DNA of 45,416 nucleotides, taken from contig JAFRAH010000009.1 in assembly GCA_017405525.1 (NCBI GenBank), forward strand, positions 1 through 45,416, written 5' to 3'. Below the pieces are notes generated by a model. That model worked only from the letters and a program-made list of their open reading frames with translations. It made no database searches and was not told the DNA's origin. Positions within the stretch are counted from its first letter, which is position 1, and each line of letters begins with the position of its first letter. Positions 1 to 45,416 of this stretch are shown here, one piece after another. The translations under genes were made by a program, and so were the position numbers. The DNA is from Synergistaceae bacterium. Its GTDB lineage: Bacteria > Synergistota > Synergistia > Synergistales > Aminobacteriaceae.

Positions 1-1019
1 ACGACATTTCTCAGCCAATACCACTGTCTGTTGCTAATCAGGGCGGGGCGATGACGGAACAGATTCAGCTGCTTGCACGATACACTGTACCTGTTAAGGA
101 TTGTATTTCCGCCTTCTGTGCTCGCACTGTCGAACTGCGGCGCACCGTATACCATTCTCTCATCCATCAGCTCAACATAACTATCGCACCACGCTCCTCC
201 TGACGCTCTGCCATCTGTTACCGCATTCACAAGATACTCGCGGTGCTTCAGTACGTGACTCTCCCCGAAACATGCCTTGAAGATTGCTTCCGCCCTCCTC
301 AAGTACACTGTCCTCATCTTGCTCCCCACGTAGCCGCCCTCTGTACTGTTTTCGGCGTTCATCGGCGCGGTGAACATGTTCGTGTCTGGCACTACCACGA
401 TATGGTGTGTCTCTAGTCCGTTGCCCTGATCTCCAGCCTTCAGGTAGTAATCAAGGTCCGCTACCCGCATCGTCCCGCTGTACGTGCTTGACTGCTCATC
501 ATCGTTCGCGTCCAAGTAGCTGTACGGAATGTTGCTGAACGTCCAACTGTCGCCAGGATATATGTCCGCGTACACTCCTCCGTATGTTCCGCCGAATGTT
601 CCCGCTCGGATTGCCGCGCTCTGGGCATCTGAGAACACTCCGAGATTCTTACCGCGATATACGCTGTTGTGCGCCCCGGCATTGTGATACCTGTGCGGCT
701 CTATCGCATTCAGCAAGGGCGTGTAGTCCCCTGCCCCCTTCAGCGACTCTAACCACTGCGCCAACGTCCCGGTGTATCCGTTCTCCACAGCAAGCTCATA
801 CGCCGACTTCCCGGTTATCGTCTGCATGTCTAGGTCATAACGCGCCTCCCAGTTTCCCATCGCCTTCGAGAGACGCGCAGACAAATCCGCAGGAAGGGTT
901 GACTGATGATTGCGGTCGATTGAGTACGCCTGATTGCTCGCTGACTGTCCCACATAAGGCTTCGCTAGCTGTATCTCTGTGTCGCTTATATTCTTCTGGC
1001 GATTGATGGCGATAAAGCC
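1..1019 (-). CDS. Phage tail-type structural protein, DUF6273-like, partial at both ends
   Basis: An uninterrupted minus-strand reading frame of about 339 codons enters at about 1019 and runs off the left edge without a stop. The first part carries a motif seen in phage tail fibre and collagen-like proteins (TGKSAYELAVENGYTGT, then WLESLKG). The last part (QLNLFRHRPALISNRQ, then YWLRNVV) resembles the DUF6273 domain found in phage and prophage surface proteins. No ATG, GTG or TTG precedes the recognisable N-terminal part (AINRQKNISDTEIQLAKPYVGQ region, about 1010-950) except a GTG inside it; the frame stays open up to 1115 and the first in-frame ATG is at 860. The 5' end therefore looks cut off, and it abuts a 5'-truncated gene on the other strand. 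The family call is from memory of motifs. Confidence 0.7.
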
Positions 1020-1280
1020 GCGCTGTGTTTTCCAGTAGCATTTGCGATCGCGGGACTCCTGACAGCCAGCACGGCAAGACGCAATGCTCTTGAGGGTTCT
1101 GCGTTCAACTGGTGGCTATATGGTGCGCTTGTCCCTGTGGCATTGTGGGTTGATGTTGTCATGGCCTGCTCGCAGAATAAAGCGAAAGGTTTTGTCAGAG
1201 GAGTAATCTATAGCCTTCTGGGAATTGCGGCGTTCCTGATTGTGTTCGTGCAGTTTCTTCCGGCTGTTCACAAGCCGTAG
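1017..1280 (+). pseudogene. 3' end of a small membrane-protein gene lacking its start
   Basis: A plus-strand frame is open from 969 to the TAG at 1278-1280. It encodes about 88 plausible residues with three hydrophobic segments (near ALCFPVAFAIAGLLTAS, WWLYGALVPVALWVDVVMA and GVIYSLLGIAAFLIVFV) separated by short basic loops (ARRN, NKAKG). That pattern fits a real multi-spanning inner-membrane protein. No ATG, GTG or TTG exists in frame before the middle of the protein. Its upstream codons are antisense to the recognisable start of the phage tail gene. It therefore reads as the C-terminal remnant of a gene cut near 1010-1020. I do not recognise the family. Confidence 0.5.
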
Positions 1281-1386
1281 TGATTTGTGAAAGGATGTGT
1301 CTGTGATGAGGGAAAGGTTACGCATACTGTTATGTGTTATCGCTATCGCTTTGAACTTGTCGACATGTTGCATAAATGATTTTGGC

Positions 1387-1415
1387 TTGTGCAAATATGA
1401 CTATGCTGATATAAT
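1387..1415 (+). promoter_or_regulatory. Sigma-70-type promoter for the Abi gene
   Basis: A -35 box TTGTGC (1387-1392), a 17-base spacer and a perfect -10 box TATAAT (1410-1415), which also carries the extended TGA before it. Transcription would start near 1422, leaving a leader of about 120 bases before the Abi start codon. Confidence 0.65.
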
Positions 1416-1426
1416 ATACACAAAAA

Positions 1427-1446
1427 GAGGATACATATATATCCTC
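1427..1446. promoter_or_regulatory. Palindrome at the predicted transcription start (candidate operator or 5' hairpin)
   Basis: Perfect 7-base inverted repeat GAGGATA (1427-1433) and TATCCTC (1440-1446) around a 6-base AT-rich centre. It sits just downstream of the -10 box, where a repressor would block RNA polymerase; in RNA it would form a short hairpin at the very 5' end. Its function is inferred only from position and symmetry. Confidence 0.4.
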
Positions 1447-1541
1447 CTTCCTGAAACGAAATCCGCTAGTCATCCCATGAAACTGGTAGCAGGACTAAAC
1501 GGTACTTGGGCTGGTTACCAAGCCTGCTCCTAAATTATATT

Positions 1542-2354
1542 ATGAAAGGTGTGAAAACACAAATAGATACTAACACTTATAACCCGAAAGAGATTGTAGC
1601 GGCACTTTCAGCAGAGCGTCTGAAGCCTTACTCGTTGTTCACTCCGTATGCAGATGAAATCCATAGTATAGTGCCATATGATTTAGTTCAATGGCTTTCC
1701 TCAATGTTATTCACACCGCTTCAATATTTTGAAGTTACACTGCGAAACAGATTGTATGTCGTCCTAGAGAAACACTATACGTGGAGGCGTAAAAAGTACA
1801 AAGTGCTTGGTGATCCTGCCGAGTGGTTGAAATGGATGCCTACCAAGAAAAGCACAATCCAGAAGGTAAATGACGCGTATACATTTGCACAACGTAATGT
1901 GAAGAATAGGCCTGTGGTGATTGGCGATATTATCTCAGGGCTTTCACTTGGAGTCGGGATAGATATATTAAAAGAACATCCAAAGAAAGGATCGCCATAC
2001 CACTTCTGGACGTTCACACAGAACAAAATATTTCCTAATGCGAAGAATCAGAATCGTGAAACTATCTGTGCTGAACTTCTTGGGATTAAGAAAATCAGGA
2101 ACAGGCTATTTCACCATGAGCCTATATGGAATGAACCAAGTGTAAAGAATTGCCATATGGCTCTTTCCGAAATACTGAAACAGTATGAGCGTGTAATGCG
2201 GGCATTGCGTTGGTTGTCAATAGATGTGTATATGTTTCTGTGGGAAGAGGGACGAGAGTATCTCCTGAAAAAGCAGGCTTTGAAACTATCAAACTCATTG
2301 TTAGAATTATTTTCGGAGAAAAAGAATAACAGCTTACGCAGTAAAGGACGTTGA
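1542..2354 (+). CDS. Abi family (HEPN-type) abortive-infection-like protein
   Basis: 270 residues if started at the ATG at 1542; the frame stays open upstream to a TTG at 1506, and a GTG at 1551 has a better-placed GAAAGGT. The C-terminal half carries the Abi/HEPN hallmark IRNRLFHHEPIW, an R-N-x3-H pattern that in HEPN ribonucleases forms the RNA-cleaving site. An earlier EVTLRNRL matches the conserved N-terminal block of these Abi-like proteins. Family members are linked to phage exclusion, often by RNA cleavage; here that role is inferred. It has its own promoter and leader, lies among phage remnants, and is followed without a gap by a small gene. Its AT-richer, less biased codon use differs from the core genes further right, as expected for acquired DNA. 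Confidence 0.72.
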   Translation: MKGVKTQIDTNTYNPKEIVAALSAERLKPYSLFTPYADEIHSIVPYDLVQWLSSMLFTPLQYFEVTLRNRLYVVLEKHYTWRRKKYKVLGDPAEWLKWMPTKKSTIQKVNDAYTFAQRNVKNRPVVIGDIISGLSLGVGIDILKEHPKKGSPYHFWTFTQNKIFPNAKNQNRETICAELLGIKKIRNRLFHHEPIWNEPSVKNCHMALSEILKQYERVMRALRWLSIDVYMFLWEEGREYLLKKQALKLSNSLLELFSEKKNNSLRSKGR

Positions 2355-2588
2355 GTGAACATGTCTCACGACATAAAGCTCCAAACGCTTTGGAATAAAG
2401 CTGAGGCTCTGAGGGAGCATCTGAGCAATCCCGAATGGTTGCAAGCTATAGGTATAGGCTCTGATGATGGGAGTCCCTGTATATATGTGTACGCAAATAA
2501 GCTCCGTCCAGCTCGCGTCCTCGTCCCTAATACTTGGTGTGATGTTCCTGTCAAACTAAAGAAGCTTGGGAAGTTAAGCCCTGCGTAG
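2355..2588 (+). CDS. Small conserved-type protein directly after the Abi gene
   Basis: 77 residues from the GTG at 2355, which touches the stop codon of the Abi gene, or 75 from the ATG at 2361. AAAGGA lies at good distance before the GTG, inside the end of the Abi frame, so translational coupling is likely. The sequence is soluble, with no membrane segment: an N-terminal helix, then a block GIGSDDGSPCIYVYANK and a final VPVKLKKLGK. The block recalls small proteins with a V-G-I-G...PCI.VYV...P..V pattern, but I cannot name a family or a function. Tight coupling makes it a candidate partner or antidote of the Abi protein, which is inference. Confidence 0.55.
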   Translation: MNMSHDIKLQTLWNKAEALREHLSNPEWLQAIGIGSDDGSPCIYVYANKLRPARVLVPNTWCDVPVKLKKLGKLSPA

Positions 2589-2671
2589 GGTATGACCGTA
2601 TAAAGAACCGTACAAGAGATAAGTGGAATAATTTTGTAGGAGTGATTGATAGCAAGGGTTTGTATATTTTA

Positions 2672-2694
2672 TTCGGTGTCCCCGCCGTCCACCA
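2672..2694 (+). other. 3' end of a tRNA or tmRNA gene without its body: probable attachment-site scar
   Basis: The stretch reads as a T-loop-like TTCGGTG, the 3' half of a T-stem (TCCCC), a 7-base acceptor strand (GCCGTCC), a discriminator A and the CCA end. The 5' partner strands (GGGGA before the loop, GGACGGC further up) are absent in the 120 bases before it, so it is not a whole RNA gene. A terminator follows within 10 bases, as after a genuine RNA gene. This is the usual product of an element integrating into the 3' end of a tRNA or ssrA gene, with the element on the left side. The loop has G where A58 is normally conserved, which lowers confidence. Confidence 0.45.
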
Positions 2695-2702
2695 TTAAAG
2701 GC

Positions 2703-2743
2703 AATAATCCCCCGCTCATTCATTGGGCAGGGGTTATTTTTTT
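2703..2743 (+). terminator. Rho-independent terminator
   Basis: AATAATCCCC (2703-2712) pairs with GGGGTTATT (2730-2738) with one bulge, followed by seven T. It lies right after the RNA-gene 3' end and probably served it. It may also help terminate the convergent TerA-like gene. Confidence 0.7.
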
Positions 2744-2752
2744 CCCGGCAAC

Positions 2753-3883
2753 TTATTTCTTCCCTGCAACCCAGCGCAATCCCCAGCCATAATACTTGTC
2801 CATCTCTGAATGACCGCTGAAGAACTTTACGAGCTTCTCTACGCTGAACGTCTCATCATTCACATTCTCAAGCATGGCAATTGCACACATGATCTTCGAG
2901 GTGTCGTACTCGTCAAGCCTCACGACAATATCACGGCTTCCGGGACACTTCACCGTTGCGATTCCGTCAGCTTCCTGCCAGTTCGCTATGCCCTCGTAGA
3001 TGAACGTATACACGAGAATCCGCCGGAACTTCGAGATTTCCCCGCCGTTAATCCGCAGGTTCTCCCCGCCCTCAACCTCTCCCGTCCTGTCATCACCATC
3101 AAGCGAAATGTAGGGGTATGAGTCCAGTCTCCCGAATGTCTTTCCCAGTGCTTGGATTGAGCCCTTTCGTCCGTCCTTGAACTCGAACAGGCAGCCTAAA
3201 TCCAAGTCAACAGCCTCACTTTTCCCACCGCCGAATATCGACATTAGCCCCCTGCTTTGAGTTTTCTTGTGCCAGTTGAGATTGACGAGCACCTCGCCGA
3301 GCTTGGGGGTTGTCTTGTCGAGGCTGACCTTCTGACCCTTCCGCAGCTCCACAGGCTTGGGCTTCTCCCTCTGTTCTGACGGCCTCACCTCCTCGCCGCC
3401 GTAATGTCTCAGTAGCTCACTCAACCCGCCGTTAAAGCCCGACGCAACTGCCGAAATTCTCCAGCCATCTTTACGGTAGAGCTCTATGCTGATTATTGCC
3501 CGCTCATCGTGGAAGTCCGAGCCCTGAAGTGTCATCGTCATGGCCTCGCTGCCTTCGGGAGTGAGGGTTATCGTGTGTGAGGTGATTTCTCCCATCGTTC
3601 CGGCTCCGTCAATGTTCACGGTGAACACGAGACGTGCGATTTTTGCAGGGAGGGAAGGAAGGTTCACGGCAAATTCCGCACCGTTGGTGTAGGGCGAATA
3701 GGTTACTTCACCGTTTGGCGCACTCGTCTGGTTGTAGAAGATCATGTAGCGGTCATCTGAGAGTTTACCCACTTCATCGACACCAAAGCACGAGAAGTCA
3801 TATACCCCATTTCCTGAGATGCTCATATCAACCATCATCTTGACATTCGGGATTTTCCCCCTGAAGCCACGTACCATTTCCAT
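2753..3883 (-). CDS. TerD-domain protein, TerA-like (tellurium/stress resistance family)
   Basis: 376 residues from the ATG at 3883, preceded by GGGGTGA; the frame extends further to 3979, but that part would overlap the divergent uvrA start region. The N-terminal half is a TerD-type domain (VDMSISGNGVYDFSCFGVDE, then DDRYMIFYNQ and LPAKIARLVFTVNID). A basic, proline-rich linker (REKPKPVELRKGQKVSLDKT) leads to a second beta-sandwich half of the same type (LDLGCLFEFKDGRKGSIQAL, with SLDGDDRTGEVEGGE, acidic residues typical of Ca2+ binding). Two such halves give the length of TerA. Family members are cytosolic stress proteins tied to tellurite, phage and colicin tolerance. No other ter gene is near. 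The call rests on remembered motifs. Confidence 0.75.
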   Translation of the reverse strand: MEMVRGFRGKIPNVKMMVDMSISGNGVYDFSCFGVDEVGKLSDDRYMIFYNQTSAPNGEVTYSPYTNGAEFAVNLPSLPAKIARLVFTVNIDGAGTMGEITSHTITLTPEGSEAMTMTLQGSDFHDERAIISIELYRKDGWRISAVASGFNGGLSELLRHYGGEEVRPSEQREKPKPVELRKGQKVSLDKTTPKLGEVLVNLNWHKKTQSRGLMSIFGGGKSEAVDLDLGCLFEFKDGRKGSIQALGKTFGRLDSYPYISLDGDDRTGEVEGGENLRINGGEISKFRRILVYTFIYEGIANWQEADGIATVKCPGSRDIVVRLDEYDTSKIMCAIAMLENVNDETFSVEKLVKFFSGHSEMDKYYGWGLRWVAGKK

Positions 3884-3942
3884 GATATATAATTCACCCC
3901 GCAAAATCTTAGTGGAATAATTATCACAGTATATATGAAAAC

Positions 3943-6795
3943 ATGAAAGGAAAAAAATTCTTGGACGGCAAAATTTCAATTAGGGGAGCAAGAGAACATA
4001 ACCTCAAGGACATTAACATAGACATTCCGCGCGGAAAACTCATAGTTATCACCGGGCCTTCAGGTTCAGGGAAATCATCATTAGCCTTTGACACTCTCTA
4101 TGCTGAAGGACAACGGAGATATGTAGAGAGCCTCTCAGCATATGCCCGGCAGTTCCTGGGAGTCCAGAAGAAACCTGACGTTGACGAAATATCAGGGCTC
4201 TCACCAGCAATCTCAATCGAGCAGAAAGGTACAGGCCATAATCCCCGCTCAATCGTCGGGACTGTTACGGAGATCTACGACTACTTCAGGTTACTCTTCG
4301 GGCGAATAGGCATCCCTCACTGCCCAAAATGCGGAAAGCCAGTTCAGCGGCACTCAATCGACGAGATACTGAGCTACATTCTCGGCCATGAAGACGGACT
4401 CAAGACGGAGATATTCGCCCCGATGGTCAAGGGCAAGAAGGGGGAGTTCCGTAACCTCTTCAGCAGCGTCAGGGAGAAGGGATATACACGCGCAAGGGTT
4501 GACGGGACGGTGTACTACCTTGAGGAGGAGATAGAGATTGACCGCAACAAACGCCACAATATCGAGATAGTCATAGACCGCCTGAAGGTTACGCCCGACA
4601 AGAGAAGCCGCATTGCCGAGAGCGTTGAAGCCTCGCTGAAACTCTCAGGGGGTTACGTCCTCATCAAGTCAGAAGGCCATGAAGAATATACCATGACGGA
4701 GAATTATTCCTGTCCTGACTGCGAAATAGGTATGCCTGAGATTGAGCCGCGATTGTTCTCGTTCAACAACCCCGCCGGTGCCTGTCCTGACTGCGGAGGA
4801 CTGGGAAGCCACGAGCATTTTTCCCGCGAACTCACAATAGACCCCGAACGTTCAGTGCTTGACGGTGCGGTAATACCATGGAGGACTAAGCCGCATTCAG
4901 TGGAGAAGCTGAAGATGTTTGCGGACAAACACGGCTGGGACTTGAGCGTAGCCTGGAAGGACTTAGCCCCGGAAATTCAGGACTTCATCTGGAACGGCTC
5001 AGGTGATGAGAGAATGCCCATGATATTCGACGAGAAGGGAATTGCCCGGCCATACATGGGACGCTTTGAGGGAGTTACAGGGTGGCTTGAGGCAAAACTG
5101 AAGTGGTTTGCGGAGAACGAGAACGTTACGGAGGAAGTAGCACAGTACAGGGAGGAGGATACCTGCAGGACTTGCGGGGGGTTGCGTCTCAGGCAGGAAG
5201 CCCTCAACGTCAAGGTGTCAGGTTACGGCATCGGTGATTTCCTCGTTATGCCCGTTGAACGCCTCGTGAACGTCATGAAGTCCCTCAACCTCACAGACTC
5301 TGAGACCTCGATTACTGCCCAGCTCATGCCTGAGATTATCCGGCGGCTTGAGTTCCTCTGTGATGTCGGCGTGGGGTATCTCTCACTCTTGCGGCGGGCT
5401 GATACTCTCTCAGGTGGCGAGACTCAGCGTATAAGGCTTGCGACACAAATCGGCTCGAACCTCAGCGGAGTCCTCTACGTCCTCGATGAGCCGACGATAG
5501 GACTTCATTCGCGCGACACGGAGAAACTCATCAAGTCCCTGAAGTCAATTCGTGAGCTCGGCAACACCGTTGTAGTGGTTGAACATGACCGCGAGACTAT
5601 GCAGGCGGCAGATGAGTTAGTGGAGTTAGGCCCGGAGGCTGGCAGCAACGGAGGCAGGATACTTCACGCAGGGAGCTATGAGGCTGTGAGGAACTCGGAC
5701 GGCAATACGGGGAAATACCTTCGAGGCGAGGCAACAGGAATCGTTAGGCCAAAGGAACGCCGCAAGCCTTCAGGATGGTTCAGCGTACTCGGAGCATCAC
5801 ACAACAACCTCAAGGATATTGACGTGAGAATACCTTCCGGGGTCTTCACGTGCATAAGCGGGGTATCAGGCTCAGGCAAAAGCAGCCTCATCTATGACGT
5901 TCTCTATAAGGGGATGCGGCGCATTCTTGACCGTGATTTTAGGGAGCGTCCCGGAAAATTCCGCAAGATTGAGGGAGCTGACATGTTCGGGAATATCGTG
6001 CTCGTCGACCAGTCCCCCATAGGCAGGACTCCGCGTTCAAACCCAGCGACGTATACGGGAGTCTTCGGGGCAATCCGTGAGTTCTTCGCCGGACTTCCTG
6101 ACGCAAGGGTGAGGGGCTACAATGCCGGGCGTTTCTCGTTCAACGTCAAGGGCGGAAGGTGTGAGTCCTGCGGGGGTGCCGGGAGCGTCAAGACCTCGAT
6201 GCTCTTTCTGCCGGATATATATTCGGACTGTGAGGTTTGCCGGGGAACTCGATACAACCACGAGACCCTAGAGGTGCGCTTCAAGGGGAAGAACATTGCT
6301 GACGTTCTGGCAATGACCGTAGACGAGGCCGGGGAGTTCTTCCGGGAAATTCCGAGGATTTCCGGGAAACTCAGGCTGATACATGATGCAGGACTGGGAT
6401 ATATCCAGCTTGGGCAGTCTGCATTGACGTTGTCGGGCGGCGAGGCTCAAAGGGTCAAGCTGTCTAAGGAGCTCTCAAAGAAATTCGGAGGTCGTACGCT
6501 GTATTTGCTTGACGAACCTACTACCGGGCTCTTCTACACGGACATACGGAAACTGCTTGAGATAGTTCACAGGATTGTAGACAACGGAAGCACGGTAATA
6601 TTCATTGAGCACAATCTTGATGTTCTTCTGTCGGCTGACTACATTATTGATCTCGGCCCTGAAGGCGGGGAACGTGGCGGCCATGTCGTAACTTCAGGGA
6701 CACCCGAAGAGGTCATGAAGAGCGGTGAAGGTTACACGTCCGAATTTCTCAGGGACTACAAGAAGGAAATAACGGGCGGCCATATGCTAGAATAG
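3943..6795 (+). CDS. uvrA: UvrA, excinuclease ABC subunit A
   Basis: UvrA recognises DNA damage and loads UvrB in nucleotide excision repair. The 950-residue length is standard. Two ABC ATPase modules are complete: Walker [10 protein letters not shown] near residue 38 and [10 protein letters not shown] near 638; signatures [12 protein letters not shown] near 489 and [12 protein letters not shown] near 830; Walker [10 protein letters not shown] and DEPTTGLFY (F replaces the usual H). Zinc-binding CxxC pairs are at about 126 (CPKC), 257 and 283 (CPDC) and 740 (CESC, later CEVC). Start choice: the ATG at 3943 has no clear ribosome site, whereas AAAGGA at 3946-3951 lies 9 bases before a TTG at 3961. 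That TTG would give [14 protein letters not shown], matching the E. coli N-terminus better. No LexA-type operator is evident. Confidence 0.95.
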
Positions 6796-6834
6796 GCGAA
6801 ATCCAACACTCAGGAAAATTCAGGAGGGTATGAA

Positions 6835-7827
6835 TTGAACGCGAAAAAGTTAATCCCATTAATTCTTGCCGCAATTCTCTTCACCGTTAAGGCCGAAGCA
6901 ATGCCCGAAGCCTCAGCAATGCTTACCGATATTTACAGCACCTATATAACTGAGCCTTCAACGTTCGGTGAAAATGTAGCGTCATTCCTTGAAGGCCAGC
7001 GAAAGAACAAAACCTACACTGCCGGGCTCGAAAAGGAAATTTCAGAGCTCAGGAAACGTCAGAAGTTCACGCAGGAGAAGGCACTTGCTGAGATCAAGAC
7101 GCTCATCAAGGGCAATAAACTTCCCTCGTACATCACGGAAAAAGGCAAGTACACCTACACGCCGGGCGTTAATGCGGCAGTCCCAACGTCAAACGTCAAG
7201 CTCCGTTCACAGCCCAACACTGAGGCACGGGTCATCAAGGTCATCAAGGCCGGCATCCGTCAGGGGAACAGCTACACTCCACCCGAAATATGCGACTATC
7301 TTGGTGAATGGACAAGCCCGCAAGGTGAACGCTGGGTAATCGTGAACTACAGGCCGGGACTAACACAGAAGGCCAGCGACAAGAAACTAGGCTTTCTTTT
7401 CGGCGAATATGTGAGGCTCGTTACTGATGAGGACGCTCTGAAGGTTGCCGACATCTACGAGCACCCCGCCAAATATGCCAAGATTGACGCAAGCACTACC
7501 ATATCACCTGAGACTTTGTTGCGTGCCTACGTGGTCAACCCCTTCAAGGCCGAAAAGACCTACAAGGGAAAGACCTTAAGGCTTCACGGTGAGGTTACGG
7601 GCATCAAGGCAGATAATGGAGTGCCTATAGTGGAATTTGACGCTTACTTCTCGGACTTGAGCCAGCGGGCTATAGCTACGTGCTACCTGTCGAAGGATGA
7701 CCCGTTGCTTGCGGAAATCGAGACGGGAGGGAACGTAACAATTCAGGGGAAAGTCTCGGAAGTTGACACTGGAATGTGGAACAAGGCATTCAAGCTCACT
7801 GACTGCCGAATAATCGCGGCGAAATAA
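6835..7827 (+). CDS. Exported protein with SH3-like and OB-fold (tRNA_anti-like) parts
   Basis: 330 residues. The start is the TTG at 6835, set by AGGAGGG seven bases upstream; the ATG at 6830 is followed directly by a stop. A signal peptide (KKLIPLILAAILFTVKAEA) ends near residue 22. A helical stretch follows, then an SH3-like region (about 105-190) with NVKLRSQPNTEARVIKVIKAG, a typical bacterial SH3 repeat opening. The C-terminal 100 residues (YKGKTLRLHGEVTGIKAD, then GGNVTIQGKVSEVDTGMW) look like the OB-type domain found in exported lipoproteins. Such proteins sit in the envelope, sometimes binding peptidoglycan. It follows uvrA by 39 bases and may be co-transcribed. The function is unknown. 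Confidence 0.65.
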   Translation: MNAKKLIPLILAAILFTVKAEAMPEASAMLTDIYSTYITEPSTFGENVASFLEGQRKNKTYTAGLEKEISELRKRQKFTQEKALAEIKTLIKGNKLPSYITEKGKYTYTPGVNAAVPTSNVKLRSQPNTEARVIKVIKAGIRQGNSYTPPEICDYLGEWTSPQGERWVIVNYRPGLTQKASDKKLGFLFGEYVRLVTDEDALKVADIYEHPAKYAKIDASTTISPETLLRAYVVNPFKAEKTYKGKTLRLHGEVTGIKADNGVPIVEFDAYFSDLSQRAIATCYLSKDDPLLAEIETGGNVTIQGKVSEVDTGMWNKAFKLTDCRIIAAK

Positions 7828-7851
7828 TACCCATGCAGTGCTGAAACTCTG

Positions 7852-7860
7852 TGCTAGAAT
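7852..7860 (+). promoter_or_regulatory. Extended -10 promoter element before the solute-binding protein gene
   Basis: TGCTAGAAT fits the TGNTATAAT extended -10 consensus, with no convincing -35. It is 38 bases before the start codon and belongs to a set of similar elements in this window (1407, 11449, 12881, 14349). Confidence 0.4.
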
Positions 7861-7897
7861 AACTCCAATCCACATAATAATTTTAGGAGGTATCGCT

Positions 7898-8725
7898 ATG
7901 AAGTCTGTAAAAATTCTCGCAGTCCTTCTTGCAGTGTGTCTTCTGGCCGGAAGCGCATACTCAGCCGAACACAAAATAGGCCACCTCTCAAAGGTGAACA
8001 TGACCTCTGAAGAGTTCACCAAGTTCAGCGATAACGATGTCTCTAAGGGCAAAACCGCAATATTCACTGCCGGACAGCCTTACCCGATGACACATGTATT
8101 CTATGACTCGTTGATGGCCATGCAGATGGCACTCAATGCCGGTGAAGTAGATGCTATTTCCCTGCCTGAAGACGTGGCAGAATATCTCATGAGACTCAAC
8201 GATGGCTACAAGATAGTATCAATAGTTCGCACACTGCCTTCAACGCTCTCTTTCGGTTTCCGCAAAGATGACGACCCCGCAATGAGAAACAAGTTCAACG
8301 AGGCCTTGATGTCAATGAAAGCTGACGGGACGCTTGCGATACTTCGGGAAAAATACATAGCTGAGCCCGGACTTGATGAGCCTGAACCTGTGGAGTTCGG
8401 AGTGTATGAGAACATCGACAAGAAGATAAAGGTTGCCGTAACTGGAGACCTTCCGCCGATAGATTTCGTTGCTGCTGACGGAAAACCTGCCGGGTTCAAC
8501 ACTGCGGTGCTCGCCGAAATTGCCCGGAGGCTCAAGGTGAATGTCGAGCTCGTGAACATTGAGTCAGGTGCACGTGCCGCCGCATTGGCTTCGGGACGTG
8601 TTGATGCTGTCTTCTGGTTCCAGTTCCAGAAGGGAGCGGACAAACAGGCAGATGTTCCTGAAGGTGTCGTGCTCTCTGAGTCATATTACGGCTGGAATGA
8701 AGTCCTCAACATAGGGAAGAAGTAA
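7898..8725 (+). CDS. Periplasmic solute-binding protein (SBP_bac_3-like) with lobes in swapped order
   Basis: 275 residues from the ATG at 7898 (TTAGGAGG upstream). A signal peptide ends at AYS-AEH near residue 24. The halves resemble amino-acid-type binding proteins but in reverse order. Residues about 25-165 look like the usual C-terminal half (HKIGHLSKVNMTSEEF, LNAGEVDAISLPEDVAEYLM, then FNEALMSMKADGTLAILREK, the typical final helix). Residues about 185-275 look like the usual N-terminal half (IKVAVTGDLPPIDFVAADGK, PAGFNTAVLAEIARRLKVNV, then ALASGRVDAVFWFQF). No permease or ATPase gene is adjacent, so the transporter is elsewhere or the protein is a sensor-type binder. The ligand is probably an amino acid or similar small polar molecule; this is inferred from the family. 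Confidence 0.75.
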   Translation: MKSVKILAVLLAVCLLAGSAYSAEHKIGHLSKVNMTSEEFTKFSDNDVSKGKTAIFTAGQPYPMTHVFYDSLMAMQMALNAGEVDAISLPEDVAEYLMRLNDGYKIVSIVRTLPSTLSFGFRKDDDPAMRNKFNEALMSMKADGTLAILREKYIAEPGLDEPEPVEFGVYENIDKKIKVAVTGDLPPIDFVAADGKPAGFNTAVLAEIARRLKVNVELVNIESGARAAALASGRVDAVFWFQFQKGADKQADVPEGVVLSESYYGWNEVLNIGKK

Positions 8726-8752
8726 CCTGTTGAACAACCGAAAAAATCCCTG

Positions 8753-8783
8753 CCCTCCTGAGAGTTATTCGGGAGGGTTTTTG
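8753..8783 (+). terminator. Rho-independent terminator after the solute-binding protein gene
   Basis: CCCTCC (8753-8758) pairs with GGAGGG (8772-8777), followed by a T-rich tail. It separates the solute-binding gene from ahcY. Confidence 0.7.
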
Positions 8784-8836
8784 TTATACTATGACAATCT
8801 CACAATACAGATAATTCACAGGAGGCAAAAATCTTA

Positions 8837-10081
8837 ATGTCAGACTATGAAGTGAAAGACCTCAATCTTTCGGAACATGGCCAGAAAAAAATCGACTGGG
8901 CTTGGCAGTATATGCCCTCGTTGCAGTTCAGCTACAACAAGTACAGGGAAGCACAGCCCTTCAAGGGTGCAGTTATTGCGGCGTGTCTTCACCTTGAGGC
9001 GAAAACCGCAAACCTCCTCATTACCCTCAAGAAGCTCGGAGCAAGAGTAGCAGCATGTGGCAGCAACCCCCTCTCGACTCAGGATGACATTTGCGCCGCC
9101 CTCGCGAAAAACGGCGTGAACGTCTACTCACACCGCGGCATGTCAACGGATGAGTACTTCGGGTATGTCCGCAAAGTCCTGAACTACAAGCCCAACGTGA
9201 TAATCGATGACGGAGCTGACCTTGTCGCAACAATACATCAGGAGATGACCGGCCTAATCCCCGAAATTCTCGGAGGCTCTGAGGAGACCACTTCAGGGGT
9301 CAAGAGGCTCAAGGCCATGAACTCGCAGGGTGTCCTCAAGTTCCCGATGATTGCGGTGAATGATGCCCTCAGCAAATACTTGTTCGACAACCGATACGGT
9401 ACAGGCCAGTCAGTCTGGGATGGCTTCATCAGAACCACTAACATGATTGTTGCAGGAAAGACCGTTGTAGTTGTGGGCTATGGCTGGTGCGGAAGGGGCG
9501 TTGCTATGAGGGCTCAGGGTATGGGTGCGCACGTCATAGTTACGGAGATTGACCCCCACAAGGCATGTGAGGCACTGATGGATGGTTTCCGCGTCATGAG
9601 CATGGAGAAGGCCGCAAGTCTCGGCGATATATTCCTGACACTCACGGGGAACATTCACGTTATACGCCGTGAGCACTTCGCACGCATGAAGAACGGTGTA
9701 GTGCTGGGGAATGCTGGGCACTTTGACGTTGAGATAAGCAAGCCCGATTTGTCGGCAATGTCTGACCACATCGAGCACTTACGCGACAACATAGACACCT
9801 ACGTCATGAAGGACGGCCGCCGAATAAACCTTCTCGGTGAAGGACGGCTGACTAACCTTGCCTGTGCTGACGGCCACCCAATCGAGATTATGGACCTGAG
9901 CTTCTCGTTACAGCTTGAGTCAGCACTGCACATCTTCACGCACAAGCTGGAGCCCGGACTTTACCCCGTCCCAATGGAGACAGACAGGGCAGTGATGGAG
10001 GCAAAACTTGCGGCGTTGGGGATCGAAATCGACATAATGACCGACGAGCAGACAGAGTACATGAAGAGCTGGCAGGAGTAA
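8837..10081 (+). CDS. ahcY: Adenosylhomocysteinase (S-adenosylhomocysteine hydrolase)
   Basis: Splits S-adenosylhomocysteine, the by-product of methylation, into adenosine and homocysteine, using a tightly bound NAD. 414 residues, a usual length for the shorter prokaryotic forms. Substrate-domain motifs include AACGSNPLSTQDDI, DDGADLVATIH and VNDALSKYLFDNRYGTGQS. The NAD site is VVVVGYGWCGRGVAMRAQGM (GxGxxGxG-like), and GNAGHFDVEI near residue 297 matches the conserved late motif. AGGAGG lies 12 bases before the ATG. The next gene begins 6 bases after the stop and acts on the same metabolite, so the two form an operon. No SAH riboswitch can be seen in the short leader. Confidence 0.95.
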   Translation: MSDYEVKDLNLSEHGQKKIDWAWQYMPSLQFSYNKYREAQPFKGAVIAACLHLEAKTANLLITLKKLGARVAACGSNPLSTQDDICAALAKNGVNVYSHRGMSTDEYFGYVRKVLNYKPNVIIDDGADLVATIHQEMTGLIPEILGGSEETTSGVKRLKAMNSQGVLKFPMIAVNDALSKYLFDNRYGTGQSVWDGFIRTTNMIVAGKTVVVVGYGWCGRGVAMRAQGMGAHVIVTEIDPHKACEALMDGFRVMSMEKAASLGDIFLTLTGNIHVIRREHFARMKNGVVLGNAGHFDVEISKPDLSAMSDHIEHLRDNIDTYVMKDGRRINLLGEGRLTNLACADGHPIEIMDLSFSLQLESALHIFTHKLEPGLYPVPMETDRAVMEAKLAALGIEIDIMTDEQTEYMKSWQE

Positions 10082-10087
10082 TCAGGA

Positions 10088-11359
10088 ATGGCGACACTGT
10101 TCAAGGACGTATACATTTCGGACGGCTCAAGGACTATTGCAGAGCGTGTTCACCTCCTCGTCTCAAAGGGAAGGATAGCCTCAATCACAGACGCGCGGGA
10201 AAATCCCCCAAGTGCCGACAAGATAATTTCAGGTCGCGGAAAAATGGCAGTAATCCCCGGTTTCGTCAACGCACACACTCATGCGGCAATGGTCTTGCTC
10301 AGGGGACTTGGTGAGGATGCCCCGTTGATGGAGTGGCTGAAGAATAAAATCTGGCCGGTTGAAGACAAGCTGACCCCTGAATATATTTACTGGGGAACTC
10401 TTTCGGCCATGCTTGAGATGCTCGCTACAGGGACAACGTGCTTCGCTGATATGTACTTCGAGATGGAGGGCGTTGCGGATGCTGTCCTTTCTGCGGGAAT
10501 GAAGGCGGCACTCTGCAGGGGCATAACCGCCGGAGAACCGGGCAAAATCGAGCGTTCCCTCCAGAACAACATAGAGCTTGCGGAGAAGTACCACGGCCGC
10601 GAGGGTCTCATCACCGTACAGCTTGGGCCTCATGCACCCTATACCGTCCCGATGGAGGCCATGAAGAGCATCACTGAGGCGGCAAAATCCCACGGCTTAG
10701 GTGTTCACTTCCACTTCCTGGAGACCAAAGGAGAGCGCGACAATCTCGGCATGACTCCGTCAGAGTACCTTGAAGCCTCCGGGCTGGACTCAGTACCCTA
10801 CGCTAACCTTGCTCATTCCGTTTGGCTTGACCCTGATACTGAGCTCCACGAAAATATATCGCTCATTCACTGCCCTTGCAGCAACCTAAAGTTAGGCAGC
10901 GGAATAATGCCCCTTCCTTCGTGGCTTGACCGTGATGTTCCTGTTGCACTTGGGACTGACGGAGCATCGAGCAATAACCGCCTCGACATGTGGGAGGAGA
11001 TGAGGACTGCGGCAATCCTCCACAAGGGCGCAAGCATGAACCCCGTATGTGTTCCTGCAGTTGACGCTCTGAGAATGGCGACGTATGAGGGTGCCCGGGC
11101 GTTCGGTTTCTCGCAGAAGGGAATGATACGCGAAGGTTGGGCGGCTGATTTGGTGCTCGTCAACCTCGACAGCCCCCACTACATTGGTGTGAACGGTGAG
11201 AACTTAGCGGCCTATCTGGTCTATGCCGGGAGCTCCGGGGATATTGCCGGGACAATGGTCAATGGCAGGTGGCTCTACAGGAACGGCGAATACCCCACGC
11301 TTGACCGTGAGGAGATCATGCAGAAGTCTCACGAGGCACGCAAGGCAATCACCGAATAG
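10088..11359 (+). CDS. mtaD: 5-methylthioadenosine/S-adenosylhomocysteine deaminase (MtaD-type amidohydrolase)
   Basis: Zinc amidohydrolase expected to deaminate S-adenosylhomocysteine, methylthioadenosine or related adenosines to inosine forms in the cytosol. 423 residues. Metal and catalytic positions are visible: HxH in NAHTHAAMVLLRGLGED (about residue 60), His and Glu in VHFHFLETKGE (about 215), His in NLAHSVWLD (about 240) and Asp in ALGTDGASSNNRLDMWEE (about 290). It follows ahcY by 6 bases, so two routes for removing SAH are encoded side by side. The exact substrate within the MtaD/SsnA group cannot be read from sequence. Confidence 0.88.
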   Translation: MATLFKDVYISDGSRTIAERVHLLVSKGRIASITDARENPPSADKIISGRGKMAVIPGFVNAHTHAAMVLLRGLGEDAPLMEWLKNKIWPVEDKLTPEYIYWGTLSAMLEMLATGTTCFADMYFEMEGVADAVLSAGMKAALCRGITAGEPGKIERSLQNNIELAEKYHGREGLITVQLGPHAPYTVPMEAMKSITEAAKSHGLGVHFHFLETKGERDNLGMTPSEYLEASGLDSVPYANLAHSVWLDPDTELHENISLIHCPCSNLKLGSGIMPLPSWLDRDVPVALGTDGASSNNRLDMWEEMRTAAILHKGASMNPVCVPAVDALRMATYEGARAFGFSQKGMIREGWAADLVLVNLDSPHYIGVNGENLAAYLVYAGSSGDIAGTMVNGRWLYRNGEYPTLDREEIMQKSHEARKAITE

Positions 11360-11376
11360 AGAGCAACAATATAACG

Positions 11377-11413
11377 TCCCTCCTCTGGAATTTTCGGGGG
11401 AGGGATTTTTTTT
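11377..11413 (+). terminator. Rho-independent terminator of the ahcY-mtaD operon
   Basis: TCCCTCC (11377-11383) pairs with GGAGGGA (11399-11405), followed by eight T. Confidence 0.85.
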
Positions 11414-11448
11414 ATGTGTACTGTCAGAAAGTCAAGGCATTAAGCCTG

Positions 11449-11457
11449 TGATACAAT
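11449..11457 (+). promoter_or_regulatory. Extended -10 promoter of the first sugar-transferase gene
   Basis: TGATACAAT, inside a 21-base segment (CCTGTG-A-TACAATCTCCGCAA) that recurs with one change before the second sugar-transferase gene. No clear -35 box. Confidence 0.5.
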
Positions 11458-11495
11458 CTCCGCAATATTCCTGAAGGGAGATTATTTTTTTTGTC

Positions 11496-12869
11496 ATGGC
11501 CTCGCGCATAAAAGTCTTCACGTTCTCAGTCATACAGATTATTATTGATGTCCTCTTGTGGCAGTTGTGCCTGATTTTCCCGCCCGCTAACATGACGTTT
11601 GAGATACGAATATTCCTCACTGGCACAATGGCAGCATGTTTCCTCTTCCGAAAACTTTACGGCTTCAGGAACTGGGCACTCTGGGACGAAATTACCTGCG
11701 TCCTCAAAGCCTCAGTACTGATGCTCCTGCTGAGTGTCCTGTACCTTTACGCCAACAAGTTCACCGTCTCAACCTTCAGCGTAACAGCAAGGATAGCCTT
11801 CTTCATCCCCCTAACTCTCACAGCAAGGTACTTCTTCAGGTGCTGGCTCTTCAGGTCCGGGCTTCTGTCGAAATCAGTAATCATTCTCGGTGCAGGGAAG
11901 ACCGGCGAAATTTTCGCGCACTGTATAGCCTCATCACCCTTCACGATACGGCGGGCAGTATGCTTCCTTGACGACGACCCCGAAAAACAGGGCCGCGAGA
12001 TCTCTGGTGTCAGGGTTGCCGGTGAACTTGGGGACTTCGCGGGAGTACAGTCATCGCTTCATGCTGACGAGGCAGTGATAGCCATTCCTTCGGCCTCACG
12101 TAAACGGGCTGCCGACATCCTGAACATGGTAGAGGAGAGCATAGACCGGGTGCTCTACATTCCTGACATGTACATGCTCACGACATCGACAGCAACAATC
12201 AGGAGCATGGACGGCCTGCCTGTAATCTCATCGTCCCAGGGTCTCCTTAACCCCGTAAACATATTCTTCAAGACCGTAATAGACTACATAGGTGCTGCTG
12301 TGGCTCTTGTGGTATTTTCACCGTTCATGATTTGGGCGGCCTGGAAGATAAAGCGCGAGGACGGTGGGCCGATACTCTTCATTCAGGAACGCACGGGATG
12401 GAAGGGAAAACACTTCAGGACGTACAAGTTCCGCTCAATGTACACGAACGCCGACGAGATTACGCGAAAACTCTTCAGCGACCCGGAAATATTCGCGTCC
12501 TACAAGAAGGGAATAAAGCTCAAGGATGACCCAAGACTGACGGAAATCGGGGCGAAAATCAGGAAGACCAGCATTGATGAACTGCCTCAGCTCATTAACG
12601 TCTTCAGGGGTGAGATGAGCCTAGTAGGTCCGAGACCGTTAATACAGAGTGATGTTGACATGATTTACGGCGAACGTTTCACGAAGAAGGTATATGCCGC
12701 CAAGCCGGGCCTTACGGGCATCTGGCAGGTCAGCGGGAGGAGCGACCTCGATGCTGACTTCAGGCGTGAGATCAACTGCTACTATGTCCATAACTGGAGC
12801 GTGTGGCTGGATCTGGCAATACTCCTCAAGACCCCCCTTGCAGTCATAACCCACAAGGGAGCATATTAA
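11496..12869 (+). CDS. Polyprenyl glycosylphosphotransferase, WbaP/CpsE type (copy 1)
   Basis: Transfers a sugar-1-phosphate from a nucleotide sugar to undecaprenyl phosphate, the first step of surface polysaccharide assembly at the inner membrane. 457 residues: about four N-terminal membrane segments; a Rossmann-like CoA_binding_3 domain ([17 protein letters not shown] near 128, then VCFLDDDPEKQGREISGV); a membrane hairpin near 260-285; and the catalytic domain ([52 protein letters not shown]) ending in HKGAY. The acidic pair in SIDELPQ is the catalytic site in this superfamily. It starts at the ATG at 11496 with GAAGGGAG 15 bases before, rather far. It is the first of three tandem paralogues; which sugar is used is unknown. 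Confidence 0.9.
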   Translation: MASRIKVFTFSVIQIIIDVLLWQLCLIFPPANMTFEIRIFLTGTMAACFLFRKLYGFRNWALWDEITCVLKASVLMLLLSVLYLYANKFTVSTFSVTARIAFFIPLTLTARYFFRCWLFRSGLLSKSVIILGAGKTGEIFAHCIASSPFTIRRAVCFLDDDPEKQGREISGVRVAGELGDFAGVQSSLHADEAVIAIPSASRKRAADILNMVEESIDRVLYIPDMYMLTTSTATIRSMDGLPVISSSQGLLNPVNIFFKTVIDYIGAAVALVVFSPFMIWAAWKIKREDGGPILFIQERTGWKGKHFRTYKFRSMYTNADEITRKLFSDPEIFASYKKGIKLKDDPRLTEIGAKIRKTSIDELPQLINVFRGEMSLVGPRPLIQSDVDMIYGERFTKKVYAAKPGLTGIWQVSGRSDLDADFRREINCYYVHNWSVWLDLAILLKTPLAVITHKGAY

Positions 12870-12880
12870 CCCCGTTCCTG

Positions 12881-12889
12881 TGGTACAAT
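12881..12889 (+). promoter_or_regulatory. Extended -10 promoter of the second sugar-transferase gene
   Basis: TGGTACAAT within CCTGTG-G-TACAATCTCCGCAA, matching the element before copy 1 at 20 of 21 positions. It implies that the promoter was copied along with the gene. Confidence 0.5.
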
Positions 12890-12943
12890 CTCCGCAAATC
12901 ACAATACAATTCAAGAAGGAGGCGTAAAGAAATAGAGACTGAC

Positions 12944-14344
12944 ATGCAGAGGATAAAGCCTCAGAAAACATCATCACAAACAGCACGCTTCCTGCTGTAT
13001 TCCCTCCAGGCAGTGATTGACGCTGTGCTCTTCTATTCGTGCATGGTCATTATGCCGGGGAAAATGCCGCATGAAACGAGGGCATTCCTCACAGGGACTA
13101 TGCTTTTGTTCTTCATGTTCGGGTCAATGTATGGCTTCAGGAACTGGACTTTCCGGGACGAAATGAAGAAATGCCTCCGTTCGGGACTGATCATATTTCT
13201 CGTCAGCGTCCTCTTCTTCTACACCAAGGGCAACAGGGCACGGCTTTTCTCCGTAGTTTTGGGGCTCTCGCTCTTTATCCCCCTTGACCTAGCAGTGCGC
13301 TATCTCTACAGGCGGCTGCTCTTCAGGGCAGGGCTTGCTGTTACGTCGGTGATAATACTCGGAGCAGGTGAGGCAGGTGAACTCTTCGCGCAGAACATCA
13401 CTAAGTCCCCGTTCACCGCAAGGAAGGTGCTCTGCTTCCTAGACGACAACCCGGCCATGAAGGGCAGAATCATCGGGGGTGTCCCGGTTCTGGGGGCAAT
13501 CTCCGAATTCGGGAGGGTTCAGGACGAACTGAAGGCGGATGAGGCGGTGATAGCGATACCAACGGCCTCACGTAGGGAGCTTTCGGGGATACTCGGCGAG
13601 GTTGAGGAGAGGATTGACCGCGTAATGTACATTCCCGACATGTACATGCTGACGACAATGACGGCCAAGATGAGGAGCATTGACGGAATGCCCGTGATCA
13701 CGTCATCACAGGGACTGCTCAGTCCGGTGAACATGCTGGCGAAGAACATCATCGACTACGTGGGAGGAACTGTTGCGCTGCTGCTTGCATCGTTTATCAT
13801 GCTGCCTGTTGCCTGGCTGATCAAGCGACATGACGGCGGAAGTGTCCTGTTCTATCACGGAAGGGTAGGGAGGGAGTTAAAGCCTTTCCGTATCTGCAAG
13901 TTCAGGACGATGGTACCCAATGCTGAGGCCATGCTTCAGGAGATGCTGAAGGATGACAAGCTCAGGGCAGAATTTGAGGAGTCGTTCAAGTTCAGGAATG
14001 ACCCCCGGATAACGCCGCTCGGCAAGTTCCTCCGTAAGTCCAGCCTTGACGAACTGCCCCAGCTGTTCAACGTCCTCAAGGGAGAGATGAGCCTTGTGGG
14101 GCCGCGCCCGATAGTGCAGAAGGAGGTTGAGCTGTATTACGGCTACAGGACTGCGCGGCAGATATTCCGGGTTAAGCCGGGGATGACGGGTTACTGGCAG
14201 GTGAACGGACGCAATGACGTGGAGAACTACCAGCAGAGAATAGACTTTGACCTGTACTATATACACAACTGGAGCGTATGGCTTGATATTGTCATCATGA
14301 TACGGACATTCAGGGCGGTGTTCAAGGGTTCGGGGGCATATTGA
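12944..14344 (+). CDS. Polyprenyl glycosylphosphotransferase, WbaP/CpsE type (copy 2)
   Basis: 466 residues with the same plan as copy 1: four N-terminal membrane segments, a CoA_binding_3 domain ([18 protein letters not shown], then [17 protein letters not shown]), a membrane hairpin, and the catalytic domain ([53 protein letters not shown]) ending in GSGAY. The many shared blocks with copy 1 ([20 protein letters not shown] versus [20 protein letters not shown]) show recent common origin. Start: the ATG at 12944 lies 21 bases after AAGGAGG, too far for ordinary use, while that site is 9 bases before an in-frame ATA (12932). An ATA start or a leader effect is possible. It has its own copied promoter. 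Confidence 0.88.
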
Positions 14345-14348
14345 GCCG

Positions 14349-14357
14349 TGATATAAT
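14349..14357 (+). promoter_or_regulatory. Extended -10 element after copy 2
   Basis: TGATATAAT followed by CTCAGG. It lies 33 bases upstream of a stronger promoter, so copy 3 may have two tandem promoters. No -35 box recognised. Confidence 0.35.
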
Positions 14358-14389
14358 CTCAGGAATGCAGATAATCTCACAGAAAGGAC

Positions 14390-14419
14390 TTGACACAATT
14401 GGTTTCGGGCATGTATAAT
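14390..14419 (+). promoter_or_regulatory. Consensus sigma-70-type promoter for copy 3
   Basis: Perfect -35 TTGACA (14390-14395), an 18-base spacer and a perfect -10 TATAAT (14414-14419). This is the strongest-looking promoter in the window. Transcription would start near 14426, inside the pentanucleotide repeat, leaving a leader of about 110 bases. Confidence 0.75.
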
Positions 14420-14420
14420 C

Positions 14421-14444
14421 CCACGCCACGCCACGCCACGCCAC
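14421..14444 (+). repeat. Pentanucleotide tandem repeat (CCACG, 4.8 copies)
   Basis: Four full CCACG units plus CCAC directly downstream of the -10 box, at the expected transcription start. Short repeats of this kind change length by slippage. Here that would alter the start region or leader of the third sugar-transferase mRNA and not its reading frame. Confidence 0.9.
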
Positions 14445-14537
14445 CCATCTTTGTCTCTCATCACAACTAGCAGGGAATAATTCACGTTCGCTCACTAAGC
14501 ATCCAGGGCGGACGTTTCTTTTTGGGGAGGCGCAATC

Positions 14538-15665
14538 ATGAACATGTCTCCCAAGACCTGCAAGGCTCTCACGCTCTCGTCATCACTCATCCAGGCAGCA
14601 TTTGACGCATTCATCCACCATCTGATACTTTCGGGCATTCTCTCACTTAGCGGCGCAAGTCTTGAGGACGAGGCTCGTACCTTCCTGACTGGCACGGTGA
14701 TAGTGTGCTTTGCCTTCGGTGGCCTCTATGGTACGGGTATCCTCATGCGGGGTGCTCACGAGGAGCGTCATTCAGTCGTTCGTTCGGGATTCCTGGCGGG
14801 GTTCGTGAGCGTGCTCTTTGCCCTCACGTCTGAGGCTGCCGTCCCATTGATGCCCGTAATCCTGAGTCTCGTTGCGTTCATGGCCGCAAGTCTGGGGTTG
14901 AGGTACTCACTCCGTCATTTCGTGGCCTCAAAGCGTCCCGGATTCATGAAGATGCTCACTGCACGGCCTGCATACGGACTTGAAGCCCCGTCAAGTGAGC
15001 CTGATACGTCGTTGCGGAAGGAATACAGGTACAACATGAGGGAGATACTGAGGCACAAGAGCAGGCTGTACTTCCTCGTGAAGCGGGCGTTTGATGTCGT
15101 CTCGTCTGGTATTGCGCTCGTTGTGTTGTCGCCCGTTCTTCTGGTTACGGCAGTCGCAATAAAACTTGAGGACGGCGGACCCGTGTTCTTCAGTGCAGAA
15201 CGTTACGGCAGGGATATGGGGACGTTCAGGATGCTGAAGTTCCGCTCAATGGTGCCTGATGCTGAGAGCAGGATAAAGGAGCTCCTGAAAGATAACGAAA
15301 TGACCGGCCACACGTTCAAGATAAAGGATGACCCAAGAATTACGCGTGTGGGAAAGTTCATCAGGAGATACAGCATAGACGAGCTCCCCCAGTTGTGGAA
15401 TGTCTTTACCGGCGATATGTCGGTGGTTGGGCCGCGCCCGGTGATTACGCTGAACATGGAGACCTGCGACGATTACGACCGTCAGAGGTGGCTTGTCCGT
15501 CCGGGCCTCACGTGCTACTGGCAGGTTTCAGGCCGCGCAGACGTGAAGTGGGAGCAGTGGATCGAGATGGATCTTGACTATATCGAGAACATGAGCGTGT
15601 GGGAGGACGTGAAGCTGATACTGAAGACGTTTCCCGTAGTGTTCAAGGCAGACGGGGCATATTAG
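14538..15665 (+). CDS. Polyprenyl glycosylphosphotransferase, short form lacking the Rossmann domain (copy 3)
   Basis: 375 residues from the ATG at 14538 (GGGGAGG seven bases upstream). It has three to four N-terminal membrane segments, then a linker of about 50 residues where copies 1 and 2 carry the CoA_binding_3 domain, so it is about 80 residues shorter. A membrane hairpin (IALVVLSPVLLVTAVAIKLE) and the full catalytic domain follow: LKFRSMVPDAESR, RYSIDELPQLWNVFTGDMSV, VGPRPV, PGLTCYWQVSGRAD (C where G is usual) and a terminal ADGAY. It should still be a working sugar-phosphate transferase at the inner membrane; the missing domain may change regulation. It has its own strong promoter with a repeat. 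Confidence 0.88.
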   Translation: MNMSPKTCKALTLSSSLIQAAFDAFIHHLILSGILSLSGASLEDEARTFLTGTVIVCFAFGGLYGTGILMRGAHEERHSVVRSGFLAGFVSVLFALTSEAAVPLMPVILSLVAFMAASLGLRYSLRHFVASKRPGFMKMLTARPAYGLEAPSSEPDTSLRKEYRYNMREILRHKSRLYFLVKRAFDVVSSGIALVVLSPVLLVTAVAIKLEDGGPVFFSAERYGRDMGTFRMLKFRSMVPDAESRIKELLKDNEMTGHTFKIKDDPRITRVGKFIRRYSIDELPQLWNVFTGDMSVVGPRPVITLNMETCDDYDRQRWLVRPGLTCYWQVSGRADVKWEQWIEMDLDYIENMSVWEDVKLILKTFPVVFKADGAY

Positions 15666-15676
15666 GCACAAGGGCA

Positions 15677-15711
15677 GAAAAAATCCCCCTTCTCACTCAG
15701 TCAGGAGGGGG
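15677..15711 (-). terminator. Rho-independent terminator of nrdJ
   Basis: Read on the minus strand, AGCCCCCTCCT-type stem (15703-15711 with 15685-15693, one mismatch) followed by a run of T (15677-15683). It lies between the convergent sugar-transferase and nrdJ genes. Confidence 0.75.
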
Positions 15712-15719
15712 CTAAATAT

Positions 15720-18233
15720 CTATTTGCAGGGGGAATAACCGCAGCTGAAGCAGTATTCACATCCCGAAATCATCTCAAGTGGTGCGCCGCAGTCAGGGCA
15801 CAAAAGCGACTTGTCATTTCGCCGGGCATTGAGCACCTTCCTGTTTATGAGTTTCTCCAGAAGCAACGCTATAGCATCAGGTATTGACCTCGCCACATGG
15901 TCATCATCACAGTTCAGCATCCAGTATTCTTTGCCGGATAACCCCTTCAGCGTGTCGATGAAGTCCTCAAGGCTGCACCCTGAACGAAGCCCTATCGATA
16001 TTACGCGGGACAAAGCCTCAGTCATGGCCTTCAACTCTGAGCCAGATTTTCCAACGTTGATGAAGATCTCGAACGGGTCTTTGCCGTCAAGGTTCAGCGT
16101 GATGTAGATGCTCCCCCATGGTGTCGTGTCCTTTATCGTTTTCCCGAAAACCACGAGGCCGGGACGTTCCTTTACGCGTTTGGCCTTCTCGTCAGGCACG
16201 GGGTCATCCTCCTTCTTGTCATCTTCCTTTTTTGCCTCAATGGGCTGGAATGAGCGCGAGCCGTCCCGGTATATCGTTATGCCCTTGCACCCCATGCTGT
16301 AGCAGTCCTGATAGACACGACGAACATCATCGACTGTTGCGCTGTTCGGGAGGTTCACGGTCTTGCTTATGCCGCTGTCCACGACGTGCGCGAATATCCC
16401 CGTAACGTTCACGTGCTGTTGTGTCGTTATGTCGTAGGCCGTAACGTACTCAGGGGACGAGAGATGACCGCCTGAAGCCCTGTACTCAGCCCGGAGCTCA
16501 GGGGTTAGGAGCTTGTGCCAGAACTCACGATCCTCGAAGCCTGAACCGTCAACCTTCATGATCCGCCTGTTCCATGACCACGCAAAATTTGGCTCAATCC
16601 CGGAGCTTGCATCGAGTATCATCGAGATTGACCCCGTCGGTGCAATTGAGAGCCTCCTGCTGTTCCTCATGTTCCCCTTGAAGAGGTTGGCGAGAATGAA
16701 CCCGGCATCCTCAAAGTCGAACTCATCGAGGGTGTTAATCAGAGTTGCGGGTATATTCCCTCCGGCCTTCATGTCGCGTAACATTGCCCGGTATTCGCCG
16801 TTGGTCTCAGGGAGCTTTACCCCCTTGAAGAGCTCACGGACGAGGCCATGCTCAGGGAATGGGTTTTTCCCCGCGTCGGTAACTATCTGTATCGTTGCGC
16901 TGAGTGCTGAACGTGCAAGTACACCGCCTAACTTCTTGCAGAATGCGTTGAACCTGTCAGAGCCGTAAACTATCTCCTGCATTATCGAGGCATCAGCAAG
17001 CCCCATTATCCCCAAGCCGACAGGACGGATTGACTTTGTCCGCAAGCCTATCTTTTCGAGGGGGTAACTGCAGGCATCAATCACGAGGTCAAGATAGTAC
17101 ATTGACCTGAAGACCTGTGCACTGAACTTCTCCCAGTCGAATTTTCCCGAATCGTTCACGAACATTTCAACGTTGATTGAGCCGAGATTACAGCTCGTGA
17201 AGTTGGGCAGTGGCTGTTCACCGCATGGGTTGGTCGCCTCAATGTCCCACTCCTGGCCGCCCATCTTGAGGAGGTTGTCCTGCCTTGCCCGGTCAATGAA
17301 GAACACTCCCGGATCTCCGCGCTTCCAGGCAGACTCGCAGATGTGGTTCATGAGCTCCTTTGCCTTCACGGTTCTTACTGTGCTTCCGTCAACCCGTGAA
17401 TGAAGGTCAAAATCCTCATCCTGTGATGCCGCGTTCATGAGCTTGTCGGAGATTGCCACCGAGATGTTGAAGTAGGAGAGCCTGCCGTCCTCAGTCTTGC
17501 AGTCGATGAAGTCATAGATGTCCGGGTGGTCGTCGAAGAGCATACCCATCAATGCCGCGCGCCTCTTCCCGCCCTGGACGACAACCGCGCCCATCGTGTT
17601 CCAGGTCTCCATGAACGACACCGGGCCCGATGCCTTGCCGCCTGTTCCGCCCGCAATCTCTGAGCTGTGCTCCCTGAGATGCCCGAAGTTACCTCCCACA
17701 CCACCGCCGAACTTGCTGATGATGCTTGCGTTCTTGACGGAATCAAATATGCCCTCGATGCTGTCAGGTACGCTGATGACGAAACACGCAAATAGCTGCT
17801 GGTTCTTTGTGCGGGAGTCGTAGAGCTTCCTGTAGTCCTCAAGCGTCATCTCATCAGGAGACTTGTAGATTATCGCGGCAAATTCAGGTATCACCGTCAA
17901 CCCTGCCGCTGAGCTGAAGAGACATGGGGAGTTGAAGAGAAACCTGCGATTGAGTATGTCGCTGGCTATGTTCTTTTCGAGGGTACGTATCCATTCGGCG
18001 GAGTCTGAGTAGTTCACCTCTGCGCTGGCTACCGTCCGTGAAACCCTGCGTGCGAACTCCTCAAAGTCCTTCTCTTTCCTGAGTGCCTTAGTGTCGGGGT
18101 CGTAACGCTGGACAAAATAACGCTGTTCGAGTAGCCACACTGCATTTTCCGAGAGCCTTGATGCCCCGGAACTTTCGAGGGAGCGCGGATTTATACCCTC
18201 GTCAAAGTAATCTTTTATGTTTTGTCTGCCCAT
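15720..18233 (-). CDS. nrdJ: Adenosylcobalamin-dependent (class II) ribonucleotide reductase
   Basis: Reduces ribonucleotides to deoxyribonucleotides in the cytosol, using adenosylcobalamin to make the active-site thiyl radical, so no oxygen is needed. 837 residues, standard for bacterial NrdJ. Visible: the N-terminal redox Cys in QLFACFVISVPDS (about 150), glycine-rich FGGGVGGNFGHLR, the central NPCGEQPLP and TSCNLGSIN (about 335-355, radical Cys region), a late APTGSISMILDASSG (about 555) and the C-terminal zinc-ribbon-like CPDCGAPLEMISG, CEYCFSCGYSPCK, whose cysteines fit re-reduction. The leader is short and holds no visible cobalamin riboswitch. AAAGGGGAA lies 17 bases before the ATG, a weak ribosome-site placement. 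Confidence 0.95.
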   Translation of the reverse strand: MGRQNIKDYFDEGINPRSLESSGASRLSENAVWLLEQRYFVQRYDPDTKALRKEKDFEEFARRVSRTVASAEVNYSDSAEWIRTLEKNIASDILNRRFLFNSPCLFSSAAGLTVIPEFAAIIYKSPDEMTLEDYRKLYDSRTKNQQLFACFVISVPDSIEGIFDSVKNASIISKFGGGVGGNFGHLREHSSEIAGGTGGKASGPVSFMETWNTMGAVVVQGGKRRAALMGMLFDDHPDIYDFIDCKTEDGRLSYFNISVAISDKLMNAASQDEDFDLHSRVDGSTVRTVKAKELMNHICESAWKRGDPGVFFIDRARQDNLLKMGGQEWDIEATNPCGEQPLPNFTSCNLGSINVEMFVNDSGKFDWEKFSAQVFRSMYYLDLVIDACSYPLEKIGLRTKSIRPVGLGIMGLADASIMQEIVYGSDRFNAFCKKLGGVLARSALSATIQIVTDAGKNPFPEHGLVRELFKGVKLPETNGEYRAMLRDMKAGGNIPATLINTLDEFDFEDAGFILANLFKGNMRNSRRLSIAPTGSISMILDASSGIEPNFAWSWNRRIMKVDGSGFEDREFWHKLLTPELRAEYRASGGHLSSPEYVTAYDITTQQHVNVTGIFAHVVDSGISKTVNLPNSATVDDVRRVYQDCYSMGCKGITIYRDGSRSFQPIEAKKEDDKKEDDPVPDEKAKRVKERPGLVVFGKTIKDTTPWGSIYITLNLDGKDPFEIFINVGKSGSELKAMTEALSRVISIGLRSGCSLEDFIDTLKGLSGKEYWMLNCDDDHVARSIPDAIALLLEKLINRKVLNARRNDKSLLCPDCGAPLEMISGCEYCFSCGYSPCK

Positions 18234-18261
18234 TGTGGTATTTACTAGTTCCCCTTTCGCG

Positions 18262-18303
18262 AAAAAATAACCCTCAGACCCCCGATTTTTGGAGATCTGA
18301 GGG
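18262..18303 (-). terminator. Rho-independent terminator between the exported-protein gene and nrdJ
   Basis: Perfect 8-base stem CCCTCAGA (18271-18278) and TCTGAGGG (18296-18303), extended by an inner C-rich/G-rich pairing. On the minus strand it is followed by TTATTTTTT, so it ends transcription coming from 18345-22070. Confidence 0.85.
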
Positions 18304-18344
18304 CGTTATATGTCATTATGATATTTTTTGCCGTGTTCCTGCGG

Positions 18345-20051
18345 TTACTTCAAGTCCCTGTATATTTTTATGAGCCGGGCAAAAAGTCCGTTGGCAGGGT
18401 TTACGTCAGCAATCGCAAATTCAGTCCTGAACGTCTCGATGTCCTCACAGATGAACGCCACAGAAGGCACGGAAAATTCAGCGGTAATCACGTCCCTGAA
18501 CGCCTGGAAGTACTTTCCGAACCCCCCGAACGTGGCAATCGGTCCGAGCACCATCATAACGCCGTTCTCGTCATCAGTGATCCATGACTGAATGCCCGCA
18601 AAATCAAGCCACGCTGCCGAGATTGCCGGGGTGTTCATGAGGTCGGCAAATACTGACTTCATGGCCGGACTTCCTGAGAGGCTGGAAAGTTCCGCAAAAT
18701 CAATGCCTAATGTTTCACCATTGTCCCGGACAAGGCACGATATTGGGCTTATGGACGAGTCAAGCTGCAATATCCCGTCCTGCACCTTGTGGAAGTGGGG
18801 GGATCTCGTGAGCCTTTCGTAGACCTTCCGGGCCGCTCCCTTAATGCCCGTCTGGGAGATGTAGACCGCCGGAATCTTGAACCCCTCGAACGTAACGCTG
18901 TCATTCACCGATAGCGAGAAAGCTCCCGTAAACAGCCCGGAAAATTCCTCCTCAGTGATTCCGAACCTGTTCTTGAGCTGTTTCACGATGAACGTCCACC
19001 ATGATTTGAGATCGTCAACGTCCTTAATTGCCGGAAGGTCAAGATGCCCCCCAATTGCCGCCAAGGGGGATTTGCTCCCTGCGTTGGTGATGTCGATGTT
19101 CCCGCCATTTACGGGGATTATGTTCCTTCCTTTGGACGCTATGAGGTCAGCATACTCATCATTGAAGGCTTCCCTGAAGTTGTAGGCGTTGCGAACTATG
19201 AACTTGTCCGCGAGCCTCTCAAATGAAAGCTCAATGTTCAGCGGGCTGTCAAAATACTCATCAGGCTTGAAGTCCTTTGCTTTTCCCTCAGTGTCGAGAA
19301 TTAAGGCCGTCCCAAAATCAACGTGGAACAGCGCAAAATCCTTCTGCCCGAACCTGCGCGGAAACTTCGCCAAAATCCGTGAGCCCTCATCATTTATTGC
19401 ACTTAGTGCCGCGTCAACTTCACCTGCTGATGTTCCGAGAAGTATCATGCCATCCTGAACCTTCAGGAAAATCTCATTGTCGATCCTGAACATATCGCCT
19501 TCACGTTCAGCCTTGATCATTGTCTCAGCCATTGGGGCTATAGGGCTGTCATTCCCCAGAATGAGCCGGGCAAAATCCGAGTCTGACGCGCTCCCCTGCT
19601 CTATCTTCTCCACGACTGAAGAGAGCTCCGGGCTGACGGTGAATGCCATCTGGAAGAACGGGGTATTTGACCTTGCGCCTGCCCTGTCTGTACCGATAAC
19701 AAGAGCCGCCGACTTTATGGGCGTGTTGTTGGCTATTGCACTGAGTATCTCTAGGCCGCCTATAATCTCGTTTGAGTCATTTGAGCCAAGTATCAGGGGC
19801 ATGAACACGTCGATATTCTCGCGGGAAAATATCCATTTCAGGAGTCTTGAAGTATCTTCCAGTCTCAGGACCATATAGACCGACTCATCAGGGCGTGCGC
19901 TCAATGCGTTTTCGGGCTGTGCACTTGAGGCTGTCCTAGCTTCCTCGCTGTTCGAGAATGCACCGATAACGTCCCCTAAGCTCAAGGCATGGGCTGGAAT
20001 TGCGGCCATGACGAAAACGATAACGAGGCAGAAAATCCTTCGTGTTCTCAC
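18345..20051 (-). CDS. Large exported protein of unknown function
   Basis: 568 residues from the GTG at 20051, chosen because AAAGGAGGG lies nine bases upstream; the frame extends to 20111 but through the tpiA terminator. The signal peptide (RRIFCLVIVFVMAAIPAHA) ends near residue 22. The mature protein has no further membrane segment. It alternates strands and helices in repeated units: ESVYMVLRLEDTSRLLKWIF near 55, and later KVQDGMILLGTSAGEVDAAL against KVQDGILQLDSSISPISCLV. Openings of this kind recall DUF3352-type proteins, but the match is weak. It sits between nrdJ and tpiA with terminators on both sides, so it is probably transcribed alone. I do not recognise the family. Confidence 0.7.
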   Translation of the reverse strand: MRTRRIFCLVIVFVMAAIPAHALSLGDVIGAFSNSEEARTASSAQPENALSARPDESVYMVLRLEDTSRLLKWIFSRENIDVFMPLILGSNDSNEIIGGLEILSAIANNTPIKSAALVIGTDRAGARSNTPFFQMAFTVSPELSSVVEKIEQGSASDSDFARLILGNDSPIAPMAETMIKAEREGDMFRIDNEIFLKVQDGMILLGTSAGEVDAALSAINDEGSRILAKFPRRFGQKDFALFHVDFGTALILDTEGKAKDFKPDEYFDSPLNIELSFERLADKFIVRNAYNFREAFNDEYADLIASKGRNIIPVNGGNIDITNAGSKSPLAAIGGHLDLPAIKDVDDLKSWWTFIVKQLKNRFGITEEEFSGLFTGAFSLSVNDSVTFEGFKIPAVYISQTGIKGAARKVYERLTRSPHFHKVQDGILQLDSSISPISCLVRDNGETLGIDFAELSSLSGSPAMKSVFADLMNTPAISAAWLDFAGIQSWITDDENGVMMVLGPIATFGGFGKYFQAFRDVITAEFSVPSVAFICEDIETFRTEFAIADVNPANGLFARLIKIYRDLK

Positions 20052-20075
20052 TGTATAAATCCCTCCTTTGAGCAA

Positions 20076-20109
20076 TAAAAAATACCCCTCCGCATAATTA
20101 CGGAAGGGC
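20076..20109 (-). terminator. Rho-independent terminator of the pgk-tpiA operon
   Basis: CCCTTCCG (minus strand, 20108-20101) pairs with CGGAGGGG (20092-20085) around an 8-base loop, followed by TATTTTTTATT on the minus strand. Confidence 0.75.
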
Positions 20110-20117
20110 ATAGCAAA

Positions 20118-20867
20118 TTATCCCTTGTATGCCGTGTATATCTCAAGGAACGGTGCAGGCTTGAGTGATGCCCCGCCAACAAGTGCTCCGTCAATGTCCT
20201 TCATGCTGAGGAGTTCTTTTGCGTTCGAGCCCTTGACGCTTCCGCCGTAGAGTATCACTGCCTCGGGCTGTCCGATGAGCTCACGACTCCACTTGCAGAC
20301 TTCTTCGGCCTGGTCGGGTGTAGCTGTCTTCCCTGTGCCGATTGCCCAGACTGGCTCATACGCGTAGATGATCTTCTTTACCTCAGCGGGCGTTAATCCT
20401 TCGAGTGCGCTCTTTAGCTGGCGTTCCATGACGTTGAAGGTGTTTCCTGACTCTCTCTCTTCGAGCATCTCACCATAGCAGAGTACCGGGGTCATCCCAG
20501 CATCAAGGACTGCCTTTGTCTTCTTGGCGATCATCTCGTCAGGCTCAAAGAATATATGCCTTCGTTCGCTGTGGCCAAGAATGATGTGTGTTACGTCATA
20601 TTCCTTCAGCATGGGGATAGAGATTTCGCCGGTGAATGCTCCTTTGGGCTCAAAGTAGACGTTCTGAGCACCGAACACTATTCCGCACTTCTTTGCACCC
20701 TGTGAGAGCGGCCACAATGACGTGAACGGGGCGAATATTCCTACCTCAAGGTCAGGGTCATTCTTCAGGGGTTCATATGTCGCAGGGAACTCCTCAAAGA
20801 ATTTCTCTGTTTCCTTGTAGGTGTTGTTCATCTTCCAGTTGCCATAGAGATATATTTTCTTGCCCAT
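20118..20867 (-). CDS. tpiA: Triosephosphate isomerase
   Basis: Interconverts dihydroxyacetone phosphate and glyceraldehyde-3-phosphate in glycolysis and gluconeogenesis. 249 residues, the standard length. Catalytic and signature residues are present: Asn and Lys in YGNWKMNNT (residues 10-15), His in ILGHSERRHIF (about 95), Glu in YAYEPVWAIGTGKTAT (about 165, with the flexible loop 6) and the phosphate-binding LYGGSVKGSNA (about 210). AAGGAGAG lies upstream of the ATG. It follows pgk by 15 bases, so the two are co-transcribed; no gap gene is present here. Confidence 0.96.
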   Translation of the reverse strand: MGKKIYLYGNWKMNNTYKETEKFFEEFPATYEPLKNDPDLEVGIFAPFTSLWPLSQGAKKCGIVFGAQNVYFEPKGAFTGEISIPMLKEYDVTHIILGHSERRHIFFEPDEMIAKKTKAVLDAGMTPVLCYGEMLEERESGNTFNVMERQLKSALEGLTPAEVKKIIYAYEPVWAIGTGKTATPDQAEEVCKWSRELIGQPEAVILYGGSVKGSNAKELLSMKDIDGALVGGASLKPAPFLEIYTAYKG

Positions 20868-20882
20868 CGTGAATAACTCTCC

Positions 20883-22070
20883 TTATACCCTGAAAGGCTC
20901 CATGCCCGGAAGTTTCTTGCCCTCGCAGTATTCGAGGCTTGCACCGCCGCCGGTCGATACGTGGGAGACCTTATCCGCAACCTTGAACTGACGGACTGCA
21001 CTGGCCGTGTCTCCTCCGCCAATTACTGTTACAGCACCCTTTGAGGTTATCGCCGCGACTGCCTCAGCGAGCTTCTTCGTGCCCTCAGCAAATTTCTCGT
21101 CCTCGAAAACTCCCATAGGCCCGTTCCAGAGCACTGACTTCGCGCCGTCAAGTGCCGCAACAAAGAGCTTCACCGTCTCAGGCCCGATGTCGAGACCCAT
21201 TTTGTCGGCGGGCATTGAATCACTGCTGACGACTTCGGTATCAGTTGCGTCCATCCCGGAGGCTACAACGCTGTCAACAGGAAGGAGAATCTTCACGCCC
21301 ATATCAGCGGCCTTCTTGAGTGTGTCTTTGGCGAAATCGAGGCGTTCACTGTCGCATAATGACTTGCCGATCTCCTTGCCCTGAGCCTTCAGGAAGGTAT
21401 AGGCCATTCCGCCGCCAATAAGGATAGTTGTTGCCTTGTTGAGGAGGTTGCCCACGATGTCGATCTTGTCCGAGACTTTCGCGCCGCCAAGAATGAGCAC
21501 ATAGGGTTTTGCGGGGTTCTCACTGACTGCACCGAGCATGTCGCCTTCACGTGAGAGGAGGTCGCCTGCAAACGCTGCCTTGACGAACGGGATAACGCCG
21601 CTTGTTGAGCAGTCTGCACGGTGTGAGGCACTGAATGCGTCCATCACGAAGACATCAAACGGTGCGGCCATCTTCTTGCTGAACTCAGGGTCATTCTTCT
21701 GCTCTTCAGGGTGGTAGCGTGAGTTCTCAAGCACTACGATTTCACCGGGCTTCAGTGCGTCAACAGCAGCGGCTACCTTATCGCCCACGCAGTCATCAAC
21801 GAACACTACCTTGAGGCCGTAAGCCTTCTCGATGTCCGGGACTATCTGGGAGAGTGAGAATGCAGGGTCAACCTTGCCCTTGGGTCTGCCGAAGTGTGAG
21901 ACCAATGCGACCTTTGCGCCAGCGTCAAGCAATTTCTTGAGGGTGCTTGTGTGTGCAAGAATGCGGGCATTGTCCGTAACTTTTCCGTTCTTGAAGGGGA
22001 CGTTGAAATCAACGCGCATGAGTACTTTTTTCCCTGCCACGTCAGCAGGCGTGAAAGTTTTGAGCTTCAT
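20883..22070 (-). CDS. pgk: Phosphoglycerate kinase
   Basis: Makes ATP from 1,3-bisphosphoglycerate in glycolysis. 395 residues from the ATG at 22070, preceded by GGAGGA 11 bases upstream; an in-frame TTG at 22079 is too close to that site. Motifs: KKVLMRVDFNVPFKNGKVTD (N-terminal substrate site), SHFGRPKG, a late LWNGPMGVFEDEKFAEGT and the nucleotide-binding IGGGDTASAVRQF, ending STGGGASLEYCEGKKLPGME. A -10-like TGTAAAAT lies in the 93-base leader (minus strand, near 22130), without a good -35. First gene of the pgk-tpiA operon. Confidence 0.96.
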   Translation of the reverse strand: MKLKTFTPADVAGKKVLMRVDFNVPFKNGKVTDNARILAHTSTLKKLLDAGAKVALVSHFGRPKGKVDPAFSLSQIVPDIEKAYGLKVVFVDDCVGDKVAAAVDALKPGEIVVLENSRYHPEEQKNDPEFSKKMAAPFDVFVMDAFSASHRADCSTSGVIPFVKAAFAGDLLSREGDMLGAVSENPAKPYVLILGGAKVSDKIDIVGNLLNKATTILIGGGMAYTFLKAQGKEIGKSLCDSERLDFAKDTLKKAADMGVKILLPVDSVVASGMDATDTEVVSSDSMPADKMGLDIGPETVKLFVAALDGAKSVLWNGPMGVFEDEKFAEGTKKLAEAVAAITSKGAVTVIGGGDTASAVRQFKVADKVSHVSTGGGASLEYCEGKKLPGMEPFRV

Positions 22071-22163
22071 GATGTTCAAATTCCTCCGTATTTAGTTTTT
22101 GTGTTGGGATTGGTTTTTACCCGCCGATATTTTACAGCAAATTTCTATTTGGGGGGGAGCGTG

Positions 22164-23006
22164 TTATTTGCCTTCAGTGATAGCCTGGATTTTTTTCCAC
22201 CTGTAGGCTACCGTGCTCTTTCTCACGGGGGGATTGAGCTTCTCTCCGATTTCCTCAAGGGAGGCTTCCGGGAAAGAAAGCCTTAACCTCACTACCTCCT
22301 TTAGTTTTTCCGGGAGAGCCTCAAAAATTCCTGACGACACTAATTTTTCCGCAAGCCTGAGCTGTTCACCTGCTGCCTTAACCGAACGTGCGATATTTGC
22401 CGCGTCATAGTTCCTTTCGAGGTTAGCCTTGTTCCGTGCCGAACGTATTACTGCCCTTCCCTCGAAGTCCAGAGCTCCCGATGTCATCCCTGCATTGTAG
22501 AGGAATGTGGTTATGTCGTCGTGGTTTCGGAGGGTGAAGGCGTTCTTGTGCCTGCTCCATGACAGCCCCGTGAGCTCAAGGACTCCCTGCGTCATTCGCG
22601 ATGCCTCAGCGTCCGAGACAATGAGAGCGAGATAGTAGCCAGTTCGTGGGAAGTAGAGCCCTCCAGTGCTGCCCCATAGTCCTTTGAGCCATGCCCACGC
22701 TGTATTGATGCCTGAAGGAGCCTTGAGGATTCGGGGGGGGAACGTGAACTTCACTGAGGGTTTGCGTCCCGGTGATGTTGCCATTGAGATACCAAGCGGG
22801 AATTTTCCGGCGTATGAGGTGAGCGGCCATAGCCTGACTTTTCCCGGACCTGTGAGCCTTCTTGCTGCCCTGAGCCTGTTGGTGCTGAACGTCCCGTTGC
22901 TGCGCCTCATGCCCGTGAGGAGACCTGAAACCTCAGCGTCTGCATGTTTCACCGGGGAAGTGAGCCATTCATCCCATAGAGTGGAGAGCCATATATCTTT
23001 GTCCAT
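22164..23006 (-). CDS. whiA: WhiA-like DNA-binding protein
   Basis: 280 residues. The N-terminal 190 residues correspond to the degenerate LAGLIDADG homing-endonuclease fold of WhiA (SGLLTGMRRSNGTFSTNRLR, then GGLYFPRTGYYLALIVSDAE). The block SARNKANLERNYDAANIARS followed by KAAGEQLRLAEKL matches the conserved WhiA linker, and the C-terminal helix-turn-helix is LSFPEASLEEIGEKLNPPVR, then KSTVAYRWKKI. In Gram-positive bacteria WhiA governs sporulation or cell division genes; its role here is unknown. It lies downstream of, and may share transcripts with, the fucosyltransferase-like gene 6 bases upstream. Confidence 0.82.
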   Translation of the reverse strand: MDKDIWLSTLWDEWLTSPVKHADAEVSGLLTGMRRSNGTFSTNRLRAARRLTGPGKVRLWPLTSYAGKFPLGISMATSPGRKPSVKFTFPPRILKAPSGINTAWAWLKGLWGSTGGLYFPRTGYYLALIVSDAEASRMTQGVLELTGLSWSRHKNAFTLRNHDDITTFLYNAGMTSGALDFEGRAVIRSARNKANLERNYDAANIARSVKAAGEQLRLAEKLVSSGIFEALPEKLKEVVRLRLSFPEASLEEIGEKLNPPVRKSTVAYRWKKIQAITEGK

Positions 23007-23012
23007 TTGCCG

Positions 23013-23978
23013 CTAATACATTCCGAGACTGAATATATGTTCTTCCTCGTAGCGTCCATTGTTGAGGAGCCGGGCAAATCTTGAGCCCCCTGCAGGTGAG
23101 GCTATAATGTACTTGCACTCAGAGAGGCATATCATCTTCACGAGGTAGTCAAGCCCGAACTTGTACCTGTCTCCAGCGTCTATGATATTCGCTAGGTAAT
23201 CACGGCCTGAGTAGTTCCTGATAAGGTTATGGTCTGTCGTGTATATCATGTTCCCGTACTTGTTCTTGAAGAAGTCGTATATATTTCCGTCCTCAGTCGC
23301 AAGGAATATCTTTCTCTCCCCAAACCTGACGAGGAACTCATCAAGTTTCAGTGAAGCCTGCTCAGCCGTCGGAGGGATATGATGACCTGAAGGTTTCAGT
23401 AGAGCATAGTCAGTTCCCCTCACGAATACACCTATCATCTCGTTGATGCCGTCATGATTTACCTTTTCCCCTGCAATGTCCCGTATATATTTCTTCACGG
23501 GAGCGTCTCTCATTGCATCACGCATCATGTCGTCAGTAATCTCCAGTGAAGGAGGCGGAAAAGGCAGCACATTCCTGCGCAAGGTCCAGCCCGACAACCT
23601 GACATTCCGGCTGTTGTAGACCTCATCTAGGGAGTAACTGCAAGGCTGCTCAAAGTAATACTCCCATGCATTGCGCGTGCCGTTCACGGGGAAGTCAACG
23701 TTGTATTGCGTCCTGTAGTTCTCAGCGTCGATTATGGGCGTGAAACCTTCATGTTTGCTGATGCAGATATACCCCAAACCAGACAGGTAAAACGCAAGGA
23801 GGCCATGAGAGCGTTCGGGTCTGTAAACGCTGAACTTAACGGACGGGTTCAACGGGCCGAAATGTTTATCCTGCCGTCTTCTGTTGCGGCTGAAAACAAG
23901 CAACTCAACTCTTTTAGCGAGTTCCCAAATTATGCTGTTTGACCTAGCTATCATTCCTATTCTGTGCTTTAAGTTCAT
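23013..23978 (-). CDS. Fucosyltransferase-like glycosyltransferase (GT23/O-FucT fold)
   Basis: 321 residues from the ATG at 23978, chosen for AGGAG ten bases upstream; the frame extends to 24002. No signal peptide; the N-terminus is basic. The core motif EMIGVFVRGTDYALLKPSGH resembles the GDP-binding R-x-x-D region of alpha-1,6- and protein O-fucosyltransferases (NodZ/FUT8 group). Later blocks KIFLATEDGNIYDFFKNKYG and DYLVKMICLSECKYIIASPA, then GGSRFARLL, match the nucleotide-binding half of the same fold. The likely job is adding a sugar to a surface glycan or glycoprotein in the cytosol. Neither donor nor acceptor can be read. It is not next to the sugar-transferase trio at 11.5-15.7 kb. 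Confidence 0.65.
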   Translation of the reverse strand: MNLKHRIGMIARSNSIIWELAKRVELLVFSRNRRRQDKHFGPLNPSVKFSVYRPERSHGLLAFYLSGLGYICISKHEGFTPIIDAENYRTQYNVDFPVNGTRNAWEYYFEQPCSYSLDEVYNSRNVRLSGWTLRRNVLPFPPPSLEITDDMMRDAMRDAPVKKYIRDIAGEKVNHDGINEMIGVFVRGTDYALLKPSGHHIPPTAEQASLKLDEFLVRFGERKIFLATEDGNIYDFFKNKYGNMIYTTDHNLIRNYSGRDYLANIIDAGDRYKFGLDYLVKMICLSECKYIIASPAGGSRFARLLNNGRYEEEHIFSLGMY

Positions 23979-23999
23979 GGCTCGTCCATCTCCTGAAGG

Positions 24000-24046
24000 C
24001 AAAAAAATTTCCCCCGTCCTGCCTCGTTATGACAGCTTCCGGGGGA
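24000..24046 (-). terminator. Rho-independent terminator of the flagellar/chemotaxis cluster
   Basis: TCCCCCG (24046-24040 read on the minus strand) pairs with CGGGGGA (24016-24010), followed by AATTTTTTT on the minus strand. The loop is long (23 bases), so strength is uncertain. Confidence 0.65.
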
Positions 24047-24062
24047 TTATTATTCTGTGTGT

Positions 24063-24404
24063 CTATGCGAGAAAACTGACGCGCTTCTTGTTCCTAACAT
24101 TTTCCCTCATCAATGGAGCATCAGCAATTTCTTCATGCTCATTCTTTTTCTGTTCTGTATGCTCGAACGAATCCCGGCCATTATTCCCGCCTCTGCCTTC
24201 GCGTTCGTCATTCTCGTTTTTGCGGTGAACTCTCTGTGCCTCATAGGCTGCCTCGCTTGCCTGGACTGTCTGGACTACCTTGATACCTTCACGGACAATC
24301 TCCTGCGACTGCCCTGTGTCCTGAGCGGCGGCCAATGCGTTCGGAGCGTGGTGGGTCATTGCCTCAACGTTGATGTTCGACATAATCATGCTGACTGGCT
24401 GCAT
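24063..24404 (-). CDS. Small hydrophilic protein at the end of the flagellar cluster
   Basis: 113 residues; the ATG at 24404 has AGGAGG eight bases upstream and lies 4 bases after the FapA-type gene, so it is the last gene of that operon. The N-terminal 55 residues contain Ala- and Gln-rich helix (ALAAAQDTGQSQEIVREGIK, then VVQTVQASEAAYEAQRVHRK). The rest is highly charged and low-complexity (KNENDEREGRGGNNGRD). No membrane segment. I do not recognise it; position suggests a flagellar or motility accessory protein. Confidence 0.65.
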   Translation of the reverse strand: MQPVSMIMSNINVEAMTHHAPNALAAAQDTGQSQEIVREGIKVVQTVQASEAAYEAQRVHRKNENDEREGRGGNNGRDSFEHTEQKKNEHEEIADAPLMRENVRNKKRVSFLA

Positions 24405-24408
24405 GTCT

Positions 24409-26025
24409 CTAGCCTCCTATATTCCCTGACTTGTAGTCATACGGGACAAGCACAATAGCTCTCTTCTCGTCGTCGGCAATGAACGCCGTGTACTTGCAGA
24501 TCTCGTGAACTATGTACGTCAGACCCCTAACTGTGATTACAACGCCGGGGTAGCATATATCCTTGACCCTGACTATTCCTTTGTCCTTAACGAGGGCTAT
24601 TTGTTCCTCCAGTGCGTCAAGCTCCTTCTGCATACTCTCACGTGCCGCCTGGAGCTGGAACTTCATCTTTGTGAGGTCCATCATCATCGCGCGTTTCTTG
24701 TCGTCAAGTTGCCCGGCCGCCTCAAGTTTTTTCAGGAGGTTCATGTTTGGTTCGAGGCGTTCAAGATTTTCCTCACAGCGTTTTATCTCGGACGTGAATA
24801 TTTTTCGTTTCTCCAGCTGCTCAGGAGGAAGGCCGACGATTACGTCAGTCTTTGTTCCCATTTCAGAGCCCAGAACGTTGCAGGCAACCTCAAGACCTGC
24901 CTCAATTCTCCCGCCTGCAATCTGTGAGTGTTTCCCGCTCCCAAGAGCCACGACTGCCCTCTGAGCGTACAAGTGGCTGTGAAGTATTGCGTTCTTCACG
25001 AGGATACTGCCTCCGCTCCTGATGGTAGCCTGGTCTCCGAAGCTGAGGGAAATATCGCCGTTAGCCCTGACTGTTCCCTTACCCATTGCACGGACTCCGC
25101 CCTGAATGATGATTACCCCCTGGCTATCGAGGTCTGCACCTTCTACCGGGCCGTTTATGGTGATGTTGCCTTGAGCCGTTACGTGGAAGCCGTCGCGTAC
25201 TGCCCCGGTGATTTTGACCGCTCCCGTGAAGTCGATGCTGCCGATGCCGAAATCTATATCCCTGTGAATGTCGAGCTCAGGGAGGACAACGAGCCTTCCG
25301 CGTTCGTTCTTGAGCTGGCCTTCTGCTGTGGCAACGAGCAAGAGGGGGTTCATCTCGTCGCGCTTGAGGCCGTCCCCAAAAGAGAAATCAACGTTCCGCA
25401 CAGGCATGGACTTAGCGACCGCCCCAGTAACGTCAACGCCATTCTTCCCGTTCTCCAATGGGTGCTTTATGGCGATCTCCTGGCCGGGGTGAACTGTAAC
25501 TATCGTGCTCCTGCTCCAGAAGTCTATCTTTTCGTCGTCCCTAACGTCAAACGGCTTGTCGGGGTCCTTGATGAGCTCAATTTCTGCGTTCCTGCCCTCA
25601 ATCGGAGGTATCCCGTGGGCAACGTCAACTGGTTCATTCGCGAGTTTCCGGGCAAGTAATGACTGTATAGCTGTATCATCAATCCCTATCTTCACGCCGT
25701 GAGCCTCAAGTGAGCGTTTAACCTCCTCAACTGTAGGCCATGGCTTGGTGAAGAACGGAGGGTCAATAGCGACTGAGGCAGTCATTTTCTCCTTGTCCAG
25801 TGTAATGAGTATCCTTGCGTCCCGCTCTAATGATTCGCTTCTTCCGCAGACCTTGCAGGTTTCGCCGTCCTTGATGAATTTCCGAACGGCCTTGAAGTCA
25901 TAGCGGGCTATTCCCCATTCCTTGAGGAACGCGTAAACGTCATTCTCCTTGAAGTCCTTTTCATGACACGAGAGATATATACCGTCAGGCAGTGCCTCCA
26001 AGTAAAATTTATCCTTCTCGAACAA
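24409..26025 (-). CDS. FapA family (DUF342) protein
   Basis: 538 residues; TTG start at 26025 set by GGGAGGTG eight bases upstream. The first 180 residues include a CKVCGRSES pair of cysteines. The middle is the FapA/DUF342 right-handed beta-helix, a run of short strand repeats: FTGAVKITGAVRDGFHVTAQ, GNITINGPVEGADLDSQGVI, IIQGGVRAMGKGTVRANGDI. The C-terminal part is a long coiled coil (about 425-490) and a small end domain. In Vibrio, FapA binds and holds the glucose-PTS protein EIIA at the pole; in other bacteria the family sits in flagellar operons with unknown role. Here it lies between fliA and the small terminal gene, supporting a motility-linked job. Confidence 0.85.
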   Translation of the reverse strand: MFEKDKFYLEALPDGIYLSCHEKDFKENDVYAFLKEWGIARYDFKAVRKFIKDGETCKVCGRSESLERDARILITLDKEKMTASVAIDPPFFTKPWPTVEEVKRSLEAHGVKIGIDDTAIQSLLARKLANEPVDVAHGIPPIEGRNAEIELIKDPDKPFDVRDDEKIDFWSRSTIVTVHPGQEIAIKHPLENGKNGVDVTGAVAKSMPVRNVDFSFGDGLKRDEMNPLLLVATAEGQLKNERGRLVVLPELDIHRDIDFGIGSIDFTGAVKITGAVRDGFHVTAQGNITINGPVEGADLDSQGVIIIQGGVRAMGKGTVRANGDISLSFGDQATIRSGGSILVKNAILHSHLYAQRAVVALGSGKHSQIAGGRIEAGLEVACNVLGSEMGTKTDVIVGLPPEQLEKRKIFTSEIKRCEENLERLEPNMNLLKKLEAAGQLDDKKRAMMMDLTKMKFQLQAARESMQKELDALEEQIALVKDKGIVRVKDICYPGVVITVRGLTYIVHEICKYTAFIADDEKRAIVLVPYDYKSGNIGG

Positions 26026-26044
26026 TCCTAATTCACCTCCCTAG

Positions 26045-26797
26045 TTATAGCTCGTTTATTTTCTCCCTGAGAATTGCGCGCAACATGGCAAGACCCTTCC
26101 CGTGAATCTGGGACACTCTGCTTTCAGACACTCCCATAACCCGGCCTATCTCCTTGAGCGTCAGGCCCTCATAGTAATACAGGCTGAGCATCTGGCGTTC
26201 ACGTTCCGGCAATTCCTGGAGTGCCTCGGTGAGCTGTTGCTTCTCGCTCTCATCGTCAAGACGATCTGCGGCTGTCTCCCTGTCGTCTGCAAGTGTCGCG
26301 TCAATGGGAACTTCACCATCCTCAAGGGGTGTTGTGTCATCGAGGGAAGTGATGTAGCCGCGTGATGCAAGGTCCTGAATCTCGTAGTACTCATCCTCAG
26401 AGATGCCCATTTCCTGCATGATCCATTCATCGCGCATTTCTCCCTTGTCGCGGAGTATCTTCTCTGTTGCGCGGTTGAACTTCTGGACTTTCTCCCTGCC
26501 AGTCCGTGAGAACCAGTCGCATTTTCGGAGCTCGTCAAGAATTGCCCCGCGTATTCTTGGGATTGCGTAGGTCTGGAAAACGTAGCCTTTGGACGGGTCG
26601 AACTTCTCAACCGCATCCATAAGGCCGAAAACGCCGAAGCTCAGAATGTCCTCATAGTCGAGACCCTGCGGAGGGGTAACAGCCATTCTCCCGACAACGT
26701 ACTTGATGAGCGGCAAGTAACGCATAATCAGCTCATCGCGCCCCTGCCCAGTCCGGGAATAGGTATCCCACAAAGTTTTTTCGTCTGCCGCTGTCAT
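26045..26797 (-). CDS. fliA: RNA polymerase sigma factor for flagellar genes (FliA/SigD, sigma-28)
   Basis: Directs RNA polymerase to late flagellar and chemotaxis promoters. 250 residues, the usual length. Region 2 is clear (GLDYEDILSFGVFGLMDAVE, KFDPSKGYVFQTYAIPRIRG), region 3 is AILDELRKCDWFSRTGREKV, and region 4 ends in a helix-turn-helix (LPERERQMLSLYYYEGLTLK, then EIGRVMGVSESRVSQIHGKG). It sits 23 bases after cheD, as in B. subtilis, where sigD follows cheC and cheD. No FlgM-type anti-sigma gene is in the window. Confidence 0.94.
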   Translation of the reverse strand: MTAADEKTLWDTYSRTGQGRDELIMRYLPLIKYVVGRMAVTPPQGLDYEDILSFGVFGLMDAVEKFDPSKGYVFQTYAIPRIRGAILDELRKCDWFSRTGREKVQKFNRATEKILRDKGEMRDEWIMQEMGISEDEYYEIQDLASRGYITSLDDTTPLEDGEVPIDATLADDRETAADRLDDESEKQQLTEALQELPERERQMLSLYYYEGLTLKEIGRVMGVSESRVSQIHGKGLAMLRAILREKINEL

Positions 26798-26820
26798 TTC
26801 AGAATCTTCACCCCCGCCGC

Positions 26821-27312
26821 CTAAATCTCACTGACTCCCTTTCCGAGCGTCTTCACCTTGAGCATCCAGTTGCTCGTCGAGAACTCTATAGTGCGTCCCT
26901 TATTGCCGCCCGTGTCAGAGGCAAGGACAGCTATACCCATTGCCGCAAGGCGTTTCTTGGTCTCGCTGACGTTCTTGGCCCCGACAGTGAGGAACTCTGC
27001 GGACGCTCCAGGCAATGAGAACATCTGCGCACCTCCGGCAATCTTGGCCTTTATGCGCGGACGAGTAGCACCCTTCCTGAGCATCTCCTCAATCAGTGCA
27101 GGAACGGCGGTATCTGCGAACTTCCCGACTTTCTCCGAGGTATGAAGCCCCCTGCTGTCGGGAAGCATTATGTGAGCCATCCCGGCAACCTTCGCGAACG
27201 AGTCATACACTACGAGACCTATGCATGAACCAAGACCGAGCGTAATCAATTTCACCGGTGCAGGCACGACCATTAAGTCAGCCATGCCCAGAACTATGCT
27301 GTTTTCTGCCAT
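26821..27312 (-). CDS. cheD: CheD, chemoreceptor glutamine deamidase
   Basis: Deamidates glutamines on methyl-accepting chemotaxis proteins and partners CheC in adaptation. 163 residues. The catalytic Cys30 lies in TLGLGSCIGLVVYD and His47 in AGMAHIMLPDS, both in the expected places; KIAGGAQMF and NVSETKKRLAAMGI are further family blocks. It begins 4 bases after cheC, with AAGGTGATG serving as ribosome site inside the cheC end, so the two are translationally coupled. Confidence 0.94.
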   Translation of the reverse strand: MAENSIVLGMADLMVVPAPVKLITLGLGSCIGLVVYDSFAKVAGMAHIMLPDSRGLHTSEKVGKFADTAVPALIEEMLRKGATRPRIKAKIAGGAQMFSLPGASAEFLTVGAKNVSETKKRLAAMGIAVLASDTGGNKGRTIEFSTSNWMLKVKTLGKGVSEI

Positions 27313-27316
27313 TACA

Positions 27317-27955
27317 TCACATCACCTTCAGCTTTTTCAGGAGGAGTTCAAGTGAATCAGGATCCGGGATCAATATTATATGGCCGGAAATCTTGTGCCC
27401 GTCTTCAAGACCCTCAACCTTAAGCTCAGTGTTCACGAGAAGTGCTGTCTCGCCTAACTGCCCGTAAATCGATGCCACAACGTCAAGTATTGAGCTGAGC
27501 ATGTCGTGGGCAACTCCGGGAACGCTTATCTGATGCTGAGTGCCAAGAAGCATGTTTATCGCGTTAAGGAACGAGCTCAACACTATATTGCCGACTTCGG
27601 TCAATGCGCTGTCGGTCATCTCTTGGGGAACTTCCCCGGCGGGTATGAACGTCCCGAACTGCTGTTTCAGGAGGAGCTCAACCATCAATTGCGCGTCCTC
27701 TTCGGGCTGAATGAATATCAGGCTGCACTGGAAGCCACCCGTTGAACGCACAAACACAGCACCCACTATCTGCATGGGATCGCCGTAGTGGTCTCCGAGC
27801 TCGTATATCGAGACAAGCTCAGTCTTGGGTACGTCCATGTGAATCATGCGGGAAAGAAGCCCGCTCAAAGCAGTAGCCGCATTCCCTGTGCCTATATTCC
27901 CGACCTCACGGATTGCATCGAGCTGTTTATCATTGAACGATGCCATATCAGTCAT
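27317..27955 (-). CDS. cheC: CheC, CheY-P phosphatase
   Basis: Dephosphorylates CheY-P and regulates CheD in the B. subtilis type of chemotaxis. 212 residues with both active sites of the family, pattern D/S-x3-E-x2-N: DAIREVGN at residues 13-20 followed by IGTGNAATAL, and SALTEVGNIVLSSFLNAI near 114. The gene is between cheA and cheD; no cheY is in the window. Confidence 0.93.
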   Translation of the reverse strand: MTDMASFNDKQLDAIREVGNIGTGNAATALSGLLSRMIHMDVPKTELVSIYELGDHYGDPMQIVGAVFVRSTGGFQCSLIFIQPEEDAQLMVELLLKQQFGTFIPAGEVPQEMTDSALTEVGNIVLSSFLNAINMLLGTQHQISVPGVAHDMLSSILDVVASIYGQLGETALLVNTELKVEGLEDGHKISGHIILIPDPDSLELLLKKLKVM

Positions 27956-27969
27956 GAATCATTACTCCT

Positions 27970-30063
27970 TTAACCCTTCGTAGAGTAGAATGAAGCAACA
28001 TCAAGTATCAGTGCAACGTTACCATCACCGAGAATAGTACCGCCGGTTATTCCGTCAATCTTGGACAGGAAGCGTCCCAATGACTTTATGACTATTTCCT
28101 GCTGTCCTATGAGCTCGCTGACGATAAAGCCTATCTTGTTCTTGCCTATCTTCACGACTACTACAGGATACTCGTTGCGGTCATGCTCAACGCCCTCAGA
28201 GCCAAGAATATCACCGAGAATGTTCAGCGATAATACTTCACCCCTGAGAAGTGTTGTAGGCTCTCCGTGTACTGTCTTTATGTCGTCGCGGCGAACCATT
28301 ATTGTCTCTTCAACGTTCTCAAGTGAGATTGCGTATGTCTCCTTGCCTACCTTGATGAGGAGTGAGAGGACTATTGCGAGCGTCAAAGGAAGGCGTATAT
28401 ATACGTGAGTCCCTTCGTTCTTCTTGCTGACGAGGTCAAACTGCCCGCCCAGCTGCTCAACTTTGGTCTTGACCGCGTCCATTCCGACACCGCGCCCGGA
28501 TAAGTCCGTGATCTGCTTGGCCATGCTGAAGCCGGGGAGCAACACAATCTGCGTAGCCTCGTCATCACTCATTATTGCCGCACGGTCTTCGGTGATTATT
28601 CCGCGCTCTATGGCTTTCTTCTTGACCTTTTCGGGGTCTATTCCTGCTCCGTCATCTGAGACCTCGATAACAACTCCTGAACCTTCCTGATAGGCCGCTA
28701 TCTTGAGGATGCCTTTTTCGGGCTTGCCGAGTGCCTTGCGTTCTTCGGGGTGCTCTATGCCGTGATCCATTGAGTTACGGATTAAGTGCACCATAGGGTC
28801 GCCTATCTCGTCGATAACTGTACGGTCAAGTTCGGTGTCTTCACCCTCAAGGACAAGCTCTACGTTCTTGTTCAGCGTCTTGCAGAGGTCGCGGATAAGT
28901 CGCGGGAAACGGTCAAACGTGAAACTCACAGGGACCATGCGCAACTTGGTTACGAGTTCCTGAATGTCGCCTGAAATCCTGCCGAGCTGTGATAATGTGT
29001 CGTCAAACTGCCTCAACCTTGCTTCCTGTACGAGGCGTTCAATTCTTGCGCGAGAGATGACGAGCTCACCGACCAAGTTCATGAGCTTGTCGAGCCTTCC
29101 TATGTCTACCCTTACGGTCTGGCTGCCCTTCTTCGCGGTATCCTTCTTGCCTGCCGGAGCTGCTGCGGGCTTTGCGGGTGCGGGTGCCGGGGCTGCCTGA
29201 GACGGTGCAGGTGTTGCCGGGACTTCAGCCTGTGCAGGTGCTGGCGCTGGTGCGGGTGCTACTGCCTGAGCTGGTGCGGTCGTTGCCGATGGGGCTTCAT
29301 CTGCCTTCACTTCAACGACATCTGCGCTCTGAACGTCCCCTATCTTCTCGATTGCCGCCTTGACTTCCTCAGGTGATGCAGGGGTTGCGACATAGACGGT
29401 GAAATCAAACTCGAACTCTTCCTTTTCGAGTGCGTCAGTAGGAGGCTCAGCCCTGAAGAGCTCGCCCATCTCCTCAAGACGGTTCACTACCATGTAGGCA
29501 CGCGCGGCCTTGAGCAGACAACTCTGGCTTAGTGTTACGTGGACGCTGTAGGCATTCGAGCCCTGTTCATTGGCCTTCTTCGCCCATTCTGCATCCTGTG
29601 AGGATACCATAGTTCCGCCCGACTCAGCAGGTGCCGCCTGAGATGGTGCAGGAGCCGGTGTCGCAGGTGCAGGTGCAGGAGCCTCATTGCGGAGGTCATG
29701 AACCATCTCTGACACGTCAATGTGAGCATCATTGCCGCCGCCACGTATAGCATCTGCCATTTCCTGGAGCGTGTCGAGACCCTGGAAGAGCCTGTTCATA
29801 TCGGCCTCAGTGAGGGGACGTGTTCCTTTCCTTGCCGCGTCAAGCCTGTCCTCCATCGCGTGGGTCAAGCCCATCATGTTCGTGAAGCCCATTGTCCCGG
29901 CCATGCCCTTTAGCGTATGTGCCGCCCTGAATATCTCGTTAATCACGTCCATATCGGTCATATTCTTTTCTAGGGCAAGCAACAAGTCATCTAATCTCTG
30001 TACGTTGTCGTCAGTTTCATCGAGGAATGCCCCCAAGTACTGACTCATATCCATATCTGCCAA
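27970..30063 (-). CDS. cheA: CheA, chemotaxis histidine kinase
   Basis: Autophosphorylates under chemoreceptor control and passes phosphate to CheY and CheB. 697 residues with the full set of domains: HPt with His49 in FRAAHTLKGMAGTMGF; an Ala/Pro-rich linker; a P2 response-regulator-binding domain (about 160-265); a second longer Ala/Pro linker (about 270-320); dimerisation (VDIGRLDKLMNLVGELVISR); the ATPase with N box LIRNSMDHGIEHPEER and G boxes VSDDGAGIDPEKV and LSGRGVGMDAVK; and a C-terminal CheW-like domain. The start is a TTG at 30063 with GGGGGAAT upstream; ATG codons at 30054 and 30048 are alternatives. Confidence 0.96.
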   Translation of the reverse strand: MADMDMSQYLGAFLDETDDNVQRLDDLLLALEKNMTDMDVINEIFRAAHTLKGMAGTMGFTNMMGLTHAMEDRLDAARKGTRPLTEADMNRLFQGLDTLQEMADAIRGGGNDAHIDVSEMVHDLRNEAPAPAPATPAPAPSQAAPAESGGTMVSSQDAEWAKKANEQGSNAYSVHVTLSQSCLLKAARAYMVVNRLEEMGELFRAEPPTDALEKEEFEFDFTVYVATPASPEEVKAAIEKIGDVQSADVVEVKADEAPSATTAPAQAVAPAPAPAPAQAEVPATPAPSQAAPAPAPAKPAAAPAGKKDTAKKGSQTVRVDIGRLDKLMNLVGELVISRARIERLVQEARLRQFDDTLSQLGRISGDIQELVTKLRMVPVSFTFDRFPRLIRDLCKTLNKNVELVLEGEDTELDRTVIDEIGDPMVHLIRNSMDHGIEHPEERKALGKPEKGILKIAAYQEGSGVVIEVSDDGAGIDPEKVKKKAIERGIITEDRAAIMSDDEATQIVLLPGFSMAKQITDLSGRGVGMDAVKTKVEQLGGQFDLVSKKNEGTHVYIRLPLTLAIVLSLLIKVGKETYAISLENVEETIMVRRDDIKTVHGEPTTLLRGEVLSLNILGDILGSEGVEHDRNEYPVVVVKIGKNKIGFIVSELIGQQEIVIKSLGRFLSKIDGITGGTILGDGNVALILDVASFYSTKG

Positions 30064-30093
30064 AGTAAATTATTCCCCCTTAAAGTATCTCGT

Positions 30094-31191
30094 TCAGTTT
30101 CCCCTGACTATCCTTACCATTGCATCAGGTATCTCATTGAGCGGAAGAACCTCGTCAACTATCCCGGCATCAACCGCCGCTTTGGGCATCCCGTAGACCA
30201 CGCAGGTCTTGTGGCTCTCAGCAAGTACATACGCCCCCCGCCTCTTCAGCGCAGTAGCCCCGTCAGTGCCGTCCCGTCCCATTCCCGTGAGAATGACGCA
30301 CAACACGTTCCCGCCGTACTCATCCGCAACACTAAGGAACATGATATTAGCCGCTGGTTTCACGGACAAAACAGGAGGAGCATCGGACAACCCACAGACT
30401 GCCGTACCTGCACGCCTCTTAACGACGAGGTGAGAGCCTCCCGGAGCGATTACTGCCCTTCCCGGCTTCAGGCTGAGGCCCTCGAAACCCTCGACAACCT
30501 CAATCTGTGATGACTCGTTGAGACGCTTGGCGAATGAGCCGGTAAATTCCTTCGGCATGTGCTGGGTTATCACTATGGGAACGGGAAAATTCTTCGGAAG
30601 TTTGGGGAGGAGCTCACTTAGTGCCATAGGTCCGCCCGTTGATGATGCAATCGCCACAATATCGCGCCGTCCTGTGCTCACAGGGGGTGCCATCCGCCGG
30701 AACTCTGTCTGAGCGGGTGCAGCGTTGAATATTCCTCCTCTGGGTCTGACCTTGGCGGTGCTGGCCGCTATAACCTTGTTGATGATTTCCTGGCCTACGT
30801 CCTTTATGTTGAGGGAGATAGAACCTGAAGGTTTCCCTATGAAGTCTACACAGCCAAGAGCGAGTGCCTTAAGGGTAGTCTCTGCACCTTCCTGTGTCAT
30901 CGTGCTGACCATTATCACGGGTATGGGATTGGTCTTCATGATTTCCTCCAGAGCTTGCAGGCCGTCCATGTTGGGCATCTCTACATCCATCGTGATTATG
31001 TCAGGCTTCAGTGCCTTCATCTGCGCTATAGCGTCCCTGCCGTCCCGTGCTGTGCCTATGACCTCAAGCCGGGGATCTGAACGCAGTATGTCGCTTATGA
31101 ACTGCCGCATCAATGCGCTGTCATCAACGACAAGAACCTTTATTCTGCCTTTTGGGGACATAACATTTTGCCTGCTGTCTGTATTTCTCAC
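30094..31191 (-). CDS. cheB: CheB, receptor methylesterase/deamidase with receiver domain
   Basis: Removes methyl groups from chemoreceptors when phosphorylated by CheA. 365 residues. Receiver domain: VLVVDDSALMRQFI and phospho-acceptor Asp69 in IITMDVEMPNMDG. Methylesterase domain with the catalytic triad: Ser in IASSTGGPMALSEL (about 185), His in ITQHMPKEFTGSF (about 210) and Asp in VILTGMGRDGTDGA (about 305). Start: the GTG at 31191 is used here, but AAAGGAGG lies 24 bases before it; an ATG at 31161 is the alternative. A TATAAT (minus strand, near 31262) in the 111-base gap after flhG suggests an internal promoter. Confidence 0.95.
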   Translation of the reverse strand: MRNTDSRQNVMSPKGRIKVLVVDDSALMRQFISDILRSDPRLEVIGTARDGRDAIAQMKALKPDIITMDVEMPNMDGLQALEEIMKTNPIPVIMVSTMTQEGAETTLKALALGCVDFIGKPSGSISLNIKDVGQEIINKVIAASTAKVRPRGGIFNAAPAQTEFRRMAPPVSTGRRDIVAIASSTGGPMALSELLPKLPKNFPVPIVITQHMPKEFTGSFAKRLNESSQIEVVEGFEGLSLKPGRAVIAPGGSHLVVKRRAGTAVCGLSDAPPVLSVKPAANIMFLSVADEYGGNVLCVILTGMGRDGTDGATALKRRGAYVLAESHKTCVVYGMPKAAVDAGIVDEVLPLNEIPDAMVRIVRGN

Positions 31192-31302
31192 ATGGCAGCA
31201 GACTTTTAACCCGCCTCCTTTCTTTCATTCGTGTAAAATTTTTCTCAGTGCCTAAATAATTATAGCTTTATATTTCATGAATTGCTGTATTTTCGCAAAG
31301 CC

Positions 31303-32298
31303 TCATTTGTCATCCTCAAAGAGCTTTTTTGCAAGACGGCTGAAAAATCCACGGACACCCTTTCGTTCCTGTGGCAGCTCAACATGTTTAATGTCCGCGC
31401 CCTCGCAGAGCCTCAGCAAATCGCCCGCCAAGTTCCTCACGCATATACCGGCATTCGACTCAGGGTCTGACCTGTAGAATATCCGGCAGTTCTTCACGGA
31501 GCGTTCTATCACGTTGTCTTTCAGGACGTAGCCCAAGTAAACAGGAGCATTCCCCAAAAACTGCATCGAGGCAAGGCGTATTCTCTCGGCGACCTCTTGG
31601 GCTTCACGGCTTGAGCTGGCCATGTTTACGACAAGCATCAACCCGCTGGCTGGCATTTCGGGGTCCTGCCACGCAGCAGCACCCAAGGACTTAATGACCC
31701 CGTAGGCATCACGTATGCTAGTAGGCTCTGGTGTCGTAACCAGTATCGTGATCTCTGAGGCATAAGCGAACGACAAAACGCCGTTGTGAATGCCTGCCCC
31801 TGCGTCCATGATGAGATAGTCCGAGAGCTCCTCAAGACCTGAGAGTGCCTCAAAAAGTCTCTCCATGGCAATATCATCGAGGTCGGCAATCTCCTTCAGG
31901 CCCACACCGCCCGGCAATAATGACACCCCGCCGTTAAGGTTAGTGGCTCTCTCTGAGGTCTTGAAGTGAACGAGTATCTCACTGAGGCTCCGCGAACCCT
32001 CTATCAGGTGGGCAATGTTGTACTTCGCGTTCCTCACCCCGCAGAGAATGTCGAGGTTAGCCATCCCCAAATCAGCATCAATCAGGACTACCCTCTTGCC
32101 GTAATCAGCAAGTGCAAAGGACAGTCCCGCCGCTATGTTGCTCTTTCCTACCCCGCCCTTGCCGCTCAAGATTGAGATCGTGTGAAGACGGGGGAGCTGT
32201 GTTTTTTCCTGCTCTGCTTTCTTCTTCTCCCTGTTGTCTGTTACCATACGCCTAAGTTCTCCAGCCTGGTCAGTATTGTTGTCATAGTAACGGGGCAT
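31303..32298 (-). CDS. flhG: FlhG (YlxH/FleN), MinD-type ATPase controlling flagellar number
   Basis: Partner ATPase of FlhF that restricts flagellar number and position at the membrane. 331 residues. The N-terminal tail holds the FlhF-stimulating DQAGELRRMV motif near residue 10 (FlhG proteins carry DQAxxLR here). The deviant Walker A is ILSGKGGVGKSNIAAGLS at 44-60, followed by VVLIDADLGMANLDILCGV. The C-terminal half contains ASSSREAQEVAERIR. The ATG is 2 bases after the flhF stop, indicating coupling. Confidence 0.94.
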   Translation of the reverse strand: MPRYYDNNTDQAGELRRMVTDNREKKKAEQEKTQLPRLHTISILSGKGGVGKSNIAAGLSFALADYGKRVVLIDADLGMANLDILCGVRNAKYNIAHLIEGSRSLSEILVHFKTSERATNLNGGVSLLPGGVGLKEIADLDDIAMERLFEALSGLEELSDYLIMDAGAGIHNGVLSFAYASEITILVTTPEPTSIRDAYGVIKSLGAAAWQDPEMPASGLMLVVNMASSSREAQEVAERIRLASMQFLGNAPVYLGYVLKDNVIERSVKNCRIFYRSDPESNAGICVRNLAGDLLRLCEGADIKHVELPQERKGVRGFFSRLAKKLFEDDK

Positions 32299-32300
32299 CT

Positions 32301-33773
32301 TTAACGCTTCCGTTCTTCTTCGGTCTTCATGAGGAAATCAGCTATCCTTGAGCCTGAAGCCGTCTCTATATCTTTCGGGACGTTCTGCCCAACCGTAAGG
32401 AAAGACACGGGGCATCCCATTACCTGCTGTATGTTGAAGATTGATCCGTTGCTCACTGTCTCGTCAAGTTTCGTGAAGAGCAAGTGAGACACCGGGATAT
32501 TCGGGATATGTTCCACAACGTCAAGCATGTCTTTGTACTTCATGTTTGCCGCAAGCACCAAGTGAACGGCATCGGGCATGTAGGAGTTGTAGAGGTTCTC
32601 GAAAAGCTCCATGTTCTTCTTGTCGCGCTGTGAACGTCCGGCAGTATCGAGTAGGATAATGTCAGCGTTCTCGTGCTCGTCAACGACTCCAGGTATTGCC
32701 GAGATGTCAAATATAATCTCAATGGGAACGCCCAATATTTTAGCGTATGTCTTGAGCTGTTCAACCGCCGCTATCCTGTATGTGTCGCTGGTGAGTAGCA
32801 ATACCTTCTTGTGTTCCCAGAGTGCTTTTATCGCCGCAAGTTTCGCGATTGTCGTAGTCTTCCCGACACCTGTAGGCCCTAAGAGCATGACCTTGCGACC
32901 TCCTGCAGCATCACCGCCGTTGTCGCCCGCACACTCAATCTGTGTAGCGAGCCATTTCGTGAAAGGCAGCTTCTTGGTCTTGTCCTTGCGTGTCATGACC
33001 GAGTAGTCAGCCAAGAGCTTGCGTATATATTTCTCGTCAACCTCAGACGAACGCAAACGACCCTCAACCCCTGCATCATCTCCCGACATTTGGGGCATAC
33101 CAGACTGGAACGCCTGAGCTTGTGGCCTCTGCATCGCCGTAGTTACCCCGTGCTCAACTGCCGTCAACCGCTGAAGGAGTACGTCTATCCTGTCAGCGAG
33201 TGCACCAACCTGATCCTTAAGGATTTTTGCGTCATCGTTCGACATGGCCGGGGACTGCGCGGGCTGAACCTGAACTGGTGCGGGGGGCTGAACTGGTGCA
33301 GGCTGTATCGGGGGCTGAACGGGTGCGGGTCTTGTGGTGAGACCGTAGGCATTCCGCAGACCTTCAGGGGAAATCCTTACGTTGTCGGACGGCAAACGGT
33401 AGCCTTCTTCTCCGAGCTCAGTTTGTGGCACAGGTGCAGGTTGTGCAGGTGCCATACTTCCGCGCTCCTTGAACTCCATCAATTTCTGGAACGCTATGAG
33501 ATTTTCACGGCGTGTGTCCTCGTCCATTTCTCCCGCTGATGATGAGACTGTGGCAGTCCGTGATTTCGTCTGCTGTCTTGGAGGGGGTGCATCGTCCTCA
33601 AGTATTCCAGCAGTTACTTTCAGAACCGAACGCTGAAAGAGCCCCAACACTCCGCCTTCCTTCACCATCTGTGTGGAGAGTATCACCGCATCACGGCCTA
33701 ACCTCTCAGACGCTAGCCTTAATGCTTCAGCGTCATCTTTCGCTGTGAATGTTATCTGGTTCGTTACTCGCAT
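32301..33773 (-). CDS. flhF: FlhF, SRP-type GTPase for flagellar placement
   Basis: Marks the cell site where a flagellum is built and recruits the export machinery to the membrane. 490 residues: a basic N-terminal B domain (MRVTNQITFTAKDDAEALRL), a low-complexity Pro/Gln/Val-rich linker (about 115-180, repeats of PAPVQPP), then the NG GTPase domains with G1 LLGPTGVGKTTTIAKLA (about 300), TSDTYRIAAVEQLKTYAKIL, G3 ILLDTAGRSQRDKKN and G4 FTKLDETVSNG. The linker is longer than in many relatives. It starts 3 bases after flhA. Confidence 0.95.
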   Translation of the reverse strand: MRVTNQITFTAKDDAEALRLASERLGRDAVILSTQMVKEGGVLGLFQRSVLKVTAGILEDDAPPPRQQTKSRTATVSSSAGEMDEDTRRENLIAFQKLMEFKERGSMAPAQPAPVPQTELGEEGYRLPSDNVRISPEGLRNAYGLTTRPAPVQPPIQPAPVQPPAPVQVQPAQSPAMSNDDAKILKDQVGALADRIDVLLQRLTAVEHGVTTAMQRPQAQAFQSGMPQMSGDDAGVEGRLRSSEVDEKYIRKLLADYSVMTRKDKTKKLPFTKWLATQIECAGDNGGDAAGGRKVMLLGPTGVGKTTTIAKLAAIKALWEHKKVLLLTSDTYRIAAVEQLKTYAKILGVPIEIIFDISAIPGVVDEHENADIILLDTAGRSQRDKKNMELFENLYNSYMPDAVHLVLAANMKYKDMLDVVEHIPNIPVSHLLFTKLDETVSNGSIFNIQQVMGCPVSFLTVGQNVPKDIETASGSRIADFLMKTEEERKR

Positions 33774-33776
33774 GAT

Positions 33777-35957
33777 TTATTCCACCATTCCGACCGTCTT
33801 GACCTGGATACCCCGGACAATCTCATTATATGACACAACAAATATATTAGAGACTGACCCCTCTATGAGCCTTCTGACTATGAGCCTAACATCAGGGTGA
33901 ACGAGCAATACAGGGGGTAAATTCTTCACGATCATTTCGTCCATTGCGCGGGATATTGCGTTAATCATCCTCTGAACTTCGCGGGGGTCAAGGTTGAGCT
34001 GCCATCCACGCGTCAAATCTCCGTCAACTCCGGCCATGATTTTCTGCTCCCAGTTTGGCGACAATGTAGCGGCTGTGATTATCCCGTCGGGCCCCTGAAT
34101 CTTGAGGGAGATTAGCCGGGATAATGCCTCTCTTGCGCGCTCAGTGAGGAAGTCGACGCTCCGGGACATCTTCCCGTAGTCAGCAAGTGCCTCAAATATC
34201 GTAACCAAGTCCCTTATGGGTATCTGTTCACGTATGAGGTTCTGGAGCACCTTCTGTATTTCCCCAAGTGAGAGTGAGGCCAGCAACTCATCAATTACGG
34301 CGGGGGCTGTCTCCTTGACCATGTCGGTGAGCTTCTGGACTTCCTGACGCGTCAAGAGCTCCGCACCGTTCTTCTTGATGACCTCTGAAAGGTGAGTCGC
34401 CAATACTGAAGGGGCATCAACAACCGTGTAGCCCATAGCCTCGGCCTTGTCGCGCAAGTCTGGGGAAATCCACAATGCAGGAAGGCCAAAAGCAGGCTCT
34501 TTCGTGGGAACTCCGATCAAGTCCTCTTCAGCCGCTCCCGTGTTCATGGCCAGGTAGTGGTCAGGGAGTAACTCACCCCTGCCGGATTCTGCACCCTTGA
34601 CGCGCAAAATGTATTCTGTCGGCTTTATCTGTATGTTGTCGCGTATCCTTATGGGTGGCACGACTATACCCATCTCTAGGGCCATCTGCTTACGGATTGT
34701 GCCGATACGGTCGAGCATGTCGCCGCCTTGTGCAGGGTCAATCAGCGGGATAATCGCGTAACCAATTTCTGCCTCCATCGGCTCAACTGTCAAGAGCTTC
34801 ATCACGTCTTCAGGCGATACGGGTTCAGCTTTTTGCCCGCCTGCTTCCTGAGCTGCTCCCGGTGCGGAAGGTGCTCCGGGTGCAGCTGCCTGTCCTGAAG
34901 GTGCCGGGCCTCCTCCTGAAGGTGCTTGTGCGGCCTGTTCTTCTGCGGTTATGGCCTGAAGGTTTGCCTCACGTCCCACAGTGTAGCCGAGAAATCCAGT
35001 CAGCAGAGCCAGACCCACAAACGGAACTGTAGGAAGTCCGGGGATTAGTCCCATCGCCATCAACATACCCGACGCAATATACAGAGGCCGGGGGTATTTC
35101 GTGAACGAGTTGATGAGGTCGGGCCCTAACTCTGAGCTTGCCGCCGCACGGGTAACTATTACGCCCATTGCCGTAGACATCAGGAGGGAGGGTATCTGCC
35201 CAACAAGTCCATCACCGACAGTGAGGAGGCTGTAGTGAGCTGCCGCTTGACCTGCATCCATTCCGCGCATGAATATTCCGATTGAGAGGCCGCCGATTAT
35301 GTTTATTGTCGTGATTACGAGACCAGCAATTGCATCACCCTTCACGAACTTGCTTGCACCGTCCATAGCTCCATAAAAATCTGCCTCACGCTGTACGTCC
35401 TGCCTTCTCTGTTTTGCCCCTTGCTCGTCAATCGTCCCTGAGCTCAGGTCTGCATCAATCGACATCTGTTTACCGGGCATTGCATCGAGGGTGAAACGTG
35501 CCGCAACTTCTGCCACTCGTTCAGCTCCCTTAGTGATTACGAGCATCTGAATGATTACGAGGATGAGGAACATTATGATACCTACTACATAGTTTCCTCC
35601 AACAACGAAATTTCCGAAGGCATTAATGAGTTCGCCAGCATTTCCGTAAAGAAGTATCAGCCTCGTAGTCGAGACATTGAGCGAGAGCCTAAAGAGCGTT
35701 GAGATGAGCAGCAGTGTCGGGAATATCGACAGGTCTAACGCACGCTTGACGTAGAACGTAACCAGCAACGTAACCACTCCGAGAGTTATGTTCATGGCAA
35801 GCAGCAAATCTATAAACCAAGTGGGAAGAGGTATGACCATCATGATTATGATCAATACCATCAACAGAGCCACGCCTATATCTGAATAGCTCTGAACTTT
35901 CTTGCGCATGGCAGGGACTCCAGTTGCGCCCGCAGCTTCTGCCAATGTGAAACTCAT
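33777..35957 (-). CDS. flhA: FlhA, flagellar type III export gate protein
   Basis: Forms the nonameric export gate of the flagellar secretion system in the inner membrane. 726 residues. The N-terminal half holds eight membrane segments, with the FHIPEP signature around RLSLNVSTTRLILLYGNAGE and the cytoplasmic loop block ITKGAERVAEVAARFTLDAM followed by PGKQMSIDADL. The C-terminal 350 residues are the soluble ring domain. Between them is an unusually long Pro/Ala/Gly-rich linker (about 355-395). Start: the ATG at 35957 has AGGGG touching it, too close. The ATG at 35909 has GGAG eight bases upstream and gives the more usual N-terminus, so it may be the true start. First gene of the long flagellar/chemotaxis run; flhB is not adjacent. 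Confidence 0.95.
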   Translation of the reverse strand: MSFTLAEAAGATGVPAMRKKVQSYSDIGVALLMVLIIIMMVIPLPTWFIDLLLAMNITLGVVTLLVTFYVKRALDLSIFPTLLLISTLFRLSLNVSTTRLILLYGNAGELINAFGNFVVGGNYVVGIIMFLILVIIQMLVITKGAERVAEVAARFTLDAMPGKQMSIDADLSSGTIDEQGAKQRRQDVQREADFYGAMDGASKFVKGDAIAGLVITTINIIGGLSIGIFMRGMDAGQAAAHYSLLTVGDGLVGQIPSLLMSTAMGVIVTRAAASSELGPDLINSFTKYPRPLYIASGMLMAMGLIPGLPTVPFVGLALLTGFLGYTVGREANLQAITAEEQAAQAPSGGGPAPSGQAAAPGAPSAPGAAQEAGGQKAEPVSPEDVMKLLTVEPMEAEIGYAIIPLIDPAQGGDMLDRIGTIRKQMALEMGIVVPPIRIRDNIQIKPTEYILRVKGAESGRGELLPDHYLAMNTGAAEEDLIGVPTKEPAFGLPALWISPDLRDKAEAMGYTVVDAPSVLATHLSEVIKKNGAELLTRQEVQKLTDMVKETAPAVIDELLASLSLGEIQKVLQNLIREQIPIRDLVTIFEALADYGKMSRSVDFLTERAREALSRLISLKIQGPDGIITAATLSPNWEQKIMAGVDGDLTRGWQLNLDPREVQRMINAISRAMDEMIVKNLPPVLLVHPDVRLIVRRLIEGSVSNIFVVSYNEIVRGIQVKTVGMVE

Positions 35958-36091
35958 CCCCTGTTCTGTCCTAAGTTGTAGGTGGAAAAAAATCGCCTGT
36001 ATTTTACACGAAAAGGATAAAAACGAAAAACATACCACAAGCCGCCTAGTCTTAGTGTTGCCTTAATGTTGATGAATGGGATAAATTCGGA

Positions 36092-36167
36092 TGGTGGGCA
36101 ATACTGGATTTGAACCAGTGACCTCTTCCGTGTGAAGGAAGCGCGCTAACCCCTGTGCCAATTGCCC
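36092..36167 (-). tRNA. tRNA-Val (anticodon CAC)
   Basis: 76 bases including encoded CCA. The acceptor GGGCAAT pairs with ATTGCCC, then discriminator A. The anticodon stem CTTCC/GGAAG encloses loop TTCACAC, so the anticodon is CAC, reading GUG. The T arm ACTGG-TTCAAAT-CCAGT is perfect and the D arm has GGTTAGCGCGC. All invariant positions checked are present. Confidence 0.95.
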
Positions 36168-36180
36168 AAGTGATAGGGAG

Positions 36181-36208
36181 ATTTTACCGCATTACCCCCC
36201 AAAGTCAA
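36181..36208 (-). promoter_or_regulatory. Promoter of tRNA-Val
   Basis: On the minus strand, -35 TTGACT (36208-36203), a 16-base spacer and -10 TAAAAT (36186-36181). The tRNA 5' end follows 13 bases after the -10 box. Confidence 0.75.
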
Positions 36209-36235
36209 GAACCCCCACAGAACGGAGAATTGACC

Positions 36236-37239
36236 ATGACAGACAGCGAGACACAGAGCAAGCCGCTATGTGATGTCCCGGAATTGAGGACGGGGGCAAT
36301 GCCTATAGATGACGGAAATTTTTTGCTTACCACTGAGGAGAAGGACGAGCTTTTGAGGACTGACCCGCACGCCGGGAAGTTCATACGTCCCTTCATGAAT
36401 GGCAAGGAGTTCATCAACCGTATATCCCGCTGGTGCTTGTGGCTGAAGGACGCTGAGCCTGCAGACGTGAGGAAATGCCCGCGAGTGTTGGAGCGTATAG
36501 AGAAGGTTCGGGAGTTCAGGAAGAAGAGCACAAGGGGAGCAACAAAGAGGCTGGCAGATACCCCGATGCTGTTCGATGAGCCTGTGGAGAGCAAGACAGA
36601 CTACTTGGCAATTCCCTATACGTCCTCAGAAAAGCGGCGATATATCCCTATGGCTTGGGTGTCTCATGAAGTGATACCGTCTTCCGGTGTTAGGTTTGTT
36701 GAGGGAGTTACCTTGTTTCACTTTGGCGTTCTGATGTCGTCCGTACATATGGCATGGGTAAGGTGCATTAGCGGGAGGCTTGAGGTGAGTTACCGCTACA
36801 GCAACACGCTCGACTACAACGCATTTCCTTGGCCATGGCTTCCTGCCCCTATCGTGAGTCCCGGACAACCCAAGAAGTCCATGAAGGACAACCCCCGCTA
36901 CAAGGAGATAGAACGCACAGCACGGGCAATCCTCGACGCACGGGCAATGTTTCCCCGTAGCACGCTGGCAGATCTCTATGATGAGCGGACGATGCCCCCG
37001 GAACTCCGCAAGGCTCACAACGAAAACGACGAGGCCGTGATGACTGCTTACGGTTTCACGACGAGGACATAACGATTGCCCTCATGTACATGTACAAGGA
37101 CTTGACGGGTTGCGATGAGCCGGGACGCAAGGACTACCCTAACCGTGCGCTTTGGGTGAGGTACTGCCCGGAGGACGCTGATGATGACGAGCTGGAGTAC
37201 TATGGGCTTGAAGACGAGGAGGATGATGGAGAGGATTAA
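36236..37239 (+). pseudogene. C-terminal fragment of an MmeI-type restriction-methylation enzyme, frameshifted
   Basis: The intact first frame (36236-37072, 278 residues) matches only the target-recognition and C-terminal part of MmeI-type (type IIG/IIL) DNA methyltransferases: SKPLCDVPELRTGAMPIDDG, GKFIRPFMNGKEFINR, RWCLWLKDAEP, YTSSEKRRYIPMAWVS, VHMAWVRCISGRLEVSYRYS and DYNAFPWPW, ending PPELRKAHNENDEAVMTAYG. The nuclease and methylase domains are missing. Near 37056 one base seems lost: the frame stops at 37072, while the next frame continues the family's end (CAC at 37057: HDEDITIALMYMYKDLTG) to a stop at 37237-37239, with a very acidic tail. GGAG eight bases before the ATG at 36236 could allow translation, but as it stands it is a remnant. 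Confidence 0.75.
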
Positions 37240-37270
37240 CCCCGTCAAATTACGGCGGGGCTTTCTTGTT
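37240..37270 (+). terminator. Weak terminator-like hairpin
   Basis: CCCCG (37240-37244) pairs with CGGGG (37256-37260), followed by CTTTCTTGTT. The short stem and mixed tail make this uncertain. It lies between the pseudogene and the convergent hydrolase gene. Confidence 0.4.
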
Positions 37271-37278
37271 GTTTGGTG

Positions 37279-38073
37279 CTAATAGGTCTCGTAGCCTTCC
37301 CCTGATTTCCTGACCCTGATTATTCCGGGAGGGGTTATGTGCATTCCGGCAATGGGAATGTCCTTCCACGCGGCATAATCGAGGATGAACCTCCTAGACT
37401 GTTCGGCCTTCACTGGGTCAACGTCATACCTAACTGAGACTTCAGGATGAGGCATCTGAATTTCCGGGAAGTGAAGGATGTCCCCGGCAATGATGAGCTT
37501 TTCGCCCCCCTCCTCAATGAAGAACGAGGCATGTCCCGGCGTATGTCCTGAAGTGTCGACTGCCCTGATGCCCGGCAATACCTCGTCGCCGTACTGGAAC
37601 GTGTGAACCTGATAGAGTGAGAGCGCGGAGATCACGGGCTTGTGCTTGAGCTCATTGACCCAGTAGTCATATTCAGGAGCTGACACGTAGACCACAGCGT
37701 TAAGGAATGATGCTTTGCCGCTGAAGTTGACAAGGCCGCCGAAGTGGTCGGGGTGAAGGTGAGTGATGAGGATTGTCTTAACGTCTGAGGGATTGATGCC
37801 GTTCTTCATGAGCCCTGCTGTGATGTTGCCGTCCTGAAGCCCCGCGTCAAAGAGGACACCTTGCCCCTGAACCTTCACGTAGAAGGCGAGTATCTGGCTC
37901 GGCATTTCTCCATCGGGGAAGTATTCTTCCTTCTCTGAGTCTGAGGCATTGATGAGGAGGCTGGTATCACTTTCTCCTTGCCTGTCGATGAGTGGTATTG
38001 TCTCGATTGACCCGGCGAATGAGCAAGATGATACTATGATGGAAATTATGAGTGCGAGAATAATTCTTGTCAT
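37279..38073 (-). CDS. Exported metallo-beta-lactamase-fold hydrolase
   Basis: 264 residues from the ATG at 38073 (GGAGGAAA upstream). The N-terminus is a signal sequence, ILALIISIIVSSCSFAGS, in which VSSC fits a lipobox, so it may be a lipoprotein; cleavage by signal peptidase I is the alternative. The zinc-binding THLHPDHFGG (about residue 110) and the later DTSGHTPGHASFF and IAGDILHF are the ordered ligands of the fold. Such proteins include lactonases, sulfatases and unknowns; the closest look is the N-acyl-homoserine-lactonase-like group, from memory only. The substrate is unknown. Confidence 0.8.
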   Translation of the reverse strand: MTRIILALIISIIVSSCSFAGSIETIPLIDRQGESDTSLLINASDSEKEEYFPDGEMPSQILAFYVKVQGQGVLFDAGLQDGNITAGLMKNGINPSDVKTILITHLHPDHFGGLVNFSGKASFLNAVVYVSAPEYDYWVNELKHKPVISALSLYQVHTFQYGDEVLPGIRAVDTSGHTPGHASFFIEEGGEKLIIAGDILHFPEIQMPHPEVSVRYDVDPVKAEQSRRFILDYAAWKDIPIAGMHITPPGIIRVRKSGEGYETY

Positions 38074-38187
38074 GAAAAAATTTCCTCCGTCCATAAAATT
38101 TTTGGTGATGGCTGTATGATAACAGAATTTTTTTGCAGGAGGCTTTAACTTTTCGCAAGGTACTAAAATTTCTTAGGGCAAAAAAAC

Positions 38188-38215
38188 TTGACGGGGGGAA
38201 AAAAAATAGTATAAT
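38188..38215 (+). promoter_or_regulatory. Promoter of tRNA-Leu
   Basis: -35 TTGACG (38188-38193), a 16-base spacer of G5 then A8, and a perfect -10 TATAAT (38210-38215). It lies 29 bases before the tRNA. Confidence 0.8.
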
Positions 38216-38244
38216 TTTTCCCTGTCATGCCTCACCCTTTCAGT

Positions 38245-38334
38245 GCGGGGGTGGCGGAATTGGTAGACGCGCAAGACTAAGGATCTTGTGATCATTTAAG
38301 TATCGTGGGAGTTCGATTCTCCCCCTCCGCACCA
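38245..38334 (+). tRNA. tRNA-Leu (anticodon AAG)
   Basis: 90 bases with encoded CCA. The acceptor GCGGGGG pairs with CCTCCGC with one G-U, discriminator A. The D arm has AATTGGTAGACGCGC. The anticodon stem CAAGA/TCTTG encloses loop CTAAGGA, giving anticodon AAG (reads CUU, and CUC if A34 becomes inosine). The long variable arm is that of a class II tRNA, and the T arm GGGAG-TTCGATT-CTCCC is perfect. An A at position 34 is unusual for a bacterial leucine tRNA, where GAG is normal. Confidence 0.92.
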
Positions 38335-38350
38335 TTATAGAACAAAACAG

Positions 38351-38384
38351 CCTCCTCGGTTTTCTCAGCCGGGGAGGTTTCTTT
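38351..38384 (+). terminator. Rho-independent terminator of tRNA-Leu
   Basis: CCTCCTCGG (38351-38359) pairs with CCGGGGAGG (38369-38377), followed by TTTCTTT. The opposite strand has TGTTTTGTT, so it may also end the convergent glyoxalase-fold gene. Confidence 0.8.
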
Positions 38385-38395
38385 ATGTCCGTCCG

Positions 38396-38764
38396 TTATC
38401 TTGTTGGGATAATCTCAAGCCAATAGCCGTCCGGGTCCTGAATGAAGTATATTCCCATGGCCGGGTTCTCGAAACATATGCAGCCCATCTCTTCATGCAG
38501 CTTGTGTGCGGCCTCGTAGTCGTCCGTCCTGAAGGCAAGGTGAAACTCCTCTTCGCCTATATCGTATTTCTGGGGGTGTTCTGCCAGCCAGGTAAGCTCA
38601 AGCTCAAAGTCAGCCTCGTCATTCCCGACGTACACAATCACGAATGAGCCGTCAGGTGCTTCCTTCCTTCTTCGTTCAGTGAGGCCGAGTGCCTTGCTGT
38701 AGAACTCAAGCGAACGGTTAATGTCCTGCACGTTGTAGTTCTCGTGAATCATCTTGAACTTCAT
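38396..38764 (-). CDS. Glyoxalase I-like VOC-fold protein
   Basis: 122 residues, the size of a small lactoylglutathione lyase or related vicinal-oxygen-chelate protein. Two beta-alpha-beta-beta-beta modules are visible, with metal-ligand candidates in order: His in MIHENYNV (residue 7), Glu in FELELTWL (about 55), His in EFHLAFRTDD (about 75) and Glu in GYWLEIIP (about 118). IYFIQDPDGYWLEIIP is the classic end of GloA. It would detoxify methylglyoxal if a true glyoxalase; other VOC reactions are possible. It is transcribed away from the LarA-like gene. Confidence 0.82.
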   Translation of the reverse strand: MKFKMIHENYNVQDINRSLEFYSKALGLTERRRKEAPDGSFVIVYVGNDEADFELELTWLAEHPQKYDIGEEEFHLAFRTDDYEAAHKLHEEMGCICFENPAMGIYFIQDPDGYWLEIIPTR

Positions 38765-38842
38765 TGCGTTGGTGCTCCTTTCGTTTTTTTCTGGGGATTG
38801 GTATATTTTATACCATCATTCACACATGAAGGAGGCTCAACC

Positions 38843-40201
38843 ATGAACATAGTACAGGGCGGCACAGTATCACAATTGCTTTCAGGCGTTAAGATTCCCC
38901 GGATGTTCCGTGCCGGGCAGAAATTCCCCCGCGAGGTCATCAGCCCTTCAGACATTCCCGCAAAAGTATTCGCCGAACTCTCACGTGAGCCATTCGCCAG
39001 CAAGATACGTCCCGGAATGAGCATAGCCATCACTGCAGGAAGCCGCGGTGTCGCGAACGTTGCCATAATCACCCGCGCAATTGCCGACTACGTGAAGAGT
39101 AGGGGAGCAACACCCTTCATTGTCCCGGCAATGGGCAGCCACGGAGGAGCTACGGCAGAAGGTCAGCTTGAAGTCCTCGAAGGCTACGGAATCACTCCCG
39201 ACTCTATGGGCTGTGAGATCCGCTCAAGCATGGAGGTCGTCCACTTGGGAGTGTCAGACACAGGGCAGAACGTCTACATTGACCGCAACGCCTACGAGTC
39301 TGACGGCATAATCATATCCTGCCGCCTGAAGCCACATAACGCATTCAGGGGGGCATACGAGTCCGGGCCGTGCAAGATGATGGCTGTCGGTCTGGGAAAA
39401 CAGAAGGGAGCAGAGCAGGTTCACAGCGCGGGAATGGGTCATATCGCCGAAAATATCCCGTCAATCGCCAAGGTTATAATCGACAAAGCACCTGTACTTT
39501 TCGCCATTCCATGCATCGAGAATGCATATGATGAGACTTGCAGGATTGAGGCCATTGATGCCCCGGAGATTCTTGCACGTGAGCCGGAACTCTTGAGGTT
39601 CGCATTCACGCAGATGCCCTCGATACTTGTCGGTGAGGGTGATGTTCTGATTGTTGACGAGACGGGCAAGAACTACAGCGGAACAGGGGTTGACCCGAAC
39701 ATTACCGGGACTTTCTCGACGGAGTACGCTACGGGGGGCGTGAAAGTTCAGCGTACGTGTTTCCTGAGACTGAGCGAGTCGAGTCATGGCAACGCACTCG
39801 GTGTAGGTCTGGCTAACGTCATCACCAAGAGATTCTATGAGAGCATTGACCCGGAGAAGATGTACCCGAACTGCATAACGTCAACCGTCCTCAACAGCGC
39901 AAGAATACCCTGTGTTGTCGCGACAGACAAGGAGGCCGTACAGATGTGCATACGGACATGTACAGGCATCGACAAGGACAAGGTCAGGGTTATCCGAATC
40001 CCTAACAGCCTTCACATTGGGCGCGTCATGCTGAGTGAGGCATACTATGATGATGTCATGGCCGGAAAATGGCCGGGGGTTAGTGCGTTGTCTGAGCCTG
40101 AAGAGATGGAGTTTGACGACATGGGCAGCCTAATCACTCCGATTTCTCCGGGGGAGGAAAGTCCAAGTGCTCCTTCGCATCGGATTCCGCCAGAGCTATG
40201 A
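38843..40201 (+). CDS. LarA-like protein (DUF2088, lactate racemase family)
   Basis: 452 residues from the ATG at 38843 (GAAGGAGG upstream). Family blocks: ISIAITAGSRGVAN-type N-terminal region (SIAITAGSRGVANVAIITRA), VPAMGSHGGATAEGQLEVLE near 95, SCRLKPHNAFRGAYESGPCK and MMAVGLGKQKGAEQVHSAG near 175-200. In LarA the pincer nickel cofactor is bound by a Lys and His in this last region, and Lys and His are present here. Members racemise or epimerise 2-hydroxy acids in the cytosol. Neighbours suggest this copy acts on a substrate imported by the TRAP system to its right. Its 3' end overlaps the convergent LysR gene by 68 bases. No larB, larC or larE is in view. Confidence 0.75.
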   Translation: MNIVQGGTVSQLLSGVKIPRMFRAGQKFPREVISPSDIPAKVFAELSREPFASKIRPGMSIAITAGSRGVANVAIITRAIADYVKSRGATPFIVPAMGSHGGATAEGQLEVLEGYGITPDSMGCEIRSSMEVVHLGVSDTGQNVYIDRNAYESDGIIISCRLKPHNAFRGAYESGPCKMMAVGLGKQKGAEQVHSAGMGHIAENIPSIAKVIIDKAPVLFAIPCIENAYDETCRIEAIDAPEILAREPELLRFAFTQMPSILVGEGDVLIVDETGKNYSGTGVDPNITGTFSTEYATGGVKVQRTCFLRLSESSHGNALGVGLANVITKRFYESIDPEKMYPNCITSTVLNSARIPCVVATDKEAVQMCIRTCTGIDKDKVRVIRIPNSLHIGRVMLSEAYYDDVMAGKWPGVSALSEPEEMEFDDMGSLITPISPGEESPSAPSHRIPPEL

Positions 40202-41075
40202 AGTGCCTCATTGCTGAACTGAGCTTGTAGTCTTTCGCGTAACCAAGCCCGAAATGAAATCTTGGACTGCCCGGAAGATAGAACCACGCAACAGCCTCGT
40301 GGTTGCTGACTTGGCTTTGAGGAATGATAGTGTTGCAGACACCTTCAGCCGTGAGACGCTCAAGGAACGCGTTGAAGCTGGACTCTACCATCACATTGGG
40401 GCTGAACCCTGCCGACTGGAATATCGGGTCGACAAGTTCAGTCCTCATTGTGGATCTCTTGAGGGCAAGGGCGAAATTGTCCCCCGCAAAGTTCTTCAGG
40501 TCAGGAGCAGGAAGAATCACCGGGGATATTTCCCGGCCTTCAAGGTACGGATGACCTGCCGGAATCCCAAGCAGCAAGTTTTCCGAGCTCAAGGGTATAT
40601 AGTTGATGCCCTTCCAGCGTTCGGGATTGCCGCCCAGTAAGAACGCCGCATCAATCTCGCCTGAACTCACCATCTTGAGGAGCTCAGGCACTAATAGCTG
40701 GTAGCACTGAATGTTTATCCCCGGAAATCTGGCGTGGAACCCCGGCCATACCCTCGCGAAAACTTCACTGCCATGATCATACGGTAACCCCATCCTGAAC
40801 ATTCCCTTAACGTCCCCTGAAATGTCCTGAAGTTCTGCCTGTGTCTCGTCCCATGTCCTGAGCATTGAGCGTATTCCCCGAAGGCATATCTCCCCTGCCT
40901 CTGTGGGAATGAGCTTGTGTTTTGCCCGGACGAAGAGCTGTATACCTAGTTCACGTTCGAGCTTGAGGAGCTGCTGGTTGAGTGCCGCCGAGGTGATGAA
41001 GAGCTCACGGGCTGCACCTGACATTGTGCCCTGCCTGCCTATTGCGTCTATGTATTCGATTATCCTGAAGTTCAT
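40134..41075 (-). CDS. LysR-type transcriptional regulator
   Basis: 313 residues. The N-terminal winged helix-turn-helix is clear (MNFRIIEYIDAIGRQGTMSG, AARELFITSAALNQQLLKLE, RELGIQLFVR), and the C-terminal effector domain starts near residue 92 (MFRMGLPYDHGSEVFARVWP). Such proteins bind a small-molecule inducer and act on a divergent promoter. Here the divergent target is the TRAP operon at 41211. Its last 68 bases overlap the end of the LarA-like gene on the other strand. Confidence 0.93.
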   Translation of the reverse strand: MNFRIIEYIDAIGRQGTMSGAARELFITSAALNQQLLKLERELGIQLFVRAKHKLIPTEAGEICLRGIRSMLRTWDETQAELQDISGDVKGMFRMGLPYDHGSEVFARVWPGFHARFPGINIQCYQLLVPELLKMVSSGEIDAAFLLGGNPERWKGINYIPLSSENLLLGIPAGHPYLEGREISPVILPAPDLKNFAGDNFALALKRSTMRTELVDPIFQSAGFSPNVMVESSFNAFLERLTAEGVCNTIIPQSQVSNHEAVAWFYLPGSPRFHFGLGYAKDYKLSSAMRHFIALAESDAKEHLDFPPPEKSE

Positions 41076-41122
41076 TGCGTGATTATAAACTTTTTCTTTG
41101 GGTCATTCAATTATCTGTTAGA

Positions 41123-41151
41123 TTTACTTTGTGTTAGTTCCTCCCTATAAT
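41123..41151 (+). promoter_or_regulatory. Promoter of the TRAP transporter operon
   Basis: -35 TTTACT (41123-41128), a 17-base spacer and -10 TATAAT (41146-41151), in the 135-base gap between the divergent LysR gene and dctQ. A LysR-regulated activator site would lie just upstream in the AT-rich 41085-41120 stretch, where I see no clean T-N11-A palindrome. Confidence 0.6.
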
Positions 41152-41210
41152 CTCAGGCATTCCATTTCAATCACAACATGAATAACTCTATGAGGGAGGG
41201 AAATTTTCAC

Positions 41211-41687
41211 ATGTCGTTTCTCAGGAAGCTGGACAAAAATTTTGAGTTCGTCTTTCTGGCCGGTCTTCTAATCATCATGACGGTCTTATCTTTTGCCAAC
41301 GTCGTGATGCGATACTTCTTCAAGGCACCAATATTCTGGTCGGATGAGATTTGCTGCTACTGTCTGGCATTAAGCGCGTTTGTCTGCCTGCCCTGCTCAA
41401 TACGCTACAAGTCCGCAATAAGGGTTGATACGTTCGTTACGCTCCTGCCGAAGTTCCTGCAGAAGTTGCTGCTCGTTGCCTGTGATGCCATCATGGTAGT
41501 GTTCCTCTGCTGGTGCGTTAAGGGTGGCGTTGACGTTGCGGCAATTGCGGCAAGGATAAACCAGAAGAGCCCCGCACTTCAGATCCCTGTGGCTTATTTC
41601 TACTGGTTCATGACGTTCTGCTTTGGCCTCGCAATCTTCAGGAGCCTTCAGTCTATCTACTTGACGTTCAGAGGGGAGGACAAATAG
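41211..41687 (+). CDS. dctQ: TRAP transporter small permease (DctQ-type)
   Basis: 158 residues from the ATG at 41211 (GGGAGGGA upstream; the frame extends to 41178). Four membrane segments, with the family's opening (FEFVFLAGLLIIMTVLSFAN then VVMRYFFKAPIFWSDEICCY). It pairs with DctM in the inner membrane to import a carboxylate with sodium ions. It ends 2 bases before dctM. Confidence 0.9.
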   Translation: MSFLRKLDKNFEFVFLAGLLIIMTVLSFANVVMRYFFKAPIFWSDEICCYCLALSAFVCLPCSIRYKSAIRVDTFVTLLPKFLQKLLLVACDAIMVVFLCWCVKGGVDVAAIAARINQKSPALQIPVAYFYWFMTFCFGLAIFRSLQSIYLTFRGEDK

Positions 41688-41689
41688 TT

Positions 41690-42985
41690 ATGGGTATCGG
41701 ATTGTTCTTTGCTATTCTCGCTGTATTGCTGGTTATTGCCCTTCCTGTCGGTGGAGTCTTTGGGTTGATGTCAATGCTCCCGAACTTGATCGGCACTCTC
41801 AGGTTCGCACCGTCTGACGTTGCCCGCGCTATGTTCTCAGGAATGAACAGCTTCACCCTTCTTGCTGTCCCGTTGTTCATGGTCTCAGGGATGATCATGG
41901 CCGAAGGGGGACTCTCTCAGCGTCTGTTTGACTTTTTCGCGTACTTCATCGGCAACAAGAGGGCAGGCTTCCCTTGTGCTGTTGTGGTTACGTGCATGTT
42001 CTACGCGGCAATATCTGGCTCATCACCTGCAACAGTCTCGGCTGTCGGGGCAATGACTATTCCGTTCCTCGTTGAGCTTGGTTACGACAAGGTATTTGCG
42101 ACCGCCATCGTTACGGTTGCGGGGGGCTTGGGCGTAATCATTCCGCCGTCAATCTCCTACATCGTCTATGCTGCCGCCGCGAATGCCTCACCTTCCGCGC
42201 TGTTCATTGCTGGGATAATTCCGGGAGTTCTTATCGGGGTGGCACTGATGGTTTATGCGTGGTTCTACTGCAAGGTTCACGGCGAGGACAAGGAGAAGCT
42301 GGAGGCCAACTACAGGAAGATACGGGCAAAAGGTTTCTGGCCACTGTTCCGTGAATCGTTCTGGGCGTTATTGACCCCGGTAATCATTCTTGGGTGCGTC
42401 TATTCGGGAGTGTGCTCACCTACTGAGGCGGCAGTAATCTCGGTGATTTATGGCTTGTTCGTCTGCATATTCGTTTACAGGACAATCAAGTTCTCAGAGA
42501 TCGGCCATGTTTTCGTTGAGGGTGCAAGGACTTACGTCAACATACTGTTCGTCATTGCAGCGGCTACAGCGTTTGCACGGGCTATGACGCTTTTACGTTA
42601 CCCGCAGACAATCTCGAAGGCTGTCCTCTCAATCACCAACAACAAGATAATCATACTCCTTCTCATGAACGCCATCATGTTAGTGTGCGGAATGATACTC
42701 GACAACATCCCGAACATCATGATACTGACTCCTATATTCCTTCCCATCATGAAGGCAGTCGGGATTAACCCGGTTCATTTCGGTATAGTGATGACCGCAA
42801 ACCTAGCCGTAGGAATGGTAACGCCGCCAATGGGGATTAACCTTTTCGTAGCGTCAGGAATGACCAAGATACCAATGCTTAAGCTCGCTAAGGCATGTAC
42901 ACCGTTCCTTATTGCGTTTGTGATTTGCTTGTTGCTCATTACGTTCATTGAGCCGCTGAGTATGTTCCTGCCGTCGATACTGTAG
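41690..42985 (+). CDS. dctM: TRAP transporter large permease (DctM-type)
   Basis: 431 residues, about a dozen membrane segments. Typical blocks: LLAVPLFMVSGMIMAEGGLS, AAISGSSPATVSAVGAMTIP, AGGLGVIIPPSISYIVYAAA and VGMVTPPMGINLFVASGMT. It is the transporting subunit of the tripartite system. Its start 2 bases after dctQ shows coupled translation. Confidence 0.94.
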   Translation: MGIGLFFAILAVLLVIALPVGGVFGLMSMLPNLIGTLRFAPSDVARAMFSGMNSFTLLAVPLFMVSGMIMAEGGLSQRLFDFFAYFIGNKRAGFPCAVVVTCMFYAAISGSSPATVSAVGAMTIPFLVELGYDKVFATAIVTVAGGLGVIIPPSISYIVYAAAANASPSALFIAGIIPGVLIGVALMVYAWFYCKVHGEDKEKLEANYRKIRAKGFWPLFRESFWALLTPVIILGCVYSGVCSPTEAAVISVIYGLFVCIFVYRTIKFSEIGHVFVEGARTYVNILFVIAAATAFARAMTLLRYPQTISKAVLSITNNKIIILLLMNAIMLVCGMILDNIPNIMILTPIFLPIMKAVGINPVHFGIVMTANLAVGMVTPPMGINLFVASGMTKIPMLKLAKACTPFLIAFVICLLLITFIEPLSMFLPSIL

Positions 42986-43135
42986 GGCATTCATGGCAAG
43001 GGTTCAGGGAATGTCCGGGAAGTCTGCGCAACGTATAAGGATTTGGGTAGAGCATCAATAACGCGGAGACATCCGGGGATTATTCCTGTTCCCTGCCTTG
43101 AGCATAAATACATCAACAAAAGGAGAGATACTATC

Positions 43136-44134
43136 ATGAAGAAATTTGCCGCGCTGTTAATCGTCATGGCCTGTGCTGTACTTGCAGTGCCTTCATTCGC
43201 TGAGGATTACGGTAATTATGACTGGGTCGCAGCAATGAGTGTAGCCGACACCACGACCAACTACAAGATGATGGTGAAGTTCGCCGACCTCCTCAAGGAA
43301 AAGAGCGGTGGGACAATCAACGTAGAGATTTACCCCGGTGCACAGCTTGGGACTACCACCGAGTTCACTGAGGCAGTGGTTGCTGGGTCAATCAATATCG
43401 GCACGGGAATGACCACTGACCTTGTGGACTTTGTGCCTGAGATGGGGCTGTTCGACATGCCCAACCTCTTCAGCAGCATAGAGCAGATGCGCAAGCTCCT
43501 CACGAGTGATTACGCCCGCAAGACCATCAACGAATACTGCGAGGCCGCCGGAGTCCACATGCTTGGGTTCTCAGACGCAGGGTTCAGGCAGCTCACCAGC
43601 AACAAGAAGACCGAATCAATTGCCGACCTTGCCGGGCAGAAGATCCGCGTGATGACGAACAAGTACCACATAGCTTACTGGAACGCCACGGGAGCATCAG
43701 CAGTTCCGTTACAGTTCAGCGAGCTCTTTATGGCTCTGCAACAGGGGACGATTGACGGAGAAGAGAACCCCTACATGAACATAGTCGGGAATAACATCCA
43801 GGAAGTCCAGAAGTACATCATAGAGACCAATCACCTTGGGCACATCATAACGTTCTTCATGAATGGCGAGCTCTACCACAGCCTCCCGGAGAACACACGC
43901 AGGCTTGTTGACGAATGCGCCGCCGAAGCTGTCGAGTATGCCGCCGGGGTTGCCAGTGAGAGCATTGCTGCCGACAAGAAGACGTGCCTTGATGCCGGGT
44001 GCCAGATACTTGAGTTTTCGCCCGAAGACCACGCAAAACTGAAGGAGAAGGCTCAGGTAGTCTATGACATGATACGCAAGGACATCGGCGACGAGAAAGT
44101 GAATACTCTGCTTGAGGCTATCGCGGGGCTTTAG
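43136..44134 (+). CDS. dctP: TRAP transporter substrate-binding protein (DctP-type)
   Basis: 332 residues from the ATG at 43136 (AAAGGAGAG upstream). Signal peptide KKFAALLIVMACAVLAVPSFA, cleaved near residue 21. Family landmarks: GGTINVEIYPGAQLGTTTEF, the ligand-pairing Arg region DLAGQKIRVMTNKYHIAYWN, and QQGTIDGEENPYMNIVGNNI. The Arg and surrounding residues imply a carboxylate ligand; identity unknown. The 150 bases between dctM and this gene hold no other gene, only a weak inverted repeat (CAGGGAA near 43011, TTCCCTG near 43089) that might stabilise or separate the mRNA parts. Confidence 0.93.
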   Translation: MKKFAALLIVMACAVLAVPSFAEDYGNYDWVAAMSVADTTTNYKMMVKFADLLKEKSGGTINVEIYPGAQLGTTTEFTEAVVAGSINIGTGMTTDLVDFVPEMGLFDMPNLFSSIEQMRKLLTSDYARKTINEYCEAAGVHMLGFSDAGFRQLTSNKKTESIADLAGQKIRVMTNKYHIAYWNATGASAVPLQFSELFMALQQGTIDGEENPYMNIVGNNIQEVQKYIIETNHLGHIITFFMNGELYHSLPENTRRLVDECAAEAVEYAAGVASESIAADKKTCLDAGCQILEFSPEDHAKLKEKAQVVYDMIRKDIGDEKVNTLLEAIAGL

Positions 44135-44148
44135 GCTGTAGTATAGAT

Positions 44149-44184
44149 GCCGCTTCCTGAACTTTACGGGGGCGGTTTTCTTTT
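44149..44184 (+). terminator. Terminator or attenuator after dctP
   Basis: CCGC (44150-44153) and following TTCC pair, with two G-U pairs, to GGGGGCGG (44168-44175), followed by TTTTCTTTT. It probably lets only part of the transcription continue into the amidohydrolase gene 19 bases on. Confidence 0.55.
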
Positions 44185-44202
44185 ACGGAAGGAGGCGCAA
44201 AA

Positions 44203-45336
44203 ATGGATTTCTTGATCGAGAACGGAAGGATACTAGACCCGTCAGCAGGCAGCATCACTCAGGGAGCTATAGCCATCGAGAACGGGAAGATTGCCCGGCC
44301 GGTTGAGGGGAAGAACTACAGGCAGGTTATAGACGCGTCAGGCTGTATAGTCGCTCCGGGGCTGATAGACTATCACGTACACTACTTCCTGAACGCCACA
44401 GAGAACGGGGTTAACCCGGATGCTAGCTCTTTCTGCTGTGGCATCACCACGGCGATTGACGGAGGGAGCTGCGGAGCCGGGGGCTACGAGATATACAGGC
44501 GGACGGTTATGGCACTGTCAGAGGTGAGAATACTGAACTGCCTTCTTGTTGCTTCAGGAGGACAGAGCAACGACAGATACCCGGAAAATCTTGACCCGAA
44601 ATATTTTGACGAGGAGAAGATACTTGAGCTCTTCACGAGATACCCTGATAACCTCGTGGCCATAAAGACGCGAATATCTCACAGCATAATCACCCCTGAA
44701 CTTGCCCGTGTCTCAATCCCCCGGACTGTCGAGATTGCGGAGAAGGCTGGCGTTCCTGTTGTCGTTCACGTTACGGACTGCTCAATACCACTTGACGAAC
44801 TGGCGGGAATGCTCAGGCCGGGGGATGTCATCTGCCACATTTACCACGGGCGGGGAAAGAACACATGCCTTGACGACAACGGAAGGGTATTGCCGGGATT
44901 GTTCCGTGCCCGCGAAATGGGAGTGCTCTTTGACGCGTCCAACGGAAGGAGCAACTTTGACCTTGAGATATGCAGGAAGGCCATAGAGCAGGGATTTACC
45001 CCGGACGTTATTTCGAGCGACAACAACACAAGCAGCTGGTTCCTTCAGCCCATGCACACACTGCCCCGGATTCTCAGCAAGTTCATTGACTTCGGGATGA
45101 GCCTTGAGGACGTGATACGTGCCGCGACATCATCACCGGCAAAGTTAATCCGCCGTCCCGAACTTGGGAGCATGGCCGAAGGGTCAACAGCTGACGTTTG
45201 TATCTTCAGGCTCAAGGACAAGGAGCTTCACTATACTGACATCAACGGGCATCACTTCACGGGCAAACATGCTATAGTTCCTATGATGACGTTCAAGGGC
45301 GGAAAATGTATGTATTGCCAGGCAGATTTCTGCTAG
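44203..45336 (+). CDS. Dihydroorotase-like amidohydrolase/deacetylase
   Basis: 377 residues; ATG at 44203 with GGAAGGAGG upstream. Binuclear-metal amidohydrolase ligands appear in order: HxH in GLIDYHVHYF (about residue 59), the carbamylation-type Lys in LVAIKTRIS (about 156), His in VPVVVHVTDCS (about 190), His in DVICHIYHGRGK (about 213) and Asp in DVISSDNNTSS (about 275). The group includes deacetylases and hydrolases of N-acyl or ester compounds such as the EF0837/Atu3266 type. It lies 68 bases after dctP and 23 before a dehydrogenase-type gene, so it probably cleaves the imported compound or its product. The substrate cannot be named. Confidence 0.85.
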   Translation: MDFLIENGRILDPSAGSITQGAIAIENGKIARPVEGKNYRQVIDASGCIVAPGLIDYHVHYFLNATENGVNPDASSFCCGITTAIDGGSCGAGGYEIYRRTVMALSEVRILNCLLVASGGQSNDRYPENLDPKYFDEEKILELFTRYPDNLVAIKTRISHSIITPELARVSIPRTVEIAEKAGVPVVVHVTDCSIPLDELAGMLRPGDVICHIYHGRGKNTCLDDNGRVLPGLFRAREMGVLFDASNGRSNFDLEICRKAIEQGFTPDVISSDNNTSSWFLQPMHTLPRILSKFIDFGMSLEDVIRAATSSPAKLIRRPELGSMAEGSTADVCIFRLKDKELHYTDINGHHFTGKHAIVPMMTFKGGKCMYCQADFC

Positions 45337-45359
45337 AACACTAAGGAGGAATAACCACA

Positions 45360-45416
45360 ATGAAAATCGGATTTATCGGTCTCGGAATAATGGGCAAGCC
45401 TATGGCCAAGAACCTC
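45360..45416 (+). CDS. GarR/3-hydroxyisobutyrate dehydrogenase-type NAD(P) oxidoreductase, N-terminal part
   Basis: Only 19 residues lie inside the window, MKIGFIGLGIMGKPMAKNL, starting at the ATG at 45360 with AAGGAGG upstream. They are the dinucleotide-binding GxGxMG opening of beta-hydroxyacid dehydrogenases (tartronate semialdehyde reductase GarR, MmsB). It belongs to the TRAP-amidohydrolase cluster and would oxidise or reduce a hydroxy-acid intermediate. The exact enzyme is open. Confidence 0.8.
   Translation, partial: MKIGFIGLGIMGKPMAKNL

Follow-up and report, generated by a model that had tools for sequence, protein, structure and literature searches.

A circularly permuted SBP_bac_3 solute-binding protein in a Synergistaceae genome belongs to a lineage-specific family

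In the window, i.e., the whole stretch of 45,416 nucleotides analyzed here, one gene encodes a solute-binding protein (SBP) in which the C-terminal half of an SBP_bac_3 domain precedes the N-terminal half, and its product is almost certainly a natural circular permutant. The protein belongs to a lineage-specific family of permuted proteins, which we label "class B" in this analysis. Taken as a whole, the best explanation is that it is a permuted SBP_bac_3 receptor of an importer, which we consider quite probable. The earlier note on this DNA, made from the sequence alone, had placed the gene at 7898-8725 on the forward strand, and an ORF with its own AGGAGG upstream was indeed present there. 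The window makes up one entire contig of a draft genome that comprises 43 contigs. The features of the gene, together with those of its relatives in other contigs, are summarized in Table 1.

Table 1. Coordinates of the permuted SBP gene and its parts in the window, and of related permuted genes in other loci (aa, amino acid positions; E and H, strands and helices of the model in mature-residue numbering).
Feature	Position	Strand	Basis or remark
Circularly permuted solute-binding protein ORF	7898-8725	+	275 aa; ATG at 7898, stop ends 8725
Ribosome-binding site AGGAGG	7885-7890	+	Visible directly in sequence
Putative Sec-type signal peptide, ~aa 1-23	7898-7966	+	Basic MKSVK start, hydrophobic core, AYSA; read from sequence
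C-lobe, aa 24-122, canonical second half placed first	7967-8263	+	PF00497 profile 85-131 on aa 51-155; model elements E3-8 to E82-100
Two canonical C-terminal helices, aa 128-155, ending ...NEALMSMKADGTLAILREKY	8279-8362	+	PDB chain ends; H106-121, H123-133
New linker, aa 156-175, from old C-terminus to old N-terminus	8363-8422	+	C-to-N spacing near constant across family
N-lobe, aa 176-244, IKVAVTGDLPPIDF...VDAVFWFQ	8423-8629	+	PF00497 profile 1-63 on aa 177-239; E154-222
Last long strand, aa 257-274, canonical first hinge crossover, now C-terminus	8666-8719	+	E235-252 in model
Pro90, at the amine-binding Asp position of amino-acid SBPs	8165-8167	+	Pro in 176/179 class B
Arg226 (GAR), family-specific, conserved	8573-8575	+	28/28 members without a fetch pattern, 150/151 with one
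Trp240, family-specific, beside canonical ligand-site strand	8615-8617	+	27/28 members without a fetch pattern
Intrinsic-terminator-like hairpin and T tail, just 3' of the gene	8752-8778	+	Terminator scan
Class A SBP sites of the own genome	L186 8363-9160 with 9147-10716; L184 8428-10693; L185 8121-9011	L186 +, +; L184 -; L185 +	
Giant ORFs, 6-12 permuted units, 1787-3249 aa	L174 (G005:C39) 3857-13603; also L175, L176, L177, L178	+ for L174	
Three-unit permuted SBP-permease fusion, different phylum	L179 (G263:C167) 1490-4486	-	Pfam

The reversed order of the halves, which the earlier note had proposed, was borne out by Pfam, TIGR01096 and PDB-sequence matches and by the family as a whole. The whole protein scored 71.1 bits against PF00497, well within this family at a gathering cut-off of 26.4, with aa 177-239 aligned to profile positions 1-63. 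When the first 173 residues were searched alone, aa 51-155 aligned to profile positions 85-131 (E = 7.6e-6) with a score of 26.2 bits, slightly below the cut-off of 26.4. Similarly, the first half aligned to positions 154-250 of NCBIfam TIGR01096 and the second half to positions 18-88, so that the separate searches of the two halves, suggested as a check in the earlier note, both gave SBP_bac_3, in reverse order. Among the 60 PDB-sequence matches listed (65 were found), the first part of the protein lay at the end of the SBP domain in 25 and the second part at the start of the SBP domain in 32, and 57 had the swapped order; the other three were a plant glutamate receptor and two thioredoxins, i.e., not bacterial SBPs. 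Whereas ordinary SBP_bac_3 proteins have the N-half before the C-half, the window protein has the reverse, and it was therefore filed as a permuted variant and not as an ordinary member. The earlier note had also offered fusion after the loss of the outer halves as an alternative to circular permutation. These two descriptions are not exclusive, because a tandem pair shedding its outer parts is the usual way in which permutations arise.

A structure prediction, also named in the earlier note as a check, gave one complete and confident two-lobe (Venus-flytrap) fold: the AlphaFold2 model calculated from 78 sequences (the window protein and 77 relatives) had a mean pLDDT of 95.5 and a pTM of 0.91. 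In mature-residue numbering, the strands and helices of the C-lobe occupy residues 3-78 of the model and are followed by a long strand (82-100), the two canonically terminal helices (106-133), the linker, the strands and helices of the N-lobe (154-222), and a final long strand (235-252). The lobes were assigned in the model from the sequence matches, and the C-lobe part at 7967-8263 (forward strand) takes in the modeled strand that heads back to the other lobe. In this fold, a linker of about 20 residues would connect the old termini, and the new ones would lie just past the first inter-lobe crossover, ahead of the first C-lobe strand. Foldseek aligns structures in sequence order, so its TM scores of only ~0.3-0.5 were expected for a permuted fold and are not proof of permutation. 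The VIA-align neighbors of the model were nearly all SBPs, led by OpuAC of Bacillus subtilis (Z = 11.0, 204 residues aligned, rmsd 4.9 A), with the canonical SBD1 of GlnPQ below it (Z = 9.8, 169 residues only); rows no more than 1 apart in Z were treated as ties. For the class A protein of locus L067 (see below), a single-sequence model was poor (pLDDT 39) and was not used.

We examined how widely class B is distributed. A search with the window protein (E ≤ 0.001) found matches in 44 of 61 genomes, namely the own genome, all 36 of the other same-genus genomes searched and, weakly, 7 of 24 others; the match in one same-genus genome (G021) was weak (2.8e-9). Most of the matches listed span nearly the whole protein with the order unchanged. 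With a profile built from the 78 sequences (E ≤ 1e-20), class B was detected in 42 of the 43 genomes of the genus (own genome included), in three of the four genomes of a sister genus, and in none of the remaining 342 genomes, which amounts to 45 of the 389 genomes searched, all within two genera. A scan of GTDB contigs yielded 162 loci, of which 79, about the best 80, were used here. The locus titles listed all name Synergistaceae, Synergistales or Fretibacterium MAGs, and most of them name a ruminant host or a fore-stomach sample. In these 79 loci (best of 162), 165 of the 166 class B ORFs had the C-half followed by the N-half and one had the C-half alone. The same method applied in a wider scan gave 184 class B ORFs in the C-N order and 12 ORFs with N before C, a control indicating that it can tell the two orders apart. 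The 79 loci were fetched with the patterns TGD[LMI]PPID[FY] and SGR[AVS]DxVFW[FIY], so the conservation of these motifs is partly by construction, and 28 members with neither pattern served as a check of the motifs. The start codons of the relatives were picked by a simple ribosome-site score, and the unit counts given here for the tree, the ligand site and the loci hold some duplicates (e.g., L179/L195 and L177/L198/L217), because overlapping loci carry the identical protein.

These family data also bear on two rival readings. If a deletion had fused incomplete remnants of two separate SBP genes, the gene would be a decaying relic with no complete fold, and the Pfam match of either half on its own is indeed only partial. 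However, the model is a single, confident and complete fold, the order of the halves is kept throughout the family, and comparison with the closest orthologue (in locus L038) gave dN = 0.119 and dS = 1.27, i.e., dN/dS ~0.1; the window gene is under purifying selection. On the grounds of fold, selection and conserved order, we reject a relic or a pair of unrelated half-domains as very improbable. Even less credible is an assembly artefact, for which a draft genome in 43 contigs, with the window as a whole contig, might speak: the identical order recurs in numerous distinct assemblies, which come from several ruminant hosts, and on the strength of these independent assemblies this reading was rejected as having a negligible chance. 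Circular permutation is thus supported jointly by the half-domain searches, the PDB matches, the single two-lobe model and the swapped order across the family.

We then compared the ligand-site residues of class B with those of other SBP_bac_3 units, including a second group of permuted SBPs that keep the amino-acid-binding residues, labeled "class A" in this analysis. In LAO, an Arg binds the alpha-carboxylate and an Asp the alpha-amine of the ligand. An Arg at the carboxylate position, a column whose alignment is less sure because the region carries an insertion, was found in none of 179 class B units, 37 of 39 class A units, 49 of 62 units of fused arrays and 9 of 11 canonical units. An Asp at the amine position was found in none of the 179 class B units, 38 of the 39 class A units (which include three fused or unusual ones, L181, L183 and L220), 28 of the 62 array units and 8 of the 11 canonical units; in 176 of the 179 class B units, it is replaced by Pro. 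The LAO-like pair is therefore absent from the class B units examined. Among the 28 members without the fetch patterns, Asp184, Asp189 and Arg226 were present in all 28 and Trp240 in 27. At the position of Arg226, class A has Leu, Ile or Val, as do most units of the arrays. Mean entropy was 1.2 bits in the N-lobe part and 2.0 bits in the C-lobe part, values to which the fetch bias of the 79 loci applies. The better conservation of the N-lobe suggests that class B ligands have one shared, commonly recognized moiety and a variable partner side.

Judged from these residues, the ligand of class B has likely changed and would not be a standard alpha-amino acid. It would instead be held by the conserved set of Asp184, Asp189, Arg226 and Trp240. 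Membership in SBP_bac_3 and the amino-acid-type permease that adjoins some paralogues could be taken to mean that the window protein retains the normal mode of binding for an ordinary amino acid; the loss of both the carboxylate Arg and the amine Asp from class B, set against their near-complete retention in class A, makes this improbable.

The earlier note had stated that no transporter genes are adjacent. This held for the window copy, the neighbors of which are uvrA, an ORF with a tRNA_anti-like Pfam match, ahcY and a gene for an mtaD-like amidohydrolase (uvrA, ahcY and mtaD-like were named from the translations), but it did not hold for the family, because an amino-acid-type ABC permease lies downstream, on the same strand, of two to five permuted genes in 17 of the 79 loci (best of 162). 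In 10 of these 17 loci, no more than 16 bases separate the permease from the last permuted gene, and an ATPase is also visible in 14 of the 17. Two to five class B genes were present in 42 of the 79 loci (best of 162; two genes in 11, three in 20, four in 7 and five in 4). A single class B gene was visible in 37 of the 79 loci and no such permease in the available flanks of 62 (best of 162 in both cases), counts that arise partly because contigs and flanks end. In the own genome, a contig (C22) carries two class B genes, one small reverse ORF, a permease and an ATPase, and one further class B gene lies on contig C41, in addition to the window copy. The family is large and lineage-specific, and its multi-gene loci, often with an ABC permease and an ATPase, are invisible from the window alone.

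The class B gene of the window stands alone, followed by a terminator-like hairpin at 8752-8778 (the scanned region had two terminator-like sites, with ~1.0 expected from shuffled sequences) and then by ahcY and the mtaD-like gene. Co-transcription with ahcY and the mtaD-like gene was considered and rejected because of this intervening hairpin. The gene order uvrA - SBP - ahcY - mtaD recurs in loci L038, L039 and L041, and in L040, uvrA is followed by two SBP genes up to the contig end. The SH3/OB seed (6835-7827) had no match at 1e-15 across the 79 loci (best of 162).

Two roles can be weighed for this orphan copy. It might be the co-receptor of a periplasmic sensor or a ligand store, with no part in transport, given its own terminator-like hairpin, the lack of a transporter nearby and the many family members that stand alone (the 37 single-gene loci mentioned above); furthermore, TpMglB-2, a permuted SBP of another type, is a proposed chemoreceptor (PMC4990184). 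Nevertheless, no receptor gene was recognized beside the window copy, and sets of two to five class B genes end in a permease and an ATPase, so we regard a sensor or store as rather unlikely. Because the paralogues lie in operons with a permease and an ATPase, we infer, as the last step, that the window protein is somewhat more likely than not an orphan receptor of a shared ABC importer. As such a receptor, it would be secreted, close on its ligand between the lobes, and dock on an amino-acid-type permease and ATPase encoded elsewhere, on contig C22 of the own genome.

Where operons hold several SBP genes, one of the paralogues (usually the second) extends into a C-terminal tail, mostly of 23-33 residues and rich in Trp and hydrophobic residues (e.g., L073 5995, L076 5986, L081 4216 and equivalents). 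The permeases fused to SBP units have an amphipathic-looking segment at the position matching this tail. The tail is perhaps a membrane or permease anchor.

The own genome contains four more permuted SBPs, which are class A, and one of them is directly followed by a permease and an ATPase. Among the class A loci, both genes follow directly in 7 of 30, within short flanks. The relatives also include long proteins of SBP_bac_3 units that end in one BPD_transp_1 permease (Pfam on seven), and on L174 and L178, Pfam found a single ABC permease domain at the end. Counted by their N-halves, ten fusions had 12 (3249 aa), 8, 8, 6, 6, 3, 3, 2, 1 and 1 units, and a C-half opens nine of the ten; in the largest, the initial C-half was undetected and 186 residues precede the first N-half. 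As the three-unit fusion of genome G263 comes from a different phylum, permuted fusions are not limited to the lineage of the window; a wider search for this fusion found no second genome, the family and the phylum of G263 being represented here by one genome. A plasmid search gave two partial matches, which extend into the permease part. In a tree of 279 units (300 were found; 9 were left out for short halves and 12 for identity or gaps), class B formed a clade of 179 units (support 0.93) and class A a clade of 34 (0.98), and the deep branches linking class B, class A, the arrays and canonical SBPs were weakly supported (0.2-0.8).

The spacing of the halves is informative about the arrays. 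The C-to-N gap had a median of 19 both in the arrays (range 16-22, n = 64) and in free class A proteins (range 16-20, n = 37), whereas the N-to-C gap in the arrays was variable (median 15, range -1 to 25, n = 56); inside canonical domains, the N-to-C gap was 7 (range 4-8, n = 12). Based on this nearly constant C-to-N gap, the permuted C+N pair is most likely what folds as a unit in the arrays, which makes the arrays a plausible source of the permutation. The permutation would probably have arisen by duplication followed by loss of the outer halves, possibly by way of permuted domains arranged in tandem and fused to a permease. A fuller scenario, possible but in our view doubtful, is that bead-on-a-string permeases drove the permutation. 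Tandem SBP_bac_3 domains fused to a permease would have been locked in the permuted register, with its constant C-to-N linker, the arrays would have grown until one permease subunit carried up to 12 binding domains (24 in the dimeric importer), and single permuted domains would have been set free as periplasmic receptors. Class B, as one released branch, would then have lost amino-acid binding, gained a different pocket that is conserved, and diversified into ABC operons with several receptors as well as scattered orphans such as the window gene.

Compared with the amino-acid binders of SBP_bac_3 (LAO/HisJ and the SBDs of GlnPQ), the window protein is alike in both homologous halves, in the predicted two-lobe fold, and in having paralogues beside an amino-acid-type permease and ATPase, but its halves are reversed and joined by a new linker, the binding Arg and Asp are lost, and Asp184, Asp189, Arg226 and Trp240 are specific to its family. 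GlnPQ has two SBDs fused to its permease (PMC8025302). The SBP_bac_3 units of the relatives are likewise fused N-terminally to one BPD_transp_1 permease, but unlike those of GlnPQ they are permuted, and each protein has from 1 to 12 of them; the fusions that carry 6 to 12 far exceed the two SBDs of GlnPQ. The window protein itself is unfused: its ORF stops after the N-half and has no BPD_transp_1 match.

Natural permutation of SBPs is already known in other types. TpMglB-2 (Tp0684; "Type Ic/Cluster Bc") is a type I SBP in which permutation has placed the first three strands of the N-lobe at the end; its authors show that it still binds glucose and undergoes a conformational change, and they suggest a possible link between the permutation and tethering near the membrane (PMC4990184). 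Like the window protein, it is a natural circular permutation of an SBP, but it has the type I sugar-binding fold, whereas the window protein is a member of SBP_bac_3 whose new termini lie past the first crossover; it matched no type I family up to E = 1, so it was not assigned to "Type Ic". For OpuAC, ProX, molybdate binders and CysB, the CPSARST paper reports a relationship by circular permutation (PMC2395249). This group shares a related SBP fold with permuted members and includes the top VIA-align match, but its family differs from PF00497, and the OpuAC family (PF04069) had no match to the window protein up to E = 1 in the Pfam search. The natural circular permutants of binding proteins that we found are few and of other SBP types, and a search of open-licence PMC papers, a set in which most subscription papers are missing, turned up neither a permuted SBP_bac_3 protein nor a permease fused to more than two SBDs. 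In the genomes of this lineage, permuted SBP_bac_3 proteins, free and fused, coexist with canonical ones. This makes it testable why nature permutes binding domains (e.g., for membrane tethering) and whether permutation alters ligand range or docking.

For annotation, profile searches show only half-domain matches in permuted SBPs, which may be mistaken for fragments. At G031:C7:7524-8363 and G031:C1:568045-568827, adjacent permuted genes mimic a normal-order SBP_bac_3 domain across a TAA stop, and profile scans of such gene arrays can give false canonical domains with an internal stop. Elsewhere in the window, the translations indicate three consecutive, paralogous-looking undecaprenyl-phosphate sugar transferases (11496-15665, forward strand) and a TRAP-transporter-like set of small and large membrane subunits followed by a binding protein (41178-44134, forward strand), which lies more than 30 kb away from the permuted SBP gene.
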